64,000 nt of DNA. Source: Agromyces sp. H66. GTDB taxonomy: Bacteria; Actinomycetota; Actinomycetes; Actinomycetales; Microbacteriaceae. The notes under the pieces were generated by a model. The model was not told where the DNA came from and did not search any database. It worked only from the letters and a program-made list of their open reading frames with translations. Of this stretch, positions 1 to 64,000 are shown one piece after another (positions within the stretch are counted from its first letter, which is position 1; every line of letters starts with the position of its first letter). The stretch is from NCBI RefSeq assembly GCF_004959775.1, contig NZ_SJZG01000001.1:310001-374000 (forward strand), given 5' to 3'. Position numbers and translations under genes: made by a program.

Positions 1-1
1 C

Positions 2-1240
2 CGGCGGCTCGGCCTCCTCGACCGGATCGACTGGATCGTGCCCGAGGTCTCGTACGCGCATCCGCTCGACGGTGGTCGTGCTGGAGTGGCCTGGCGAGAC
101 CTCGACCGCACGGTCGACGCCCTGGGTGCCGACGGCCCGGCGTGGCGCCGGCTCATCGGCCCCCTCCTCGCGCGGCGGCGGGGCGTCGTGTCGTTCACGG
201 GGTCGCAGCTGCTGCGCGTGCCGCGCGACCCGATCGCCGCGGTGCGCTTCGGCCTGCGCGCGCTCGAGCAGGGTACGTCGGCGTGGAACCTTCGGTTCGA
301 TGGGGATGTCGCGCCCGCGCTCTTCACCGGGGTCGTCGCACATGCCGCCGGCGGCATGCCCTCGCTGCCGTCGGCAGGCGCCGGACTCCTCCTCGCGATG
401 CACGCGCACGGCGCAGGTTGGGGATTCCCCGCCGGTGGATCGCAAGCCATCGCCGACGCGCTCGCCGACGAATTGCGCGCGCTGGGCGGGGAGATCGTGA
501 CGGATGCCCCGGTGTCGCGCCTCTCGGAGGTGTCCGATTCCCGGGCTGTCCTGCTCGACACCGCACCCGACCTGCTGTTCACGGCCGACCTGCCGGCGCG
601 GTACGCCCGGGCGCTGCGCCGCTACCGATACGGGTCCGGCGTCGCGAAGGTCGACTTCGCGCTCGATGGGCCGGTGCCCTGGGCGAATCCCGACGTGCGA
701 CTCGCGCCGACCGTGCACGTCGGCGGATCGCGGGCCGAGATGGCGGCGGCCGAGAACGCCGTGCGGCGTGGCTACCAACCCGGAGCGGACGGCGCGCCGG
801 CGCGGCATCCGTACGTGCTCGTGACGCAGCCGAGCGTCGCCGACCCGACCCGGGCGCCGGCGGGCAAGCACGTGCTGTGGGCGTACACGCACGTGCCGGC
901 GGGCTCGACGCTCGATGCCACCGAGCTGATCACGGCGGAGATCGAGCGGTTCGCGCCCGGGTTCCGGGACACGATCCTCGCGTCGGCGTCGAGCACGGCG
1001 ACCCAGATCGCCGAGCACAACCCCAACTACGTCGGCGGTGACATCTACGCCGGTGAACTGACGATGGCGCAGCTCGTGAAACGGCCCGTGGTGTCGCCCG
1101 CGCCGTGGCGCACGCCGGTGCCCGGCGTCTACCTCTGCTCGAGCGCGACCCCGCCCGGGCCGGCCGTGCACGGCATGAACGGCTGGTGGGCGGCGCGCCT
1201 CGCGCTGCGCGAGCGGTTCGGGATCGGCTTCCCGGGGTAG
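2..1240 (+). CDS. FAD-dependent oxidoreductase, phytoene-dehydrogenase-like (5' truncated)
   Basis: The reading frame is open from the first bases of the window, so the N-terminus, including the dinucleotide-binding motif, lies outside. About 412 residues are visible. The C-terminal end carries the flavoprotein signature of the CrtI/phytoene-desaturase-like amine-oxidase superfamily: a GVYLCSSATPPGPAVHGMNG segment that in this family closes over the FAD. A GWGFPAGGSQAIADALADEL stretch matches the family's 'pick the best monomer and build the substrate channel' region. The substrate cannot be read from the sequence. These proteins in actinobacteria are often annotated only as NAD(P)/FAD-dependent oxidoreductases. 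It is followed 49 bp downstream by an unrelated membrane protein. Confidence 0.85.
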   Translation, partial: RRLGLLDRIDWIVPEVSYAHPLDGGRAGVAWRDLDRTVDALGADGPAWRRLIGPLLARRRGVVSFTGSQLLRVPRDPIAAVRFGLRALEQGTSAWNLRFDGDVAPALFTGVVAHAAGGMPSLPSAGAGLLLAMHAHGAGWGFPAGGSQAIADALADELRALGGEIVTDAPVSRLSEVSDSRAVLLDTAPDLLFTADLPARYARALRRYRYGSGVAKVDFALDGPVPWANPDVRLAPTVHVGGSRAEMAAAENAVRRGYQPGADGAPARHPYVLVTQPSVADPTRAPAGKHVLWAYTHVPAGSTLDATELITAEIERFAPGFRDTILASASSTATQIAEHNPNYVGGDIYAGELTMAQLVKRPVVSPAPWRTPVPGVYLCSSATPPGPAVHGMNGWWAARLALRERFGIGFPG

Positions 1241-1277
1241 GCCGCGGACGCGCCTCCTCAAACTGCGGGGTTCGCGG

Positions 1278-1283
1278 TAGCGT
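1278..1283 (+). promoter_or_regulatory. -10 element TAGCGT of a probable leaderless promoter
   Basis: TAGCGT lies exactly 6 nt upstream of the GTG start at 1290, and no Shine-Dalgarno sequence precedes that start. This is the arrangement expected for a leaderless actinobacterial transcript. The same spacing recurs at four other genes in this window. Confidence 0.5.
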
Positions 1284-1289
1284 GAGGGC

Positions 1290-2729
1290 GTGGACTGGCT
1301 CGACTGGTTCGACGCGCATGACTACGAGATCGCCCGCCAGGTGCTGCAGCGAGGGGTCGCGGCGCTCGCGTTCGTCGCGTTCCTCTCCACGCTGAACCAG
1401 TTCCGTCCCCTCCTCGGCGAGCACGGACTGCTGCCGGTGCCCGAGCTCCTCCGGATCGCGTCGAGACTCCGAGGCCCGAGCCTGTTCCGCTGGGGCTACA
1501 CCGACCGCCGCCTCGTCGCGGTCGCCGTCACCGGGCTCGTGCTCGCGGCATCCGTCGTCGTGGGACTCCCGCAGCTGGGGCCGCCATGGGTGCCCATGCT
1601 CGTGTTCGGTGCGCTCTGGATCCTCTACCTCTCGATCGTGAACGTCGGCCAGACGTTCTACGGCTTCGGTTGGGAGATGCTCCTCTGCGAGGCGCTGTTC
1701 ATCATGGCGTTCCTCGGCTCGAACGACCAGCCGCCGTCGATCCTGATCCTCGTCGCGGTGTGGTGGCTCGTCTTCCGGCTCGAGTTCGGAGCCGGCATGA
1801 TCAAGATCCGCGGCGGCAGCGAATGGCGCGACCTCACGGCGCTCATGTACCACCACGAGACGCAGCCGATGCCCGGCCCACTGAGCCGACAGGCGCACCT
1901 GCTGCCGACGTGGTTCCACAAGGGCGAGGTGCTCGGCAACCACTTCGCGCAGCTCGTCGTGCCGTTCCTCCTCTTCGTGCCCGGGCCGATCGGCTCCGCC
2001 GCGGCCGCGGTCATCGTGCTCACCCAGCTCTGGCTCATCGTGACCGGCAACTTCGCGTGGCTGAACTGGATCACGGTGGTGCTCGGGGCATCCGCCATCT
2101 CGGACTCGGTGTGGCACTGGCTGATCCCTGCGATCCCGACCGACCTGGGCACGGATGCCGCGACCACGCCGCTGTGGTGGTTCATCATCGTCGCCGCGGT
2201 GACCGTGCTGCTCCTCGTGCTCAGCGTGAGACCCGTGCAGAACCTGCTCTCGCGGCGGCAACTGATGAACGCGAGCTTCAACCGCTGGATGCTCGTGAAC
2301 GCCTACGGCGCGTTCGGCACCGTGACGAAGCGGCGCATCGAGTTCATCGTCGAGGGCACGCTCGCCGACGCGCCCGATGAGGACTCGGAGTGGCGCGAAT
2401 ACCACTTCAAGGGCAAGCCCGGCGACGTGCGCGCCATCCCGCGGCAGTGGGCGCCGTACCACCTGCGGCTCGACTGGCTCATGTGGTTCCTGCCGCTCGG
2501 GCGCATGTGGGAGCCCTGGTTCGAGATGTTCCTCGCGCGCCTGCTCGAAGCGGATGCCCCGACGCTGCGCCTGCTCGCGGTCGATCCGTTCGACGGGGCG
2601 CCGCCGCGGTGGGTGCGGGCGCGCGCCTACCACTACCGGTTCTCGACGCGGGCGGAGTTCCGCGAGACGGGCGACCGGTGGGTGCGCACGTTCGAGCGCG
2701 AGGTCATCGGGCCCGCTGGGCTGCGCTGA
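1290..2729 (+). CDS. Lipase maturation factor family membrane protein
   Basis: 479 residues, GTG start. Multiple hydrophobic segments occupy roughly residues 20-340, followed by a soluble C-terminal domain. The LMF1/LMF2 family hallmarks are visible: RLEFGAGMIKIRGG near residue 165, followed by WRDLTALMYHHETQPMP and a LLPTWFHK segment. The C-terminal domain has the family pattern of a chain ending in W(R)REY.FKGKPG and RQWAPYHLRLDWLMWF. In animals LMF1 assists folding of secreted lipases in the ER. The role in bacteria is not established, so only the family assignment is firm. No lipase gene is adjacent. The start is supported by a -10 element placed for leaderless transcription. Confidence 0.85.
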   Translation: MDWLDWFDAHDYEIARQVLQRGVAALAFVAFLSTLNQFRPLLGEHGLLPVPELLRIASRLRGPSLFRWGYTDRRLVAVAVTGLVLAASVVVGLPQLGPPWVPMLVFGALWILYLSIVNVGQTFYGFGWEMLLCEALFIMAFLGSNDQPPSILILVAVWWLVFRLEFGAGMIKIRGGSEWRDLTALMYHHETQPMPGPLSRQAHLLPTWFHKGEVLGNHFAQLVVPFLLFVPGPIGSAAAAVIVLTQLWLIVTGNFAWLNWITVVLGASAISDSVWHWLIPAIPTDLGTDAATTPLWWFIIVAAVTVLLLVLSVRPVQNLLSRRQLMNASFNRWMLVNAYGAFGTVTKRRIEFIVEGTLADAPDEDSEWREYHFKGKPGDVRAIPRQWAPYHLRLDWLMWFLPLGRMWEPWFEMFLARLLEADAPTLRLLAVDPFDGAPPRWVRARAYHYRFSTRAEFRETGDRWVRTFEREVIGPAGLR

Positions 2730-2872
2730 GCGGGGCTCGGGAACCGTTCTCCGTTTCGACCCCGAGTGGTCGTCGGTCGCACGCCGAGTGTTCACCCGCG
2801 CTGGCCAGCGTGACATCCGGGAGCGCCCTGCCGCGACGGCGGGGCTCGGACGACAGCAGGAGGGTCACCGGC

Positions 2873-5800
2873 ATGCGCTGGAGGAACGAACGAGGCGGCG
2901 GCGGCGAGCCGGTCGCCGGGATGCTCGCGGTGGCGGTCACCGCGGTGCTCGGACTGGGGTTGGCGGTCGCGCCCGTGCAGACGGCCTCCGCGGCATCCCT
3001 CGCCGGTCCGCTGCCGGCGACGAAGCCGACGCCCGCCGAGCTCGTGCCGCCGCTCGTCGTCCCGGCCGACGGCAGCTGGCTCGAGGGCACGACGACCATC
3101 GCGGCGACTCCCGTGGTGGCCGACGATGACGTCACATCGCTCACGCTCGACGGCGCGGAGCTCGACGCGACGCCGACCGTCGGCGTCTCGCACCTGCGCT
3201 TCGACGTGGGCACGAACTCCATCGAGCAGCGCTACGGCAACCACGTGCTCGTCAACGGCGAGCACCGCATCGACCTCGGCGACCTGGTGAACGAGCGCGT
3301 CGATCTCGAGGTGCCGAACGAGGTGCTCGTGCAGGGCGAGAACACCATCACCTTCGTCACCGGCACCATCAACACGTCCTGCGGAGTGAACCACGACGAC
3401 TTCGTGGTCTCGAACGTCGGCCTCGAACTGCTCGGCGAGGTCGCCGACGGCGAGGAGAACGAGTACAGCTTCAACCTCGGCGACGGCAACTGCGGTTCGA
3501 ACAGTTCGAAGCTCCTCGACGCCGAGCTGTCGTTCTTCGTCCTCGGCGATCCGCAGCGCACGACCGGGCTCTCGACCGACCTCGACACGACGACGGTAGC
3601 CAACGGCTCGCACACGATCGTGGCCACCACCGCGTCGGGCGCGACCGCCACCCGCACGGTCACCGTGAAGAACGCCCCGGTCGGGGCACCGTACGTCACG
3701 CCGGCCGACGGCACCATCGCCACGGGCGTGCAGCCGGTCTTCGCCACCCAGCGGGTCGACGCCGACGGTGGCGTCGCCTCGCTCTCCGTCGACGGCGCGG
3801 ACGCCGGCGCGGCTCCCGTGCTCGGGGCGGGCGATGCGGTGCTGAGCTTCAACGTCGCGTCGAACTCCATCGAGGCGAGGTACCACAGCTACGTGGTCGT
3901 GAACGGCATGGAGCTCGACCTCGGCGGCGACCATGCGAACCGGCGCGTCGACGTGGTGTTCCCGAACGAGTGGCTGCGCCCCGGTTCGAACACCATCGAC
4001 TTCGTCACCGGCACCTTCCAGACCTCGTGCGGCGCCAACCGCGACGACTACGTCGTCTCGGCGTTCGCGCTCACGCCGGCCGCCGGCACCGCCGTCGGCG
4101 TGGGCCTCGCCGGCTCCTACCGCATGGGCGACGGCAACTGCGGCAGCAACGCCACCCTGCTGCGCGAGGCGAGGCTGGAGTTCACGGTCGAGGCACCCGC
4201 ACAGGGCCTGCGAGCCGATGTCGACACCACCGTGCTCGCCGACGGCGAGCACGAGATCGCCGCCGCCTCGACCACGGGCGAGGTCGCCACGCGCCTGCTC
4301 ATCACCGACAACTCGGGCCCGGCCGTGGCCTCGAGCGTGCCGGCGGCGGGCGCGGTCATCACGCAGGCCGTGCCGCTCGACCTGCAGTTGGAGGATGCCT
4401 CGGGCATCCTCTCGGGCCCCGAGATCACCCTCGACGGGCAGACCGTCGCGCCGGGCGACCTCGTCGGCCCGGGTCTTGGCGCGGGTGAGCACACGATCGC
4501 CGTGACGGCCGTCGACGGCCTCGGCAACGGTGCGACCCGCGAGATCGTGTTCACGTCGGCGGGCATCCCCGACGTGCCCGCCGAGCTCGCACCGGCATCC
4601 GGCTCGACGGATGTCACCGACCCGGCCCTGCTCGCGGCGAGGGTCGCAGAGCCCGACGGTGGCGACGTGACGGCGACGTTCTCGCAGGCCGAGATCCTCA
4701 CGCCCAACCAGGTCTGGCAGGGCACGTCGCAGGGCATCCCCACCACCCTGCGCGTGGAGGGTGAGCAGGTCGTGGCCGGTGCGCCGGCGCTTCTGCCAGG
4801 TGACGGCATCACGCTCGACACCGACGCGTCCCGTGACGTCGCGTTCCAGCGCTTCGACGTGATGGTCAAGGGCCACGTGCAGGCACCCGTGCTCCGCTGG
4901 GCGGGCACGATCGACCCCGACCGCGTCGCCACCCTTCGTGCCTGGAACCTCGAGACCTCCACGTGGGACGCGCTCGCCAGCAGCCGCGGTGCGGCCGAAG
5001 GACCGACCGAGCTCACGGCCGAGGTGGACGACCGCTATCTCGACCAGCAGCAGGTGCACGTCATGGTGACCGGCGAGGATCCCTTCGCCGACGACCTGCA
5101 GGCGGAGGCCGGCGACGGGTTCGCCGACCCAGCCGAGTACGACTTCTCCATCGCGCACTTCACCGACACCCAGTACCTCTCGGAAGGTGCCGTCGAACAG
5201 GAGACGCCCGAGGAGCGTGCGATCTGGGAGTCGGCGTACGCCGGCGTCACCGAGTGGATCGCGGCGAACGCCGAGTCCCGCAGGATCGCCTACGTCGCGC
5301 ACACGGGCGACCTCATCGAGAACAACATCCGGACGCCCGCCAGCGACGCGATGCAGGAGCAGGTCGTCGGCGAGTTCGAGGTGTCCTCCGACGCGCACGC
5401 GACCCTCGACGACGCCGGCGTGCCGAACGGCGTGATCGCGGGCAACCACGACAACCGGTCGGGCACCGAGAACGGACCGGAGGCGATCTACAACCGCTAC
5501 TTCGGACCCGACCGCTACCGGGCGGCCGCGGGAGCGTGGCAGCAGGCGGAGTACGGCGGCTCGTGGCGGGAGGGCGACAATCAGAACCACTACGACCTGT
5601 TCTCGGCAGGCGGGCTGGACTTCGTCGTGGTCGGCCTCTCGTACGGTGTGACGCGCGAGGAGGCCGAGTGGGCCGACGGCGTGTTCAAGCAGTTCTCCGA
5701 CCGCAACGGCATCCTGCTCTCGCACGACTACCTCGCGCCGAGCACGCAGCCCGACGGCCGGAACGCGCGGTTCACCGCACCCGACGGGGCGATGCTCTAC

Positions 5801-6457
5801 GACCGGGTGGTCGCCGACAACCCCAACGTGTTCCTGATCCTCGCGGGCCACGAGCACGGCGTGGGCACCAACGTGAAGCCGAACGTCGGTGAGATCGACC
5901 ACGGCGTGGTCGAGCTCCTCGCGGACTACCAGTTCTACACGGTGTCGGCCGACCGCCTCGGCCTGACGGAGATCGGCGGGTACGCGCCCGATGCCCAGCT
6001 GCGGTTCGGTGCGAGCTTCTTCCGGATGCTGCAGATCGACGTCGAACGGTCGATCATGCACGTCGACACGTACTCGCCGCTCCTCGACGAGTTCGGGGCG
6101 ACCGAGTACGACGACCGGCACCGCTACGACGGCAGCGAGGACGACCTGGTGCTGCCGATCGACCTCACCAGCCGCATGACGAGCTTCAGCACCGACGCCG
6201 TGGCGCTCTACGTGCCGACCGCCGTCATCGGCGAGGCGACCGTCGCGTCGGGCGAGGTCGCCTCCGTCGAGTGGACGAAGCTGAAGGCCGGCACCGCGTA
6301 TGCCTGGATCGTCACAGCCCGGTCGGTCGGCGGCGGCACGAGCACGTCGGAGCCGTCGGTCCTCATTACGAGGGATGCCGCGGGCCGGCCCGGCACGCCG
6401 GACGCGGGTTCCGAGCTCCTGCCGTTCTTCGGGCAGGACGCGGCCGGCACCCGGTGA
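2873..6457 (+). CDS. Secreted multidomain calcineurin-like metallophosphoesterase
   Basis: 1194 residues. The start is chosen at ATG 2873 because AGGAGG sits 9 nt upstream and a signal peptide follows (basic start, hydrophobic core about residues 15-35, cleavage after TASAA). Two homologous beta-rich modules come next, each with a TSCG.N.DD..V motif (near residues 168 and 385) and a DGNCGSN motif. An Ig-like or bacterial surface linker region follows. The phosphoesterase domain is at about residues 755-1000 with the five metal-binding blocks: HFTDTQY, HTGDLIEN, GNHDN, LSHDY and GHEHG. The C-terminus has a fibronectin-like segment. The enzyme should hydrolyse phosphomonoesters or diesters outside the cell; the substrate is unknown. 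The stop overlaps the start of the HupE-like gene, so the two are co-translated. Confidence 0.88.
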   Translation: MRWRNERGGGGEPVAGMLAVAVTAVLGLGLAVAPVQTASAASLAGPLPATKPTPAELVPPLVVPADGSWLEGTTTIAATPVVADDDVTSLTLDGAELDATPTVGVSHLRFDVGTNSIEQRYGNHVLVNGEHRIDLGDLVNERVDLEVPNEVLVQGENTITFVTGTINTSCGVNHDDFVVSNVGLELLGEVADGEENEYSFNLGDGNCGSNSSKLLDAELSFFVLGDPQRTTGLSTDLDTTTVANGSHTIVATTASGATATRTVTVKNAPVGAPYVTPADGTIATGVQPVFATQRVDADGGVASLSVDGADAGAAPVLGAGDAVLSFNVASNSIEARYHSYVVVNGMELDLGGDHANRRVDVVFPNEWLRPGSNTIDFVTGTFQTSCGANRDDYVVSAFALTPAAGTAVGVGLAGSYRMGDGNCGSNATLLREARLEFTVEAPAQGLRADVDTTVLADGEHEIAAASTTGEVATRLLITDNSGPAVASSVPAAGAVITQAVPLDLQLEDASGILSGPEITLDGQTVAPGDLVGPGLGAGEHTIAVTAVDGLGNGATREIVFTSAGIPDVPAELAPASGSTDVTDPALLAARVAEPDGGDVTATFSQAEILTPNQVWQGTSQGIPTTLRVEGEQVVAGAPALLPGDGITLDTDASRDVAFQRFDVMVKGHVQAPVLRWAGTIDPDRVATLRAWNLETSTWDALASSRGAAEGPTELTAEVDDRYLDQQQVHVMVTGEDPFADDLQAEAGDGFADPAEYDFSIAHFTDTQYLSEGAVEQETPEERAIWESAYAGVTEWIAANAESRRIAYVAHTGDLIENNIRTPASDAMQEQVVGEFEVSSDAHATLDDAGVPNGVIAGNHDNRSGTENGPEAIYNRYFGPDRYRAAAGAWQQAEYGGSWREGDNQNHYDLFSAGGLDFVVVGLSYGVTREEAEWADGVFKQFSDRNGILLSHDYLAPSTQPDGRNARFTAPDGAMLYDRVVADNPNVFLILAGHEHGVGTNVKPNVGEIDHGVVELLADYQFYTVSADRLGLTEIGGYAPDAQLRFGASFFRMLQIDVERSIMHVDTYSPLLDEFGATEYDDRHRYDGSEDDLVLPIDLTSRMTSFSTDAVALYVPTAVIGEATVASGEVASVEWTKLKAGTAYAWIVTARSVGGGTSTSEPSVLITRDAAGRPGTPDAGSELLPFFGQDAAGTR

Positions 6458-7593
6458 TCGTCGCGAGACCCCGCCGCCGCGGTCCGGTGCTCCGGGCCGC
6501 GGCGGCGTTCGCCGTCGTGCTGGGTTCGCTGCTGCTGCCTGCCGCGCCGGCGTGGGGACACGACTCCACCTCCGACGCCTACGCCACCGTCGAACGCGAC
6601 GACACTCGCGTCACGGTCGAGCTCGAGCTGGAGTACGACCTGCTGATGAAGTCGGCGTGGCTCTACGCCGAGGCGTACGAGGCGACCGATCGGGTCGAGC
6701 AGCTGCGCCAGCTCGCCCTGAACGCCGAGGCCGTCGACACCTACGTCGGCGACCGGTTCGCGCTCGACGCGGAGGGGGAGCGATGCACTCCGCACCGGGT
6801 CGGAGCCTGGGACATCCGCGATCGCAACGATCGGGCCTTCGCCCTGGTGCACTACGCCTTCGACTGCCGGGGGCTCGAGTCGGGTGCCCTCTCGGTGTCG
6901 AGCGCGCTCTTCCCCGACGCCGAGGGGTTCGTGCACAGCACCGAGACCATCGTGCAGTGGGATCTCGACGGCGGCGTGCAGGGCAGCGCGGTGCTCGTCG
7001 CCGCGGCGCCGACGGTCGTGCTCGACGACCACGGGCTCGCGTTCGGCGAGTTCTTACTGCTGGGGGCCGAGCATCTGCTCCTCGGCCTCGACCACGTACT
7101 CTTCCTCGTTGCGATCCTCCTCGGCGCGCGCACCCTGCGCGGCATCGTGATCACGGCGACGACCTTCACGGTCGCGCACAGTGTCACGTTCCTCCTCGCC
7201 GGCATGGGCCTCGTGCACCTTCCGGCAGCGATCGTCGAACCGGTCATCGCGCTGTCGATCGTCGCCGCGGCCGCCGCCGCGCTCTCGCGCCGCGAACCGT
7301 CGGCGCGCTGGCGCCTGCCCGTCGTCTTCGCCTTCGGGCTGCTGCACGGTCTCGGTTTCGCCGGCGCGCTCGGCATCGACGGGGAATGGTCGTGGGGTCT
7401 GCTGTGGTCGCTCCTCGCCTTCAACCTCGGCATCGAGGTCGTGCAGCTCGCCCTCATCGCCGTGGCGTTCCCGCTGCTGGTGCTGCTCCGGCGTACGGCG
7501 GGCGGACGTCCCGCGACGCTCGTGGCGGGAGCCGCCGTGGGCGCGGCCGGGCTGTTCTGGTTCGTCGAGCGCTTGATCGCGGGCGCGGGCTGA
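6454..7593 (+). CDS. HupE/UreJ family membrane protein
   Basis: 379 residues from GTG 6454, which overlaps the preceding stop as GTGA. A longer upstream frame exists but would run 180 bp into the phosphoesterase gene. A signal peptide (residues 1-28, ending APAWGHD) is followed by an extracellular soluble domain of about 170 residues and a membrane domain. The membrane part shows the HupE/UreJ signature blocks LLLGLDHVLF, TFTVAHSVTF, EPVIALSI, FGLLHGLGFAGAL and FNLGIEVVQ, with conserved His and Asp residues. Family members accompany Ni hydrogenase or urease operons and are thought to move Ni or Co. No hydrogenase or urease is nearby, so the metal link is family-level inference. Coupling to a metallophosphoesterase suggests a metal supply or export role for it. 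Confidence 0.85.
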   Translation: MIVARPRRRGPVLRAAAAFAVVLGSLLLPAAPAWGHDSTSDAYATVERDDTRVTVELELEYDLLMKSAWLYAEAYEATDRVEQLRQLALNAEAVDTYVGDRFALDAEGERCTPHRVGAWDIRDRNDRAFALVHYAFDCRGLESGALSVSSALFPDAEGFVHSTETIVQWDLDGGVQGSAVLVAAAPTVVLDDHGLAFGEFLLLGAEHLLLGLDHVLFLVAILLGARTLRGIVITATTFTVAHSVTFLLAGMGLVHLPAAIVEPVIALSIVAAAAAALSRREPSARWRLPVVFAFGLLHGLGFAGALGIDGEWSWGLLWSLLAFNLGIEVVQLALIAVAFPLLVLLRRTAGGRPATLVAGAAVGAAGLFWFVERLIAGAG

Positions 7594-7595
7594 GG

Positions 7596-7614
7596 GGCCG
7601 CCTTGTCGCGGCGC
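7596..7614. terminator. Short GC stem-loop between convergent genes
   Basis: GGCCGCC is followed by a 5-nt spacer and then GCGGCGC (GCCGC/GCGGC pairing). It lies in the 31-bp gap between the ends of the HupE-like gene and the MFS gene. It is short and has no T-run, so a bidirectional terminator is only plausible. Confidence 0.3.
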
Positions 7615-7624
7615 GGAAGGTTCG

Positions 7625-9112
7625 TCAGCCGGCGACGTTGCCGTCGGCGGTGGCGCCGTCTGCGGTCGAATCACCGGGGGTGGCGTCGCCGAGCGGGCGA
7701 TGCTCGATGTCGTCCACGTGGCTCCGCGGCATCGCGAGGGCGCCGATGACCGTCGCCGCCGCCGCGATCAGGACGCCCGTGAACACAGCGGTGGACGCCG
7801 CCTGGATCGCCGCCGGCGAGTGCTCGCCGAGTCCCGACCCGGCGATCACGCCGTTCGCCACGGCGCCGAAGATCGCGACGCCGACCGCGCTGCCCATGGA
7901 GCGGAGGAACATGTTGGCCCCCGTCACGACGCCCCGCTCGGTCCACGGCACCGACGACTGCGCCGCGATCAGCGCGGGCGACGCGACGAGGCCGAGACCG
8001 AGGCCCACGACGAAGCACGCGAGGGCGGTCGTCCACGGATTCGGTGCCGCCGTCGCGGCGACGAGCCCGGCAGCCCCGAGCACGAGGACGACGAGTCCGA
8101 TGAGCGCCGTCGCGCGGAAGCCGATGCGAAGGTACAGGCGGCCCGACTGCGAGGCGGACAGCGGCCACCCCAGCGTGAGCGCGGCGACCGCGAGGCCGGA
8201 GACGAGCGGCGTCGCACCGGCCGTGACCTCGAGGAACGTCGGCACGTACGACGTGAGGCCGATGAGGACCGCACCGATGCCGAACGACATGAGCGAGGTG
8301 GTGAGGATGAGGCGCCGCGAGAAGATGCCGAGCGGCAGCACGGGTTCCGCCGCACGCCGCTCGATCAGCACGAACGCGACGAACAGTGCGGCGGCGAGGC
8401 CGAACGAGCCGAGGCTCTGCCACGACAGCCAGGCCCACCCCTGGCCGCCCTCGAGCACCGCGAGGATCAGGAGGCTGAGCCCCACCGTGAGCACGAGAGC
8501 ACCCGCGACGTCGATGCGGTGGCGCCGGCGTTCCACGGTCTCGTGGTAGTTCCTGACGAGCATCCACACGGCGACGGCGCCGAGCGGGAGGTTCACGAAG
8601 AAGATCCACCGCCAGCTGAGGAACTCCGCGAACAGGCCTCCGAGCGAGGGTCCGATGACGGATGACGCGGCCCAGACGCTCGCGATGTAGCCCTGCACGC
8701 GCGCCCGCTCGCGTATCGAGTAGAGGTCGCCCGTGATGGTGACCGCGAGGGGGAGCACGGCGCCCGCGCCGAGCCCCTGGACCGCCCGGAACACGATGAG
8801 CGAGGTCATGTCCCACGCCAGGCCGCCGAGGACCGACCCGAGGAGGAAGAACCCGATCCCGGTGAGGATGATGGGCTTGCGACCCACGGTGTCGGCGAGC
8901 TTCGAGTACACGGGCACCGAGACGGCCTGGGCGAGCAGGAAGATCGAGAAGAGCCACGGGAACTGGGCGAAGCCGCCGATGTCGGCCACGATGGTGGGCA
9001 CCGCCGTCGCCAGGATGGTCGCCTCGATGGCGACGAGCCCCGTCGAGAGCATGAGGGCGATGAGGATCGGCCCGCGCTCGGAACGGAAGCCCACCGCGGC
9101 GGCGTCGGACAT
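7625..9112 (-). CDS. MFS transporter, DHA2 (14-TMS) drug:H+ antiporter type
   Basis: 495 residues. The start at 9112 has GAGGAG five bases upstream; a start 13 codons earlier is possible but lacks an RBS. About 14 hydrophobic segments are seen, typical of the DHA2 (EmrB/QacA) family. The family motifs are present: motif A as YSKLADTVGRKP near residue 70, motif C-like region VIGPSLGGLF near residue 155, and FRAVQGLGAGAV. It should export small toxic molecules using the proton gradient; the substrate cannot be predicted. It diverges from the kinase gene, with a 211-bp gap that has no clear operator. Confidence 0.9.
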   Translation of the reverse strand: MSDAAAVGFRSERGPILIALMLSTGLVAIEATILATAVPTIVADIGGFAQFPWLFSIFLLAQAVSVPVYSKLADTVGRKPIILTGIGFFLLGSVLGGLAWDMTSLIVFRAVQGLGAGAVLPLAVTITGDLYSIRERARVQGYIASVWAASSVIGPSLGGLFAEFLSWRWIFFVNLPLGAVAVWMLVRNYHETVERRRHRIDVAGALVLTVGLSLLILAVLEGGQGWAWLSWQSLGSFGLAAALFVAFVLIERRAAEPVLPLGIFSRRLILTTSLMSFGIGAVLIGLTSYVPTFLEVTAGATPLVSGLAVAALTLGWPLSASQSGRLYLRIGFRATALIGLVVLVLGAAGLVAATAAPNPWTTALACFVVGLGLGLVASPALIAAQSSVPWTERGVVTGANMFLRSMGSAVGVAIFGAVANGVIAGSGLGEHSPAAIQAASTAVFTGVLIAAAATVIGALAMPRSHVDDIEHRPLGDATPGDSTADGATADGNVAG

Positions 9113-9323
9113 GCTGCTCCTCGGATCCGGGCGTGAACTGACGGCCCCCACCCATCATGGGGCACGGCGCGGATCACCGAGACATGGCCGGTGGAGGCAT
9201 CCGGGAGCCGATCTGTCAAGGCCCTTGGTGCGATGCGGTGCGTGGATAGCCTTGAGGTACACATGGGATGAGTCTCAGGCTTGCGCCACGCGCTCGAGAC
9301 GTACGGAAAGCAGGGAGCAGACC

Positions 9324-10349
9324 ATGACCGACCCACATGTGGCGGCAAGCCCGCCCGGGCATCCGCCGCGGCTCCGCTACGAGTTCCGTGAGCACCTCGG
9401 GTCGGGCGGCATGGCCGACGTATACCTCGCGCGTGACACCGAACTCGGTCGCGATGTCGCCATCAAGGTGTTTCGCGACGACACCGGCACGGTCGCAGAC
9501 CTCACCCGCCGCGAGCGAGAGATCAACCTGCTCAGCGGGATGAGTCACCCCGGCCTCGTCGGCGTCCACGATGCCGGCACGCTCCTGCACGACGGCACCC
9601 CGCGCCGCTACGTCGTCATGGAACTCGTCGAGGGCCGGTCGCTGGCGCACCGGCTCGCCAGCGGTCCGCTGACCGAACGGCAGGCCGCCGACCTCGGTGC
9701 GCAGATGGCCGATGCGCTGAGCTACGTACACGGTCGAGCGGTCGTGCATCGCGACGTGAAGCCCGAGAACATCCTCCTTGCCGAGACACCCGCGCTCGGC
9801 TACACGTTCGTCGCGAAGCTCGCCGACTTCGGTGTCGCGCAATTCGTCGACGGCGCCCGGATGACGAGCGACGGTGCCATCATGGGCACCGCGGCCTACA
9901 TCTCGCCCGAGCAGGCGCGAGGCGAGGAGGTCGGACCGCCGAGCGACGTCTACTCGCTCGGCCTCGTGCTGCTCGAGGGCCTGCGCGGGGAACGAGAATA
10001 CACGGGCTCGGCGATCGAGGCCGCCCTCGCCCGCCTGCACCGACCGCCCGCCATCCCCGAGGAGCTCTCCGAGGAGTGGCGCGCCCTGCTGGCCGCGATG
10101 ACGCACGACGATCCCGCGCAGCGCCCCACGGCGCACGATGTCGCGGCCACCCTTCGCGACGTGATCCGCTCCATGATCCATGAGGGGCGCGGCAAGCGCG
10201 GCCGCGGGTGCTCGCGCGGACGTACCGCGCCGCGCGCCCGCGAGAACGGGGCCGGCGTTCGCGCGGCGGCCGCGGTGAGCTCGGTCGTCGGCGCGAGCGT
10301 CGTCGCCACCGTCGCGGTCGTGACGGTGCTCACCGGTGGAGGATTCTGA
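9324..10349 (+). CDS. PknB-type Ser/Thr protein kinase with one C-terminal TM helix
   Basis: 341 residues. The start is at ATG 9324, with GGGAG 7 nt upstream. The kinase domain fills residues 15-280 and is intact: glycine loop GSGGMADVYLA, VAIKVF lysine, catalytic HRDVKPEN, ADFGVAQF metal-binding DFG, and GTAAYISPEQA in the activation segment. A basic linker (about 285-310) is followed by a single hydrophobic helix to the C-terminus. The protein ends immediately after it, so there are no extracellular PASTA or other sensor domains. It would be an inner-membrane-anchored kinase facing the cytoplasm. No substrate or phosphatase gene is adjacent. Confidence 0.92.
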   Translation: MTDPHVAASPPGHPPRLRYEFREHLGSGGMADVYLARDTELGRDVAIKVFRDDTGTVADLTRREREINLLSGMSHPGLVGVHDAGTLLHDGTPRRYVVMELVEGRSLAHRLASGPLTERQAADLGAQMADALSYVHGRAVVHRDVKPENILLAETPALGYTFVAKLADFGVAQFVDGARMTSDGAIMGTAAYISPEQARGEEVGPPSDVYSLGLVLLEGLRGEREYTGSAIEAALARLHRPPAIPEELSEEWRALLAAMTHDDPAQRPTAHDVAATLRDVIRSMIHEGRGKRGRGCSRGRTAPRARENGAGVRAAAAVSSVVGASVVATVAVVTVLTGGGF

Positions 10350-10408
10350 ACCGCGTCGGTGCCCGAGCCGGGCTCGGCGCGGCGCGCGCGTCGGTCGTCG
10401 TGAGCGCG

Positions 10409-10414
10409 TAGCGT
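10409..10414 (+). promoter_or_regulatory. -10 element TAGCGT of a probable leaderless promoter
   Basis: TAGCGT lies 7 nt upstream of the ATG at 10422, and no Shine-Dalgarno sequence precedes that start. It is identical to the element before the gene at 1290. Confidence 0.45.
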
Positions 10415-10421
10415 CACTCGC

Positions 10422-11549
10422 ATGTGGACATGGAGACGACGTGTCGCGCCCCTCGACGGGCCTCCGGCGACCGAGGTCACGGGAAACGCCGAGTCACGCG
10501 GGCCGGAGATCCGGATCCGCGCGTTCCGGATCGGATTCGTCGGTGCGCTCGGCGTGCTCGTCGCGCTGCTGCTCGGCGGCATCGTCGGGCAACTCGGCAC
10601 CGTCATCCTGTACGTGGCGCTGGCGCTCTTCCTCGCGCTCGGACTCGACCCGGTGGTGAGCTGGCTGCAGCGTCGTGACCTGCCGCGCTGGCTCGCCATC
10701 CTGCTCGTCGTCGTAGTCGTCATCGGCCTGTTCGTCGGTCTCGTCGCCACGCTCGTGCCGATCGTGATCGAGCAGACGAAGATCCTCATCGAGGACTGGG
10801 ACGCCATCGTCGAAGGCGTCAGGGACAGCGACCTGGTCGGCTGGTTGAACTCGCTCGTGGGTGGCGACGCCATCCAGCAGGCGATCACCGCGGGCGGCGA
10901 CTGGCTCGCCGATCCCGACAACCTCGGCAGCCTCACGGGCGGGCTGCTCGCCGTGGGCGCCGGCATCCTCGGCGGCTTCACCGGCGCAACGATCGTGCTG
11001 ATCCTCATGCTCTATTTCCTCGCGTCGCTCGCTTCGATGAAGCGATACGCGGCGCGCTTCGTGCCGGCGAGCTCGCGGCCCGGCTTCCGCTCGGTCTCCG
11101 AGGAGATCACGGGTTCCGTCGGGCGCTACGTCATCGGGCAGCTGAGCCTCGGCGGGCTGAACGGCGTGCTCAGCCTCATCTACCTGTCGATCATCGGCGC
11201 GCCGGCCCCGATCCTGCTCGCGTTCATCGCGTTCCTCGCCTCGCTCGTGCCGCTCGTGGGCACGCTCACGGGCGCGATCATCATCACCCTCGTGTGCCTC
11301 GCCGCGTCGCCCGCGACCGCCCTCGCCGCGGCGATCTACTACCTCGTCTACATGCAGGTCGAGGCCTATGTGCTGAGCCCTCGCATCATGAGCCGCGCCG
11401 TCGCCGTGCCGGGAGCGCTCGTGGTGATCGCCGCGATCGCCGGCGGAACGCTCGGCGGAGTGCTCGGCGCGCTCGTCGCGATTCCCGTTGCGGCGTCGCT
11501 CATCATCATCGTGGAGAAGGTGGTGTTCCCCCGCCAGGACGTGCTGTGA
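10422..11549 (+). CDS. AI-2E family transporter (TqsA/YdiK/PerM-like)
   Basis: 375 residues. The hydrophobic pattern is typical of the AI-2 exporter (UPF0118) family: paired N-terminal helices at about 35-105, a central soluble region, and five further helices. Recognisable blocks are ALALFLALGLDPVVSWLQRR, GRYVIGQLSLGGLNGVL, ALVPLVGTLTGAI-like residues and GVLGALVAIPVAASL near the end. Family members export autoinducer-2 in E. coli (TqsA) or other small molecules; function in actinobacteria is untested. The gene appears to be expressed from its own leaderless promoter. It is followed by the 8-bp repeat array. Confidence 0.9.
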   Translation: MWTWRRRVAPLDGPPATEVTGNAESRGPEIRIRAFRIGFVGALGVLVALLLGGIVGQLGTVILYVALALFLALGLDPVVSWLQRRDLPRWLAILLVVVVVIGLFVGLVATLVPIVIEQTKILIEDWDAIVEGVRDSDLVGWLNSLVGGDAIQQAITAGGDWLADPDNLGSLTGGLLAVGAGILGGFTGATIVLILMLYFLASLASMKRYAARFVPASSRPGFRSVSEEITGSVGRYVIGQLSLGGLNGVLSLIYLSIIGAPAPILLAFIAFLASLVPLVGTLTGAIIITLVCLAASPATALAAAIYYLVYMQVEAYVLSPRIMSRAVAVPGALVVIAAIAGGTLGGVLGALVAIPVAASLIIIVEKVVFPRQDVL

Positions 11550-12003
11550 GTCGAGGTTCGAGGCGCGCGGCGGATTCCAGCATCACGCCGACGACAGTTC
11601 CTTCGAACAGGAGGCGGCACCGCGGCACCGCGGCACTCCGGCACTTCGGCACTCCGGCCCTCCGGTACCGCGGCACTTCGGCACCGCGGCACTTCGGCAC
11701 CTAGGTACCGCGGCACTTCGGCACTTCGGGACTTCGGGACTTCGGCACCGCGGCACCGCGGCACTTCGGTACCGCGGCACTTCGGCACCTAGGTACCGCG
11801 GCACTTCGGCACCGCGGCACTTCGGCACCGCGGCACTTCGGCACCTAGGTACCGCGGCACTTCGGGACTTCCGGACTTCGGCAGTTCGGGACTTCGGGAC
11901 TTCGGGACTTCGGGACTTCGGGACTTCGGCACCACCCTGTCGGAGGGAACAGTGCCTCCGACGCGGACCGCGCGCCGCCCGGCACGCCGAACATGGCACG
12001 CTG
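11550..12003. other. Non-coding gap between convergent genes, filled by an 8-bp repeat array
   Basis: This 454-bp stretch separates the stop of the AI-2E gene from the stop of the XylH-like gene. Most of it is the repeat listed separately (11616-11935). The open frames seen here on both strands are periodic by-products of the array and have no RBS or family similarity. Flanks of about 65 bp on each side show no gene. Confidence 0.8.
11616..11935. repeat. Tandem array, 40 units of an 8-bp repeat (GGCACTTC / GGCACCGC family)
   Basis: The stretch divides without gaps into 40 consecutive octamers. Common variants are GGCACTTC, GGCACCGC, GGTACCGC, GGGACTTC and GGCACCTA. A GGCACCTA-GGTACCGC pair occurs three times (units 11-12, 22-23, 29-30), and a longer alternating block of GGTACCGC, GGCACTTC, GGCACCGC units is repeated, indicating duplication of multi-unit blocks. 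GGTACC and CCTAGG are self-complementary, so hairpins are possible. Five consecutive GGGACTTC units close the array. The position between two convergent genes would suit a transcription barrier, but no function is shown. Confidence 0.95.
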
Positions 12004-13296
12004 TCAGGTCCGAAGGATCGAGCCGCCCGCGCGAACCCGGGACACCGCGTCCACGGTCGCCGCGAGGATGAGGACGCCGCCCGTGACCACGAGGTTGACG
12101 CCCGCAGGGAGGTTGAGCAGCCCGAGGCCGTTCGTGATCACGGCGATCACGAGGGCGCCGATCGCCGCGTGCAGGAGGCGGCCTCGTCCACCGAAGAGGC
12201 TCACGCCGCCGACGACCGCGGCCGCGACGCCCGAGAGCACGATCTCGCGACCCGCCGCCGCGTCGACCGCGCCGACCTTGCTGATCGAGAACAGGCCCGA
12301 GACGACCGCGAGCGACGAGCAGACGATGAACGCACTCCACCGCACCAGCATCACCTTGACGCCCGAGCGGCGTGCCGCCTCGGCGTTGCCGCCGATCGCG
12401 TAGAGGTACCGGCCGAACTTGGTCCGGTCGAGCACGAACGTGCCGATCCAGAGGATCACGAGCACGATCGGGACGACGATCGGCACGCCCTCGACGGCGC
12501 CGACCGACTGGCCGCGGTTGCGGCTCAGGATGGCGACGACGGCGCCGCCGATGACCGCGATGACGCCGAGCTTGATCCAGACGAGCGCGATCGTGCGGTT
12601 CGGCACGCCGGCGCGCCTGCGTCGTGACCGGTCCCAGAAGGAGGTCGCGGCCGAGACGGCGAGGATGACGCCGAGCATCACCCAACCCGCCCAGACCGGC
12701 ATGTTCGAGTTCTGGATGGCCCTGATCTCGGGGATCTGCACCCGGTAGAGCCCGCCGGCGCCGATGATCATGAGGGTCAGGCCCTGGTACCCGAGGAACA
12801 GGCCGAGGGTCACGACGAACGACGGGATGCCGACTCTCGCGACGAAGAAGCCGATGAACGTGCCGGTGAGGATGCCGGCGGCGAAGGCGATGACCAGCGC
12901 GAGCATCCAGTTCACGGCGTGCACGTTGACGAGCACGATGAACAGCGCCATCGTCATGCCGCTCGTCACGCCGGCCGAGAGGTCGATCTCGCCGAGGAGC
13001 AGCACGAACACGAGCGCCATGCCGAGCATGACGAGCGTGGCAGCCTGGGTGAGGAGGTTGGCGAAGTTCCGCTCGGTGAGGAAGAACGGACTGAGGAAGC
13101 TGAACAGGATGGTCAGCACCACGAAACCGCCGACCGCCGGCAGGGCGCCCATGTCGCCGCTTCGCAGGCGTTGCAGGTACGCGCGGACCTGATCGGCGAT
13201 CGTGCCCTCCTGGCCGCTGCCGATGAGGTCCGACGCGACGTCGGTGACCGAGGTGTCGGGCGCGACCGTGCCCGGGGCCGGTGTCTGCGAGGTCAT
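12004..13296 (-). CDS. xylH: Sugar ABC transporter permease, XylH-like
   Basis: 430 residues. A roughly 60-residue cytoplasmic N-terminus precedes ten or so hydrophobic segments of the BPD_transp_2 (RbsC/XylH) family. Blocks typical of the family are LLGEIDLSAG near residue 100, GIPSFVVTLG, GRYLYAIGGNAEAARRSG and GGVSLFGGRGRL. The N-terminal extension and the length match XylH rather than RbsC (about 320 residues). It overlaps the ATPase gene by 4 bp. The shared upstream motif with xylA supports xylose as substrate, but other pentoses are possible. Confidence 0.9.
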   Translation of the reverse strand: MTSQTPAPGTVAPDTSVTDVASDLIGSGQEGTIADQVRAYLQRLRSGDMGALPAVGGFVVLTILFSFLSPFFLTERNFANLLTQAATLVMLGMALVFVLLLGEIDLSAGVTSGMTMALFIVLVNVHAVNWMLALVIAFAAGILTGTFIGFFVARVGIPSFVVTLGLFLGYQGLTLMIIGAGGLYRVQIPEIRAIQNSNMPVWAGWVMLGVILAVSAATSFWDRSRRRRAGVPNRTIALVWIKLGVIAVIGGAVVAILSRNRGQSVGAVEGVPIVVPIVLVILWIGTFVLDRTKFGRYLYAIGGNAEAARRSGVKVMLVRWSAFIVCSSLAVVSGLFSISKVGAVDAAAGREIVLSGVAAAVVGGVSLFGGRGRLLHAAIGALVIAVITNGLGLLNLPAGVNLVVTGGVLILAATVDAVSRVRAGGSILRT

Positions 13297-14063
13297 GCGG
13301 TGGCTCCCTGCTGCACCTTCGTGCCCGTGATGTAGCCGACGACGTCGTCGCGGGAGGTCTCGGCCGCCTCGAGCGAGGCGACCATCTGCCCGAGGTAGAG
13401 CACGCTGATGTGATCGGCGACCGCGAAGACGTCGGCGAGGTTGTGGCTGATGATGATGACCGCGACGCCCTGTTCGGCGAGGCGCTTCACGAGGTGCAGC
13501 ACCTGCTCGGTCTGCGCGACGCCCAGCGCGGCGGTCGGCTCGTCGAGGATGACGACGCGGGCCTTCTTCAGCACCGCGCGGGCGATCGCGACCGTCTGCC
13601 GCTGACCGCCCGAGAGGCTGGCGACCTTCTGCCGCACCGACTTCACGGTGCGCACCGAGAGCGAACGGAGGGTGTCGGATGCCTCGCGCTCCATACGTCC
13701 CTCGTCGAACGTGCCGAACTCGGTCTCCTCTCGGCCGAGGAACATGTTCTGCACGATGTCGAGGTTGTCGCAGAGGGCGAGGTCCTGGTACACGACCTCG
13801 ATGCCGAGGCGCGCGGCATCGCGCGGCGTGTGCAGCTCGACCTCCTGGCCGTCGAAACGCACCGAGCCCGCGTCGTAGGGCTGCACGCCCGCGAGGCCCT
13901 TGATGAGGGTCGACTTGCCGGCCCCGTTGTCGCCGACCAGTGCGGTGACCTTGCCGGGGTATGCCCTGAGGTCCACCCCCTTGAGCACGCTCACGGGGCC
14001 GAAGCTCTTGACGACCCCCTGCAGTTCGATGATCGGCGCGCCCGCGTTCAGGCTCGCATCCAT
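13293..14063 (-). CDS. xylG: Sugar ABC transporter ATP-binding protein, XylG-like, single domain
   Basis: 256 residues with one complete nucleotide-binding domain: Walker A GDNGAGKST (about residue 44), Q-loop YQDLAL, signature LSGGQRQ (about 152), Walker B VVILDEPTAAL and the switch His in ISHNL. E. coli XylG and RbsA contain two such domains (about 500 residues), so this is a half-size form; short XylG proteins are also seen in actinobacterial xylFGH operons. Two copies would be needed per transporter. It lies 123 bp after the binding-protein gene, with a strong hairpin in the gap, and overlaps xylH by 4 bp. Confidence 0.9.
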   Translation of the reverse strand: MDASLNAGAPIIELQGVVKSFGPVSVLKGVDLRAYPGKVTALVGDNGAGKSTLIKGLAGVQPYDAGSVRFDGQEVELHTPRDAARLGIEVVYQDLALCDNLDIVQNMFLGREETEFGTFDEGRMEREASDTLRSLSVRTVKSVRQKVASLSGGQRQTVAIARAVLKKARVVILDEPTAALGVAQTEQVLHLVKRLAEQGVAVIIISHNLADVFAVADHISVLYLGQMVASLEAAETSRDDVVGYITGTKVQQGATA

Positions 14064-14135
14064 GCCGGTTCCTTTCGACGACGCTGTCTCGGCTCTCAGT
14101 GTGGCACCCGGCGGCCGAGGCCGGGAGGTGGGATC

Positions 14136-14173
14136 GGGGCCCCGGGGCGGCGCGTCGCGCGCCCCGGGGCCCC
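14136..14173 (-). terminator. Strong intra-operon stem-loop after the XylF-like gene
   Basis: A perfect 14-bp stem (14136-14149 with 14160-14173, GGGGCCCCGGGGCG type) encloses a 10-nt loop, just after the stop of the solute-binding protein gene and before the ATPase gene. No T-run follows. Such hairpins commonly stabilise the binding-protein mRNA or cause partial termination, giving more binding protein than membrane components. Confidence 0.7.
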
Positions 14174-14186
14174 TTCGATCGTGCGA

Positions 14187-15248
14187 CTACTCGATGCCGT
14201 ACTCAGCGCACTTGGCCTGCACCTCGCCCTGGCAGAGCTCGGCGGGGTCGGCGTCGCCGGCCTCGACGACCTGCACGACCTCCTCGGGACCGACGAGGAT
14301 CGGCGTGACCGCGATGTACGGCGTGCCGTCTTCGAGCTCCTGGTCGGCCGTGGGGGTCTCGCCCTCGAGGAGCGCGACGGCGAGCTCGACCGCGGCATCC
14401 GCCTCGAGCTTGATCGGCTTGTAGACCGTGGCGGTCTGCTTGCCGAGCAGCACGTTCTGCAGGCCCGCGATCGACGCGTCCTGGCCGGAGACCGGCACGG
14501 TCAGGCCGTTCTTGTCGAGGATCGTGATGACGCCGGCCGCGTTCGTGTCGTTGGCCACCCAGACCGCGTCGACCTGGCCGCCGAGCGACGTGAGCGCCTG
14601 TTCGAAGTTCGTCGCGGACTTCTCGCCATCCCACACGCCAGGGGGCTCGGCGGCCGGCGAGATTCCGGCGGCCTCCATGACCTCGACGGCACCGTCGTGG
14701 AACATCTTCGCGTTGCCATCGGCCGGGTCGCCGCCCATGTAGACGACCGTCGCGGTGGCGGGGTCCTTGCCCGCGGCCTCGAGGCCCTCGACGACCGATT
14801 GGCCCTCGAGGCGCCCGACCTCGAGGTTGTCGAACGAGACGTAGTAGTCGGCGCCCTCGATGGGGCGGTCGTAGGCGATCACGGGGATGCCCTCGGCCTT
14901 CGCCTTCTCGGCGACCGCGGCACCCGCACCGTTGTAGTCGACGAGCAGCATCACGCCGCAGCCCTTGCTGAGCTGCTGGTCGGCGATCGTGGCGTACTTG
15001 TTCGTGTCGCCCTGGGCATTCTGGATGTCCGTCTCGAACCCCGCGGCTTCGAGGCCGTCTTCGAGGTACGGACGGTCGTTGTTCTCCCAACGCGGCGATG
15101 ACGCGGCGTCGGGAAGGATGACGCAGGCGCGCGTCGCTGCCGCGTCGCCCCCGCCGTCTCCGTCTCCGGCGCCGCCCGAACAACCTGCCAGCAGCAGCGC
15201 GGATACTCCCGCGAGTGCGACGGCAGAGACCAATGAAGCTGACTTCAT
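14187..15248 (-). CDS. xylF: Sugar ABC transporter substrate-binding lipoprotein, XylF-like
   Basis: 353 residues. The start at 15248 has AAGGAG 7 nt upstream; an upstream start 63 codons earlier would remove the signal peptide and lacks an RBS. The lipobox LLLAGC places the acylated Cys near residue 22. The mature part is a type I periplasmic-binding fold of the Peripla_BP_4 family: repeated alpha/beta elements with VIAYDRPIEGADYYVSFDN, a hinge region VVYMGGDPADGN and SGQDASIAGLQNVL, all close to the XylF pattern. It captures a sugar outside the membrane for the XylG/XylH pair. It is the first gene of the operon. Confidence 0.9.
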   Translation of the reverse strand: MKSASLVSAVALAGVSALLLAGCSGGAGDGDGGGDAAATRACVILPDAASSPRWENNDRPYLEDGLEAAGFETDIQNAQGDTNKYATIADQQLSKGCGVMLLVDYNGAGAAVAEKAKAEGIPVIAYDRPIEGADYYVSFDNLEVGRLEGQSVVEGLEAAGKDPATATVVYMGGDPADGNAKMFHDGAVEVMEAAGISPAAEPPGVWDGEKSATNFEQALTSLGGQVDAVWVANDTNAAGVITILDKNGLTVPVSGQDASIAGLQNVLLGKQTATVYKPIKLEADAAVELAVALLEGETPTADQELEDGTPYIAVTPILVGPEEVVQVVEAGDADPAELCQGEVQAKCAEYGIE

Positions 15249-15330
15249 TGCGCTCTCCTTCTGTGACGTGAGGTCGACCCCTCGTGGTGCCGTCGTCGTC
15301 CTCGGCGGCGGCACAGGCCATGATGCCGCA

Positions 15331-15352
15331 ATTGTGGACGGGCCGAACAAAT
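15331..15352 (-). promoter_or_regulatory. Candidate XylR (ROK-type) operator upstream of xylFGH
   Basis: Read on the minus strand: ATTTGTTC, seven bases, CCACAAT. The near-identical ATTTGTTC-N7-CCACAAA lies upstream of xylA at 56433-56454. The half-sites are imperfect inverted repeats (TTTGT/ACAAA), like ROK-family xylose repressor operators. It sits 83 bp before the xylF start. Confidence 0.6.
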
Positions 15353-15378
15353 CGGTTGATAACACTTGGGTAACCTCA

Positions 15379-15390
15379 CCGACCGGTCGG
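15379..15390. promoter_or_regulatory. Perfect palindrome CCGACCGGTCGG upstream of xylFGH
   Basis: A 12-bp perfect palindrome lies about 130 bp upstream of xylF and beyond the other candidate operator, in the gap before the end of the acetyltransferase gene. It may be a regulator site or a coincidence of GC-rich sequence. Confidence 0.25.
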
Positions 15391-15488
15391 TCGGCGGATA
15401 CCCGAAGTCCGGCAGGCTGCCCGGGGAGCGCTCTCACGATGACCCCCGAAAGGGGGCGATTTCCGACGTCGAGACCGACCCGGGATCC

Positions 15489-16805
15489 TCAGAACCAGAT
15501 GCTGAGGTGGGGCGTGCGTTCGGCCGCGAACATGCGGTCGGCGAGCGTGAGCGAGCCCGCCGGGGCCGTGATCCGCGTGGCGCGCGCGAGCACCGACGGT
15601 CGAACGCCGCCGAGGTAGATCGCGCCGAGCTCCTGCACGCCGAGCTTCAGGGCATGCCGCGCCGGTGCCGCCGTGTCGGCGAGGCGTTCCACCTCGGCCC
15701 GGCCGCGTTCGCCGACGACGAGCCGGAATCGGCCGTTCGCGTACTGCAGCGGGTCGTCGATCTCGAGGTCGAGCGTTCCCGCGATTCCGTACCGGCGGGC
15801 GGTGAGCGCTTCGACGGGATCGAGGATGCGCACCCACAGGTGGTCGACGACGTCGGTCAGCGTGACGGCTCGCGGATCCTCGAGGAGCCAGGGCAACGGC
15901 TCGTCGACCGAACGCAGCCGGCCGCGGACCCCCGTGACGAAGTCCTGTTCGACGAGGAAGCGCCAGAGCGCCCGTTCGGCGTCGTCGGTCGCGGCGACGA
16001 GGAAGTCGAACTCGACGAAGCCGGGCTCGTTCGGCTCGCGCGTGATGTGGTAGGTGACGAAGCCCTGGGCCTGGCCGTGCTCGTCGTCGTAGCGCACGGC
16101 ACGCAGGCGCCTGGCGGCGTCTCCGTCGGGGTCGACGAGGCCGAGTGCCCGATCGAGGAGGCCCGGCCACCGGTCGACCTCGCCGGGCGTGCGTGCGACG
16201 GCGCGGCGGGTGATCGCGGCCGCGGTGTCGCGGAGGGCGGTGGGCTCGACGAAGTGCACGCGGCCCGGAGCATCCGGCCCGATCCAGTGCGTGCGTCGAC
16301 GATCGACCGTGACCGTCGCGGCCTTCGCCGCCGGGGCGTAGCCGTAACGCCCGTAGATCGTGGCCTCGGTGACGGTGAGCATGGCGACGGCGGCGCCGGC
16401 GTTGCGGGCGTTGGCGAGCTCGCCCTCCATGAGCGCCCGGGCGATACCCCGCCGGCGGTGCGTCGCCGCGACCGTGACAGCGCTCACGGCCCAGGCGTCG
16501 ACGCTGCGCCCGCCCGGCACGCTCAGGCCCGTCGGCCAGCCGTCGACCGTGGCGACGGGCACGGCCGGGTCGGCGGCCTGCGGATCGTAGACGCCGTGCA
16601 CGCGGCGCTCGGTGGCCACCGCGAGCGCGAAGTCACGATCGAGGTCGCGCAGCCGAGCGTGGTGGAAGCCGCGATGCTCGGCATCGATCCAGGCGCGCAT
16701 CGCGTCGTGGTCGTCGGGATCGAGCAGTCGGTATTCGAGTCCGCGGCGGGCAAGCGCCGCCGAAGCGGCGGGGTCGACCGGGATGCTGCGCGGATCGAAC
16801 GACAT
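15489..16805 (-). CDS. Eis-like GNAT N-acetyltransferase with SCP2-like C-terminal domain
   Basis: 438 residues. An N-terminal GNAT domain contains the acetyl-CoA loop VAATHRRRGIARALM (about residues 115-129) and a YGRYGY segment containing the Tyr used as general acid in Eis enzymes. A second degenerate GNAT-like domain and a sterol-carrier-like domain follow. The protein ends in ..LSIWF; in Eis the C-terminal carboxylate serves in catalysis. Known members acetylate amines, including aminoglycosides; the natural substrate here is unknown. The start at 16805 has no Shine-Dalgarno but has a TACGCT -10 six bases upstream, so it is probably leaderless. It diverges from the DUF1254 gene. Confidence 0.87.
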   Translation of the reverse strand: MSFDPRSIPVDPAASAALARRGLEYRLLDPDDHDAMRAWIDAEHRGFHHARLRDLDRDFALAVATERRVHGVYDPQAADPAVPVATVDGWPTGLSVPGGRSVDAWAVSAVTVAATHRRRGIARALMEGELANARNAGAAVAMLTVTEATIYGRYGYAPAAKAATVTVDRRRTHWIGPDAPGRVHFVEPTALRDTAAAITRRAVARTPGEVDRWPGLLDRALGLVDPDGDAARRLRAVRYDDEHGQAQGFVTYHITREPNEPGFVEFDFLVAATDDAERALWRFLVEQDFVTGVRGRLRSVDEPLPWLLEDPRAVTLTDVVDHLWVRILDPVEALTARRYGIAGTLDLEIDDPLQYANGRFRLVVGERGRAEVERLADTAAPARHALKLGVQELGAIYLGGVRPSVLARATRITAPAGSLTLADRMFAAERTPHLSIWF

Positions 16806-16811
16806 CGAACC

Positions 16812-16817
16812 AGCGTA
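16812..16817 (-). promoter_or_regulatory. -10 element TACGCT of a probable leaderless promoter
   Basis: On the minus strand TACGCT is followed by exactly six bases and the ATG of the Eis-like gene. No Shine-Dalgarno sequence is present. Confidence 0.45.
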
Positions 16818-16979
16818 GCGAGCGAGCCTGAGTGGAGCGCCGGTGGACTCCATCACGTCAGGCGCTCAGCCGCACTCGCGGGCTCCCGCCGCCGCGTCTC
16901 GCTCGAACGGCGGCGCGCCCGCTAGCCTGTGAGCAGTGCCCGGCGCACCGACCGATGCCGGGACCGGGGGAGGGGTCGC

Positions 16980-18308
16980 ATGGATTGGACCGAGCGTCAT
17001 CTGGTCGACGCGTACGTGTTCGGCTATCCGCTCGTGTACAACGTGTCGTCGTTGCAGGCGATCGCCGAGCACGGCATGGGGGCGCTGCCCGCGGCCGGGT
17101 TCAACGCGTTCGCGCACAGCCCGTCGCTTGCGACACCCGACGAGCCGTTCGTGAGCGTCAACAACGACACGATCTACTCGATCGCGCAGCTCGACCTGTC
17201 GGGCGGGCCGCTCCTGCTGCACGTGCCCGACACGGGCGGTGCGTACTCCGTGCTGCAGTTCGTCGACGCGTGGACGAACAACTTCGCCTACGTCGGACGG
17301 CGCGCCACCGGCACGGCGGAGGCCGCCTTCCTCATCACGCCGCCCGGATGGTCGGGTGACGTGCCCGAGGGCGCGCGGGTGATCGAATCGCCCACCGACA
17401 TCGCGACGATCGTGGGTCGCCTCGCCGTCGACGGCGATGGCGACATGCCGCGCGTGCGTTCCCTGCAGGAGCAGTTGACGCTCACCCCGATGGACGGCAA
17501 CGGTCCGTTGCGCGGCATCCCGCACGCGGCATCCGGCATCACCGAGCACCTGCGCTTCTGGGACCTGCTGCGGCGGTGGAGCCAGGCGTTCCCGCCGTCG
17601 GCGGCCGATCGCGACTACCTCGCGAGGTTCGCGCAGTACGGTCTCACCGACCCCGGCAACCCGTACGGCGTCGTGTCCCGTGAACTCGACGAGCACCTCG
17701 AGCACGCCTTCGCGGCGGGCCGCAGCCGAGTCGAGGAGCTCGCGCGCGAGAGCGCCGGTGACGTCGTGAACGGATGGCAGGGCATGCCGCACGCCTTCGA
17801 CTACAACATCGACCACCTCGGGCTCGGCACGATCGACGCGCCCGAGTGGAAGATCGGCGACCGCGAGACCGGCTACCAGGTGCGCGCCGCCTCGGCGCGC
17901 AACGGGCTCTGGGGCAACCACGGCTACGAGGCGTACTACGCGGGCGTCTACGTCGACGCCGACGGCGAGCAGCTGGGCGGATCGCGCGCCTACGAGCTGC
18001 GGCTCGCCGAACTGCCGCCCGCCGACGCGTTCTGGTCGATCACCATGTACTCGATGCCCGAGTACCACCTCGTCGCGAACCCCATCGCCCGGTACTCGAT
18101 CGGCGACCGCACCCCCGGCCTCGTCACCGGCGACGACGGCTCGCTCGTCATCCGGATGCAGCACGAGCGCCCCGACGACGAGGCCGCCGCCGCGAACTGG
18201 CTGCCGACGCCCGAGGGCGACTTCCGGCCGATGCTGCGCGTGTACCAGCCTCGCGACGCGATGCTCGACGGCTCCTACGTCATGCCGCCCATCACGCGCG
18301 TCGCCTGA
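16980..18308 (+). CDS. DUF1254/DUF1214 domain protein
   Basis: 442 residues, start at ATG 16980 after GGGGAGGGG. The N-terminal DUF1254 half has the family motif of a conserved aromatic start and PDEPFVSVNNDTIYSIAQLDLSGGPLLLHVPD, around residues 45-90. The C-terminal DUF1214 half has the block LPPADAFWSITMYSMP and the terminal RPMLRVYQP. There is no signal peptide, although many homologues have one. The biochemical function of the family is unknown. It stands alone between the divergent acetyltransferase and the convergent TIM-barrel gene. Confidence 0.9.
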   Translation: MDWTERHLVDAYVFGYPLVYNVSSLQAIAEHGMGALPAAGFNAFAHSPSLATPDEPFVSVNNDTIYSIAQLDLSGGPLLLHVPDTGGAYSVLQFVDAWTNNFAYVGRRATGTAEAAFLITPPGWSGDVPEGARVIESPTDIATIVGRLAVDGDGDMPRVRSLQEQLTLTPMDGNGPLRGIPHAASGITEHLRFWDLLRRWSQAFPPSAADRDYLARFAQYGLTDPGNPYGVVSRELDEHLEHAFAAGRSRVEELARESAGDVVNGWQGMPHAFDYNIDHLGLGTIDAPEWKIGDRETGYQVRAASARNGLWGNHGYEAYYAGVYVDADGEQLGGSRAYELRLAELPPADAFWSITMYSMPEYHLVANPIARYSIGDRTPGLVTGDDGSLVIRMQHERPDDEAAAANWLPTPEGDFRPMLRVYQPRDAMLDGSYVMPPITRVA

Positions 18309-18336
18309 GGCCGCGCCCGCGCGCGAGGGCCTGCGA

Positions 18337-19236
18337 TCAGGCGGTGACGGATGCCGCGAGGTGCGGGCCGACCGCGGCGTCGAACGCCTCGGCGGTGCGG
18401 GCCACCACCTCGGGCCACGGGGCATCCCAGATCTCCTGGTTGAAGATCTCCACCTCGATGTCGCCCGTGTACCCGGCCGCCTCGACGGCGCGGGTGAGCG
18501 CCGCGATGTCGATGATGCCGTCGCCCGGCTGGTGCCGGCCGAGCAGCACGTCGGCGGGCAGCGGCGTCTTCCAGTCGCACACCTGATAGGTCGCGATGCG
18601 GCCGGATGCCCCGGCGCGCTCGATCTGCGGCAGCACCTCGGGATCCCACCAGACGTGGAACGTGTCGACCGCGACGCCGACGACCGCGGGGTCGAACGGC
18701 TCGGCGAGGTCGAGTGCCTGCTTCAGCGTGGACACCACCGCACGATCTGACGCGTACATCGGGTGCAGCGGCTCGATCGCGAGGGTCACTCCGGCCGACC
18801 GAGCCTCTGGCGCCAGTTCCGCGATGGCATCGGCGGTGCGGGTGCGCGCGCCGACCAGGTCGGTGGTGCCCTCGGGGATGCCGCCCGCCACGAGCACGAA
18901 CACGGCCCGCGAGCCGGGCGCGCCTGCCGCGGCGAGGGTCGCCGTCTCCTCGATCGCGCGGCGGTTGTCGTCCATCGCGGCGCGACGCTCGCGGCCCTCG
19001 GGCATCGTGAAGAAGCCGCCGCGGCACAGGGTCGAAAGGCGCAGACCCGAATCGCCGAACCGGCGCGCCGCCTCGGCGAGGCCGACCTCCTGCACGGGCT
19101 CGCGCCACAGCCCGATGGACTCGTAGCCTCCGGCTCGCACCAGCCGCAGGGCGTCGTCGAGCGAGGCGGTCCTGATGGTCGCCTGGTTCATCGACAGGCG
19201 CGGGTTGGTCCCTGAGCTGGTCGAAGGGGCGGTCAT
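18337..19236 (-). CDS. Sugar phosphate isomerase/epimerase-like TIM-barrel protein
   Basis: 299 residues of the AP-endonuclease-2/xylose-isomerase-like TIM-barrel superfamily. Metal-binding positions are visible as Glu in LAIEPLHP, Asp/His in VAVDTFHVWWD, and Glu in GDIEVEIFNQEIW near the C-terminus. Relatives isomerise, epimerise, dehydrate or eliminate sugars and 3-keto sugars. The start is fixed by an ATGA overlap with the DUF993 gene stop and by GGAGG 7 nt upstream. The first 14 residues come from a low-complexity stretch that contains a REP-like sequence (see 19211-19227). It is the last gene of an operon with DUF993 and Gfo/Idh/MocA proteins. Confidence 0.85.
   Translation of the reverse strand: MTAPSTSSGTNPRLSMNQATIRTASLDDALRLVRAGGYESIGLWREPVQEVGLAEAARRFGDSGLRLSTLCRGGFFTMPEGRERRAAMDDNRRAIEETATLAAAGAPGSRAVFVLVAGGIPEGTTDLVGARTRTADAIAELAPEARSAGVTLAIEPLHPMYASDRAVVSTLKQALDLAEPFDPAVVGVAVDTFHVWWDPEVLPQIERAGASGRIATYQVCDWKTPLPADVLLGRHQPGDGIIDIAALTRAVEAAGYTGDIEVEIFNQEIWDAPWPEVVARTAEAFDAAVGPHLAASVTA
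19211..19227. repeat. REP-like word CCTGAGCTGGTCGAAGG inside a gene start
   Basis: The reverse complement, CCTTCGACCAGCTCAGG, resembles a short extragenic element that I recall as frequent in many actinobacterial genomes. Here it encodes part of the first 15 residues of the TIM-barrel protein. Only one copy is seen in this window. Confidence 0.35.
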
Positions 19237-20504
19237 GCGAGTACCTCCATGTCGTCGTCGGCCGGATCGGATGAGGCGGATGTCGCGGCCGGGGATGCCG
19301 CGCCCGGGGCGTCGGCGGACGCGGGTGCCGCGGCCAGGCGGCCCGTCACGTCGATGCCGTTGATGGTGAGCAGCGAGTGCCAGCGGGCGGCGGCGAGCTC
19401 GGGACGCTCGAGCGCACCCGACGCGTTCGCGAGCTCGACGATGCGCGAGAGGTGCGGCAGGCTGCGCGCGGCATGCAGGCCGCTCACCATCTGGAACGCG
19501 GGCTGATGTCCGTTCAGCCATGCCAGGAACGCGACGCCCGTCTTGTAGTAGTAGGTCGGCGCGGCGAACACCTGCTGCGAGAGCGCTTCGGTGGGACCGA
19601 GGATGTCGCGGTAGGCGGCCGTGTCGTCGCGGTCGAGGGCCTGGATCGCCGCCGACGCATTCGGCGCGAGCGCCGCGAACGCGCCGAGCAGCGCATCGGA
19701 GTGGCCGAGCCCGTCGCCCTCGATGAGGCCGACGTAGTGGTAGTCGTCGCCCGTGAACATGCGTGCCGACTCTGGCAGCTTCCGGCGCACGGCGATCTCG
19801 GCATCGGCGTCGAGCAGGCTCATCTTCACGCCCTGTACCGCGTCGCGGTTGTACTCGATGATCTGCAGCAGGGTCGCCGCCGCGGCATCCGTGTCGTGCG
19901 AGCCGAAGTACCCGGCGAGCGCCGGATCGAACGCCGGGCCGAGCCAGTGCAGGATGACCGGCGCCCCGGCCGCCGCGAGCACCTCGCGGTACACGCGTCG
20001 GTAGTCGTCGGCCGTTCGCGCGGCACGGGCCAGGTGCCGGCTCGCCATGAGCACGACGCCGGCGCCGGCGTCCTCGGCGTGGTGCAGCTGCTCCTTGTAG
20101 GCATCGACGACCTGCTCGAGCGAGATGGTCTCGTCGTCGACATGGTCGGTGTTCACCCCGACGACGAGGTTCGCGCCCGCGGACGCCGCCTCGGCGGCAC
20201 TGCGGGCGATGAGCTCGCGCGTCGCCGGGGCGTCGAGGCCCATGTTGCGCTGCGCCGTGTCCATCGCGTCGGCGACACCGAGCCCCCACGACCACACGTG
20301 GTGGCGGAACGCGAGCGTCGCGTCCCAGTCGATGTCGGCCGGCTGTCCCGGCGTGTTGTCGGCGTGCGCCCTGGGCACGACGTGCGCGGCCGCGTACGCG
20401 ACGCGACTGGTGAGCGGATGCCGCGGCTTCGCGAACGCCGGCGGCTCGTGGAGCTGCATCGAGCGCACGGCGCCGGCCGCGTCGATGAGGGTGAGGTCGG
20501 TCAT
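19233..20504 (-). CDS. DUF993 family protein (dihydrodipicolinate-synthase-like TIM barrel)
   Basis: 423 residues matching the DUF993 family, which is related to the DHDPS/class I aldolase superfamily. A GVKMSLLDADAEIAVRR segment near residue 220 carries the Lys expected for Schiff-base chemistry; TGDDYHYVGLIEGDG and PTYYYKTGVAFLAWLNGHQPA are further conserved blocks. The reaction of the family is not established. It lies 1 bp after the oxidoreductase gene and overlaps the next gene by 4 bp, so the three are one translational unit. The context suggests that it acts on an oxidised sugar made by the Gfo-type dehydrogenase. Confidence 0.85.
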   Translation of the reverse strand: MTDLTLIDAAGAVRSMQLHEPPAFAKPRHPLTSRVAYAAAHVVPRAHADNTPGQPADIDWDATLAFRHHVWSWGLGVADAMDTAQRNMGLDAPATRELIARSAAEAASAGANLVVGVNTDHVDDETISLEQVVDAYKEQLHHAEDAGAGVVLMASRHLARAARTADDYRRVYREVLAAAGAPVILHWLGPAFDPALAGYFGSHDTDAAAATLLQIIEYNRDAVQGVKMSLLDADAEIAVRRKLPESARMFTGDDYHYVGLIEGDGLGHSDALLGAFAALAPNASAAIQALDRDDTAAYRDILGPTEALSQQVFAAPTYYYKTGVAFLAWLNGHQPAFQMVSGLHAARSLPHLSRIVELANASGALERPELAAARWHSLLTINGIDVTGRLAAAPASADAPGAASPAATSASSDPADDDMEVLA

Positions 20505-20505
20505 G

Positions 20506-21735
20506 TCAGCGGGCCCCGGTCAGCTCGGAGGAGGTCTCGGCTGCGGCATCCGTGGTGCTCGCGGCATCCGTTGCCAGGGTGACCTCGGGCAGGTCGATGC
20601 GGCGACCCTCGCGGCTGGACGCGAGTCCCAGCTCGGCGAGGAGCACGCCGCGGGCGCCGGCGAGGAAGTCGTAGCGGTTCGGGGCGTCCTCGACGACGTG
20701 TCGGATGAACTCCTCCCACTGCGTCTTGAAGCCGTTCTCGAAGTCGCGGTTGCCGGGAGACTCGATCCAGTCGCCCTCGTAGTCGTGCTCGTCGGCGAGG
20801 TCGGGGTTCCAGACCGGCTTCGGCGTGGCGTTGCGCGGCTGGATCTTGCAGCCGAACAGGCCCACGACGGCCGAGCCGTGCGTGCCGTCGACCTGGAACT
20901 CGACGAGCTCGTCGCGGTTCACGCGCGTGGTCCAGCTCGAGTTGAGCTGGGCGACGATGCCGCCCTCGAGCTCGAAGATCGCGTAGGCGGCGTCGTCGGC
21001 GGTGGCCGCGAACGCGCGACCCTGCTCGTCGACCCGCTCGGGGATCTCGGTCACCGCCCTCGCGTACACCGACTCGACGCGGCCGAAGAGGTTCTCGAGC
21101 ACGTAGTTCCAGTGCGGGAACATGTCGACGATGATGCCGCCGCCGTCCTCGGCGCGGTAGTTCCAGCTCGGGCGCTGGGCGGGCTGCCAGTCGCCCTCGA
21201 AGACCCAGTAGCCGAACTCGCCGCGCACGCTCAGGATGCGGCCGAAGAAGCCCGAGTCGATGAGGCGCTTCAGCTTCTGGAGGCCCGGCAGGTACAGCTT
21301 GTCGTGCACGACACCGTTCTTCACGCCCGCCTCGCTCGCGAGGCGTGCGAGTTCGAGCGCCTCCTCGAAGCTCTCGGCCGTCGGCTTCTCGGTGTAGATC
21401 GCCTTGCCGGCCGCGATGGCCCTGCGGATCGCGGCGGCCCGTGCCTTCGTCACGAGGAAGTCGGCGTAGACCTGCCAGCGATCGTCGGCGAGCGCCTCGT
21501 CGAGGTTCGTCGTGTAGTGCTCGAGGCCGTGCTTCGCGGCGAGCTCGGCGAGCTTCTGCTCGTTGCGGCCGACGAGGATCGGCTCGACCTGCACGCGCGT
21601 GCCGTCGGAGAGCTCGACGCCGCCCTGCTCGCGGATCGTGAGGATCGAGCGCACCAGGTGCTGCCGATATCCCATGCGCCCGGAGACGCCGTTCATGATG
21701 ATGCCGATGGTCTTCGGTGTCGTCGCGTCTGCCAC
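20506..21735 (-). CDS. Gfo/Idh/MocA family oxidoreductase (first gene of DUF993 operon)
   Basis: 409 residues. The start is GTG 21735 with GAGGA 7 nt upstream. The N-terminal Rossmann domain begins TIGIIMNGVSGRMGYRQH, a variant NAD-binding loop, and has the family lysine in AIYTEKPTAES (about residue 120). The C-terminal alpha/beta domain contains EDGGGIIVDMFPHWNYVLE with the catalytic Asp and His. It probably oxidises a sugar or sugar acid, possibly to a 3-keto form, as other family members do. The promoter region holds a LacI-type operator (21795-21810) whose sequence is identical to the one before the CUT1 importer at 34213, so co-regulation is likely. Confidence 0.88.
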   Translation of the reverse strand: MADATTPKTIGIIMNGVSGRMGYRQHLVRSILTIREQGGVELSDGTRVQVEPILVGRNEQKLAELAAKHGLEHYTTNLDEALADDRWQVYADFLVTKARAAAIRRAIAAGKAIYTEKPTAESFEEALELARLASEAGVKNGVVHDKLYLPGLQKLKRLIDSGFFGRILSVRGEFGYWVFEGDWQPAQRPSWNYRAEDGGGIIVDMFPHWNYVLENLFGRVESVYARAVTEIPERVDEQGRAFAATADDAAYAIFELEGGIVAQLNSSWTTRVNRDELVEFQVDGTHGSAVVGLFGCKIQPRNATPKPVWNPDLADEHDYEGDWIESPGNRDFENGFKTQWEEFIRHVVEDAPNRYDFLAGARGVLLAELGLASSREGRRIDLPEVTLATDAASTTDAAAETSSELTGAR

Positions 21736-21794
21736 GTGATGTTCCTCTTCGAGCATGGGGCGTGCGACGGGCTGAGCGGCCGTCGCACGACTAT

Positions 21795-21810
21795 GGGAAA
21801 GCGTTTACCC
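21795..21810 (-). promoter_or_regulatory. LacI-family operator, class A (GGGTAAACGCTTTCCC on minus strand)
   Basis: A 16-bp imperfect palindrome lies 60 bp upstream of the Gfo/DUF993/TIM-barrel operon. It is base-for-base identical to the site at 34213-34228 and close to the sites at 31770, 38906 and 43040. Confidence 0.8.
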
Positions 21811-21887
21811 GAGTGTAGGACACGGGGATGCCTCGCGCAACCGGCCGCGAGGCATCTGCTTGTCGGCCGGCCAGCCGTCCATTTCGG

Positions 21888-21951
21888 CGGATATACGATC
21901 GGGCGCGCCGGCCCGGGCGAGGATCTCGCGGCGCGGCGGATCGTATATCCG
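21888..21951. repeat. Long inverted repeat, copy 1 (CGGATATACGATC ... GATCGTATATCCG)
   Basis: Perfect 13-bp arms enclose a 38-bp GC-rich loop that can itself pair. The right arm is followed by CAGGA. A second copy with the same arms and right flank lies at 24776-24841. The two copies bracket the LacI/oxidoreductase pair. It could be a bidirectional terminator or a small palindromic mobile repeat. Confidence 0.8.
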
Positions 21952-22073
21952 CAGGATCGTGCAGGAAATGGTTGGGCGGATGCCGCGGGGGCGGGTTTCG
22001 GGGGTGCCGCGGGCGGCCTCTCAACCCGCGGATTGGCGGATGCCGCGAGGGCGGCCCCGCCCCGCGGTGCGGC

Positions 22074-23144
22074 TCAGCGCGAGATGCCGGGCGTGGACTC
22101 GCGCAGCACGACCTCGGTCTGCACAGGCCCCTCGGCGTCGGCGTCCGTGTCCGCCAGCGCGAGGCGCAGCGCCCGGTGCCCGAGCTCCTCGAGCGGCACG
22201 CGCACGGTCGTGAGCGCCGGCGTGATGTCGCGCACCGTGGGGATGTCGTCGAATCCCGCGACCGCGACATCCGTTCCGGGCGCGAGACCGGAATCCCGGA
22301 TCGCCGAGAGCGCACCGACGGCCATGACGTCGTTGGCGGCGAAGACGAGCTCGACGCCCTCGAGGCCGCGTTCGAGGAGCGCGCGCATGCCGCTGTAGCC
22401 GCCGTCGCGCGTGAACGCGTCGCGGATCACGTCTGCGTCGCGCAACTCGCCCCCGGTCGCGGCGAGCCCGTCGCGGAATCCGTCGACGCGATCGGCGGCC
22501 GTCCGCAGGCCCTCGGCGCCCGTGATGACGGCGAACCGACGATAACCGATGCCGACCAGCTCCCGGGCGAGCGCCTCGGCTCCGCGCCGGTTGTCGACCA
22601 GCACCGTGCGCAGGGCGAGCTCGTTGCGGCTGATCAGCACGACGCGACCGCCGGAGCGTTCGTACGCGCGAAGTTCCTCGACGAGTGCACCGCCGGTGGG
22701 GTCGGTCGTCGGCCGGGAGCCCGCGAGGATCATGACGCGAGGCCGCTGTCCGCGGAGGGTGCGCACCAGCTCGAGCTCTCGCTCGGGGTCGCGTTCGGTC
22801 GCGGCCATCGTGACGATGAGGTGCGCCGTGTCGGCCTCGGCGACGACGCCGGCCGCGATCGACGAGAAGTACGGGTCGGCGATGTCGGCCACCAGCAATG
22901 CGACCGTGGTGGTCGTGCCGCGCGCGACGGCCTGGGCCGAGAGGTTGGGGGAGTAGTCGAGACGCGCCGCGGCCTCCAGCACGCGCTTGCGATACTCGTC
23001 CTTCACCCGTCGTGTGCTGCCGTTCAGCGTGCGGGACGCGGTCGCGAGCGACACGCCGGCCTCGCGCGCGACGTCGTGCAGGGTCGCCGGCGCGTTCCGG
23101 CTCGTGTCGATGTCGATGTCGATGCCGATGCCGCTGTCGGTCAT
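22074..23144 (-). CDS. LacI-family transcriptional regulator
   Basis: 356 residues, start at ATG 23144 with AGGAGG 4 nt upstream. The N-terminus has an unusual GIGIDIDIDT run encoded by a hexanucleotide repeat, followed by the helix-turn-helix TLHDVAREAGVSLATASRTL and the hinge helix region. The rest is a periplasmic-binding-like effector domain, with FAANDVMAVGAL and VAVAGFDDIPTVRDITPALTTVRVP typical of LacI proteins. It is divergent from the Gfo oxidoreductase at 23383; two GCGCTTTCTC-containing operators lie between them, consistent with autoregulation and control of that neighbour. The effector is probably a sugar or sugar acid. Confidence 0.92.
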   Translation of the reverse strand: MTDSGIGIDIDIDTSRNAPATLHDVAREAGVSLATASRTLNGSTRRVKDEYRKRVLEAAARLDYSPNLSAQAVARGTTTTVALLVADIADPYFSSIAAGVVAEADTAHLIVTMAATERDPERELELVRTLRGQRPRVMILAGSRPTTDPTGGALVEELRAYERSGGRVVLISRNELALRTVLVDNRRGAEALARELVGIGYRRFAVITGAEGLRTAADRVDGFRDGLAATGGELRDADVIRDAFTRDGGYSGMRALLERGLEGVELVFAANDVMAVGALSAIRDSGLAPGTDVAVAGFDDIPTVRDITPALTTVRVPLEELGHRALRLALADTDADAEGPVQTEVVLRESTPGISR

Positions 23145-23280
23145 CCGTCCTCCTGCGTTCCACGCCGCTCGGGCCGCATCCACGCCGCCCCCGGGCGCCT
23201 CGACTCTAGCGCGCGCGTCGCCGTTCGACCTGAGAGGTTTGGCCGTGGGCCCATCGTGCTGGTAGAAATGAGTCCGATCC

Positions 23281-23298
23281 GAGATAGCGCTTTCTCAG
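23281..23298. promoter_or_regulatory. LacI-type operator GAGATAGCGCTTTCTCAG
   Basis: An imperfect palindrome centred on the GCGC core, between the divergent LacI (start 23144) and oxidoreductase (start 23383) genes. It resembles GAGAAAGCGCTTTCTC. Confidence 0.7.
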
Positions 23299-23337
23299 TC
23301 GATTCCCGACCAGTCTCGCACATTGCGAGCAAGTTGT

Positions 23338-23352
23338 GGGAAGCGCTTTCTC
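23338..23352. promoter_or_regulatory. LacI-type operator GGGAAGCGCTTTCTC
   Basis: A second palindromic site, 57 bp from the first and 30 bp upstream of the oxidoreductase start. Paired sites would allow looping by a LacI tetramer or cooperative dimers. Confidence 0.7.
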
Positions 23353-23382
23353 GACGACGACGAACACGAGTGGAGCAACGCG

Positions 23383-24708
23383 ATGGCGCAGCAGGAACGA
23401 TACGGACTCATCGGCACGGGCAGTCGTGCCGGCATGTACGTGGAGGCGTTGTCGGGCCCGCACGCGGACGTCGCGCAGCTCGTGGCATGGAGCGACGTCA
23501 ACCCGGGACGCCTCGACGTGTACGAGCGGGACGTGGTCGTGGCGGGGCATCCGGTGCCCGTGCGCTACCTCCCGGAGGACCTCGAGCGCATGATCGCCGA
23601 GCAGCGCCTCGACCGCGTGATCGTGACGACCCCCGACTTCACGCACGCCGACTTCGTCGTGCGGTCGCTGCGGGCGGGCGCCGACGTCGTCGTCGAGAAG
23701 CCGCTCACGATCGACGCCGAGAGCGTGCGTCGTATCGGCGAGGCCGTCGCCGAGACCGGTCGCGAGGTCATCACCACGTTCAATTACCGGTACAGCCCGC
23801 GCAACTCGACGCTCCGCCGGGTCATCGCCGAGGGCCGCATCGGCACGATCACGAGCGTGCACTTCGAGTGGGCGCTCGACACGGTGCACGGCGCGGACTA
23901 CTTCCGCCGGTGGCACCGCGACAAGTCGAAGTCGGGGGGCCTGTTCATCCACAAGGCGTCGCACCACTTCGACCTGGTGAACTGGTGGATCCAGGCGACC
24001 CCCGTGCGGGTGTTCGCGAGCGGCGGCCTGCGCTTCTACGGGGCCGAGAACGCCGCGGCGCGGGGTCTCGGAGCGCGCCCCGAGCGCGGCACCGGGGCCG
24101 TCGGCGACCCGTTCGCCCTCGACCTGGCCGCGGAGCCGCGCATGAAGGAGCTCTACCTCGACCAGGAGCACCACGACGGGTACCTGCGCGACCGCGACGT
24201 GTTCGACCCGGGCATCACGATCGAGGACAACCTCGCCGCGCTCGTCGACTACGACACGGGCGTCACCATGAGCTACTCGCTCAACGCGCACGCGCCGTGG
24301 GAGGGCTACCGCGTCACGATCAACGGCACCGAGGGCCGCGCCGAGCTCGAGGTCGTCGAGCGCGGCGCCGTGCTCATCGGCGACGACGGGCGCGTCGTGG
24401 TCGACCCGAGCATGCACCCCGATCACTCGCCCGTCGACGAGGTGCGGCCCGACTCCGAGCGGCTCGTGCTGCAGCGGCACTGGGAGGGTGCGCAGGTCGT
24501 CGAGATACCCGACGGCATCGGCAGCCACGGCGGCGGCGACGCGTACCTGATCGAGCACCTCTTCCACCGGGTGACGGATGACGCGCCGCTCGACCGCGTG
24601 GCCGGCTACGCCGACGGCGTGAAGGCCGTGGCGGTGGGCATCGCGGGCAACCGGTCGCTCGAGACCGGCCTCCCGGTGCTCATCGCCGACCTCGAGCTCG
24701 GCATCTGA
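23383..24708 (+). CDS. Gfo/Idh/MocA family oxidoreductase, long form
   Basis: 441 residues, start at ATG 23383 with TGGAG 9 nt upstream. Rossmann fold with YGLIGTGSRAGMYVEAL, the conserved VVVEKPLTID lysine (about residue 106) and the C-terminal motif KSGGLFIHKASHHFDLVNWW, in which the family His residues are doubled. An insertion after that motif (about residues 205-270, starting FYGAENAAARGLG) makes it longer than typical members (330-390). The substrate is probably a glycoside, sugar acid or cyclitol. It is under the operators shared with the divergent LacI gene, so it is likely inducible by its own substrate. Confidence 0.88.
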   Translation: MAQQERYGLIGTGSRAGMYVEALSGPHADVAQLVAWSDVNPGRLDVYERDVVVAGHPVPVRYLPEDLERMIAEQRLDRVIVTTPDFTHADFVVRSLRAGADVVVEKPLTIDAESVRRIGEAVAETGREVITTFNYRYSPRNSTLRRVIAEGRIGTITSVHFEWALDTVHGADYFRRWHRDKSKSGGLFIHKASHHFDLVNWWIQATPVRVFASGGLRFYGAENAAARGLGARPERGTGAVGDPFALDLAAEPRMKELYLDQEHHDGYLRDRDVFDPGITIEDNLAALVDYDTGVTMSYSLNAHAPWEGYRVTINGTEGRAELEVVERGAVLIGDDGRVVVDPSMHPDHSPVDEVRPDSERLVLQRHWEGAQVVEIPDGIGSHGGGDAYLIEHLFHRVTDDAPLDRVAGYADGVKAVAVGIAGNRSLETGLPVLIADLELGI

Positions 24709-24775
24709 GGGCGGCCCGGGTCGCCGCAGCATCCGCACACGCTGTGCTCGCGGCATCCCGCGCGTGCTCGCAATA

Positions 24776-24841
24776 GCGGAGATACGATCCGCCTCGCCGG
24801 GCGCTCACCACGAGCGCCGGCGTGTCGGATCGTATATCCGC
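24776..24841. repeat. Long inverted repeat, copy 2
   Basis: Arms GCGGAGATACGATCCG and CGGATCGTATATCCGC pair with one mismatch. The loop contains a further GCCGG-CGCT/AGCGCCGGC stem. The right arm is again followed by CAGGA. It is related to 21888-21951 and lies 68 bp after the oxidoreductase gene, between genes that converge here. Confidence 0.8.
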
Positions 24842-24937
24842 AGGAATGGGCGTGAGTGGATGCCGCGACGCGCGCGGTGCTCAACGGCCGCGGGCTCCGT
24901 CGACCGCGGTGTCACCCGGTACCGGAGCGCACCGGGA

Positions 24938-26419
24938 TCACGGAACGGTCAGCACGCCGTCGATGCGACGCGGGATGCCGAGCACGTTCTCGTCGCGGAG
25001 TTCGGGCGGCAGCGCGGCATCCGGTGCGTCCTGGTAGGCCACCGGCCGTAGGAACCGGCGCATCGCCGTGACGCCGACGGACGTGTGGATCGAGGTGGTC
25101 GACGGCCATGGCCCGCCGTGCTGCTGCGCCCAGCTCACGGCGACGCCCGTGGGCCATCCCGCGAAGAGCACGCGCCCCGCGACCTCGGTGAGCACGGCGA
25201 CGATGTCGCCGAGCTCCTCGCCGGGTTCGGCGTGCACGGTGGCGGTGAGGCTGCCGCCGACGGCGCGCACGGCGGCGAGGGCCGACTCGACGTCGGCGTA
25301 CTCGACGATGAGGGTCGACGGGCCGAAGCACTCGGCCAGGAGCGCCGACGGGTCGGCGATGACGGCGTCGGTCGTGGTGGCGAGCACGACCGCCGAGCCC
25401 GTGCCCGGTTGCTGCGTGGTCTCGCCCGCGACGACCGTGACGCCGTCGTGGGCGGTAAGTCCCGCGAGCCCCTCCGCGAAGGCGGCGGCGATGCCGTCGG
25501 TGAGCATGGGTACGGGCGCCGACGAGCCCACTGCGGCCGCGACACGCTCGGCGAAGTCCACACCGGCGGGCACGAGCACGACGCCGGGGTTGGTGCAGAA
25601 CTGGCCGGCGCCGAGCGTGAACGAGCCGGCGAGTCCTGCGGCGAGCTCGTCGGCGCGCGCGTCGAGCGCCGCCCGAGTGATGAGCACGGGGTTCACGGCG
25701 CTGAGCTCGCCGTAGAACGGGATCGGGTCGGGTCGACCCTGGGCGAGGTCGAACAGGGCACGGCCGCCGTGCAGCGATCCCGTGAAGCCCACGGCGCGGA
25801 TCTCGGGATGCTGCACGAGCGCCACGCCCCGCTCCCGGCCGGTCACGTGCCCGAAGACGCCCTCGGGTGCGCCGGCCCCGGCGAGGGCCGTGGCTACGAC
25901 CTCGGCCGTGCGCGCCGAGAGGCGCGGATGCGCCGAGTGCCCCTTCACGATCACGGGGCAGCCGGCCGCGAGCGCCGATGCGGTGTCGCCGCCCGCGACC
26001 GAGAACGCGAACGGGAAGTTCGAGGCGCTGAACACGGCGACGGGGCCGAGGGGCCGGAGCATCCGTCGCAGGTCGGGCCGGGGCGGCGTGGCCTGCGGGT
26101 CGGGGTGGTCGATGGTCGCCTCGAGGTGGGAGCCCTCGACCACGGCCGACGCGAAGAGCCGCAGCTGCGCGGTCGTGCGGGCGAGCTCGCCCGTGAGGCG
26201 CGGGGTGCCGAGGCGGGTCTCGTCGTCGGCGAGCGCGATGAGTTCCGTGGCACTCGCGTCGAGCGCGTCGGCGACGGCGCCGAGCCAGGTCGCGCGCTCG
26301 GCCGCGGTGGACGCGACCGTGACCGCGAAGGCGCGGCGCGCGGCGGCCGCGACCGCCGCGACGGCGTCGAGGTCCGTGCGGGCGACGGCGGTGCGGTTCT
26401 CGGTGTCGATGGCGGTCAT
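24938..26419 (-). CDS. Alpha-ketoglutarate semialdehyde dehydrogenase-type aldehyde dehydrogenase
   Basis: 493 residues, start at 26419 with GGAGGAATC immediately upstream. Member of the ALDH superfamily of the KGSADH/AldH-like type: substrate and NADP-binding blocks VFSASNFPFAFSVAGGDT and VIVKGHSAHP, general base Glu238 in FYGELSAVNP, and nucleophile Cys275 in LGAGQFCTNPG. The likely reaction is 2,5-dioxopentanoate to 2-oxoglutarate, the last step of the oxidative uronate/aldarate or pentose pathways. The preceding gene overlaps by 4 bp and the operon also encodes a KdgD homologue, which makes exactly this substrate. It is the last gene of the operon. Confidence 0.88.
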   Translation of the reverse strand: MTAIDTENRTAVARTDLDAVAAVAAAARRAFAVTVASTAAERATWLGAVADALDASATELIALADDETRLGTPRLTGELARTTAQLRLFASAVVEGSHLEATIDHPDPQATPPRPDLRRMLRPLGPVAVFSASNFPFAFSVAGGDTASALAAGCPVIVKGHSAHPRLSARTAEVVATALAGAGAPEGVFGHVTGRERGVALVQHPEIRAVGFTGSLHGGRALFDLAQGRPDPIPFYGELSAVNPVLITRAALDARADELAAGLAGSFTLGAGQFCTNPGVVLVPAGVDFAERVAAAVGSSAPVPMLTDGIAAAFAEGLAGLTAHDGVTVVAGETTQQPGTGSAVVLATTTDAVIADPSALLAECFGPSTLIVEYADVESALAAVRAVGGSLTATVHAEPGEELGDIVAVLTEVAGRVLFAGWPTGVAVSWAQQHGGPWPSTTSIHTSVGVTAMRRFLRPVAYQDAPDAALPPELRDENVLGIPRRIDGVLTVP

Positions 26420-27534
26420 GATTCCTCCGTGTGGATGACGGATGCCGCGGCATCCGTTCGGTCGTCGGCGAAGCGGATGCCGAGCCCGGGCTGTCCGGTC
26501 GTGCGCACGCGGGCAGCGTCGACGGCGACGGGCGACGGTGCGGCGAGCGCCCCGAGCGCCTCGAACGACGCGTCCTCGACGGCCTCGACGAGGTGATGTC
26601 CAGGCAGGGTCAGCGCGAGTTGCGCCGAGAGCTCGAGCAGCAGGTGCGGGGCGATGTCGATGCCGCGCTCGGCGGCGAGGCCCGCGATGGCGCGGAACGG
26701 CGTGATGCCGCCGACGCGCACGATGTTGGGCTGCACGAGGTCGACGGCGCCGGCGTCGATGAACTCGGCGAAGCGGTAGCGCGTGTACAGGTTCTCGCCG
26801 AGGGCGATGGGCACCTCGATGCGGCGGCGGAGTTCGGCGTGACCGGCGAGGTCGTCGGCGCGCAGCGGCTCCTCGATCCAGGCGAGGTCGAACGGCGCCA
26901 GCTCGCCGATGGCGCGCTCGGCCTGCTCGAGGCTCCAGCGCTGGTTCGCGTCGACCATGAGCCGGCGGTCGGGCCCGATGACGCGCCGCACGGCGGCGAT
27001 GCGCTCGACGTCGCGCGCGACATCCTGGCTGCCGACCTTCACCTTCACCGCGTCGAAGCCCGCGGCGACCCAGCGCTCGGCCTGCGCCACGAGCTCGGCG
27101 AGCGGGTAGTGCAGGTTCACGCCGCTGCCGTAGACCTCGGCGGTCTCGTGCGCGCGCCCGAGGTGGTCGGTGATGCCGACGCCGGCACGCCGGGCGGCGA
27201 GGTCCCAGAGCGCGAGGTCGAGGCCCGCCATCGCGATGGTCGTGATGCCGCCGCCGCCGCCCTCGTGCAGGTGCTCCCACAGCGGCTGCCAGAGGGCGGA
27301 TGCCTCGGCCGCGCGTCCGACGGCGAACGCGCGGATGTCGTGGTCGAGGTGCGCGCGCACCGCGGCGGCGCCGATCTGCGGCGTCCACGAGAAGCCGTAC
27401 CCCGTGGCGCCCTCGGAGTCCTCGACCACGACCTCGACGAGCGACAGGTCGCGCACGTCGGGGCCCCACGGCCGGCGCAGCGGCACGCGGATGCCGCGCG
27501 TCGCGAGGCGCCGGATCGTCGGGGTGGTCGTCAT
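26416..27534 (-). CDS. Enolase-superfamily (mandelate racemase subgroup) sugar-acid enzyme
   Basis: 372 residues. The N-terminal capping domain is followed by an (alpha/beta)7 barrel with KVKVGS (catalytic Lys), DANQRW, WIEEPL and GENLYTR metal-ligand blocks, and the APHLLLELSAQLA segment with the catalytic His of the mandelate racemase subgroup. Members dehydrate aldarates or aldonates, or open galactarolactone (galactarolactone cycloisomerase). In this operon, between a KdgD homologue and a KGSA dehydrogenase, it should provide 5-keto-4-deoxy-glucarate from an aldarate or its lactone. The exact substrate cannot be decided from sequence. Four-base overlaps on both sides show translational coupling. 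Confidence 0.85.
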   Translation of the reverse strand: MTTTPTIRRLATRGIRVPLRRPWGPDVRDLSLVEVVVEDSEGATGYGFSWTPQIGAAAVRAHLDHDIRAFAVGRAAEASALWQPLWEHLHEGGGGGITTIAMAGLDLALWDLAARRAGVGITDHLGRAHETAEVYGSGVNLHYPLAELVAQAERWVAAGFDAVKVKVGSQDVARDVERIAAVRRVIGPDRRLMVDANQRWSLEQAERAIGELAPFDLAWIEEPLRADDLAGHAELRRRIEVPIALGENLYTRYRFAEFIDAGAVDLVQPNIVRVGGITPFRAIAGLAAERGIDIAPHLLLELSAQLALTLPGHHLVEAVEDASFEALGALAAPSPVAVDAARVRTTGQPGLGIRFADDRTDAAASVIHTEES

Positions 27535-28484
27535 CGTGCCGTCGCGTCCGCTGCGGCTGCCGGCGCGAGCCGCTCGGCCAGCGCGAGCCCGGTCTCGAGG
27601 ATCGCCCCGAGCCGCGACTCCTGCTCGGGCGTGGGGTCGACGAGGGGTGGCCGCACCGATCCGACGTCGAGGCCGCGCAGCCGCAGGCCCGCCTTGATGA
27701 GCGAGACGCCGAAGCCCGGGGTCTCGTCGCGGAGCCGCACGAGCGGCGTGTAGAACTCGCGCAGGAGCGACATCCGCGTGGCCTCGTCGCCGTCGACGTA
27801 GGCGCGGTAATGCAGGGCCGCGAGCTCGGGGATCATCGCGAACGCCGCCGACGAGTACAGCGGGATGCCGATGCCGCGGTAGGCGCCCTGGCTCAGCTCG
27901 GCGGTGAGCAGGCCGTTGAAGAACTGCAGGTCGCGGCCCGTCGCCTCGGCGGCGAGCACGATCTCCTGCGCGAGGCCGATGTCGCCCGTGCCGTCCTTGA
28001 AGCCGACGACCTTCGGGTTCTCGGCGAGGCGCGTGACGGCGTCGGCCGTGTATCGCGCCGTGCCGCGGTGGTAGACGATGACGGGCAGGTCGGATGCCGC
28101 GGCCACGGCCTCGACCCACGCGACGAGCCCCGCCGGGGTGCCCGACACGAGGTAGGGCGGCAGGAGCAGGAGGCCGTCGGCGCCGGCCTCGGACGCGCCG
28201 CGGGCCAGCTCGACCGCGTGGCCGAGCGGCCCGCCGGCACCGGCGATCACCGGGACCCGGCCGTCGACGGCCTGCACCGTGGTGCGCACCACGTCGAGCG
28301 CCTCGCCCGCCGAGAGCGCATGGAACTCGCCCGTTCCGCACGCCGGGAACACCCCGCCGGGCGCGAACGGCAGGCGGCTCGCGACGTGTTCGGCGAGCAC
28401 GTCGAGGTGCACGGCGCCGCCCACGGTGAACGGCGTGACGGGAAAGAAGAGCACGCCGTCGAAGGCGGGTGCGGATGTCGTCAT
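27531..28484 (-). CDS. kdgD: 5-dehydro-4-deoxyglucarate dehydratase (KdgD)
   Basis: 317 residues of the DHDPS/N-acetylneuraminate lyase family. The Schiff-base Lys163 lies in VVGFKDGTG and the partner Tyr138 in VIVYHRGTA. The N-terminus GVLFFPVTPFT and the PACGTGEFHALSAGE segment match the KdgD subgroup (EC 4.2.1.41), which decarboxylates and dehydrates 5-keto-4-deoxy-D-glucarate to 2,5-dioxopentanoate. The flanking enolase-superfamily and semialdehyde dehydrogenase genes supply and consume this pathway's intermediates, supporting the call. It overlaps both neighbours by 4 bp. Confidence 0.88.
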   Translation of the reverse strand: MTTSAPAFDGVLFFPVTPFTVGGAVHLDVLAEHVASRLPFAPGGVFPACGTGEFHALSAGEALDVVRTTVQAVDGRVPVIAGAGGPLGHAVELARGASEAGADGLLLLPPYLVSGTPAGLVAWVEAVAAASDLPVIVYHRGTARYTADAVTRLAENPKVVGFKDGTGDIGLAQEIVLAAEATGRDLQFFNGLLTAELSQGAYRGIGIPLYSSAAFAMIPELAALHYRAYVDGDEATRMSLLREFYTPLVRLRDETPGFGVSLIKAGLRLRGLDVGSVRPPLVDPTPEQESRLGAILETGLALAERLAPAAAADATAR

Positions 28485-29422
28485 GGGAGCCTCGATTCGG
28501 TGGCGGCGGGTCGGGGTCGTTCGGCGTCGGCGGGGATGGCGGCGGCCGCAGCGGCGAGCTCGGTGCGCCAGGTTCGCTCCGGGCGCCAGCCGAGGCGCGC
28601 GGCGGCCTTGTCGGTGGAGAAGACCGGCTCCGTTCCGATGAGCCGGTCGGCGTCCGGGCCGAGGCCGGGCGCCAGCTCGCGCCAGAGCTCGGCGACCGGC
28701 CGGCGTGCGAGTGCGTCGGCGGCCCCGACGAAGAACCCCTCCCCGTCGACGACGTCGGCCGGAGCGGCGAGCCAGGCGTCGGCGAATGCGGCGGCGTCGC
28801 GGGCGTCGACGTAGTTGAACAGGCTCACGGCCGCGAGTGCCGGATCGTCGAGACGCTCGAGCATGGTGTGCCCCTGCTGGGTGGGCGCGCCCGCCCACTC
28901 CTCGGGGGAGACGACGTAGCAGGGCCGGAAGTATCCGTACGCCCCGGCGGCGGTGCGCGAGAACGTGCGCACCGTCTCCTCGATCAGGAGCTTCGAGAGC
29001 GCGTAGGCGTTCGACGGCTCGCGGGGGTGCGTCTCGTCGATCGGCACCGTGCTCGCGCGCCAGCCCGGCGTGCCGTAGCCGATGACGGTCGGGCTGCTCG
29101 CCGCGAGCACGCGTCCGACGCCGGCGCCCGCGGCCGCCGCGAGCACCGAGTGCGCGAGCGAGGCGTTGGTCACGAGGATCTGCAGCTCGGGGGCGCTGAA
29201 CGGCACGGCGATGCCGGCCAGGTGCACGACCGCGTCGGGGCGCACGTCGTCGATGAGCAGCTGGGCCGCCCGCTCGTCGAGCAGGTCGACCTCGCGCTCC
29301 GCCACGCCCGGCAGGCCGACCGCCGCACGGTCGGCGCCGACGACGGTGTGCCCGGATGCCGCGAGCCCCATGCTCAGGGTGCGGCCGAGCCGGCCCGACG
29401 ACCCCGTGACGACGACCCGCAT
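28481..29422 (-). CDS. NAD-dependent epimerase/dehydratase (extended SDR), possible uronate dehydrogenase
   Basis: 313 residues, start at 29422 with AAGGAG upstream. Extended SDR fold: GSSGRLGRTL nucleotide-binding loop, DAVVHLAG, ASSPTVIGYG for the active-site Ser and the YALSK motif for Tyr and Lys (about residue 150). Uronate dehydrogenase (Udh) is an SDR of similar size that oxidises D-galacturonate or D-glucuronate to aldarolactones. As first gene of an operon with sugar-acid, KdgD and KGSA dehydrogenase genes, that role fits well. A role as NDP-sugar epimerase cannot be excluded by sequence alone. It is preceded by LacI-type operators and diverges from a LacI gene. Confidence 0.78.
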   Translation of the reverse strand: MRVVVTGSSGRLGRTLSMGLAASGHTVVGADRAAVGLPGVAEREVDLLDERAAQLLIDDVRPDAVVHLAGIAVPFSAPELQILVTNASLAHSVLAAAAGAGVGRVLAASSPTVIGYGTPGWRASTVPIDETHPREPSNAYALSKLLIEETVRTFSRTAAGAYGYFRPCYVVSPEEWAGAPTQQGHTMLERLDDPALAAVSLFNYVDARDAAAFADAWLAAPADVVDGEGFFVGAADALARRPVAELWRELAPGLGPDADRLIGTEPVFSTDKAAARLGWRPERTWRTELAAAAAAIPADAERPRPAATESRLP

Positions 29423-29480
29423 CCATGCTCCTTGCCTGCCGGTGGCGCTTGCCTCGCGCGGCACTCATCCGCGAACGGGT

Positions 29481-29496
29481 GAGAAACCGCTTTCTC
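29481..29496. promoter_or_regulatory. LacI-type operator GAGAAACCGCTTTCTC
   Basis: A palindrome with one central mismatch, 58 bp before the start of the sugar-acid operon (minus strand) and 142 bp before the divergent LacI start. Confidence 0.75.
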
Positions 29497-29547
29497 GGAT
29501 GCAGCCTAGGCGATGCCCGAGGTCGCGGGCAACTCGGCGGCTAGACT

Positions 29548-29563
29548 GAGGAACCGGTTTCCC
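29548..29563. promoter_or_regulatory. LacI-type operator GAGGAACCGGTTTCCC
   Basis: A second site with a perfect AACCGGTT core in the divergent promoter region, 75 bp before the LacI gene at 29639. The CCGG core differs from the GCGC or ACGC core of the other sites, so it may define the specificity of this regulator. Confidence 0.7.
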
Positions 29564-29638
29564 GATCGCACGGAGAACGCCGGCATCCGAACCGGCACGA
29601 CGACCGGCCGCCAACGATGGCGGCGGAGAGGGGTTGGC

Positions 29639-30688
29639 ATGGGGGAGCGCAGTCGCGGCGTGACCATCGCCGACGTCGCCGCGCACGCGGGGGTCTCGCA
29701 GGCGTCGGTGTCGCGCGTCCTGAACGGCAAGCAGACCGTCGACCCCGGCATCGTGCGCCGCGTGCAGGCGTCCATCGCGGCCCTCGGCTACGCCCCGAGT
29801 GCGGCCGCGCGCAGCCTCGTGCATGGTCGCAACGACACCATTGCCATGGTGGTGCCCGATCTCGGGAACCCGCTCTTCCAAGGCATCCTGCAGGGCCTCA
29901 GCCTCGCGGCGGCCGCCGACGGCTACCGCGTGCTCGTCGCCGACACGGCGGAACGCGTCGACGAGGAGGAGGCGACCGCCCTCGAGGCGCGCCACCGGTG
30001 CGACGCCCTCGTGCTCTGCGCACCGCGCATGCCCGAGACACGGCTGCGGCGCGTGGTCGACCGCGTCGCGCCCGTGGTGGTCGTGAACCGGCACCTGCCC
30101 GGCGCCGACGTGCCCATCGTCGGGGTCGACTACGTTCGCGGCATCCGCGACCTCGTCGAGCACCTGCACGGTCTCGGACATCGGCACCTCGCCTACCTCG
30201 GCGGGCCGCCCTCGAGCGCGTCCAACGCCGAACGGCTGCGCGGTGTCGAGGAGGCCGTCGCCGCGCATCCCGAGATGCGGATCGACGTGCATCCCGGCGG
30301 GTCGCGGCTCGACGACGGCTACGAGGCCGCCGAGACCGTGCTCGGCGCGCGCGAACGCGGCGTCACGGCGGTCATGGCGTACAACGACCTCGTCGCGCTC
30401 GGCCTCATGACCCGCCTCCGCGAGCTCGGCGTCGACGTGCCCGGCGACCTTTCGGTGGCGGGATTCGACGACGTGCCCATGGCCCGGTTCGCGCTGCCGC
30501 GGCTCACGAGTCTCTCGGTGCCGCGCGGCGAGCTCGGTGCCCAGGTGTGGGCGCGCCTGCGCACGCTCATCGCTGGTGGTCCCGTCGAGCACACCGTGCT
30601 CTACCGTCCGCGGCTCGAACCTCGGGAGAGCACCGCTCCGCCGCCCGCCACCGCCACCGCTGCCGCCGCAGGGAAGGACCGCGCATGA
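29639..30688 (+). CDS. LacI-family transcriptional regulator of the sugar-acid operon
   Basis: 349 residues, start at ATG 29639 with GGAGAGGGG upstream. Helix-turn-helix TIADVAAHAGVSQASVSRVLNG, hinge helix AARSLVHGRNDTIAMVVPDL, and a ligand-binding core containing DALVLCAP, VMAYNDLVALGL and LSVAGFDDVPMARFALP. It is divergent from the SDR/enolase-superfamily/KdgD/ALDH operon with two operators in between, so it most likely represses that operon and itself, and is released by a uronate, aldarate or pathway intermediate. The last codons overlap the M24-like gene by 4 bp, so the regulator and that protein are made together. Confidence 0.92.
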   Translation: MGERSRGVTIADVAAHAGVSQASVSRVLNGKQTVDPGIVRRVQASIAALGYAPSAAARSLVHGRNDTIAMVVPDLGNPLFQGILQGLSLAAAADGYRVLVADTAERVDEEEATALEARHRCDALVLCAPRMPETRLRRVVDRVAPVVVVNRHLPGADVPIVGVDYVRGIRDLVEHLHGLGHRHLAYLGGPPSSASNAERLRGVEEAVAAHPEMRIDVHPGGSRLDDGYEAAETVLGARERGVTAVMAYNDLVALGLMTRLRELGVDVPGDLSVAGFDDVPMARFALPRLTSLSVPRGELGAQVWARLRTLIAGGPVEHTVLYRPRLEPRESTAPPPATATAAAAGKDRA

Positions 30689-31776
30689 CGCCGACCGCCT
30701 CCGAGTCGACGGCCGTGCCGGGGCCGGTCGCGGCCGATCGCGCCGTCAAGCGCGAACGGATGCTCGAGCTCCTCGGCCGCTTCGGCGCCGAGTCCATCGT
30801 GCTCCGCTCGCACACCGCCGTCGCGTGGTACCTCGACGGGGCGCGCACGCACGTCTCGCTCGCGGCCGACCCGGTCGCCGCGGTCGTGGTGCGCCGTGAC
30901 CGTGACGAGGTGCGCGTGTTCGCGAACGAGGCCGAGCGCCTCCTCGCCGAGGAGCTCGGCGAGGCATCCGGATTCGATCTCGTGCAGGTGCCGTGGCACG
31001 ACCCGCTCACGCCGCCGGGCCTCGCCGAACTCGACGAGGCGGATGCCGCGGCCGACCTGCGCGCGGCACGCGCCTCGTTGCTCCCCGGCGAACTCGCACG
31101 CTACCGGGCGCTCTGCCGCGAGGTCGCCGAGGTGCTGACGGATGCCGCGACCTCAGCCGATCCGCACGACTCCGAGCGCGACGTGGCGGCACGCATCGCG
31201 GCCGACCTCGTGGCGCGGGGCATCGACCCGCTGGTGACGCTCGTCGCCGGACGATCGAGGCTCGGCTTCCGACATCCGCTGCCGACCGGCGCCGCGCTCG
31301 GCGACCGCGCCATGCTCGTGGCGTGCGGGCGTCGGCACGGCCTCATCGCCAACGCCACGAGGTGGGTGCGGTGGGGCGGCGACGTCGACCGCGAGGCGGA
31401 GCGACGCATCCACCAGGTCGAGGCGGAGTTCTTCGCGGGCACGCGCATCGGCGGCACCATCGGCGAGGCGTTCGCCGCCGGCATCGGCGGCTACGGCGCG
31501 CACGGCTTCGATCCCGAGGAATGGCGACGGCATCACCAGGGCGGCGCGGCGGGCTACGCGGGACGCGACCCGCGCGGCACCGCGCAGGTCGCCGACCGCG
31601 TGCAGGCCGACCAGGCATTCGCGTGGAATCCCACGGCGCCCGGCGTCAAGGTCGAGGACACGGTGCTCGTGCGCACGTCGGGCATCGAGGTGCTGACGGT
31701 GGATCGGCGCTGGCCGACGGCGCAGGTGAACGGGATCGATCGACCGATCGAGCTCCACCGTGTAGGCTCGGGATAA
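30685..31776 (+). CDS. M24 (creatinase/aminopeptidase P fold) protein without canonical metal ligands
   Basis: 363 residues, ATGA overlap with the LacI gene. Residues 1-130 resemble a creatinase-type N-terminal domain and 130-363 the pita-bread fold. In active aminopeptidase P enzymes the metal is held by two Asp, one His and two Glu. Here the first two positions appear as LVACGR and NATRW instead of LLDxG and SDITR, and the His block is HHQGGAAGYAGRD. The protein therefore probably lacks the dinuclear metal site. Co-translation with a sugar regulator suggests a ligand-sensing or non-peptidase hydrolase role. Creatinase itself is metal-free, so catalysis is not excluded. Confidence 0.78.
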   Translation: MTPTASESTAVPGPVAADRAVKRERMLELLGRFGAESIVLRSHTAVAWYLDGARTHVSLAADPVAAVVVRRDRDEVRVFANEAERLLAEELGEASGFDLVQVPWHDPLTPPGLAELDEADAAADLRAARASLLPGELARYRALCREVAEVLTDAATSADPHDSERDVAARIAADLVARGIDPLVTLVAGRSRLGFRHPLPTGAALGDRAMLVACGRRHGLIANATRWVRWGGDVDREAERRIHQVEAEFFAGTRIGGTIGEAFAAGIGGYGAHGFDPEEWRRHHQGGAAGYAGRDPRGTAQVADRVQADQAFAWNPTAPGVKVEDTVLVRTSGIEVLTVDRRWPTAQVNGIDRPIELHRVGSG

Positions 31777-31785
31777 CGCTTTCCC
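31770..31785 (+). promoter_or_regulatory. LacI-family operator, class A (GGGATAACGCTTTCCC)
   Basis: Lies over the stop region of the M24-like gene and 77 bp upstream of the DUF6807 gene. It differs at two positions from the sites at 21795 and 34213. Confidence 0.75.
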
Positions 31786-31861
31786 ATGTTCCACGCGGGT
31801 CGAGGGGGCCGCTCAGCGGCCTTCGCGAAGCCCCGCTGCGCAGAGATCCGAGGAGCCCGCG

Positions 31862-32788
31862 ATGGCAGCGATCCGCTTCGACGAACAGGGCGACCGGTTG
31901 CGCATCCGGGTGGACGAGCTCGTGCTCGCCGAGTACGTGCACCGGCCCGCCGACGCGCGGCTCGAGTCACCCCGCCCCTACTTCGACCCGGTCCGCACAC
32001 TCGGCGGCGAGCTCGTGTCGCTGTTCCGCCCGCACGACCACGTGTGGCACAAGGGCATCTCCTGGTCGCTGCCCGTGGTCGGCGACGAGAACTTCTGGGG
32101 CGGCCCCACGTTCGTGCGCGGCGAGGGCTACGTGCAACTGCCGAACAACGGCGAGCAGCGGCACGTGTCGTTCGAGACGACGGATGCCGCGGCGCCGGGC
32201 ACGGCCGGGGTCGTCGAGATGCTCGACTGGGTCACCGAGGCGGGCGAGGCGATCTTCGACGAGCAGCGCACGATCGCGGCATCCGTCATCGCCGACGACG
32301 CGTGGCTCCTCGTGTTCGAGACCCGCATGCGGAACGTGTCGGTTCGCGAGATCGCCATCGGGTCGCCCACCACGCGGGGCCGGGAGAACGCCGGCTACGG
32401 GGGGCTCTTCTGGCGCGGGCCGCGCTCGTTCACGGGCGGCCGCGTGCTCGCGCCTGGCGTGACGGGCGGTGACGAACTGCGCGGCATCCGGGCGCCGTGG
32501 ATGGGCTTCAGCGGCCGCCACGACGGCGGCGGCGGGGCATCCACCGTCGTCGTGGTCGACGACCCGGGCAACCTGCAGCACCCGCCGCGGTGGTTCGCGC
32601 GCACCGAGGAGTTCGCGTGCCTCTGCCCGGCACCATTCTTCAGCGAGGAGCACACGGTCTCCCCGGGCGCCACCCTCGCGCTGCGCTACGGCGTCGTGAT
32701 CGCCGACGGCGCGAGCGATCCCGCGCGCGCCTGGCGCTTGGCCGACGCCGGCGCCGCACGGCTCGCGTCGCCGGCGGTGGCGTCGTGA
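31862..32788 (+). CDS. DUF6807 (PmoA-like) family protein
   Basis: 308 residues, start at ATG 31862 with GAGGAG upstream. It shows the conserved blocks of this family: LFRPHDHVWHKGISWSLP (residues about 56-73), ENAGYGGLFWRGPRSF and PRWFARTEEFACLCPAPFF. It has several invariant His residues and is predicted to be mainly beta-sandwich. The family is widespread next to Gfo/Idh/MocA genes and is sometimes labelled 'methane oxygenase PmoA' by annotation transfer. That name is not supported: the protein is soluble and lacks membrane segments. It overlaps a 62-codon gene by 4 bp and heads an operon under a class A operator. Confidence 0.87.
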   Translation: MAAIRFDEQGDRLRIRVDELVLAEYVHRPADARLESPRPYFDPVRTLGGELVSLFRPHDHVWHKGISWSLPVVGDENFWGGPTFVRGEGYVQLPNNGEQRHVSFETTDAAAPGTAGVVEMLDWVTEAGEAIFDEQRTIAASVIADDAWLLVFETRMRNVSVREIAIGSPTTRGRENAGYGGLFWRGPRSFTGGRVLAPGVTGGDELRGIRAPWMGFSGRHDGGGGASTVVVVDDPGNLQHPPRWFARTEEFACLCPAPFFSEEHTVSPGATLALRYGVVIADGASDPARAWRLADAGAARLASPAVAS

Positions 32789-32973
32789 GCGCGGCACCCG
32801 TCTTCCCCGGCGCCACCTCGGTCATCGACGCGTTCGACGCCGGCCGCGACCCGGGACTCGCGGCCGCGCGCGTCGCCGCCGTCTCCGCCGCGCCCGACTT
32901 CGGCATGTGCGGGCGCCTCCACCGCTACGACACGAGGGCGGTCGCCGCGACCGCCACCGAGGGAGACGAATGA
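32785..32973 (+). CDS. Small conserved-context protein of 62 residues, function unknown
   Basis: GTG 32785 overlaps the stop of the DUF6807 gene (GTGA), and its own stop overlaps the ATG of the next oxidoreductase gene (ATGA). This double coupling is strong evidence that it is translated. It has two parts: an Ala-rich helix-forming segment (VIDAFDAGRDPGLAAARVAA) and a FGMCGRLHRYDTR tail with one Cys and one His. No known domain is recognised, and there is no signal peptide or membrane segment. It could be a small partner subunit or stabiliser of the flanking DUF6807 and Gfo proteins. Confidence 0.7.
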   Translation: MSAAPVFPGATSVIDAFDAGRDPGLAAARVAAVSAAPDFGMCGRLHRYDTRAVAATATEGDE

Positions 32974-34064
32974 CCGAGACCGCTCCGCTCCGCGCCGCCA
33001 TCGTGGGCACCGGTGCGATCGCGCACGCGCACGCGCACGGCATCGCGACCAGCCGCGATGCCGAGCTGGTCGCCGTCGTCGACCGCGACGCCGGCCACGC
33101 CCGCGCATTCGCCGGGCACTGGCACGTGCCGAACGTCGCGGAATCGCTCGAGGTGCTCCTCGCGAGCGGCGCGATCGACGTGCTGCATGTCTGCACGCCC
33201 CCTGGCGTGCACGCCGGACAGGCGATCGCCGCGCTCGACGCGGGCGTGCACGTGGTCTGCGAGAAGCCGGCGGCGCTCTCGCTCGACGAGCTCGATGCGA
33301 TGACCGATGCCGCGACTCGCAACGATCGCCGGCTCGCGGTCGTCTTCCAGCAGCGCACCGGCTCGGCCGCCGCGCACGTCCGCCGCCTCCTCGAGTCGGG
33401 TGCGCTCGGACGACCCCTCGTCGCCACCTGCCAGACCCTCTGGTACCGCGACCCCGAATACTTCGCCGTGCCGTGGCGCGGCAAGTGGGCCACCGAGGGC
33501 GGCGGGCCGACGCTCGGCCACGGCATCCACCAGATCGACCTGCTCGCCTGGCTCCTCGGTGACTGGGCGACCGTGCAGGGGCAGCTCTGGCGCCTCGGGC
33601 GGGAGACCGAGACGGAGGATGCCTCGACGGCGGTCGTGACCTTCGCGGGCGGCGCCGTGGCATCTGTCATCACCAGTGCGCTCTCGCCGCGCGAGACGAG
33701 CTCGATCCGCATCGACACCGAACTGGCGACCGTGACGGTCGACCATCTCTACGGGCACGGCCACGAGCACTGGCGCATCACCCCGGCGCCGAACGTCGAT
33801 GCCGGCGTGGTCGCGAGCTGGGCGCTGCCCGAGGTGGAGGAGTCGAGCGGGCACGATCCGCTCATCCGCGACATCTACGCCGCGCTCCGATCGGGCGAAC
33901 CGCTGCCGTCGACGGCGGCGGATGCCGCGCGCTCGTTCGAGATCGTCACGGCCATCTACTCGTCGGCCGCGACCGGCAGGGTGGTGACGCCCGACACGCT
34001 CCGGGAGGACGTGGACCGGCGACGGAGCCTGGCGAGCCCCGTCACCGACCTGCGCCGGAGTTGA
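32970..34064 (+). CDS. Gfo/Idh/MocA family oxidoreductase (DUF6807 operon)
   Basis: 364 residues, ATGA overlap with the small gene. NAD-binding loop AAIVGTGAIAHAHAHG, lysine motif VVCEKPAALS (about residue 101), a C-terminal domain with GKWATEGGGPTLGHGIHQIDLLAW containing the conserved Asp and His, and a typical length. It should oxidise a sugar or sugar-like hydroxyl, with NAD(P). It is part of the DUF6807 operon, so both proteins probably act on the same substrate. The downstream gap (34065-34276) holds the promoter of the CUT1 importer. Confidence 0.88.
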   Translation: MTETAPLRAAIVGTGAIAHAHAHGIATSRDAELVAVVDRDAGHARAFAGHWHVPNVAESLEVLLASGAIDVLHVCTPPGVHAGQAIAALDAGVHVVCEKPAALSLDELDAMTDAATRNDRRLAVVFQQRTGSAAAHVRRLLESGALGRPLVATCQTLWYRDPEYFAVPWRGKWATEGGGPTLGHGIHQIDLLAWLLGDWATVQGQLWRLGRETETEDASTAVVTFAGGAVASVITSALSPRETSSIRIDTELATVTVDHLYGHGHEHWRITPAPNVDAGVVASWALPEVEESSGHDPLIRDIYAALRSGEPLPSTAADAARSFEIVTAIYSSAATGRVVTPDTLREDVDRRRSLASPVTDLRRS

Positions 34065-34159
34065 CGGGAACCGGTCGCCCACGCGCGACGACGCGAGGGC
34101 ACGCGCCCGGCATCGGAGGCGACTTCGCGCTCCGGCGGCCCGAGGCATCCCAGCACGGA

Positions 34160-34195
34160 TTGAAACGATTTTTCCGCACTGGTTGACCGTTTCAA
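34160..34195. promoter_or_regulatory. Inverted repeat TTGAAACG ... CGTTTCAA upstream of the CUT1 importer
   Basis: Perfect 8-bp arms (34160-34167 and 34188-34195) are separated by 20 bp. They overlap the -35 region and could bind a second regulator. Confidence 0.45.
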
Positions 34196-34211
34196 TACGC
34201 TCCATTACATT
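34183..34211 (+). promoter_or_regulatory. Sigma-70-like promoter of the CUT1 importer
   Basis: -35 TTGACC (34183-34188), 17-bp spacer, -10 TACATT (34206-34211). The expected start site near 34218 falls inside the LacI-type operator at 34213-34228, the classical arrangement for repression. Confidence 0.65.
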
Positions 34212-34212
34212 G

Positions 34213-34228
34213 GGGTAAACGCTTTCCC
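34213..34228 (+). promoter_or_regulatory. LacI-family operator, class A (GGGTAAACGCTTTCCC)
   Basis: Covers the predicted transcription start of the importer operon. Its sequence is the exact reverse complement of the site at 21795-21810 as written on the plus strand. Confidence 0.85.
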
Positions 34229-34276
34229 ACGCGTGATCCAGCACCGAGCAGACACAGACGTTCCGGGAGGACAACG

Positions 34277-35575
34277 ATGTTCGACTTTCGCAGGCGCCGC
34301 ATGGCGATCGCCGCTGCGGCGCTCACCGCGAGCGCAGCCCTCGCACTCACGGGATGCGCCGGCGGCGGAGACGCCGATGCAGAGACCTACGACCCCGACG
34401 AGGAGGTCACGCTGAACCTCGCGTTCTGGGGCAACGACGTGCGGGCGGCCCTCTACGACGAGGCCATCGCCGCATTCAACGAGGAGTACCCGAACATCAC
34501 GGTGAACTCGTCGTTCCTCGGCTTCCCCGAGTTCTGGGAGAAGCGCCAGACCGAGGCCGCGGGCGGCGGCCTCCCCGACGTCATGCAGTTCGACTACTCG
34601 TACCTGCGCCAGTATTCGGAGAACGGCCTGCTCCTCGATCTCGAGCCCTACCTCGGCAGCATCATCGACACCGAGCCGCTCAGCGACAACATCCTGCAGA
34701 TCGGCGTCGTCGACGGCGAGACCACCGGCATCCCGACCTCCACCAATGCGTGGGGGTTGTTCACGAACCCCAAGCTGCTCGACCAGGTCGGCGTGGCGGA
34801 GTTCGAGGGCGGCAGCTGGGAGGACTACTCCGACTGGATCGGCGAGGTCACCGCCGCCGGCGCCGGCGCGATCTGGGGCGGCACCGACTACACCGGCCGC
34901 ATCCAGAACTTCGAGATCCAGCAGCGTGCCACGGGCAAGGACCTCTTCACCGACGACGGCGAGCCGAACTTCACCGAGGAGGACCTCGCCGCGTTCTGGG
35001 AGCAGGGCGACGAGGTTCGCGTCGTCACCATCCCGCAGCAGCGACTCGAGGAGATCTACCCGGTCTCGGGCTTCGACGCTGCGCTCACCGCGAGCGAGCT
35101 GACCTGGGACAACTTCGGTGCCGGCTACCTCGGCAACCTCGGCGAGGAGTACACCGAGCTGGGCCTGATCGCCCCGCCGGTCACCGAAGAGGGCGCGAAG
35201 GACCTCTACCTGAAGCCGTCGATGCTGCACTCGATCGCGGCGTCGACCGACCACCCCGAGGCGGCGGCGACGCTCGTGAACTTCCTCGTGAACAGCCCCG
35301 AGGCCGGCGCGATCTTCGGCACCAATCGCGGCCTCCCCGCGTCGGAGACCATGCTCGAGGGGGCCGAGCTCGACCCTCTCGGCCAGCAGATCCGCGACTA
35401 CGAGGCATCCATCGCCGACCGGCTCGGCGACGCCCCGCCCGTGCCGATCGTCGGCTACGGCACCCTCGAGGAGAAGTTCCGCCAGCTCGGCCAGGAGCTC
35501 GGCTTCGGCACCATCACCGTCGACGAGGCGGTGGAGCAGTTCTTCAACGAGATGGACGTCGTCCTCGACCAGTAG
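34277..35575 (+). CDS. Sugar-binding lipoprotein of a CUT1 ABC importer
   Basis: 432 residues, start ATG 34277 with GGGAGG upstream. The signal sequence ends in the lipobox LALTGC (Cys at about residue 26). The mature protein is an extracellular solute-binding protein of the family-1 (maltose/raffinose) type, with LAFWGNDVRAALYDEAIAAF, EAAGGGLPDVMQFD and a C-terminal VDEAVEQFFNEMD. It is a close paralogue of the protein at 38979. It is the first gene of an importer operon under a class A LacI operator and is followed by a stem-loop before the permeases. The transported sugar is unknown, probably an oligosaccharide or glycoside. No ATPase is encoded; a shared MsiK-like ATPase elsewhere is usual for this class. 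Confidence 0.9.
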   Translation: MFDFRRRRMAIAAAALTASAALALTGCAGGGDADAETYDPDEEVTLNLAFWGNDVRAALYDEAIAAFNEEYPNITVNSSFLGFPEFWEKRQTEAAGGGLPDVMQFDYSYLRQYSENGLLLDLEPYLGSIIDTEPLSDNILQIGVVDGETTGIPTSTNAWGLFTNPKLLDQVGVAEFEGGSWEDYSDWIGEVTAAGAGAIWGGTDYTGRIQNFEIQQRATGKDLFTDDGEPNFTEEDLAAFWEQGDEVRVVTIPQQRLEEIYPVSGFDAALTASELTWDNFGAGYLGNLGEEYTELGLIAPPVTEEGAKDLYLKPSMLHSIAASTDHPEAAATLVNFLVNSPEAGAIFGTNRGLPASETMLEGAELDPLGQQIRDYEASIADRLGDAPPVPIVGYGTLEEKFRQLGQELGFGTITVDEAVEQFFNEMDVVLDQ

Positions 35576-35594
35576 GGCCGCGCAGTCACCCCGG

Positions 35595-35615
35595 GCCCGG
35601 TGCACCCTGCCGGGC
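35595..35615 (+). terminator. Intra-operon stem-loop after the sugar-binding protein gene
   Basis: GCCCGG (35595-35600), a 9-nt loop, CCGGGC (35610-35615), in the 75-bp gap between binding protein and permease genes. No T-run. Probably lowers downstream expression or protects the upstream mRNA. Confidence 0.5.
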
Positions 35616-35650
35616 GCGGGTACTGTACTCGCAGGAAACCGGAGAACCAG

Positions 35651-36664
35651 GTGAGCACGGAAACCGAATCGATCGTGACGGCCGAGGCCCGATCGAGCAG
35701 CGTACGGCGGATGTCGCGTCGGCTGCGACGCGACGAGAGCCCCGACCCGGTGCCGACCAGCCCGGGCAAGCGCGCGGCGAACCGCCGCGAGACGCTGGCA
35801 GGCTACGGCTTCCTGGTGCCGTGGCTGATCGGGTTCGTCGGGCTCACCGTGGGACCGATGATCTACTCCCTGTACCTCGCGTTCACGAAGTACAACCTCT
35901 TCAAAGAGCCCGAGTGGATCGGGCTCGACAACTTCGTGCGCATGTTCACGCAGGATCCGAACTACCTGCAGTCGGTGCAGATCACCCTCGTCTACGTGCT
36001 CGTCGGCACCCCGATCAAGCTCGCCGCCGCGCTCGCCGTGGCGATGCTCCTCAACTACCGCAACCGCGGCAGCGGCTTCTTCCGCTCATCGTTCTACGCC
36101 CCTTCGCTCATCGGCGCCTCGGTGTCGGTTGCGATCGTGTGGCGCGCGATGTTCTCGACCGATGGCCCGGTCGACACCACACTGAGAGTCTTCGGTATCG
36201 AGGTCGGCGGCTGGGTGGGAAATGTGCAACTCGTCATCCCCATGATGATCCTGCTGGCGGTGTGGCAATTCGGCGCCCCGATGGTGATCTTCCTCGCGGG
36301 GCTCAAGCAGATCCCGCAGGAGCTCTACGAGGCGGCCGAGGTCGACGGTGCAGGACCGGTGCGGAAGTTCCGATCGGTGACGATCCCGATGCTCTCGAGC
36401 GTCATCTTCTTCAACCTGCTGCTCGAGACCATCAACGCCTTCCAGGTGTTCGCCTCGGCCTACATCATCTCCAACGGCTCGGGCGGCCCGGCCGGCATGA
36501 CGAACTTCTACACCGTCTACCTCTACAAGCGCGGATTCGCCGACCTCCAGATGGGCTACGCCTCGGCCATGGCCTGGGTGCTCGTCATCGTGGTGGCGCT
36601 GATCGCCTTCGTGCTGTTCAAGACCCAGAAGTCCTGGGTGCACTACGCGGGAGAGAACCGATGA
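35651..36664 (+). CDS. CUT1 sugar ABC importer permease, MalF type
   Basis: 337 residues from GTG 35651, with GGAGAACCAG just upstream. A basic N-terminus of about 55 residues is followed by six hydrophobic segments and the cytoplasmic EAA loop ELYEAAEVDGAGPVRKFRSVTIPML (about residues 220-245), which contacts the ATPase. Other typical blocks are GLDNFVRMF and FYAPSLIGASVSVAIVWR. It forms a heterodimer with the next gene's product, which overlaps by 4 bp. Confidence 0.92.
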   Translation: MSTETESIVTAEARSSSVRRMSRRLRRDESPDPVPTSPGKRAANRRETLAGYGFLVPWLIGFVGLTVGPMIYSLYLAFTKYNLFKEPEWIGLDNFVRMFTQDPNYLQSVQITLVYVLVGTPIKLAAALAVAMLLNYRNRGSGFFRSSFYAPSLIGASVSVAIVWRAMFSTDGPVDTTLRVFGIEVGGWVGNVQLVIPMMILLAVWQFGAPMVIFLAGLKQIPQELYEAAEVDGAGPVRKFRSVTIPMLSSVIFFNLLLETINAFQVFASAYIISNGSGGPAGMTNFYTVYLYKRGFADLQMGYASAMAWVLVIVVALIAFVLFKTQKSWVHYAGENR

Positions 36665-37584
36665 GCACCGCCACGATCGAGACGCCGCGCCCCGAGTTCC
36701 TCGAGGTCGAGCTCCAGCCCGCCCCGCCCCGGCGGCGCCGTCGCATGAAGCGCAAGACCGTCAACACGATCATCTGGTTCGTGGCGCTCCTCGCGCTCAC
36801 GGCCGTCGTGCTGTACCCGCTGGTCTGGCTGGTGTTCTCGACGTTCAAGCCGTCGAGCGAGTTCGGGCAGAACCCCGGCCTCATCCCCGCCAACCCCACG
36901 ATCGACAACTACGTGAAGGTCGTGGAGGGCATCGGCGGCACGCCGCTCTGGCGCTTCTTCGCGAACAGCCTCTTCATCGCCGTGATGGCCGTGATCGGCA
37001 CGCTGGTCTCGTCGGCGCTCGCCGCGTACGCGTTCGCGCGCATCCGGTTCCGCGGCGCGGCCGTGCTGTTCGCGGCGATGATCGGCACGCTGCTCCTGCC
37101 GTTCCACGTGATCATCATCCCGCAGTACATCATCTTCAACAGGCTCGAACTGGTCGACACGTACTGGCCGCTCATCCTGCCGAAGTTCCTCGCCACCGAG
37201 GCGTTCTTCGTCTTCCTCATCGTGCAGTTCATCCGCAACATTCCCCGCGACATGGACGAGGCGGCGCGCATCGACGGGGCCGGGCACCTTCGCATCTTCG
37301 TCTCGATCATCCTGCCGCTCATCAAGCCGGCCCTCATCACGAGTGCGATCTTCACGTTCATCTGGACCTGGAACGACTTCCTCGGCCCGCTGCTGTACGT
37401 GAACAGTCCCGAGAAGTACCCGCTGCCGATCGCCCTGCGCCTCTACAACGACGCGACCTCGACCTCCGACTACGGGGCCACCGTCGCGGTGTCGTTCCTC
37501 GCGCTGCTGCCGATCCTCATCTTCTTCATCGTGTTCCAGAGGTTCCTCGTCGACGGGGTCGCGACCCAGGGACTGAAGGGCTAG
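36661..37584 (+). CDS. CUT1 sugar ABC importer permease, MalG type
   Basis: 307 residues with six hydrophobic segments, the MalG-type FKPSSEFGQNPGLIP segment and the EAA loop DMDEAARIDGAGHLRIFVSIILPL (about residues 197-220). The C-terminus FIVFQRFLVDGVATQGLKG is characteristic of this family. ATGA overlap with the MalF-type gene. No ATP-binding subunit gene is present in the operon. Confidence 0.92.
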   Translation: MSTATIETPRPEFLEVELQPAPPRRRRRMKRKTVNTIIWFVALLALTAVVLYPLVWLVFSTFKPSSEFGQNPGLIPANPTIDNYVKVVEGIGGTPLWRFFANSLFIAVMAVIGTLVSSALAAYAFARIRFRGAAVLFAAMIGTLLLPFHVIIIPQYIIFNRLELVDTYWPLILPKFLATEAFFVFLIVQFIRNIPRDMDEAARIDGAGHLRIFVSIILPLIKPALITSAIFTFIWTWNDFLGPLLYVNSPEKYPLPIALRLYNDATSTSDYGATVAVSFLALLPILIFFIVFQRFLVDGVATQGLKG

Positions 37585-37591
37585 GTCCCGG

Positions 37592-38257
37592 ATGTCCCGC
37601 GCCGCCGATCGATCCGCCCGCCGCGTCGCCCGTCGCGCCGCCCTCTCGGGAAGCGGCCCGACCGGCGACGACGCTGACTCGGTCGCGCGCTTCCCTGGGG
37701 CGCGCAGCGGCTTCGGCCTCCTCGGCGAGGTGCTGCTCGTCGGGATCCTCGTGAGCCTCGTGTCGCTGCCGGTGATCACGCTTCCCGCCGCGCTCGCGGC
37801 CGGCGTGCGTCACCTCCGCAGGTACCTGAGGGCCGAGGACTCGGCGCTCGGCTGGTTCTGGCGCGACGTGCGGGCGTCGCTCGTCGGCGGGATCGCTGTC
37901 GGTGCGGCATCCCCCCTGCTCGCGGCCGTGCTGGTGCTCGACATCGACCTCGCGTCGACAGGCGTGCTGCCGGGCGGACCGGTGGTCGCCGTCGTCGGCT
38001 GCGCCGGACTCGCGGCGCTCGTGCTCGTGCTGTTCACGGCCGCCGGCCTGTGGACGCCGCACCTCGGCTGGGTCGGTGCACTGCGCGGGGCGCCGCGGGC
38101 GATCCGCGACGATCCCGTCGGTGCCGCCTACCTGCTCGCGACGGGCGTCTTCGCGGTCGTGGTGACCTGGCAGCTCGCGCCGCTCGTGGTGCCCGCGCTC
38201 GGCTGCGTGGCGCTCGCCATCGTCGCTGCTCCCGAGCGGCCGCGCCGGGGGTCGTAG
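37592..38257 (+). CDS. YesL/DUF624-like membrane protein
   Basis: 221 residues, about five hydrophobic segments. The block LVSLPVITLPAALAAGVRHLRRYL followed by FWRDVR resembles the YesL (DUF624) family, in which SLPxxTxPAA is followed by an F.R...R segment. In Bacillus, yesL lies in a rhamnogalacturonan-use cluster next to sugar ABC genes, the same kind of context as here (7 bp after the MalG-type gene). The function is unknown. The similarity is short, so the family assignment is tentative. An RBS-like AAGGG is poorly spaced. Confidence 0.6.
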   Translation: MSRAADRSARRVARRAALSGSGPTGDDADSVARFPGARSGFGLLGEVLLVGILVSLVSLPVITLPAALAAGVRHLRRYLRAEDSALGWFWRDVRASLVGGIAVGAASPLLAAVLVLDIDLASTGVLPGGPVVAVVGCAGLAALVLVLFTAAGLWTPHLGWVGALRGAPRAIRDDPVGAAYLLATGVFAVVVTWQLAPLVVPALGCVALAIVAAPERPRRGS

Positions 38258-38274
38258 CCGACGCCTGCCCGCGG

Positions 38275-38823
38275 TCACGCGTCGGCGGCATCCGCGCCAT
38301 CCGCGCCATCCCACGCGACGGCGCCGTCGCTTCGCAGGCGCGCCCCGTCCGCCGGCTCGTGCGGCCGCAGCCGACCGTCGTGCATGAGGTGCTCGACCGG
38401 CTCGCCCAGCTGCAGCACGACCACGTCGGCGACCAGTCGCCGGTGACAGCGCCACCAGACGCTCTCGCTGCACATCATCGCGGTGCGCGTGAGCGCGGCC
38501 TGCCGCATGAGCTCGGCGAGCGCCACCTGGAACTCGGCGGTGCGGGTGTGGGCCGCGTAGGCGGCGAACTGCTCCACCTGCCACCAGGGATCGTCTCGAG
38601 GATCCCCGGGTGCGAGGCGACGGCGCCCGCCGAGACGCGGCTCCGAGCGATACGCGATGCCCGAGGCGGGAAGCCACTCGGCCATCGCCTCCTCGGTGAC
38701 GTCGGGGTTCCGCCGACTGCCGGGGTAGCGCCGGATATCGACGATCGCCTCGACGCCCGCACCGTGCAGCAGGTCGGCGAACGCGACGCGCTGCAGGCGG
38801 CCGTGCCCGACGGAGATGAGCAT
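38275..38823 (-). CDS. DUF488 family protein
   Basis: 182 residues. DUF488 hallmarks: SVGHGRLQRVAFADLLHGAGVEAIVDIRRYPGSRRNP at the start, and CSESVWWRCHRRLVADVV near residue 122, with conserved Cys, Glu and His. Family function is unknown. It converges on the YesL-like gene with a 17-bp gap, and its upstream region is shared with the divergent promoter of the second binding protein gene. There is no clear Shine-Dalgarno; a GAGAAT -10-like element lies 7 nt before ATG, so it may be leaderless. Confidence 0.85.
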   Translation of the reverse strand: MLISVGHGRLQRVAFADLLHGAGVEAIVDIRRYPGSRRNPDVTEEAMAEWLPASGIAYRSEPRLGGRRRLAPGDPRDDPWWQVEQFAAYAAHTRTAEFQVALAELMRQAALTRTAMMCSESVWWRCHRRLVADVVVLQLGEPVEHLMHDGRLRPHEPADGARLRSDGAVAWDGADGADAADA

Positions 38824-38874
38824 GGCGCCGATTCTCGCCGATCGCGCCGCGACGTGCAGGTCGGACGAGAGGCA

Positions 38875-38903
38875 TTGACGGATGAAACGTGTCAGGCTAG
38901 TGT
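38875..38903 (+). promoter_or_regulatory. Promoter of the second sugar-binding protein gene
   Basis: -35 TTGACG (38875-38880), 17-bp spacer, -10 TAGTGT (38898-38903). The start site near 38910 lies inside the operator at 38906-38921, the same architecture as at 34183-34228. Confidence 0.55.
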
Positions 38904-38905
38904 GC

Positions 38906-38921
38906 GGGAATGCGCTTTCCC
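38906..38921 (+). promoter_or_regulatory. LacI-family operator, class A (GGGAATGCGCTTTCCC)
   Basis: Covers the predicted transcription start of the 38979 gene; it shares CGCTTTCCC and the GGG start with the other class A sites. Confidence 0.8.
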
Positions 38922-38978
38922 GGATGTTTGGGAAGCGCGCCCCCTGCCCACAGCACGACGACGTCCTGGAGGAATCCG

Positions 38979-40268
38979 ATGTTCACCACCCGAGCGCGGC
39001 AGCGCATGCTCGCCGCGGCAGCCCTCACCGGTGCGGCGGCCCTCGCCCTCACCGGCTGCGCCGGCGATCCCGCCCCGGCATCCGCCTACGATCCCGACGA
39101 GGAGGTCACGCTCGTCTTCACCTGGTGGGGCAACGACGACCGGGCCCAGCGGTACCAGGACCTCATCGACGCCTTCGAGGAGGAGCACCCGAACATCACC
39201 ATCGAGGGCAACTTCACCGACTTCCCGTCGTACTGGGAGAAGCGCAAGACCGAGGCGGCCGGGGGCGGACTCCCCGACGTGTGGCAGTTCTCCGACTCCT
39301 ACCTGCGCGAGTATGCCGAACCCGGGCTCCTCCTCGATCTCGAGACGGTGTCGGAGTACATCGACTTCGACGCGTTCGACGACGGGCTCAGGCAGACCGG
39401 CCAGCTCGAGGGCACCCAGTACTCGCTGCCCACCGGCTACAGCGCCTGGGCGATCTTCCTCAACGACGCCCTCATCGAGCAGGCGGGCGTCGAACCGTAC
39501 GAAGGCGGCACCTCCTACGAGGAGTTCGACGAGTGGATGGCGTCGGTCACCGAGTCGACGGGTGGCGCGGTGTACGGCGGCACCGACATGACCCAGCGCA
39601 TCCAGACGTTCGAGAACGTGCTGCGTGCCCAGGGCGAGAACCTCTACACCGAGGAAGGCGAGCTCGGCTTCACCGAGGACCAGCTGCGCGAGTTCTGGGA
39701 GTCGGGCGAAGCCGCCCGCGACGGCGTGGCGATCCCGCAGCAGAAGCTCGAGGAACTCACGCCGAAGTCGGGCTTCGGTGCCAACCTCACGGCGAGCGAG
39801 GGAAGCTGGAGCAACTTCCTCGGCGGCTACCTCGCCGACTCCGGAGCAGCGTCGATCACGCTGGTCGCACCCCCGACCGATGAGCCCGATGGCAAGGATC
39901 TCTACCGCCAGGCCGGCCTCCAGATGGCGATCTCGAAGACCACCGAACACCCCGAGGCCGCCGCGATGTGGCTCGACTTCGTCGTGAACAGCGAGGAGGC
40001 GGGCGAGATCTTCGGCACCACGCTCGGCTTCCCGGCCTCGGAGACGAAGCTCGCGGGCACCACGCTGGAGGGGGTCGACGCGCAGGTCGCCGACTACCTC
40101 GAGTCGGTCGCCGATCGCATCGGCGACGCCCCGCCCGTGCCCGTCGTGGGCTACGGATCGCTCGAGCAGACCTTCTGGGATCTCGGCAAGTCGATCGGCC
40201 TCGGTGCGATCACGGTTGATGATGCGGTGGAGCAGTTCTTCACCGAGGCGGGCGTCATCCTGGGCTGA
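38979..40268 (+). CDS. Second sugar-binding lipoprotein, paralogue without its own permeases
   Basis: 429 residues, start ATG 38979 with TGGAGGAAT upstream. Lipobox LALTGC near residue 24. It is clearly homologous along its whole length to the 34277 protein: YDPDEEVTLVF, EAAGGGLPDVWQF, GGTDMTQRIQTFE, IPQQKLEELTP, EEAGEIFGTTLGFPASET and RIGDAPPVPVVGYG have direct counterparts. No permease genes follow; instead a beta-galactosidase gene does. It probably feeds the same MalF/MalG pair, widening the range of sugars, possibly to galactosides. It has the same promoter and operator layout as the paralogue. Confidence 0.9.
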   Translation: MFTTRARQRMLAAAALTGAAALALTGCAGDPAPASAYDPDEEVTLVFTWWGNDDRAQRYQDLIDAFEEEHPNITIEGNFTDFPSYWEKRKTEAAGGGLPDVWQFSDSYLREYAEPGLLLDLETVSEYIDFDAFDDGLRQTGQLEGTQYSLPTGYSAWAIFLNDALIEQAGVEPYEGGTSYEEFDEWMASVTESTGGAVYGGTDMTQRIQTFENVLRAQGENLYTEEGELGFTEDQLREFWESGEAARDGVAIPQQKLEELTPKSGFGANLTASEGSWSNFLGGYLADSGAASITLVAPPTDEPDGKDLYRQAGLQMAISKTTEHPEAAAMWLDFVVNSEEAGEIFGTTLGFPASETKLAGTTLEGVDAQVADYLESVADRIGDAPPVPVVGYGSLEQTFWDLGKSIGLGAITVDDAVEQFFTEAGVILG

Positions 40269-40288
40269 CCCACCGCTGAGCCCGCATC

Positions 40289-40345
40289 GAGTGGGCGGAC
40301 TTGGTGCAGGTCCGACACGGAGACCCGCCGAGTTCGCCCGCTCGT
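40289..40345 (+). terminator. Imperfect stem-loop between binding protein and beta-galactosidase genes
   Basis: Near-complementary segments CGAGTGGGCGGACTT (start of the gap) and GAGTTCGCCCGCTCG (about 40330-40345) can form an 11-of-13-bp stem around a further pairable loop. It may attenuate transcription into the GH42 gene. Confidence 0.35.
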
Positions 40346-40383
40346 TGTCGTTCCGCCGCGCACCACGACCAGATGGAGATCCG

Positions 40384-42402
40384 ATGCACTACGGCGCCGA
40401 CTACAACCCCGAGCAGTGGCCCGAGGAGCTCTGGCCGGAGGATGTGGCGCGCATGCGCGAGGCCGGCGTCACCATGGTGAGCCTCGGCATCTTCGCGTGG
40501 TCGCGCATCCAGCCGCGTGAGGGCGGGTTCGACTTCGGCTGGCTCGACCGGGCGATCGACCTGCTGCACGAGGGCGGCATCGCGGTCGACCTCGCCACCG
40601 CGACCGCCTCACCGCCGCCGTGGGCGACGGCCGCGTATCCCGAGATGCTGCCGCAGGACGAGAACGGCGCCACGTACTGGCCGGGCAGTCGTCAGCAGTT
40701 CGCGCCGTCGTCGCCCGTGTACCGGCGCCTGGCCGGCGAACTCGTCACCGCGATCGCCGAGCGATACGCGGCGCACCCGGCCGTCGTCATGTGGCACGTC
40801 AACAACGAGTACGGCTGCCACGTGAACATGGACTTCTCGGATGCCGCGCGCGACGCGTTCCGCCGCTGGCTCGCCGACCGCTACGCCGACGTCGACGCGC
40901 TCAACGCCGCGTGGGGGACCGACTTCTGGTCGCAGCGCTACGGGTCGTTCGACGAGGTGTTCCCGCCACGGAAGGCGCCGTACAGCGTGAACCCCGGCCA
41001 GATGCTCGACTTCCGCCGGTTCACGAGCGACATGCTGCTCGAGTGCTACCTCATGGAGCGCGAGCTCATCCGCGCGGCCGGCGCGACGCAGCCGATCACG
41101 ACGAACGTCATGGGCGCGTTCAAGCCCGCGAACTACGCGCAGTGGGCCGAGCACCTGGACGTCATCAGCGATGATGCGTATCCCGATCCGAACGATCCCG
41201 AGTCGTTCCGGGCAGCGGCGTTCCAGCGCGACCTGGTGCGGTCGCTGAAGCCCGACGTGCCATGGCTCCTCATGGAGCAGTCGACGAACGCCCTGAACTG
41301 GCGGCGGTCGAACGCGCCGAAGGCACCCGGGCAGATGGCTGCGCTGAGTGCCCAGGCGATCGGGCGCGGCGCCGACGGCATCCTCTTCTTCCAGTGGCGC
41401 CAGTCGAAGGCGGGCGCCGAGAAGTTCCACTCCGCGATGCTGCCGCACGCCGGCACCGACACGCGCACCTGGCGGGAGGTCACCGCGCTCGGCGCGCAGC
41501 TCGCGGCGCTGCCCGCGCTCCCGCAGGCCGCGCCGGGCACCAGCGACGCACGGGTCGCGCTCGTGTTCGACTGGGAGAACTGGTGGGCGGTGGAGGCATC
41601 CGATCACCCGCAGAACGGGCTCGACTACCTCGCAGTCGTGCAGCGCTGGTACCGCGCGCTGCACCGACGGCACGTGCAGGTCGACATCGTGCCGCCATCG
41701 CGCGTCGACGGCCGGTACGCGCTCGCGATCGCGCCGCTCCTCTACCTGCTGCGCGAGACGGATGCCGCGGCGCTCACGTCGTTCGTCGAGGGCGGCGGTC
41801 ACCTGCTCGCCGGCCCGTTCACCGACGTGGTCGACGAGCACGACCGGTTCCGCGACGGCGGGTTCCTGACTCAGCTCGGCGCACTCTGCGGCATCCGCCT
41901 CGAGGACTTCGGCGCGCTCGTCGCGCCGGATGCCGCAGCCGACGCGCCGGGCGAGCGCGAGGCGCGGTTCGCGGGCGAGTACGTGCCCGAGCAGGCCGGC
42001 ACGCTGCTCGCGGAGGAGATCGAGGCGACGGATGCCACGGTCGAGGCCGTATTCACGAGCGGCCGTCGCGCGGGGCATCCGGCCCTCACCGCGCGCACTG
42101 CGGGACGCGGCGTCGCCCGCTACCTCGCGACCATTCCCGACGAGACGGGCGCGCTCGCCGTGCTCGACCACGCGCTCGCGGACGCGAGCGTCTGGCCGGT
42201 CGTCGAGGGCCTTCCCGCGCATGTCGAGGTCGCCCGCCGCGGCGAGCTCGTGACTCTCGTGAACCACGGCGGCGACGACGTCGAGGTGTCGATCACGGGG
42301 ATCGACGCCGTGACCGGCGCGCGGGTCGACGCGGTGCGGCTCGGTCCGTTCGGCTGGGCCCTCGTGCTCGAGTCGGTCCCGGGTGACGAGCGCCGCATCT
42401 AG
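40384..42402 (+). CDS. GH42 beta-galactosidase
   Basis: 672 residues, intracellular (no signal peptide). The protein starts MHYGADYNPEQWPEELW, the classical GH42 opening that becomes the first barrel strand. The catalytic acid/base is Glu142 in WHVNNEYGCH and the nucleophile Glu298 in LLMEQSTNALNW. Domain B (trimerisation, about 390-600) and a short C-terminal beta domain follow. It hydrolyses terminal beta-galactosyl residues of small galactosides or galactan fragments imported by the neighbouring transporter. It lies 115 bp after the second binding protein gene and is probably co-transcribed with it under the class A operator. Confidence 0.93.
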   Translation: MHYGADYNPEQWPEELWPEDVARMREAGVTMVSLGIFAWSRIQPREGGFDFGWLDRAIDLLHEGGIAVDLATATASPPPWATAAYPEMLPQDENGATYWPGSRQQFAPSSPVYRRLAGELVTAIAERYAAHPAVVMWHVNNEYGCHVNMDFSDAARDAFRRWLADRYADVDALNAAWGTDFWSQRYGSFDEVFPPRKAPYSVNPGQMLDFRRFTSDMLLECYLMERELIRAAGATQPITTNVMGAFKPANYAQWAEHLDVISDDAYPDPNDPESFRAAAFQRDLVRSLKPDVPWLLMEQSTNALNWRRSNAPKAPGQMAALSAQAIGRGADGILFFQWRQSKAGAEKFHSAMLPHAGTDTRTWREVTALGAQLAALPALPQAAPGTSDARVALVFDWENWWAVEASDHPQNGLDYLAVVQRWYRALHRRHVQVDIVPPSRVDGRYALAIAPLLYLLRETDAAALTSFVEGGGHLLAGPFTDVVDEHDRFRDGGFLTQLGALCGIRLEDFGALVAPDAAADAPGEREARFAGEYVPEQAGTLLAEEIEATDATVEAVFTSGRRAGHPALTARTAGRGVARYLATIPDETGALAVLDHALADASVWPVVEGLPAHVEVARRGELVTLVNHGGDDVEVSITGIDAVTGARVDAVRLGPFGWALVLESVPGDERRI

Positions 42403-42448
42403 CCGGTACCCATCGCCGTGCCTCGGCCCGCTCGCGCGGCGACGTGGC

Positions 42449-42934
42449 TCATCGCCGCGAGGCGTGGCGCGCGAGATCGTCGAGCAGCCCGCGCACGAAC
42501 GCGCGGTGTCCGGGGGCGATCGCCGCCCACACCGGGCGCCCGGTCCACCGGCGGTACGCGACGACCATGGTGTGCACGACGCGGCCGGGAGTGGATGCCA
42601 GCACGAGCCGCGCGCTCAGGGTCCTGGAGTCGACGGCGAGCACCACGGCGCGGTCGTCGCTGCGCTCGACCCGCCAGCCCAGCACGTGGCCGTCGGTTCC
42701 GGGCGGGGCCAGGTCGAGACCGAGACGCCGCCATGCGGAGAGCATCCTGGCCTGCTTGCGCGGCGTGGCGCCCTCGAGCATCAGCCTGGCCCAGTCCTCG
42801 GGGGTCCGGTCGCCTTCGACCCGGATGGCGAACGCCTCGCGATAGTGGATCGGGAACTCGCCCACGAGCGCTTGGATGTCGCGGGCCTCGGAGTCGGGGA
42901 CGGATTCCACCGTCGATGCGTCGTTCGAGGCCAT
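42449..42934 (-). CDS. DUF2867-like protein
   Basis: 161 residues from ATG 42934 with AGGAG 8 nt upstream. The C-terminal half has the DUF2867 pattern LGWRVERSDDRAVVLAVDS, VVHTMVVAYRRWTGRPVW and PGHRAFVRGLLDD, forming a small beta-rich, START-like fold as far as can be judged. Function unknown. It converges on the GH42 gene and diverges from the ThuA/glycerate kinase operon. Confidence 0.65.
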   Translation of the reverse strand: MASNDASTVESVPDSEARDIQALVGEFPIHYREAFAIRVEGDRTPEDWARLMLEGATPRKQARMLSAWRRLGLDLAPPGTDGHVLGWRVERSDDRAVVLAVDSRTLSARLVLASTPGRVVHTMVVAYRRWTGRPVWAAIAPGHRAFVRGLLDDLARHASRR

Positions 42935-43039
42935 GTGTGCTCCTGAGTGCCGTCCGTGACCGAATGGTCGGGCCCCACGATAGGCCCTGATGCGCCGGCG
43001 GAACAGGTTCGCGCGGGCGACCCGGCGGGCCGGTAGCAT

Positions 43040-43055
43040 GGGAATACGCTTTCCA
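43040..43055 (+). promoter_or_regulatory. LacI-family operator, class A (GGGAATACGCTTTCCA)
   Basis: Lies 86 bp upstream of the ThuA-like gene. The last base differs from the other sites, so it may be weaker. Confidence 0.65.
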
Positions 43056-43140
43056 ATACGCGCACGGGGACGGAGCTGTTCGAGCGATGACGATCACCAC
43101 CATGGCAGGTTACGATCGAGCCGAGAGCGGAGGAGTGCAG

Positions 43141-43845
43141 ATGCGCGCGGTGGTCCTGAGCGGCTCGGGTCGCTACGCGGATCCCTGGCACGCGTTCGCC
43201 GAGACCAGCGCCGCACTGGCCGGGATCGTCGCGGGCGCCGGATACCGGGTCGACGTGAGCGACGACCTCCTCGGCGGACTCGCGAACCTCGGCGACGCCG
43301 ACCTGCTCGTCGTGAACGCCGGCAACCCGAACACTCCGCTGCCCGAGGGGGCGAGCGACCCCGGTCCGGCTCGCGACGACGAGATCGCCGCGGCATCCGC
43401 CGGCCTCGACGCCGCCCTCGAGCGCGGCATCGGCATCCTCGCCGTGCACGCCGCGGCAGCCACCCTGCCAGAGATCCCCGCCTTCGTGCACGCCCTCGGC
43501 GCGCGTTGGATCGAGGACGTTTCGTGGCATCCGCCGATCGGCGAGACGCTCGTGCACGTCGTCGGTTCGCACCCGATCGCCGACGACCTCGACGACTTCA
43601 CCGTGTACGACGAGCGCTACTCGGGCCTGCGCCTCGACGACGTGATCGAGCCCATCGCCGAGCACGAGGAGGGCGGCATGCGTCACCCCCTGGTCTGGGC
43701 TCGTGAGCTCGGCCACTCCCGGCTCGTCTACGACGCCCTCGGGCACGACGTGCGCTCCTACGATTCGACCGGCCATCGCGAACTCCTCACGCGTGCGCTC
43801 GACTGGCTCTCGCACGTGCCGGCACCGACGTTCGACGCGTCGTGA
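43141..43845 (+). CDS. ThuA-like domain protein
   Basis: 234 residues from ATG 43141, GGAGGAGTGCAG upstream. ThuA family (class I glutamine-amidotransferase-like fold): GILAVHAAAATLPEIPAFVHALGARW, followed by LVHVVGSHPIADDLDDFTVYDERY, HPLVWARELGHSRLVYDALGHD and a C-terminal RALDWL. The GATase nucleophile Cys is absent, as in other ThuA proteins. ThuA in Sinorhizobium takes part in trehalose/3-keto-sugar catabolism together with the Gfo-type enzyme ThuB. Its stop overlaps the glycerate kinase start by 4 bp, and a class A operator precedes it. Confidence 0.88.
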   Translation: MRAVVLSGSGRYADPWHAFAETSAALAGIVAGAGYRVDVSDDLLGGLANLGDADLLVVNAGNPNTPLPEGASDPGPARDDEIAAASAGLDAALERGIGILAVHAAAATLPEIPAFVHALGARWIEDVSWHPPIGETLVHVVGSHPIADDLDDFTVYDERYSGLRLDDVIEPIAEHEEGGMRHPLVWARELGHSRLVYDALGHDVRSYDSTGHRELLTRALDWLSHVPAPTFDAS

Positions 43846-44954
43846 CGCGCGTCCTGCGGGTCGTCATCGCTCCCGACTCGTTCAAGGGCACGGCGAGCGC
43901 CGCGGATGCCGCTGCCGCCCTCTCGGCCGGGTGGCGCGCGGTGCGGCCCGACGACGAACTGACGCAGCGCCCTATGGCCGACGGCGGCGAGGGCACGCTC
44001 GACGCGCTCGAGTCGGCGGTGCCGGGCGCTCGGCGCGTGCCGGTCACGGTGCGCGGGCCCGGGGCCGCGGCAGCGCCCGTCGCGACGCACTGGCTGCGGC
44101 TGCCCGACGGCACGGGCGTCGTCGAGCTCGCCGCCACGTCGGGCATCACGCTGCTCGACCCGCTCGCGCCGCTCGACGCGCACACCGCCGGGTTCGGCGA
44201 GGCGATCGCCGCGGCGCTCGACGCGGGTGCGACGCGCCTGCTGCTCGGGCTCGGCGGCAGCGCCTCGACCGACGGCGGCGCCGGCGCGCTCGCCGTGCTC
44301 GGGGCGCGGTTCGCGGATGCCACGGGCGAACCGGTCGCGCTCGGCAACCGCGGCCTCGGCGCACTCGCGCACGTGGACCTCTCCGGGCTTCGGCCCCTGC
44401 CGTCGCGCGGCGCGCTGATCCTCGGCGATGTCACGAACCCGCTGCTCGGCGAGCACGGGGCGGCCGCCGTGTTCGGGCCGCAGAAGGGGGCGGATGCCGC
44501 GGCCGTCGAGATGCTCGAGCGGCACCTCGATCGGCTCGCGAGCCTCGTGCCCGAGGACGTGCGACCGCTCGCCGCCGCGCCCGGCGCCGGCGCCGCGGGC
44601 GGCACCGGGTTCGGATTGCTCGCCTGGGGTGCCGAGATGGGCGGCGGAGCCGAGCTCGTCGCGGCAGCGGTCGGGCTACCTGCGGCCGTGGCGGGCGCCG
44701 ACCTCGTGATCACGGGGGAGGGGCGCTTCGACGGGCAGTCCGAGGCGGGCAAGGCGCCCACGGTGGTGGCGTCGCTCGCGCACGCCGCCGGCGTGCCGAC
44801 CGCGTTGGTGGCCGGCGCGATCACGGCCGAGCCACGCGGATTCGGGGCATCCCTCGCCCTCGCCGACCTCGCCGACAGCGGTGCCGCCGCGATCGCGGAG
44901 CCGCTGCGGTGGCTCCACGCCGCGGGTGCCGAGCTCGCGCGCACGGTCGGCTGA
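43842..44954 (+). CDS. Glycerate kinase, GlxK/GarK family
   Basis: 370 residues from GTG 43842 (GTGA overlap with the ThuA-like gene). The family pattern is complete: VVIAPDSFKGTASAADAA at the start, RPMADGGEGTLDAL, LGLGGSASTDGGAGALAVLGARF, FGPQKGAD, GGGAELVAAAVGL and LVITGEGRFDGQSEAGKAP. It phosphorylates D-glycerate to 2- or 3-phosphoglycerate, the exit of aldarate catabolism via tartronate semialdehyde. Although KdgD-type enzymes in this region lead to 2-oxoglutarate instead, the presence of this gene under the same operator class suggests a second branch producing glycerate. Confidence 0.9.
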   Translation: MTRVLRVVIAPDSFKGTASAADAAAALSAGWRAVRPDDELTQRPMADGGEGTLDALESAVPGARRVPVTVRGPGAAAAPVATHWLRLPDGTGVVELAATSGITLLDPLAPLDAHTAGFGEAIAAALDAGATRLLLGLGGSASTDGGAGALAVLGARFADATGEPVALGNRGLGALAHVDLSGLRPLPSRGALILGDVTNPLLGEHGAAAVFGPQKGADAAAVEMLERHLDRLASLVPEDVRPLAAAPGAGAAGGTGFGLLAWGAEMGGGAELVAAAVGLPAAVAGADLVITGEGRFDGQSEAGKAPTVVASLAHAAGVPTALVAGAITAEPRGFGASLALADLADSGAAAIAEPLRWLHAAGAELARTVG

Positions 44955-44967
44955 CGCGGCGCCGACG

Positions 44968-46341
44968 CTACTCGGCGTACCGCTCGGGTTCGCGCTCGGG
45001 TCGCAGCAGATCGTCCGATCGGAACTGCACGAACGAGCCCCCTCGGGCGAGCCCGCTGTCGGCGGCGATGCGGTCGGCGATGTCGTTCAGCGCGCGCGGC
45101 AGCGCGACATCTTCCCAGCGACCGGTGTCGAGGCGCTCCTGCAGGGCGGTGACCAGGGCGGCGATCTCCGCGCCGGCGTAGGCGCAGTGCCCCGGTCGAT
45201 CCACGAAGGCCTGCCGGAGCAACGGTGCATCGCCGTTCCCGCGCACCCGATCGGCGTAGGTCCCCGCCTGCTGCACCACGGGGGCCGAGTCACCCGACTC
45301 GTGCAGCGACAGCACCGGCCCGTCGATGTCGCCCACGGGCGTGGCGTTGCGCTGCATGTAGGCGACGGCATCCGGGTCGGCGGCGATCCGCTCCCCGGCG
45401 TTCAGCACCTCGAGATCGTCGGCGAGCGAGAGCCCCGCCTCGCGATACAGCTCGCGCACGAGCCGCGCCTCGCCCGAATCGCGGAGCGCCGCGGCGTAGT
45501 CCACGTCGGTGTTCCAGGAGAAGTTGCCGCCCGCACGCTGTTCCAGGGGCTGGCGCGGGGAGACGACCCCCCACATGAAGATGCGGTAGAGCTGCTCCTG
45601 TCGGGCCGCGATGTCGCGCGGCTCGGGACGCTCCGTTCCGACCTGCGACCACGTGGGCATCTGCGCGAGCGTGGCGGCGAGCGCGATGCGCGCGCGGCCC
45701 TCCGGCGTCTGCTGCGCCGTGTCGAGCACCTCCCGGAACGCCGCCTGGCGGGCGCGTTCGTCGGTGATGTCCACGAGCTCGAGGCGGGAGTCGTCCGGCG
45801 CGAGGAGCAGCTTCAGCGCGTACGTCCCGTCGAGCGAGCCGTTCAGCATCGGGATGGCGCCGGCGATCGACCCGCACAGCGGGAGGGCCGCGTCGAAGAC
45901 ATCCGGATTCTGCTCCATGAGCGCCACCGCCACTTGTCCGCCCATCGATGCGCCCCACGCGACGACGTGCTCCGGCTCGCCCAGCTCCGCGGTGGCGGCC
46001 TCGACGACCTGCGGTTGCGCGGCGAGGAGATCTTCGACGGCCCAGCCGGAACCGGCCGCGGCACCGGCGAGCGCGTACCCCTGGTCGATGAGCCAGCCCA
46101 CGGTCTCCTCGGAGGGTCCGCCGGTGGGCACGCCACCGCCGCCGCCGTATCCGGGACTCCAGGTGAGCAGGGTGCCGTTCCAGGACTCCGGCTCGAAGAG
46201 GACGTAGCGGCCTCCGCCGGGGAGGTCGCCCCGTGTCTCGGTCACGGTCGTCTCGGCGGCAGCGGCCGCCGACACCGCCGAGACGACCAGCACGAGCGAG
46301 GCCACGGTCGCGAGCGCAGCCGAGATCGGTCGAGATGACAT
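44968..46341 (-). CDS. Secreted alpha/beta hydrolase
   Basis: 457 residues; start at ATG 46341 with GAAGGA upstream, followed by a Sec signal peptide (hydrophobic to about residue 30, AAAAE cleavage). Alpha/beta-hydrolase fold with the nucleophile elbow GASMGG (about residue 130), a preceding LIDQGYALAGAAAGSGWAVEDL segment that lies where the oxyanion loop would be, and a late His in VDRPGHCAYAGAEIAAL that fits the catalytic histidine. An ESGDSAPV segment may supply the acid. The substrate class (ester, peptide or amide) cannot be decided. It diverges from the PhnD/P450 operon, sharing a 310-bp regulatory region, so it may release the molecule that this operon imports. Confidence 0.8.
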   Translation of the reverse strand: MSSRPISAALATVASLVLVVSAVSAAAAAETTVTETRGDLPGGGRYVLFEPESWNGTLLTWSPGYGGGGGVPTGGPSEETVGWLIDQGYALAGAAAGSGWAVEDLLAAQPQVVEAATAELGEPEHVVAWGASMGGQVAVALMEQNPDVFDAALPLCGSIAGAIPMLNGSLDGTYALKLLLAPDDSRLELVDITDERARQAAFREVLDTAQQTPEGRARIALAATLAQMPTWSQVGTERPEPRDIAARQEQLYRIFMWGVVSPRQPLEQRAGGNFSWNTDVDYAAALRDSGEARLVRELYREAGLSLADDLEVLNAGERIAADPDAVAYMQRNATPVGDIDGPVLSLHESGDSAPVVQQAGTYADRVRGNGDAPLLRQAFVDRPGHCAYAGAEIAALVTALQERLDTGRWEDVALPRALNDIADRIAADSGLARGGSFVQFRSDDLLRPEREPERYAE

Positions 46342-46415
46342 GTCGTCCTTCCCGCGACGCGGCTCGCCGTGGCAGCCAGGGCGCTCCTCGATGAGCGCGT
46401 CGCGCATCCGTGAAA

Positions 46416-46446
46416 GCAAGCGACACTTCATTCGGCGATCGCTTGC
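46416..46446. promoter_or_regulatory. Inverted repeat GCAAGCGA-N15-TCGCTTGC, candidate operator
   Basis: Perfect 8-bp arms, 23-bp centre-to-centre, in the divergent promoter region. No other copy was noticed in this window. Confidence 0.5.
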
Positions 46447-46513
46447 AGAACTGTTGCGCTGCACTCTGGCATCACTCCGATGGTGCTGTCAATCGGTCGT
46501 TGCCGTGGCAAAG

Positions 46514-46526
46514 GTCAACTGTTGAC
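46514..46526. promoter_or_regulatory. Palindrome GTCAACTGTTGAC, candidate operator
   Basis: Perfect 6-bp arms around one base, overlapping the TTGACA at 46522-46527, so a bound protein would block RNA polymerase. Confidence 0.45.
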
Positions 46527-46651
46527 AATCTCAAAGATATATGGTCTTCTCGATACGCAACACTTCCCCCGACGGACGTTGCTCAATGCGCTGGCCCGCG
46601 ACGATGCGGTCGGGCGCGGCGGACACCGAGGTCCTATCGAAAGGTTCAAGG

Positions 46652-47647
46652 ATGAACAAGACGCTCCTGAGCACGGCGACGTTCCTCGCCGCCGCCATGA
46701 TCCTCACCGGGTGCGGTGCGAGTCCCAACGCTCGCGGCGGTGACGACGACAGCGCCTCCGGCGCACCGTCCGAGCTGGTGTTCGCCGTCGTCCCGACCGA
46801 CGACAGCGAGGAGCTCGAGAACTCGTTCCGCCCCATCGTCGCCGCCATCGAAGAGGTCACCGGCATCCCCACCCGCATCGAGGCGGTCAGCAGCAATGCG
46901 GGTGTCATCGAGGCGCAGGTCGCCGAACGCGTCGACATCGCCACGTACGGCGCGTTCTCCTACTACCTGGCCTCGGATGTCGCGGAGGTGACGCCCATCG
47001 CGAAGGATCAGCGCACCCCCGAGCCCGGTTCGGGCGCGGTGCTCTCGCTCGGCGTGGTCGCGCCGGGCTCCGACATCGCGTCCATCGAGGACGTCCGCGG
47101 GAAGAACGTGTGCTTCACCGACCCGGCATCGACGACGGGATACCTGACCGCCGCGGTGGCGATGAACGAGGCCGGAATCGACCCGGAGAACGACATCAAC
47201 CCCCTCTTCGTCGGCTCGCACGACGTGGCGGTCACCCAGATGCTCGCCGGCGACTGCGACGTCGCGTTCGTGGCAGAGCCCTTCGTCACGTCGATCCTTC
47301 CCGCGCGCGGGATCATCGCCGAAGGAGACACCGAGACGGCGTGGACGTCGGACCCGATCCCCGGCACCCCGATCGTGGTCGGGGACTGGCTGAGCGAGGA
47401 ACTGCGCGCCCAGATCGTCGAGGCCGTCACCGGCTACGACGCCGTCACCGCGTACGAGGCCGGGTTCTGCGACGAGCACAACCGCGAAGCACCCGAGCAG
47501 TGGGGCGCCGAGTACGCCGGTGAGACGGCGTGCATGTGGGGCGGGACCGGGGCGTTCGCCTTCGAAGCGGCCGAGGCGGCCGACTACGACCTCATCGGGG
47601 AGATCTGCGAGGCGCTCGACACCGACGTGTGCCGCAGCGAGGGGTGA
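46652..47647 (+). CDS. PhnD-family substrate-binding lipoprotein (substrate not established)
   Basis: 331 residues, start ATG 46652. The signal sequence ends in the lipobox MILTGC (Cys about residue 21). Mature part is of the PhnD/SsuA/transferrin-like type: LVFAVVPTDDSEELENSFRPIVAAIEEVTGIPTRIE, VGSHDVAVTQMLAGDCDVAFV and GTPIVVGDWLSEE. Several Cys residues (about five in the mature part) are more than usual and may form disulfides. PhnD proteins bind phosphonates, phosphite or phosphate esters, but relatives bind other small anions or organics. The gene is followed by matching ATPase and permease genes and a P450; no C-P lyase or phosphonatase genes are present. Confidence 0.87.
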   Translation: MNKTLLSTATFLAAAMILTGCGASPNARGGDDDSASGAPSELVFAVVPTDDSEELENSFRPIVAAIEEVTGIPTRIEAVSSNAGVIEAQVAERVDIATYGAFSYYLASDVAEVTPIAKDQRTPEPGSGAVLSLGVVAPGSDIASIEDVRGKNVCFTDPASTTGYLTAAVAMNEAGIDPENDINPLFVGSHDVAVTQMLAGDCDVAFVAEPFVTSILPARGIIAEGDTETAWTSDPIPGTPIVVGDWLSEELRAQIVEAVTGYDAVTAYEAGFCDEHNREAPEQWGAEYAGETACMWGGTGAFAFEAAEAADYDLIGEICEALDTDVCRSEG

Positions 47648-47684
47648 CCACATCGCCATGACACTCATCCAGGGAGCGACCGGC

Positions 47685-48464
47685 ATGGCTGCAACAGGGA
47701 AGGCCGACGACACGGGAGCGAGCGTCGTCCTCCGCGAGGTCGGCATGCGCTTCGGCGAGAATGTCGTGCTCGACCGCGTGAACCTCACCGTCACGCCCGG
47801 CCAGTTCGTCGCCCTCGTCGGACCATCAGGCGCCGGGAAGTCGACGCTCCTGCGACTGATGAACGGCAGCCACCGGCCGACCGCGGGCTCCCTGTCGGTG
47901 CTCGGCGTGAACCCGGCGACCTGCAGCCGCCCTGAGCTCCGCCGGCTTCGCAGACGCACGGGCTTCGTCTTCCAGCAGTTCGGGCTCGTGGGGCGTCTCA
48001 GCGCCATGGAGAACGTGCTCATGGGGGCGCTGGGATCGTTGCGGATGCCGTGCTACGGCATCGCGACCTACCCGCGCCCCCTGCGCGAGCGAGCGCTCGC
48101 GAACCTCGAGCGGGTCGGTCTCGTCGACCAGCGCCACCAGCGCTGCGACACCCTCTCGGGCGGGCAACAGCAGCGCGTGGCCATCGCCCGCACGCTCATG
48201 CAGGAGGCCGAGCTCGTCCTCGCCGACGAACCCGTGGCCTCGCTCGATCCGAACGCGAGCATCTCGGTGCTGCAGACCCTGCGCAAGCTCAGTGCGGAAG
48301 ACGGGTTCACCGTCATCTGCTCGCTCCACCAGGTCGAGCTCGCGCTCGAGGTCTCCGACCGCGTGGTCGCCGTCCGCGACGGCGCGTTCGTTCTCGACGC
48401 GTCCACCAGTCGTACGAGCCAGGAGGACATCCGGGCGGTCTACGCGCAAGCGAAGCAGGGCTGA
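47685..48464 (+). CDS. PhnC-family ABC ATP-binding protein
   Basis: 259 residues from ATG 47685, which has GGGAG 8 nt upstream. An alternative ATG at 47658 in the same frame would add nine residues but has a poorly placed RBS. The ATPase has Walker A GPSGAGKST, FVFQQFGLVGRLSAMENVLMG (PhnC-typical Q-loop region), LSGGQQQRVAIAR signature, LVLADEPVASLDP Walker B and SLHQ for the switch His. It energises the fused permease. TGATG overlap with the next gene shows translational coupling. Confidence 0.9.
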   Translation: MAATGKADDTGASVVLREVGMRFGENVVLDRVNLTVTPGQFVALVGPSGAGKSTLLRLMNGSHRPTAGSLSVLGVNPATCSRPELRRLRRRTGFVFQQFGLVGRLSAMENVLMGALGSLRMPCYGIATYPRPLRERALANLERVGLVDQRHQRCDTLSGGQQQRVAIARTLMQEAELVLADEPVASLDPNASISVLQTLRKLSAEDGFTVICSLHQVELALEVSDRVVAVRDGAFVLDASTSRTSQEDIRAVYAQAKQG

Positions 48465-50101
48465 TGCCGCAGACGCTCGAACGACCCCCGGCGACGCAGC
48501 CGACGAGACGCGCTCCCGGGCGGCCTCGGCCGTCCGTCGCGACGATCGGCATCCCCCTCGCCTACGTCGCGGTGACCGTCTTCGCCCTGTGGTGGCTGGA
48601 CATCCGCCCGGCGGCCCTCCTCGCCGGGTTCGAGGACATCGCTCGACTGGTGCAGCGCATGGTGCCGCCGACGACGGGAGATCCCGGCAGCCTGGTGTCG
48701 CTCGCGATCGAAACACTGTGGATCGCGATCGCGGGGACCGGCATCGCGACCATCCTGTCGGTGCCGCTCGCGGCGGCGGCCTCCCGCCACTTCGCCGGGC
48801 CACGCGTCATCGGGTGGTTGGCTCGCGGGACCATCGTCGTCACGAGGGCGATCCCCTCTCTCGTGTTCGCGCTCATCCTCGTGCGGATCGTCGGACTCGG
48901 TCCCCTCGCGGGGGGCCTCGCGATCGCCTTCCACTCGGTCGGCATGATCGGGAAGATGTTCGCCGACGTGTTCGAGGAACTCGAACCGTCACCGCGAGAA
49001 GCCGTCCGTGCCGTCGGTGCGACGCGAGCGCAGAACTTCGTCGCGACGACGCTGAGCCGCGCGCTGCCCAGCCTCACCTCGATCGTCCTCTACCGACTCG
49101 ACATCAACATCCGTGCCTCGGCCGTGCTCGGACTCGTCGGCGCGGGCGGCATCGGCCTGGCACTGCAGACGGCGATCGGCTCGCTCGACTACCGGCGGGC
49201 GCTCGGCATCATCCTGGTCATCGTCATCATGCTGCTGGCGCTCGAACTGGTGGCCTACCTCGCCCAGCGCGCCCTCTCCGAGCACGCCGAGGAGCACAGT
49301 GCCGCCCAGCTCTACGGAGAAGGGCGCGCCGCGGCATCCCCGGGCTGGAACCGCTCGCGCATCCTGCGCGTGGGGTCGGGCCTCGCCGCGCTGGTCGTCT
49401 TCGCCGTCTCGCTGGCGCAGGTGCTGGCCGATCCGCCCTCGTTCGGACGGCTCTGGGCGAACACCGCGCGAGTGCTGTCGGGGTTCTTCCCGCCGGTCTT
49501 CTCTCCCGACATCGCCTACGGCATCTTCGAGAGCGTCGTCATGGCGCTCTCGGCCACGACGTTCGGCGTCGTGTTCGGTCTCGTGATCGCCGTGTTGTCG
49601 ACGCGGCATCTCGTGCGCTTCGAGCCGCTCTCGCTGGCGCTCCGGGGCCTCATGGTGCTGCTCCGGGGGGTACCCGACATCATCTTCGCGCTCCTCTTCG
49701 TGGCGGCGCTCGGACTCGGTCCCTTCGCCGGATTCCTGGCGCTGGCGATCTCGTGCACGGCCCTGGCGGCGAAGTTCTTCACGGACTCCCTCGTGCGCGT
49801 CGACCCCGCTCCGCTGCGAGCGCTCGAAGCGACCGGCGCCGGTCGGATGCAGGTGTTCGTGAGCGGGGTCTGGCCGCAGTTCGTGCCGAGCTTCATCGGC
49901 AACAGCCTCTTCACGTCCGACCTCGCCCTCCGTGAGTCGGCGGTGCTCGGCATCGTCGGCGCGGGCGGTATCGGCTTCCTCCTCGAGGAGTCGATCGCCA
50001 CCCTCCACTACGACACCACGGCGGGCATCCTCATCGCACTGGTCGTGGTCGTGGTGGCCCTCGAGGCCGTCGCGCGCTGGGCACGCAGAAAGGTGATCTG
50101 A
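48464..50101 (+). CDS. Fused double PhnE-type permease
   Basis: 545 residues, nearly twice a normal PhnE (about 260-290). Both halves are complete permease domains: first half with EAVRAVGATRAQNFVATTLSRALP (EAA loop, about residues 178-201) and ASAVLGLVGAGGIG; second half with ALEATGAGRMQVFVSGVWPQFVPSF (about 455-479) and ESAVLGIVGAGGIG. The linker region is at about residues 270-310. In most phosphonate importers two identical PhnE subunits form the channel; here a single chain replaces the dimer, permitting asymmetric halves. It begins in a TGATG overlap with the ATPase gene and is followed, one base later, by the P450 gene. Confidence 0.9.
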   Translation: MPQTLERPPATQPTRRAPGRPRPSVATIGIPLAYVAVTVFALWWLDIRPAALLAGFEDIARLVQRMVPPTTGDPGSLVSLAIETLWIAIAGTGIATILSVPLAAAASRHFAGPRVIGWLARGTIVVTRAIPSLVFALILVRIVGLGPLAGGLAIAFHSVGMIGKMFADVFEELEPSPREAVRAVGATRAQNFVATTLSRALPSLTSIVLYRLDINIRASAVLGLVGAGGIGLALQTAIGSLDYRRALGIILVIVIMLLALELVAYLAQRALSEHAEEHSAAQLYGEGRAAASPGWNRSRILRVGSGLAALVVFAVSLAQVLADPPSFGRLWANTARVLSGFFPPVFSPDIAYGIFESVVMALSATTFGVVFGLVIAVLSTRHLVRFEPLSLALRGLMVLLRGVPDIIFALLFVAALGLGPFAGFLALAISCTALAAKFFTDSLVRVDPAPLRALEATGAGRMQVFVSGVWPQFVPSFIGNSLFTSDLALRESAVLGIVGAGGIGFLLEESIATLHYDTTAGILIALVVVVVALEAVARWARRKVI

Positions 50102-50102
50102 G

Positions 50103-51350
50103 ATGGGCGGATGCCCCTACACGCGGGCGACCGCGTCCGCGGCCGCCGGCGACGCCGACACCCGCACGCGCGACCAGCGCACCGGCGAATGGTCGCCGGC
50201 GCTCGAGGAGGAGTTCGGCACCGCCCACTCCCAGTACGCCGAGTTGCGGCAGACGAACCCGTTCCCCTGGAGCGAGGACTTCGGCGGCTTCTGGGCGGCG
50301 ACGACGTACGACGACGTGGTGCGCGTCACCCAGGACGAGCGGTTCATCACCTCGGTGCAGAACGTGGTGCCGCACGTTCCCCGCTCGTCTCGACGTCCGC
50401 CCCTGCACTTCGACCCGCCCGAGCACACCGCCTACCGGGAGGCGATCGATCCGGTGATGCGGCGAGGCGTGGTGAGAACCCACGAGGCGGCGTTCCGCGC
50501 GAGCGCCGAGGAGCACGTCGGCGCGATGCTGAATCGTGGCGGCGGCGACGGAATCGCCGACTTCGCCGCCCCCTTCGTCGTCGACTGCTTCGCGGCGTAC
50601 CTCGGAGTGCCGGCGGAGCTGACCCGACGAGTTCGCGAGATCGGCGTGCGCTACGGCTTCGCCATCCAGGACATGGACGACCCGGTGATCGCCGAGTGCA
50701 GTGCGCAGCTGTACGAGATCGCGGAGCGGCTGTACCACGCCCGCCTCGCGCAGGAACCCGACCCGAGCCTCGATCTCGTGGCGAGCCTGCACGCCGCCGC
50801 CCAGGATCCCTCGAACCACATCACGGAGCGGACGGCCATCGCCACCATCCGACAGATGATCGTCGCCGGCATGGCCGCCCCGCAGGCGGTCCTCGGAAGC
50901 TGCGTCGTCCACCTCGCGGGCGACCCGGAACTGCAGGCCCGCCTCCGCGCGAAGCCCGAGGACCTGCCCGCCGCCATCGAGGAGTTCCTTCGCCTGCACG
51001 CCCCGTACCGGGTCTTCGCCCGCACGCCGCGCGAGGACGTGGTCGTGCACGGTCGACTCGTGCGCGAACGGGAGCCGATCGCGCTCATCTACCCCTCGGC
51101 CAATCGCGACCCGGAGGTGTTCCACGATCCTGACGAGTTCGTGCTGCACCGGAGGAACAACTCGCATCTGGCGTTCGGACGGGGCGCTCACCGGTGTCCC
51201 GCGGCGACGATGGGACGCGTGGAGTTGCTCATCGCCCTCGAGACGCTGCTGGCGCGAACGAGGTCGTTCGAGCTCGACGGCGCGGTCCGGATGATGAACT
51301 GGCTCGAGTACGGGCCGCGTACGGTACCCCTGCGGATCGATGCCGCGTAA
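50103..51350 (+). CDS. Cytochrome P450 with atypical I-helix, in a PhnD-type importer operon
   Basis: 415 residues, soluble bacterial class. Start ATG 50103, one base after the permease stop, with AAAGG upstream. Features in order: Glu294-x-x-Arg297 in EEFLR (K-helix) and a heme-ligand Cys365 in FGRGAHRCPAA. The I-helix, normally AGx(D/E)T(T/S), reads A255-G-M-A-A-P-Q, so the acidic residue and the conserved Thr that deliver protons to bound oxygen are both missing. This suggests a peroxygenase, a reductive or rearranging enzyme, or a substrate-assisted mechanism. No ferredoxin gene is adjacent. Its substrate is presumably what the importer brings in or a product derived from it. Confidence 0.88.
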   Translation: MGGCPYTRATASAAAGDADTRTRDQRTGEWSPALEEEFGTAHSQYAELRQTNPFPWSEDFGGFWAATTYDDVVRVTQDERFITSVQNVVPHVPRSSRRPPLHFDPPEHTAYREAIDPVMRRGVVRTHEAAFRASAEEHVGAMLNRGGGDGIADFAAPFVVDCFAAYLGVPAELTRRVREIGVRYGFAIQDMDDPVIAECSAQLYEIAERLYHARLAQEPDPSLDLVASLHAAAQDPSNHITERTAIATIRQMIVAGMAAPQAVLGSCVVHLAGDPELQARLRAKPEDLPAAIEEFLRLHAPYRVFARTPREDVVVHGRLVREREPIALIYPSANRDPEVFHDPDEFVLHRRNNSHLAFGRGAHRCPAATMGRVELLIALETLLARTRSFELDGAVRMMNWLEYGPRTVPLRIDAA

Positions 51351-51407
51351 GCCGGTGCACTCCGGGGGCGTGCCGACGCACGTACCGCCCATCGGTGCCG
51401 CGGCTGG

Positions 51408-51413
51408 CACAAT
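51408..51413 (+). promoter_or_regulatory. -10-like element CACAAT before the PaaX-family gene
   Basis: CACAAT ends 6 nt before ATG 51420, and no Shine-Dalgarno sequence is present, so a leaderless transcript separate from the P450 operon is possible. Confidence 0.3.
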
Positions 51414-51419
51414 CTGGGT

Positions 51420-52349
51420 ATGACCGACCGGCTGCTCCCACGTCACCAGCAGGGAGCACGGTCGCAGCAGCTCCTCACCGTTCTCCTCGGCGACTATTGG
51501 CACCTGCGCGACGAACCCCTTCCCTCGGCGGCGCTCGTCGCGCTGCTGGGCCGGTTCGGTGTCACACCCGCCGGAGCTCGGGCGGCGGTGCAGCGGCTCG
51601 CACGCCGCGGCTTCCTCGTGCCCGTGAGGTCGGGCCGGACGACCCTCTACGCCGTTCCTCCGATGAGCCGGGAGCGGGTCGACGCCCATGTGCGCATCCT
51701 GTTCCGAACCGACCCGGGGCAGGAGTGGGACGGCACCTGGACCCTGGTGAGCTACTCCCTCTCGGAAGATCAGCGCAGCACGAGGAATGCGCTTCGCGAG
51801 CAGCTTCGCCAGGCGCGGTTCGGGTCCGTCCACGACGGTCTCTGGGTGCGGCCCGGCGACGCCAGACCGGTGGTCGACGAGATCCTGGGCGCCATGGGGG
51901 AGTCACCCTCGGGCGGTCAGCTCGCCATCTTCGTCGGCGCGCGCCTTCCGCACGGCGACCAGGTGGAGTTCTCCAGTCAGGCCTTCGGACTCGACGGCGT
52001 CGCCGCCGACTACCGCCGGTTCATCTCACGGTGGCAGGAGGTCGCCGCCCGGGTGGGTGAGGGGATCGACGACGCACACGAAGCGCTCCAGCTGCGAACG
52101 TCGATCATGCGCGACTGGCGTGAGCTTCGGCACGAGGACCCCATGCTCCCCCCTGAGCTCCTCGGTGGGGGATTCCCCTTCGACGAGGCGCTCGACGTGT
52201 GCTCCACGGTGTACGACCGCACCGGTCCGGCTGCCGAAGAGGCCTTCCGCGGCATCCTCCGCACCCACGCCCCCGAGCTGGCCGACTTCGTCTCGCACCA
52301 CACCTTCGCCGCCTACCGGTCCGACGACTCGATGAGGCGGGTCAGGTAG
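51420..52349 (+). CDS. PaaX-family transcriptional regulator
   Basis: 309 residues. N-terminal winged-helix: SQQLLTVLLGDYWHLRDEPLPSAALVALLGRFGVTPAGARAAVQRLARRGFL, typical of PaaX. The central domain has WDGTWTLVSYSLSEDQRSTRNALREQLRQARFGSVHDGLWVRP, and the C-terminal domain the MRDWRELRHEDPMLPPELL block, both characteristic of PaaX/PaaX_C. PaaX proteins repress aromatic-acid catabolism and respond to CoA thioesters, although other members act on different pathways. It lies 69 bp after the P450 gene; candidate binding sites are the inverted repeats upstream of PhnD. It overlaps the convergent GH10 gene by 8 bp. Confidence 0.9.
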   Translation: MTDRLLPRHQQGARSQQLLTVLLGDYWHLRDEPLPSAALVALLGRFGVTPAGARAAVQRLARRGFLVPVRSGRTTLYAVPPMSRERVDAHVRILFRTDPGQEWDGTWTLVSYSLSEDQRSTRNALREQLRQARFGSVHDGLWVRPGDARPVVDEILGAMGESPSGGQLAIFVGARLPHGDQVEFSSQAFGLDGVAADYRRFISRWQEVAARVGEGIDDAHEALQLRTSIMRDWRELRHEDPMLPPELLGGGFPFDEALDVCSTVYDRTGPAAEEAFRGILRTHAPELADFVSHHTFAAYRSDDSMRRVR

Positions 52350-53586
52350 CGAGCGTCGCCGCGAGCGGCTCCGTCGCGCCGGGGGCCAGCGTGAATCCCG
52401 CCGCCGCCCCGTCCACCCGCACCTCGTAGCCGCCCGCGAATCCGGCCACGGACACGCGGCCCGAGGCATCCGTTCGCAGTGTCGTGGGCGGCAGCCACCA
52501 CTCGCCCTTCACCAGCTCGTGCAGGGCGTCGTACGACGGCTTGCGGGATCCGTCGGCGCGCAGTAGCCCGATGGGCGCGCCGAGCCACGCTCCGCGGTCG
52601 GTGATGCCCCAGTAGGTGATGGCCTCCACCGCGGGGTGACCCACGAGCGACCGGTAGTGGCGCACGAGCTCGTCGGCCTGGCGGGACTCGCCCTCGGGCG
52701 TCGACGGCCACGATTCGACCTGCCAGTCGTTGAGGTCGACGATCTCGGGCGGCATGAGGTCGCCCGAGACGAGCGACGTCTCGGTGAGGTGCAACGGCAG
52801 CCCGTAGCGGGCGAAGCGGTCGACGATCGCGAGCACGGCCTCCTCGCCGCGGTAGCCCTGGTGCATGTGCGTCTGCAGCCCGATGGCGTCGATGCGGATG
52901 CCCGCCTCGAGCACGCCCTCGATGAGGCATTCGTACGCGCTCGAGAGGTCGAAGTCGTTGAGGAGCAGCGTCGCCTTCGGGTTCGCGGCGCGGGCCTCCT
53001 CGAACGCGAGCCGGATGGTCGGGATGCGTCCGCGCTCCCGCGCAAGCCGGGTCAGCCCATTCTCCTCCTTGTCGAACACGGGCATGATCACGACCTCGTT
53101 GATCGCGTCCCACGTGTCGATGAGCCCCGCGAACTCGGTCACCTCGCGACGGATGCGCGCGCGCAGCGCCGCCTCCACCTCGTCGGTCGTGAGCGGCAGC
53201 AGCCAGTCGGGCGCGAGGGTGTGCCAGGCGAGCGGATGCCCCTTCAGCGCGACGCCCCGCGCGGCGAACCACTCGGCGGCCCGGCGCAGGCGCTCGGTGT
53301 GCGCCCGGCCCCGCTCGGGCTCGAACTCGGCCCAGTAGAACGGCAGCGTCGCGGTGTTGAAGAGCGCGAGCCAGTCGGCGGCGAGCTGCTCGTCGCCGGG
53401 CCGTCCCTCGTCGTTCGCGAGCGCGATGAGGTCGAAGCCGATGTTGCCGAACGCGAACGCGTGGCGGGTCTGCTCGATGGTGACGTCGGTGTCGGCGAGC
53501 GGCCGTCCATCGGCGCCCGTGAACGTGATCGTCGACTCGACGAGGCGATGGGCGGGGGCGGATGCCACGGCGGCGCGTTCGGGCAT
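52342..53586 (-). CDS. GH10 endo-1,4-beta-xylanase, intracellular
   Basis: 414 residues, start at ATG 53586 with GAGGA upstream. GH10 barrel with FNTATLPFYWAEFEPERG (conserved N-terminal GH10 motif), HPLAWHTLAPDWL, acid/base Glu164 in WDAINEV and nucleophile Glu269 in HLTETSLV. A short C-terminal beta-segment (about residues 365-414) has no recognised domain. There is no signal peptide, so it should act on xylo-oligosaccharides after import. It is 14 bp from the xylB gene and co-located with a GH31 enzyme and a xylose pathway. Confidence 0.9.
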   Translation of the reverse strand: MPERAAVASAPAHRLVESTITFTGADGRPLADTDVTIEQTRHAFAFGNIGFDLIALANDEGRPGDEQLAADWLALFNTATLPFYWAEFEPERGRAHTERLRRAAEWFAARGVALKGHPLAWHTLAPDWLLPLTTDEVEAALRARIRREVTEFAGLIDTWDAINEVVIMPVFDKEENGLTRLARERGRIPTIRLAFEEARAANPKATLLLNDFDLSSAYECLIEGVLEAGIRIDAIGLQTHMHQGYRGEEAVLAIVDRFARYGLPLHLTETSLVSGDLMPPEIVDLNDWQVESWPSTPEGESRQADELVRHYRSLVGHPAVEAITYWGITDRGAWLGAPIGLLRADGSRKPSYDALHELVKGEWWLPPTTLRTDASGRVSVAGFAGGYEVRVDGAAAGFTLAPGATEPLAATLAT

Positions 53587-53600
53587 GTTGTGGTCCTCGC

Positions 53601-55016
53601 TCAGGCGCCCGCGGCGCCCGCGGCGGACCGCGCGCGCTCGGCGTACTGGTGCCGGATCTCGGGCCGCGTGTCGGGCGCGACCTCCTCGGCGATCTCGACG
53701 GGCCAGCCCGGCCGTTCGCCCGAGAGCACCCACGCGGCCTGGCGCGCGGCGCCGTCGGCGACGTATTCGCCCGGGGCCGGCACGACGACGGGCACGTCGA
53801 ACACCTGCGCGGCGATGCGTCGCACGGCCGGGTTCTGGGCGGCGCCGCCGATGAGCAGCACGCGCTCGGCCGCGACGCCCTGGCCGCGCACGGCGTCGAG
53901 TCCGTCGGCGAGCCCGCACAGCATGCCCTCGATCGCGGCGCGGGCCACCGCCGGGCGCGTGGTGTTCGCGAGCGTGAGACCGGTCAGCGACGCCGTGGCG
54001 CCCGGCAGGTTCGGCGTGCGCTCGCCTTCGAAGTACGGCACGAGCACGGCGCCGGATGCCCCGGGCCCCGCCTCGAGCGCGAGGCGTCCGAGCTCGGCGT
54101 GGTCGACCGCGAGGAGGCGCGCGGTGGCGTCCAGGACGCGGGCGGCATTCAGCGTCGCGATGAGCGGCAGGTACCGTCCCGTCGCGTCGGCGAAGCCCGC
54201 CACGGTGCCCGAGGCGTCGGCGACGGGGGCATCCGTCACCGCGAACACCGTGCCGCTCGTGCCGATCGAGACGACGACGTCGCCGGATGCCGCGTCCAGG
54301 CCGAGTGCGGCGGCCGCGTTGTCGCCCGCGCCCGGGCCGACGAGGATGCCGTCGGGTGTGCGGCCGGCGGCCTCGCCGGGGCCGAGCACGCGGGGGAGGA
54401 TCGCGTCGTGCCCGAGCGCCCGCACGAGGAGGTCGCGGTCGTAGCCGCCCGAACCCCAGTACGCCGTGCCGCTCGCGTCGGAGCGGTCGGTGGTGAGCTC
54501 GTCGAGCACCGGCCCGAGCGCCGACTCACCCTCGGGCCCGAAGCCACGGAGGCGCCAGGTCAGCCAGTCGTGGGGGAGTGCGACCGCGGCGACCCGGGCG
54601 GCATGCTCGGGCTCGGCGTCGCGGAGCCAGCGCAGCTTCGTGGCCGTGAACGACGCGACGGGCACGACGCCCGTGCGACGTGCGTACTCGTCGGCGCCGA
54701 CCTCGTCGATGAGGTCGCGCGCGGCCTGTGCCGACCGGGTGTCGTTCCAGAGCAGGGCGTCGCGGATGACCCGTCCCTCGGCATCGAGCACGACCATGCC
54801 GTGCTGCTGCCCGCCGATCGAGACGGCCTCGACGCCCTCGAACCCGCCCGCGTCGGCGAAGGCGGTGAGCAGCGCGCCCCACCAGGCGGCGGGGTCGACC
54901 TCGGTGCCGTCGGGATGCGCGGCGCGGCCGGAACGCACGAGGGTCCCGGTCGCGGCATCCCGGATCACGACCTTGCAGGACTGCGTCGACGAGTCGACGC
55001 CGGCGACGAGGGTCAT
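53601..55016 (-). CDS. xylB: Xylulokinase
   Basis: 471 residues. FGGY family kinase: N-terminal [38 protein letters not shown], and C-terminal [32 protein letters not shown] and [19 protein letters not shown]. It phosphorylates D-xylulose to xylulose 5-phosphate. Adjacent xylA supplies the substrate. The 138-bp gap before it on the xylA side contains a long hairpin, so it may have its own promoter or be partially separated from xylA. Confidence 0.93.
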
Positions 55017-55059
55017 GGGTGGTCGACTCCGATCGTGAATTTCTCGAGGGTTAACGTTG

Positions 55060-55118
55060 CCCGCCGAGTGTTACCGATTGTTCCGGGCCGTGCGCGGCCA
55101 ACGTGAACAGTCGGCGGG
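55060..55118. terminator. Long imperfect hairpin between xylA and xylB
   Basis: CCCGCCGAGTGTT (55060-55072) and AACAGTCGGCGGG (55106-55118) pair at 12 of 13 positions; the loop contains a further GGCCG/CGGCC stem. Transcription runs right to left here, from xylA into xylB. The hairpin may partially terminate or process the message. Confidence 0.55.
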
Positions 55119-55154
55119 TTGAGGGGGGAGAGGGCGGGGGAGCGGACGGGAGGA

Positions 55155-56348
55155 TCAGCCGCGGGCGCCGAGCAGGTGCTCGGTGGCGAGCTGCTGCAGG
55201 CGCACGAACCCGAAGCCCCTGCCGCCGAGGTAGGCCGACGGGTCGAAGTCCTCGTAGGCCGAGCGGTCGGCGAGCAGGTCGTCGTACGACTCGCCGTCGT
55301 TCAGCGTCGGCTTCGCGAGCTCGGTCACCTTCGCGGCCTCGAGCGCCGCCTGCACCTCGGGGTCGGCGCGGAAGGCCGCGGCGCGCTCCTTGAGCAGGAG
55401 GTAGGTGCGCATGTTCGCGGCGGCCGAGTCCCAGACGCCGGACTCGTCCTCGGTGCGGCTCGGCTTGTAGTCGAAGTGACGGGGGCCCGTGTAGGCCGGG
55501 CTGCCGCCGGGGCCGCCGTTCTCGAGCAGGTCGACGAGCGCGAACGCGTTGTGCAGGTCGCCGTGGCCGAACACGAGGTCCTGGTCGTACTTGATGCCGC
55601 GCTGGCCGTTGAGGTCGATGTGGAAGAGCTTGCCGTGGTACAGCGCCTGCGCGATGCCGGCGGCGAAGTTGAGGCCGGCCATCTGCTCGTGACCCACCTC
55701 TGGGTTGAGGCCGACCAGCTCGGGGCGCTCGAGCGAGTCGATGAAGGCAAGCGCGTGCCCGACCGTGGGCAGCAGGATGTCGCCGCGCGGCTCGTTCGGC
55801 TTCGGCTCGATGGCGAAGCGGATGTCGTAGCCCTTGTCGGTGACGTACTGGCCGAGCAGGTCGACCGCTTCGCGGTAGCGCTCGAGAGCCGATCGCACGT
55901 CTTTCGCGGCGTCGTACTCGGCGCCCTCGCGGCCGCCCCACATGACGAACGTCTTCGCGCCGAGCTCGGCGGCGAGGTCGAGGTTGCGGAGCACCTTGCG
56001 GAGCGCGAAGCGGCGCACCTGGCGGTCGTTCGACGTGAACCCGCCGTCCTTGAAGACGGGGGCGCTGAAGAGGTTCGTCGTGATCATCGGCACGATGATG
56101 CCGGTGGCCTCGAGGGCACCCTTCAGCCGGTCGATCTGCTTCTGCCGTTCGGCGTCGGAGGAGCCGAACGCGAACAGGTCGTCGTCGTGGAAGGTGAGGC
56201 CGTAGGCGCCGAGCTCGTCGAGCTTCTCGACGACGTGCACCACGTCGAGCGGATGCCGCGTGGGGCCGCCGAACGGGTCGGTGCCGTTGTAGCCGACCGT
56301 CCACAGGCCGAAGGAGAACTTGTCGTCACGGGTCGGGGCGCTGGCCAT
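55155..56348 (-). CDS. xylA: Xylose isomerase, class I
   Basis: 397 residues, the short class I form found in actinobacteria. Active-site elements: [13 protein letters not shown] (catalytic His), [17 protein letters not shown] (Glu and Lys of the metal site), [40 protein letters not shown] (metal ligands Asp and Glu/His). It converts D-xylose to D-xylulose. It is the first gene of the xylA/xylB/GH10 group, with the candidate XylR operator and -10/-35 upstream and a LacI gene divergent from it. Confidence 0.95.
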
Positions 56349-56390
56349 GATCCGCCTCTCAGCGTCGTCGATGAATTTGTTGGCGTAGAA

Positions 56391-56419
56391 AACATAACCC
56401 GTCGGATGGCGCGGCGCAA
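56391..56419 (-). promoter_or_regulatory. xylA promoter
   Basis: On the minus strand: -35 TTGCGC (56414-56419), 17-bp spacer, -10 TATGTT (56391-56396). The start site would be near 56384, about 35 bp before the ATG at 56348. Confidence 0.55.
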
Positions 56420-56432
56420 GCCGACGGGCGCC

Positions 56433-56454
56433 ATTTGTTCCTCAATTCCACAAA
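56433..56454. promoter_or_regulatory. Candidate XylR (ROK-type) operator upstream of xylA
   Basis: ATTTGTTC-CTCAATT-CCACAAA. The two arms are imperfect inverted repeats and match the 15331-15352 site in front of xylFGH at 14 of the 15 arm positions. It lies just upstream of the xylA -35, so it could act as operator or activator site. Confidence 0.6.
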
Positions 56455-56460
56455 CAGCTT

Positions 56461-56474
56461 GCGAAGCGCTTCGA
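56461..56474. promoter_or_regulatory. LacI-type operator GCGAAGCGCTTCGA
   Basis: A palindrome around AGCGCT, 57 bp before the LacI start at 56531. Related sites lie at 56504-56517 and 57592-57605. Confidence 0.7.
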
Positions 56475-56503
56475 CGACGGCGTAGAGTCGCGTCCCAGTT
56501 CAA

Positions 56504-56517
56504 TCGAAGCGTTTCTA
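56504..56517. promoter_or_regulatory. LacI-type operator TCGAAGCGTTTCTA
   Basis: A partially degenerate palindrome ending 13 nt before the LacI start, probably used for autoregulation together with the site at 56461. Confidence 0.6.
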
Positions 56518-56530
56518 CGATGGAGTCGAC

Positions 56531-57553
56531 ATGGCGAAGATCCACGAGGTGGCCAGGGCCGCCGGCGTGTCCATCAGCACCGTGTCGTACGCGCTGAGCG
56601 GCAAGCGCCCGATCGCCCCCGAGACCCGGCGGCGCATCGAGGAGGCGGCCCGCGAGCTCGACTACCAGCCCAACGCCGGGGCCCGCATGCTCGCCGGGCG
56701 TCGCACGCAGATCTTCGCGCTCACCGAGCCGTTCCGGGCCGACACCCATGCGCCCGCCCACATGGCCTTCGTGCTCGCGACCTCCATCGCCGCGCGGAAG
56801 TACGAGTACGACATCCTGCTCCTCACCGAGGAGGAGGCGTCGGCGGGCATGCGCCGGGTCGCGTCCAGCGGGCTCGCCGACGGCGTCCTCGTGCTCGACG
56901 TCGCGCCCGACGACGAGCGCGTCGCCCTGGCGCGGCGGATCGCGCTGCCCTGCGTGTTCATCGGCGTGCCCGACGACCACGAGGGGCTCGTCTGCGTCGA
57001 CCTCGACTTCGAAGCGGCCGCCGCGCTCGCCGTGGACCGACTGGCCGACCTCGGGCACCGTTCGATCGGCCTCATCGGGCACCCGCCCGCCTCGTACGTC
57101 CGCTCGAACTTCCCGCCGCGGGTGCGACGGGGGCTCGAAGGGCGGGCGGCCGAACTCGGCGTCGACTGCGCCGTCGTCCTGCCCGAGGCCGACGGACCGC
57201 GCCGCACCCCCGTGCGCGCGGCGGTTCGGGAACTCGTCGAGGGCGGCGCCACCGCCCTCGTGCTGCATTGCGACGACACCAGCCATGCCGTCGCGCTCGA
57301 CGAGCTCGCGGCGCTCGGCCGCCGCGTGCCCGACGACGTGTCGGTCGTCTCCGTGGGGGCGACCTTCGACACGTCCGCCTTCCATCCGCCGATCGACTCG
57401 GTCCCGCTCGTGCCGAGCGCGTCGTGCGAGCTCGCCGTCGAGCTCGCCATGCGAATGGTCGACGGCGGCGACGTCCCGGCGGCCGTCCACCTGATCGCCC
57501 CCGAGTACCGGGCGCACGGTTCGACCGCGCCGCCCCCGAGCGCGTCCGCCTGA
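56531..57553 (+). CDS. LacI-family regulator of the xylose/xyloglucoside locus
   Basis: 340 residues, start ATG 56531 with GGAG upstream. HTH KIHEVARAAGVSISTVSYALSGKRP, hinge LAGRRTQIFALTEP, and an effector domain with ADGVLVLDVAPDDERVALARR, IGLIGHP and VSVVSVGATFDTSAF. It lies between xylA (divergent) and the CUT1 importer/GH31 operon (downstream, same direction). Sites related to TCGAAGCGCTTCGA occur on both sides of the gene, so it probably controls its own gene and the importer operon. Effector probably xylose, an isoprimeverose-like disaccharide or another xyloside. Confidence 0.92.
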   Translation: MAKIHEVARAAGVSISTVSYALSGKRPIAPETRRRIEEAARELDYQPNAGARMLAGRRTQIFALTEPFRADTHAPAHMAFVLATSIAARKYEYDILLLTEEEASAGMRRVASSGLADGVLVLDVAPDDERVALARRIALPCVFIGVPDDHEGLVCVDLDFEAAAALAVDRLADLGHRSIGLIGHPPASYVRSNFPPRVRRGLEGRAAELGVDCAVVLPEADGPRRTPVRAAVRELVEGGATALVLHCDDTSHAVALDELAALGRRVPDDVSVVSVGATFDTSAFHPPIDSVPLVPSASCELAVELAMRMVDGGDVPAAVHLIAPEYRAHGSTAPPPSASA

Positions 57554-57591
57554 AACGAGCGCGCCGCCACGCGGCATCCGTTCGTCCGTGA

Positions 57592-57605
57592 TCGAAGCGC
57601 TTCGA
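57592..57605 (+). promoter_or_regulatory. Perfect LacI-type operator TCGAAGCGCTTCGA
   Basis: A perfect 14-bp palindrome 64 bp upstream of the sugar-binding protein gene at 57670 and 38 bp after the LacI gene. Confidence 0.8.
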
Positions 57606-57669
57606 CCGCTCGACAACTGAACACTCCGCACACACCACGCACACACCACCCACACCAGGAGAGGTAGCA

Positions 57670-58962
57670 ATGAAGCACACCAGAACCCTCGCCACGGCCG
57701 CGTCGCTCGCGGCGGCGGCGCTCATCCTCAGCGGATGCTCCGGCGGCGACGCCGGCGGCGACGAGAACACCCTCCGGCTCTGGCACTACGAGGGCGCGGA
57801 CTCGGCCATGGGCATCGCCTGGGAGCGCGCCATCGAGATCTTCGAGGACGAGACCGGCGCCACGGTCGAGTTCGAGGAGAAGAGCTTCGAGCAGATCCGC
57901 TCGACCGCCAGCCAGGTGCTGAATTCTGACGAGGCACCCGACATCCTCGAGTACAACAAGGGCAACGCGACCGCGGGCCTCCTCTCGAGCGAGGGCCTCC
58001 TGACCCCGCTCGACGACGTCGTCGACGAGTACGGCTGGGGCGACCTCCTCGCGCCGTCGCTGCAGACCACGGCCAGGTACGACGAGAACGGCATCATGGG
58101 CTCGGGCAGCTGGTTCGGCGTGCCCAACTACGGCGAGTTCGTGCAGGTCTACTACAACAAGGACGCGTTCGCCGCCGCCGGCCTCGAGGTGCCCACCACC
58201 TTCGCCGAGTTCGAGGACGTGCTGCAGGCGTTCGTCGACCAGGGCGTGACGCCGCTCGCGACCTCGGCCGCCGAGTACCCGCTCGGCCAGCTCTGGTACC
58301 AGCTCGCGCTCACCGAGGCCGACCGCCAGTTCGTGAACGACTACCAGCTCTACGAGAACCCGGTCGACTGGGAGGGCGACGAGATCGGCTACGCAACCGA
58401 GACCGTGAAGGACTGGGTCGACGCCGGCTACATCTCAACGGATGCCTCGGGCCTCAAGGCCGAGGACGCCGGCGTGAGCTTCATCAGCGGCGACGCCCCG
58501 ATCTTCTACTCGGGCAGCTGGTGGTACGGCCGGTTCACGAACGAGATCACCGACTTCGAGTGGGGCACGTTCCTGTTCCCCGAGGCCGAGCTGTCGCCGG
58601 GATCGGCGGGCAACATGTGGGTCGTCCCCGAGCGGGCGAAGAACAAGGAGCTCGCGTACGAGTTCATCGACATCACCATGCGTCCTGAGATCCAGGCGCT
58701 GCTCGGCAACAACGGCGGCGTGCCCGTCGCGGCCGACGAAGCCGACATCACCGACGAGAAGTCGCAGGAGCTCATCGCGAACTTCAACGCGCTGAACGAC
58801 ATGGACGGCATCTCGTTCTACCCCGACTGGCCCACGCCGACGTTCTACGACGAGCTCAACGCGGGCCTGCAGGAGCTCGTGAACGGCACGAAGTCGCCGG
58901 CCGAGGTGCAGCAGCAGCTCGGCGAGCAGTACCAGTCGGGCGTCGACGACATCGTCGGCTGA
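57670..58962 (+). CDS. Sugar-binding lipoprotein of a CUT1 importer (xyloside type)
   Basis: 430 residues, start ATG 57670 with AGGAGAGG upstream. Lipobox LILSGC (Cys about residue 23). Family-1 extracellular binding protein: TLRLWHYEGADSAMGIAWERAIEIFEDETGA, EAPDILEYNKGNATAGLL and ISGDAPIFYSGSWWYG. First gene of an operon with two permeases and a GH31 alpha-xylosidase, so it most likely binds alpha-xylosides or xylo-oligosaccharides. It is not close to the paralogous pair at 34277 and 38979. No ATPase gene is encoded. Confidence 0.9.
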   Translation: MKHTRTLATAASLAAAALILSGCSGGDAGGDENTLRLWHYEGADSAMGIAWERAIEIFEDETGATVEFEEKSFEQIRSTASQVLNSDEAPDILEYNKGNATAGLLSSEGLLTPLDDVVDEYGWGDLLAPSLQTTARYDENGIMGSGSWFGVPNYGEFVQVYYNKDAFAAAGLEVPTTFAEFEDVLQAFVDQGVTPLATSAAEYPLGQLWYQLALTEADRQFVNDYQLYENPVDWEGDEIGYATETVKDWVDAGYISTDASGLKAEDAGVSFISGDAPIFYSGSWWYGRFTNEITDFEWGTFLFPEAELSPGSAGNMWVVPERAKNKELAYEFIDITMRPEIQALLGNNGGVPVAADEADITDEKSQELIANFNALNDMDGISFYPDWPTPTFYDELNAGLQELVNGTKSPAEVQQQLGEQYQSGVDDIVG

Positions 58963-58971
58963 GACCCGGAC

Positions 58972-58997
58972 GCCGCGGCGCGTGCGTGCGCCGCGGC
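58972..58997 (+). terminator. Strong intra-operon stem-loop after the sugar-binding protein gene
   Basis: A perfect 10-bp stem GCCGCGGCGC / GCGCCGCGGC with a 6-nt loop, 10 nt after the stop codon and before the first permease gene. No T-run; probably an expression-balancing or mRNA-stabilising hairpin. Confidence 0.65.
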
Positions 58998-59056
58998 ATC
59001 CGCCCTCGGGGCTACCGGTCCCACCCACCGATGCCGGACCACCGGAAGGAACCACC

Positions 59057-60067
59057 ATGTCAGCCCTCGACGCCAGGGCCGCGACGACGATCGAGGTGAC
59101 GGATGCCGCGGGCGGGCGACGCGGACGCGCGCGACGCAACCCCGGAGGCCCCGAGGAGGGCCTGATCCCCGGCGCCCGTCGCGGCACCTACTGGCTCTAC
59201 CTCGTGCCCGGGCTCGCGCTGCTCGCCGTCATCGTGGTGGTGCCGCTGTTCTGGAACATCTACCTGACGTTCACCTCGTACCGAGGCATCCGCCCGCCCG
59301 AGTGGATCGGCCTCGACAACTGGGTCGAGCTCATGGGCGACCGGGTGTTCTGGACGAGCTTCGGCAACTCGATCGCGATGATCCTCGCGATGGTGATCGT
59401 GCCGACGCTGCTCGGCCTGCTGCTCGCGGCGATGCTGTTCGACCTGATCGGGCGCAAGTTCGGCGGGAGGCTCGCGAGCTTCCTGCGGGCGACGTACTAC
59501 CTGCCGCAGATCCTGCCCGCGGTGATCGCGGCGATCGTGATCGGCTGGATCCTCCGCCCCCAGAACGGCGCGCTGAACCAGGTGCTCGAGGGCATCGGCC
59601 TCGGCGACCTCACCCGCAACTGGCTCGGTAGCCCCGACACCGCACTGCCGAGCCTCATGGTGATCATGATCTGGGTGCAGCTCGGCTACCCGATCGTGAT
59701 CTTCATGGCGGCCCTGCAGCGGGTCGACCCCGAGCTGTACGAGGCCGCCGAGCTCGACGGCGCGAACTGGATCCAGCGGTTCCGGGCGATCACGGTCGGC
59801 ATGATACGGCCGGAGATCTTCGTCGTCACCCTCACCTGCACGATCGCGGCGCTCAAGGTGTTCGGCCCGGTCTACGCCCTCACCGGCGGCGGACCCGGCA
59901 CGTCGACCATCGTGCCCGCGTACTACGCGTACAGCGAGTTCTTCCAGTCGCAGCAGGTCGGCTACGGCGCGACCATCGCGACCGCGCTCACGGTCGTGAT
60001 CGCCGCGGTCAGCGTGCTGTTCATCCTGGCCCAGCACCGCATGGAGCGGAAGGAGGAGGGCCGATGA
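59057..60067 (+). CDS. CUT1 sugar ABC importer permease, MalF type
   Basis: 336 residues, start ATG 59057 with GGAAGGA upstream. A basic cytoplasmic N-terminus (about 42 residues) and six hydrophobic segments. EAA loop ELYEAAELDGANWIQRFRAITVGM (about residues 231-254). GLDNWVELMGDRVFWTSFGNS and ALTGGGPGTST are typical. Works with the following permease. Confidence 0.92.
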   Translation: MSALDARAATTIEVTDAAGGRRGRARRNPGGPEEGLIPGARRGTYWLYLVPGLALLAVIVVVPLFWNIYLTFTSYRGIRPPEWIGLDNWVELMGDRVFWTSFGNSIAMILAMVIVPTLLGLLLAAMLFDLIGRKFGGRLASFLRATYYLPQILPAVIAAIVIGWILRPQNGALNQVLEGIGLGDLTRNWLGSPDTALPSLMVIMIWVQLGYPIVIFMAALQRVDPELYEAAELDGANWIQRFRAITVGMIRPEIFVVTLTCTIAALKVFGPVYALTGGGPGTSTIVPAYYAYSEFFQSQQVGYGATIATALTVVIAAVSVLFILAQHRMERKEEGR

Positions 60068-61017
60068 CCGCCATCGCCCGCGAGCTCGACCCCGAGCGGC
60101 GTGACGTCGATGTGTCGACGGATGCCTCGACCGCGCGCCGACCCGGCCGCGACCTCCGTGGCCCCGGCCGTTCGCCCCGCCGCAGCGGCTACGCCAAGCG
60201 AACCCCGGGCGACTGGGTGGTGCTCGTCGTCGCAGTCCTGCTCGGCTTCTTCATCGCCGTGCCGTTCCTGCTGATCCTGGTCAACTCGTTCAAGTCGCCC
60301 GCCGACTACAACACGTCGGGCCCGCTGACGCTGCCCACCGAGTTCTACGTCGACGGCATCGTCGCGTTCTGGGAGCGGGTCGACTTCCCCGAGAAGCTGT
60401 GGAACAGCGTGTTCATCTCGGGACTCGTCGCCGTCTTCGCCGTGCTCATCTCGATGCTCAACGCGTTCGCGCTCGGCATCGGCCGGGTGAAGGGCCGGCT
60501 CTGGATCGTCGTGGTGATCCTGCTCGCGAACATGCTGCCGCAGGAGGTGCTGCTCTACCCGCTGTACTTCATGTTCAAGCAGGTCGGCCTGTACGACAGC
60601 CAGTGGGCGGTCATCATCATCTTCACCGTCATCCAGTCGGCCTTCGGCACGTACCTGCTCGCATCGGTCTACTCGACGTTCCCGAAGGAGCTGCTCGAGG
60701 CGGCGTCGCTCGACGGGGCGAGCCGCTGGCAGATCCTCTGGCGCGTGGTCTACCCGATCTCGCGGCCGACGCTCTCGGTGCTGCTGATCTTCTTCTTCAT
60801 CTGGACGTGGAACGAGTTCCTCATCCCGCTGACCTTCCTCGTGTCGAACGGGACCCAGACGGTGCCCGTGGCGATCACGGTGCTGCAGGGCGACCGGCTG
60901 ATGGATGTCACGACCACGAGTGCGTCGGCGCTGCTCGGCCTCATCCCGACGCTCGTCTTCTTCCTCATCTTCCAGCGCACCCTCACCAGGGGCATCACGG
61001 CAGGAGCAGTCAAGTAA
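60064..61017 (+). CDS. CUT1 sugar ABC importer permease, MalG type
   Basis: 317 residues, ATGA overlap with the preceding gene. Six hydrophobic segments; VNSFKSPADYNTSGPLTLP and the EAA loop KELLEAASLDGASRWQILWRVV (about residues 207-229) are diagnostic. The stop TAA overlaps the ATG of the GH31 gene by one base (TAATG), so importer and glycosidase are made together. Confidence 0.92.
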   Translation: MTAIARELDPERRDVDVSTDASTARRPGRDLRGPGRSPRRSGYAKRTPGDWVVLVVAVLLGFFIAVPFLLILVNSFKSPADYNTSGPLTLPTEFYVDGIVAFWERVDFPEKLWNSVFISGLVAVFAVLISMLNAFALGIGRVKGRLWIVVVILLANMLPQEVLLYPLYFMFKQVGLYDSQWAVIIIFTVIQSAFGTYLLASVYSTFPKELLEAASLDGASRWQILWRVVYPISRPTLSVLLIFFFIWTWNEFLIPLTFLVSNGTQTVPVAITVLQGDRLMDVTTTSASALLGLIPTLVFFLIFQRTLTRGITAGAVK

Positions 61018-63161
61018 TGAAGTTCACCGACGGGTTCTGGCACGCACGGCCGGGTGTCGAGGCGCTGTACGCGCAGGAGGTGCGCGACCTCGCGGTCGAG
61101 ACCGGGAGCGACGGCGACGAGCTCGTGGCGTGGGCGCCGACGCGGGTCGTCGCAGGGCGCGGCGACACGCTGAACCGGCCGATGCTCACCGTCTCGCTCG
61201 CGAGCCCGGCCGAGGGCGTCATCCGGGTGCGGGTCGAGCACCATCGCGGCACCCCGCGCGACGTCGGCTTCGAGATCCAGGCGGATGCCGCGCACCGCGC
61301 CTCGATCTCGGTCGGCGACGACGGCGGCGTGGTCGACGCCGGCTCGCTGCGCGCCCGCCTCCGCCGCGGCGCCCCGTGGGAGCTCACGTTCGAGGACGCC
61401 GATGGCGGCCAGGTCACGACGAGCGGACACAAGTCGGTCGGCTACATGAAGCTCGCGCCCGGGGCGCCGGTCGCCGCCGAGCCGGCGGGCATCGCCGGCA
61501 TCACGACGACCGGCCTCGCCGAGGCATCCGCGTACCTGCACACCCAGCTCTCGCTGGGGGTCGGCGAGCTCGTCTACGGGCTCGGCGAGCGATTCGGCCC
61601 GCTCGTGAAGAACGGCCAGACCGTCGACATCTGGAACGCCGACGGCGGCACGTCGAGCGAGCAGTCGTACAAGAACGTGCCGTTCTACCTGACGAACCGC
61701 GGCTACGGCGTGCTCGTGAACCACGCCGGGCACGTGTCGTTCGAGGTCGGGTCGGAGGCGGTCGAGCAGGTGCAGTTCTCGGTCGCGGGGGAGTGTCTCG
61801 AGTTCCTCGTGATCGCCGGCCCCACGCCTGCCGAGGTGCTCGACCGGTACACGCGGCTCACCGGCCGGCCGGCGCGCGTGCCCGATTGGTCGTACGGCCT
61901 GTGGCTCTCGACGAGCTTCACGACCGAATACGACGAGGCGACGGTGGGCGCCTTCATCGACGGGATGGCCGAGCGCGACATCCCACTCGAGGTGTTCCAC
62001 TTCGACTGCTTCTGGATGCGCGAGTTCCACTGGACCGACTTCCAGTGGGACCCGGCGGTCTTCCCCGACCCGGAGGGCATGCTCGCGCGGCTGCACGACC
62101 GCGGGCTGCGCGTGAGTGCGTGGCTGAACCCGTACATCGCGCAGCGGTCGCGGCTCTTCCGCGAGGGACTCGAGCGCGGGTACCTGGTGCGGCGGCCGGG
62201 CGGCTCGGTCTGGCAGTGGGACCTCTGGCAGGCGGGCATGGCGCTCGTCGACTTCACCAACCCCGAGGCGACGCGCTGGTTCCAGGAGCACCTGCGCGGG
62301 CTCGTCGCGCAGGGCGTCGACGCGATCAAGACCGACTTCGGCGAGCGGATCCCGATCGACGTGGTCTGGCACGACGGCAGCGACCCCGAGGCGATGCACC
62401 ACCGGTACACCCAGCTCTACAACCGGGCGGTGTTCGAGGTGCTCGAGGAGTCGCGCGGCGAGGGCGAGGCCGTGCTGTTCGCGCGGTCGGCGACCGCGGG
62501 CGGCCAGTCGATGCCCGTGCACTGGGGCGGCGACAACTCGTCGACGTTCACGTCGATGGCCGAGAGCCTGCGCGGCGGCCTGTCGCTCGCGATGAGCGGC
62601 TTCGGCTACTGGAGCCACGACATCGGCGGCTTCGAGGGCGACCCCGACCCGGCCGTGTTCAAGCGCTGGCTCGCGTTCGGGCTGCTCTCGAGCCACTCGC
62701 GCCTGCACGGCTCGACGAGCTACCGCGTGCCGTGGGCGTTCGACACGGGCGACGAGGCGCCGGGGCAGTCGGCCGTCGAGGTCGCGCGCACCTTCGCGAA
62801 GCTCAAGGCGTCGCTGCGGCCGTACCTCGTGGCCGCGGGCGAGGAGGCGCACCGCACCGGCACGCCCGTGATGCGGCCCATGCAGCTGGCGTTCCCTTCG
62901 GACGCTGCGGTCGCCCACCTGGACCGGCAGTACCTGCTGGGACCAGACCTGCTCGTCGCGCCGGTGTTCTCGGCGTCGGGCGACGTGGAGTACTACCTGC
63001 CTGAGGGGCGCTGGACGAACTGGTTCACGCGCGAGACCGTCGAGGGCGGCGCCTGGCGCCGTGAGCGCCATGGGTTCGACACCGTGCCGCTGTGGATCCG
63101 GGGCGGAGCGCTGATCCCGGTCGTCGACGCCGCCGGCGTCGCGGGCGAGGTGCGTGGCTGA
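61017..63161 (+). CDS. yicI: GH31 alpha-xylosidase, YicI-like
   Basis: 714 residues, cytoplasmic. Typical YicI domain order: N-terminal beta-sandwich (1-270), barrel (about 280-620), C-terminal beta domains. Nucleophile Asp440 in KTDFGERIP and acid/base Asp506 in HWGGDNSST. The KTDFGE signature and DCFWMREFHWTDFQWDP are those of alpha-xylosidases of the YicI type rather than alpha-glucosidases. It removes alpha-linked xylose from small xylosides such as isoprimeverose. The product xylose is handled by xylA and xylB encoded next to it. Start ATG 61017 overlaps the permease stop. Confidence 0.92.
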   Translation: MKFTDGFWHARPGVEALYAQEVRDLAVETGSDGDELVAWAPTRVVAGRGDTLNRPMLTVSLASPAEGVIRVRVEHHRGTPRDVGFEIQADAAHRASISVGDDGGVVDAGSLRARLRRGAPWELTFEDADGGQVTTSGHKSVGYMKLAPGAPVAAEPAGIAGITTTGLAEASAYLHTQLSLGVGELVYGLGERFGPLVKNGQTVDIWNADGGTSSEQSYKNVPFYLTNRGYGVLVNHAGHVSFEVGSEAVEQVQFSVAGECLEFLVIAGPTPAEVLDRYTRLTGRPARVPDWSYGLWLSTSFTTEYDEATVGAFIDGMAERDIPLEVFHFDCFWMREFHWTDFQWDPAVFPDPEGMLARLHDRGLRVSAWLNPYIAQRSRLFREGLERGYLVRRPGGSVWQWDLWQAGMALVDFTNPEATRWFQEHLRGLVAQGVDAIKTDFGERIPIDVVWHDGSDPEAMHHRYTQLYNRAVFEVLEESRGEGEAVLFARSATAGGQSMPVHWGGDNSSTFTSMAESLRGGLSLAMSGFGYWSHDIGGFEGDPDPAVFKRWLAFGLLSSHSRLHGSTSYRVPWAFDTGDEAPGQSAVEVARTFAKLKASLRPYLVAAGEEAHRTGTPVMRPMQLAFPSDAAVAHLDRQYLLGPDLLVAPVFSASGDVEYYLPEGRWTNWFTRETVEGGAWRRERHGFDTVPLWIRGGALIPVVDAAGVAGEVRG

Positions 63162-63164
63162 CCG

Positions 63165-63346
63165 ATGAGCACCGACGCAACCCCCGACTCCCGCAACACC
63201 CTCGCGACGGCGATCTCGCCGCGATCCGCCAGCCGCTCGACGTCTGGGCGTCGACGACTTCTCCACCGTGACGGTGCGCCGGTGCCTCGCCGAGCTCATC
63301 CGCTCCCGACGCATCCCCGTCGGGAGTTTCGGCGCTAGCATCGAAA
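63165..63346 (+). pseudogene. Possible decayed fragment, GH1-like, between yicI and a LacI gene
   Basis: No intact gene is seen in 63162-63347. One frame encodes DGDLAAIRQPLDV; shifting by one base continues as LGVDDFSTVTVRRCLAEL before a stop. Together they resemble the conserved 'dl..I.QPlDFLGvNyYs' region of GH1 beta-glucosidases. A short frame from ATG 63165 encodes 58 residues of no recognisable type. The GH1 link rests on about 20 residues, so it is weak. Confidence 0.3.
63336..63341 (+). promoter_or_regulatory. -10 element TAGCAT of a probable leaderless promoter
   Basis: TAGCAT is followed by exactly six bases and the ATG of the LacI gene at 63348; no Shine-Dalgarno sequence precedes that start. 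This is the same layout as at 1278 and 10409. Confidence 0.5.
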
Positions 63347-63347
63347 C

Positions 63348-64000
63348 ATGGAAACGGATGCCGCACCCGAGCGCGTGACGCTCGCACTCGTCGCCGAGGA
63401 GGCGGGCGTCTCGCTCTCCACGATCTCGAAGGTGCTGAACGGCCGGGCGGATGTCGCGGCGGCGACCCGCGCACGCGTCGAGGGGCTCCTGCAGCATCAC
63501 GGGTACGAGCGGCGCGGCGCCCGTGCCCAGCCGAAGGCGGAGCTCATCGAACTCGTCTTCCACGAACTCGACAGCGTGTGGTCGATGGAGGTCATCGCGG
63601 GCGTCGAGGCCGTCGCGAAGGAGCACGGACTCAGCGTGGTGCTGACGGTCAGCGGCAGCCGGCACGCGCCCGATCCCGATTGGATCGAGGCGGTCATGCG
63701 CCGACGTCCCGTCGGCGTCGTGCTGGTCTTCTCCGACCTCGCGCCCGAGTACCGCGAGCGGCTGCGCTCCCGGGCCATCCCGTTCGTCATCGTCGACCCC
63801 GCGGGCGACCCGTCGCCCGACGCTCCGTCGGTCGGCTCCGCCAACTGGTCGGGCGGGCTCATGGCCACCCGCCACCTCATCGAGCTCGGGCACCGGCGCA
63901 TCGCCGCGATCACGGGTCCCGAGGACATGATGTGCTCCCTCGCCCGCCTCGACGGGCTGCGCTCGGCGATGAACTCCGCCGGGCTCGAGATCCGGCCCGA
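63348..64000 (+). CDS. LacI-family transcriptional regulator (3' truncated by window)
   Basis: The frame is open from ATG 63348 to the window end (217 residues visible). Helix-turn-helix LALVAEEAGVSLSTISKVLNGRADV and the start of the effector domain VVLVFSDLAPEYRERLRS, HLIELGHRRIAAITGPEDMM. In actinobacterial xylose loci a LacI protein of this type often follows the importer/alpha-xylosidase genes. No palindromic operator was seen directly upstream. The C-terminal half, including most ligand contacts, is outside the window. Confidence 0.9.
   Translation, partial: METDAAPERVTLALVAEEAGVSLSTISKVLNGRADVAAATRARVEGLLQHHGYERRGARAQPKAELIELVFHELDSVWSMEVIAGVEAVAKEHGLSVVLTVSGSRHAPDPDWIEAVMRRRPVGVVLVFSDLAPEYRERLRSRAIPFVIVDPAGDPSPDAPSVGSANWSGGLMATRHLIELGHRRIAAITGPEDMMCSLARLDGLRSAMNSAGLEIRP

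What the first reader, a model, noticed from the sequence alone, without database searches (positions are those of the whole stretch)
44968..52349. Candidate new module: secreted hydrolase, PhnD/PhnC/fused-PhnE importer, P450 and PaaX regulator
Five genes run from 46652 with spacings of 37, -1, 1 and 69 bp, so importer and P450 form one operon. A secreted alpha/beta hydrolase diverges from it and shares a 310-bp regulatory region with two inverted repeats. PhnD-type importers normally travel with C-P lyase, phosphonatase or phosphite genes; none is here. A P450 translated directly behind the permease suggests uptake of an organic molecule, perhaps released by the hydrolase, that is then oxidised, with PaaX sensing a product or CoA thioester. 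The functional reading is inference; the gene order is seen.
Basis: partly seen in the sequence, partly recalled or inferred. Interest (0 to 1): 0.78.

Follow-up and report, generated by a model that had tools for sequence, protein, structure and literature searches.

The report
Conserved esterase–importer–P450 catabolic gene module
A set of six neighbouring genes, kept together in actinobacteria of several families, probably lets them cut an ester outside the cell, take up the piece released and oxidise it with an unusual P450; the importer comes from a phosphonate-uptake family but seems to have changed its cargo.

Summary
In detail: hydrolase (−), PhnD, PhnC, fused PhnE-PhnE, P450 and PaaX-like genes, spaced 37, −1, 1 and 69 bp. 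The module is real. All 17 loci found with a close relative of this P450 (57–80% identity; Microbacterium, Arthrobacter, Citricoccus, Frigoribacterium, Nocardioides, Thermocatellispora) carry all six genes; their P450s form one clade. Sibling PhnDs (28–42%) show no such P450 in nine regions read. Siblings keep two tyrosines at phosphite-contact positions of PtxB; P450-linked PhnDs have Asn and, in 17 of 18, Val. The P450 lacks the I-helix acid–alcohol pair (A-P in 51 of 55 rows). It is the genome's only P450 match, and no Fer4_13, Fer4_15 or stand-alone Fer2 ferredoxin was found there. CoA-pathway genes co-occur: a CapA/CoA-transferase/HGD-D operon, the HGD-D pair lacking conserved cluster cysteines, and an amidohydrolase/MaoC/CoA-ligase block. 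Best reading: catabolism of an esterified organic acid by secreted esterase, repurposed importer, P450 and CoA thioester under PaaX-type control. The substrate is unknown.

The parts
44968..46341 (-). secreted alpha/beta hydrolase (esterase-like; Ser132, Asp351, His385 proposed triad, signal peptide by eye)
   Evidence: triad positions kept in 32 of 32 aligned rows (window included); present in 17 of 17 module loci
46342..46651 (.). divergent intergenic region
46522..46550 (+). conserved promoter-like element: TTGACA (46522-46527), 17-nt spacer with CAA and TG
   Evidence: TTGAC in the same aligned column in 16 of 18 upstream regions, somewhere in the 310 bp in 17 of 18 (L024 has TTGAG; in L035 it lies nearer the gene)
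46553..46565 (+). ATA-x-x-C-x-ACA box just after the promoter-like element, conserved as a consensus; possible operator (inference)
46652..47647 (+). PhnD-family lipoprotein, solute-binding protein of the importer
47685..48464 (+). PhnC-like ABC ATPase
   Evidence: TIGR02315 261.2 bits, just under the cut-off of 266.1
48464..50101 (+). fused PhnE-PhnE permease (two PhnE stretches in one chain)
   Evidence: TIGR01097 433.9 bits, 2 stretches
50103..51350 (+). cytochrome P450 without the I-helix acid-alcohol pair
50865..50882 (+). P450 I-helix motif A255-G-M-A-A-P260 in place of [AG]-G-x-[DE]-T
51195..51197 (+). P450 haem-ligand cysteine codon (Cys365)
   Evidence: Cys in 55 of 55 rows
51420..52349 (+). 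PaaX-family regulator
   Evidence: present in 17 of 17 module loci

Best explanation
This is a conserved catabolic module of Actinomycetota. A secreted esterase cuts an ester in the environment (inferred). The released piece, probably an organic anion with a bulky tail, is taken up by a PhnD-PhnC-PhnE-PhnE importer recruited from phosphonate-type PhnDCEE importers; its binding pocket has since changed (residue changes shown, ligand change inferred). A P450 without the usual proton-relay pair oxidises it (P450 shown, reaction inferred). The product is made into a CoA thioester and degraded by an acyl-CoA route (co-occurring genes shown, order of steps inferred). A PaaX-type repressor probably answers to a CoA-thioester intermediate (inferred from the family).
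For: All six genes in 17 of 17 close-P450 loci from six named genera; one P450 clade, support 100/97. PhnD siblings at 28-42% identity: nine regions read, none with a match to this P450. Neighbours were scanned in five of the nine: L101 has PhnX-like, HpnW and HpnZ and L100 has HpnW, all over cut-off; L097, L098 and L100 have PhnF-like regulators under cut-off; L103 shows nothing phosphonate-specific. At the position of PtxB Y55 the P450-linked PhnDs have Asn in 18 of 18 and 18 of 18 siblings read have Tyr; at PtxB Y100 / GpxB Y138 they have Val in 17 of 18 against Tyr in 18 of 18; Ser160, Thr/Ser161, Thr162 and His190 are kept; the PtxB cap Tyr position is Thr in 16 of 18. Distant P450 relatives (38-48%) lie near other importers, esterases and PaaX. 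CoA genes: HGD-D in 11 of 16 module genomes held, against 9 of 299 Microbacteriaceae; amidohydrolase in 16 of 16 against 42 of 299; CapA and CoA-transferase with the HGD-D pair in 10 of 10 module genomes whose copy was read; CoA ligase and MaoC beside the module in four Microbacterium loci and Thermocatellispora. Hydrolase model: best-ranked fold matches include feruloyl esterases and MHETase.
Against: No substrate, transcript or enzyme assay. The importer keeps most of the oxyanion site of phosphonate/phosphite binders, so a phosphorus ligand is not excluded, and L035, the deepest branch, still has one of the two tyrosines. Five of 16 module genomes have no HGD-D match; in the window's own genome that operon is about 190 kb from the module and the best amidohydrolase match about 290 kb. 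The amidohydrolase is also in 41 Microbacteriaceae genomes without the close P450, so it is not specific. The hydrolase fold matches are weak (TM 0.3-0.4 for feruloyl esterases and MHETase) and Pfam Tannase fits 1 of 35 homologues, weakly. Distant P450 relatives may have other substrates. Fisher tests ignore shared ancestry.
Confidence: 0.55

Rival explanations
1. The importer still carries a phosphorus compound (a phosphonate or phosphate ester with a bulky tail), the hydrolase frees it from a lipid or ester, and the P450 oxidises the tail before phosphorus is used.
For: Ser/Thr/Thr-His head motif kept in 18 of 18; closest solved proteins are PtxB, GpxB and ArrX; the cap position is Thr, as in the glycerol-phosphate binder GpxB.
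Against: Two Tyr head contacts replaced; no C-P lyase, phosphonatase or phosphatase among the six module proteins or the ten flanking window proteins scanned; linked genes point to CoA-thioester metabolism.
Confidence: 0.2
2. The P450 and importer serve detoxification or resistance: a toxic plant or microbial ester is hydrolysed outside and inactivated inside rather than used as food.
For: Patchy presence: among 299 Microbacteriaceae only the window's own genome has a close P450; a local regulator.
Against: An ABC importer is an odd part of a detoxification system (inference); CoA-ligase, CoA-transferase and HGD-D genes co-occur.
Confidence: 0.12
3. The module makes a secreted metabolite or signal, with the hydrolase acting as a maturation or resistance enzyme.
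For: P450s are common tailoring enzymes; several of the best NCBIfam P450 matches, all far under cut-off, are models from biosynthesis.
Against: No biosynthetic core gene among the six module proteins or the ten flanking proteins scanned; an importer rather than an exporter; PaaX-type control and CoA-catabolism partners.
Confidence: 0.08
4. Chance adjacency of a phosphonate importer and an unrelated P450.
For: None found.
Against: 17 of 17 conservation across six genera, one clade, and a residue shift in PhnD that coincides with the P450.
Confidence: 0.01

Closest known systems
PhnDCE / PtxABC-type phosphonate and phosphite importers (TIGR01098 subfamily; PhnT family 3.A.1.9, as named in PMC12718374)
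   Same: SBP, ATPase and permease genes together; fused PhnE also beside siblings; Ser/Thr/Thr-His head motif
   Different: Below the PhnD equivalog cut-off (150.5 against 261.1); two head-contact Tyr replaced by Asn and Val; P450, PaaX and hydrolase instead of phosphonate genes
GpxB glycerol-1-phosphate binder (PDB 9lf9; PMC12718374, passages read)
   Same: No cap Tyr; Thr at the Thr247 position; Asn at the PtxB Y55 position
   Different: Tyr138 is Val; the Arg223 position is a variable Ser/Thr/Asp/Glu/Gln; different gene neighbours
BstB, a PF12974-type protein that binds sterols (PMC10942540, passages read)
   Same: PhnD fold used for a non-phosphonate ligand; our PhnD model matches PDB 7t1m, titled a bacterial sterol transporter and taken here to be BstB (rank 43)
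   Different: 15% identity; no P450 module known to me
Peroxygenase or otherwise non-canonical P450s (CYP152, P450nor; recalled)
   Same: Acid-alcohol pair missing; Pro in the I-helix of CYP152 (recalled)
   Different: CYP152 has Arg-Pro (recalled); P450nor carries Ala-Thr (recalled)
Novosphingobium/Croceicoccus plasmid clusters (L050, L051, L053, L074)
   Same: P450 of the same family; esterase or CocE/NonD hydrolase, TonB receptor and CapA near it; an HGD-D gene on the same record (6 of 8 P450 plasmids)
   Different: TRAP or MFS importers and LacI/GntR regulators in place of PhnDCE and PaaX; P450 42-43% identical

Membership tests
PhnD phosphonate-binding protein (TIGR03431) | score over the equivalog cut-off | tested here: not met
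   150.5 against 261.1 bits; the wider subfamily TIGR01098 is met, 169.5 against 112.05
PhnD phosphonate-binding protein (TIGR03431) | Ser-Thr-Ser plus His oxyanion motif | tested here: met
   Ser160, Thr/Ser161, Thr162, His190 in 18 of 18; third residue Thr instead of Ser
PhnD phosphonate-binding protein (TIGR03431) | the two Tyr head contacts (PtxB Y55, Y100) | tested here: not met
   Asn82 in 18 of 18; Val130 in 17 of 18, Tyr in L035; the 18 siblings read have Tyr at both
PhnD phosphonate-binding protein (TIGR03431) | phosphonate-catabolism genes nearby | tested here: not met
   none among the six module and ten flanking window proteins scanned
PtxB phosphite binder | cap Tyr208 with Asp22 | tested here: not met
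   Thr239 and Thr49 at these positions in the window protein
Cytochrome P450 | haem-ligand Cys and ExxR | tested here: met
   Cys in 55 of 55 rows; ExxR in 55 of 55
Canonical O2-activating P450 monooxygenase | I-helix acid-alcohol pair | tested here: not met
   A-P at this place in 51 of 55 rows, 18 of 18 in the module clade
Canonical O2-activating P450 monooxygenase | dedicated ferredoxin and reductase | tested here: inconclusive
   no Fer4_15 or Fer4_13 match in the genome; three Fer2 matches, all in larger proteins: PaaE, a ferric-reductase-like protein, a xanthine-dehydrogenase-type protein; a crude pattern scan of loci found only chance matches; a general donor is not excluded
PaaX (TIGR02277) | three PaaX domains | tested here: met
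   PF07848, PF20803, PF08223
PaaX (TIGR02277) | score over the equivalog cut-off | tested here: not met
   112.7 against 264.55 bits
Tannase/feruloyl esterase (PF07519) | match to the family profile | tested here: not met
   1 of 35 homologues, weakly, E 7.8e-4
Tannase/feruloyl esterase (PF07519) | Ser-Asp-His triad | tested here: met
   S132, D351, H385 in 32 of 32 rows
2-hydroxyacyl-CoA dehydratase / benzoyl-CoA reductase (associated operon) | Fe-S cluster cysteines | tested here: not met
   no conserved Cys in 18 alpha-like rows (best column 11 of 18); in 23 beta-like pieces, some of one gene twice, three of the four BzdN Cys positions considered hold no Cys; which Cys bind the cluster is recalled
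Phosphonate or organic-acid importer | measured ligand | not testable with these tools
   needs a binding assay

The most novel reading that the evidence does not exclude
A P450 lineage found in Actinomycetota, Pseudomonadota, Bacillota and Myxococcota works without the proton-relay pair, and perhaps without a dedicated ferredoxin, by non-canonical oxidative chemistry. It is the hub of an ester-to-CoA catabolic system whose importer is swapped between lineages. In this clade a phosphonate importer was converted to a new cargo, and the partner HGD-D pair is a derivative of benzoyl-CoA reductase-type proteins without cluster cysteines, probably oxygen-tolerant and with a new activity.
Probability: 0.3. 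Interest if true: 0.8.

Novelty: new variant of a known kind. Interest (0 to 1): 0.62.

Why it matters
Genes of this importer family are labelled phosphonate or phosphite uptake by the profile libraries; this clade would be a clear case where that label is wrong, with named residues that mark the switch. The P450 lineage offers a test of how a P450 without the acid-alcohol pair works in catabolism. The set of partners (esterase, importer, P450, CoA genes, PaaX) gives a concrete route to an unknown natural ester that many bacteria may eat.

Tried and rejected
Chance adjacency: rejected. Rfam search of the window: no match at gathering score. Inverted repeats as operator: arms not conserved. Naming the P450 by its CYP family through the Novosphingobium aromaticivorans literature: no naming list seen in the listing of 7 papers (none opened). 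Ferredoxin near the P450 by sequence pattern: only chance matches in Cys-rich frames; the pattern is crude. HGD-D activator: the genome has two BcrAD_BadFG matches; one fits a NagK model far under its cut-off, the other only the general family, so an activator is neither shown nor excluded. Literature: searches for PaaX/P450/PhnD/Microbacterium/gene cluster (1 paper listed), HGD-D/P450/CoA transferase/CapA (20 of 186 listed), PaaX family/P450/hydrolase/degradation/Microbacterium (none), HgdB/P450/Novosphingobium/CoA transferase, PaaX/P450/esterase/operon (none) and PhnD/P450/operon/regulator gave no title or abstract start that describes this module; those papers were not opened, and only the open-licence library was searched. 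The N. aromaticivorans P450 lies beside catechol/muconate genes, but the annotated regions of the other plasmids do not show this, so I did not use it to name a substrate. Fisher tests ignore phylogeny and, for the amidohydrolase and HGD-D comparisons, set module genomes of several families against Microbacteriaceae alone. In one search the proteins from L107, L110 and L111 were taken in wrong frames; redid them in the right ones.
Full report
OBSERVATION. ORF listing and translation (one search was in a wrong frame and was replaced) give a minus-strand hydrolase (44968-46341, ATG start), then PhnD-like (46652-47647), PhnC (47685-48464), fused PhnE-PhnE (48464-50101), P450 (50103-51350) and PaaX-like (51420-52349), spaced 37, −1, 1 and 69 bp. 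Pfam and NCBIfam agree. The PhnE protein matches TIGR01097 twice in one chain. The PhnD-like protein passes the wide phosphate/phosphite/phosphonate subfamily but is far under the PhnD equivalog cut-off. The PaaX-like protein has all three PaaX domains but is under the PaaX equivalog cut-off. The window lies in a 4.23-Mb genome, C1:310001-374000; the genus is probably Microbacterium (inference: the nearest P450s are in that genus).

CONSERVATION. One scan of 84,980 species genomes with the P450 (a search for close relatives by short patterns) gave 31 loci. I searched all 31 with the six window proteins (matches over 60 bits shown). The 17 loci with P450 identity of 57% or more (L019-L035) all hold PhnD, PhnC, fused PhnE, P450, PaaX and hydrolase. 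PaaX follows the P450 on the same strand in 16; in L035 two PaaX genes lie beside the hydrolase. The hydrolase is divergent in 9 and downstream of PaaX in 8; a second, 36-41% identical hydrolase is present in 10. The other 14 loci (40-48%) show no PhnD or PhnE match; six have a PaaX match and three a hydrolase match. A tree of 55 P450 rows puts the 18 module P450s on one side of a branch (support 100/97). The close form is rare: of 299 Microbacteriaceae genomes six had a P450 match at E <= 1e-40, and only the window's own was above 44% identity.

THE IMPORTER. A search of 396 genomes of the order gave 36 with a PhnD match at E <= 1e-25, 38 matches in all. Besides the window's own, one was close (66%, G406; its contig has the same length as L030's, so probably the same genome, and it carries the module). 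The other 36 matches are 28-42% identical. I fetched nine regions around such matches (L097-L105, 12-20 kb each); none shows a match to this P450. I scanned ten neighbouring proteins from five of the nine. L101 has PhnX-like, HpnW and HpnZ and L100 has HpnW, all over their cut-offs; L097, L098 and L100 have PhnF-like regulators under cut-off; L103 shows nothing phosphonate-specific. So at least two siblings sit in phosphonate operons. From passages of two structural papers (PMC5700983; PMC12718374) and the profile alignment I mapped the phosphate-head contacts. The module PhnDs keep Ser160, Thr/Ser161, Thr162 and His190 in 18 of 18 rows. The PtxB Y55 position is Asn82 in 18 of 18, and the PtxB Y100/GpxB Y138 position is Val130 in 17 of 18 (Tyr in L035). 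The 18 siblings that I could read as loci (of 36) have Tyr at both. The PtxB cap Tyr208 position is Thr in 16 of 18 module rows; in siblings it is Asp in 14, Ser in 3, Thr in 1. The AlphaFold model (mean pLDDT 78.8) matches PtxB, GpxB and ArrX best, and lower down 7t1m, a bacterial sterol transporter, which I take to be BstB, described in PMC10942540 (passages) as PhnD-like. I infer that the oxyanion head site was partly rebuilt and the tail space opened, so the ligand probably changed; a phosphorus ligand with a large tail is not excluded.

THE P450. Haem Cys and ExxR are present in 55 of 55 rows. The I-helix [AG]Gx[DE]T is replaced by G-(M/I)-x-A-P: A-P in 51 of 55 rows and in all 18 module rows. 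The four exceptions are two very distant rows (26% and 29%) and two second P450s in L043 and L044. The genome's only PF00067 match is this P450. No Fer4_15 or Fer4_13 ferredoxin was found. Three Fer2 matches exist, all in larger proteins: PaaE, a ferric-reductase-like protein and a xanthine-dehydrogenase-type protein. A general electron donor is not excluded. A review (PMC9112060, passages) says that interrupting the acid-alcohol pair hinders the normal O2 route and leads to H2O2. What replaces the pair here is unknown; peroxide use, substrate-assisted protonation or another reaction are all open.

THE HYDROLASE AND REGULATION. The proposed triad Ser132, Asp351, His385 is kept in 32 of 32 aligned rows. 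Of 35 homologues scanned, 24 match Peptidase_S9, 20 Hydrolase_4, 13 Esterase, 11 the tannase-like DUF6351 and 1 Tannase. The model (mean pLDDT 88.2) finds feruloyl esterases, other esterases, MHETase and also dehalogenases and acyltransferases among its 50 best-ranked matches, with TM-scores of 0.3-0.4 for feruloyl esterases and MHETase. Esterase is thus likely and its substrate unknown. An alignment of 18 upstream regions shows a TTGAC column in 16 (17 of 18 have TTGAC somewhere in the 310 bp, at varying distances), a spacer with CAA and TG, and then an ATA-x-x-C-x-ACA box.

WIDER SYSTEM. Around the distant P450s I read regions in Microbacteriaceae, Nonomuraea-type actinobacteria, Massilia relatives, Bacillaceae and Novosphingobium/Croceicoccus plasmids. 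Importer types differ: PhnS2/PhnU2/PhnT2-like ABC (far under their cut-offs), TRAP, TAXI-TRAP and HpaX-like MFS. Recurrent partners are PaaX, esterases (Tannase, S15/CocE, PETase-like), CapA, CoA-transferase III and an HGD-D pair. In the 299-genome sample HGD-D is in 9 and the P450 in 6, with 5 shared (Fisher 3.9e-8; 1.1e-6 without the own genome). On plasmids the P450 is in 8 and the HGD-D alpha protein in 7 of 72,556 records, 6 shared. Among the 16 module genomes that were held (2 of 18 were not), HGD-D is in 11. I read the region in 10 of these 11 (G300 was not fetched), and all 10 have CapA and CoA-transferase with it; a further HGD-D region of G311 (L070) does not. The operon lies within about 2-14 kb of the module in L019, L022, L034 and L035 (my arithmetic), about 190 kb away in the window's genome, and on other contigs or unplaced in the rest. 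Beside the module, CoA ligase and MaoC lie in L019-L022, the amidohydrolase in L019, L021 and L022, an SDR in L022; the whole block is in Thermocatellispora (L068); L027 has a CoA ligase only. The amidohydrolase is in 16 of 16 module genomes searched against 42 of 299 Microbacteriaceae, so it is common elsewhere too. These tests do not correct for kinship. The HGD-D proteins have no conserved Fe-S cysteines (which Cys bind the cluster is recalled), which would fit aerobic hosts but leaves their activity unknown.

MECHANISM AND VERDICT. Shown: gene content, conservation, residue shifts, co-occurrence. Inferred: ester hydrolysis outside, uptake of the released anion, oxidation by the P450, CoA activation, PaaX control. 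A CoA route with MaoC, SDR and an amidohydrolase would suit an alicyclic or aromatic acid, but that is a guess. The single parts belong to known families; the combination, the pocket change and the P450 motif make it a new variant of a known kind, namely ester-catabolic clusters.

Noticed in passing
L063 10088-18665 (same genome, C1 about 162-171 kb) and L034, L065-L069, L071-L073: Second conserved operon: SBP_bac_3 importer, CapA/PGA_cap, CoA-transferase III, HGD-D pair without conserved cluster cysteines, in many copies an MFS_3 gene; co-occurs with the P450 family.
   Followed up: partly
L019-L022, L068: CoA-pathway block beside the module: AMP-dependent CoA ligase and MaoC in all five, amidohydrolase 2 in L019, L021, L022 and L068, SDR in L022 and L068, acyl-CoA dehydrogenase in L022; the amidohydrolase is in 16 of 16 module genomes searched.
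   Followed up: partly
L019-L022, about 12.3-17 kb: A second PaaX-like gene (26-28% identical) and a second ABC importer with an NMT1-type binding protein downstream of the module in four Microbacterium loci.
   Followed up: no
L037, L040, L042, L043, L044, L049, L054: Tandem pairs of P450s of the same family; in L043 and L044 the second copy has a different I-helix (AGHIAV).
   Followed up: no
L074 (Novosphingobium sp. EMRT-2 plasmid), also L050, L051, L053: P450 of the family in plasmid clusters with TonB receptor, esterase or CocE/NonD hydrolase and CapA. TRAP and CoA-transferase genes are annotated in L074, L050 and L051; HGD-D in L074 and L051, and just beyond the fetched stretch in the L050 plasmid.
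   Followed up: partly
window 38910-44954 and 53601-61017: Module is flanked by sugar-type genes (SBP, GH42 beta-galactosidase, ThuA, glycerate kinase; FGGY kinase, xylose-isomerase-like, LacI, sugar-type ABC importer), apparently unrelated.
   Followed up: no
L019 hydrolase, about 4956: The L019 hydrolase frame ends about 27 residues before the end of the match to the window protein (stop codon within the tblastn match).
   Followed up: no
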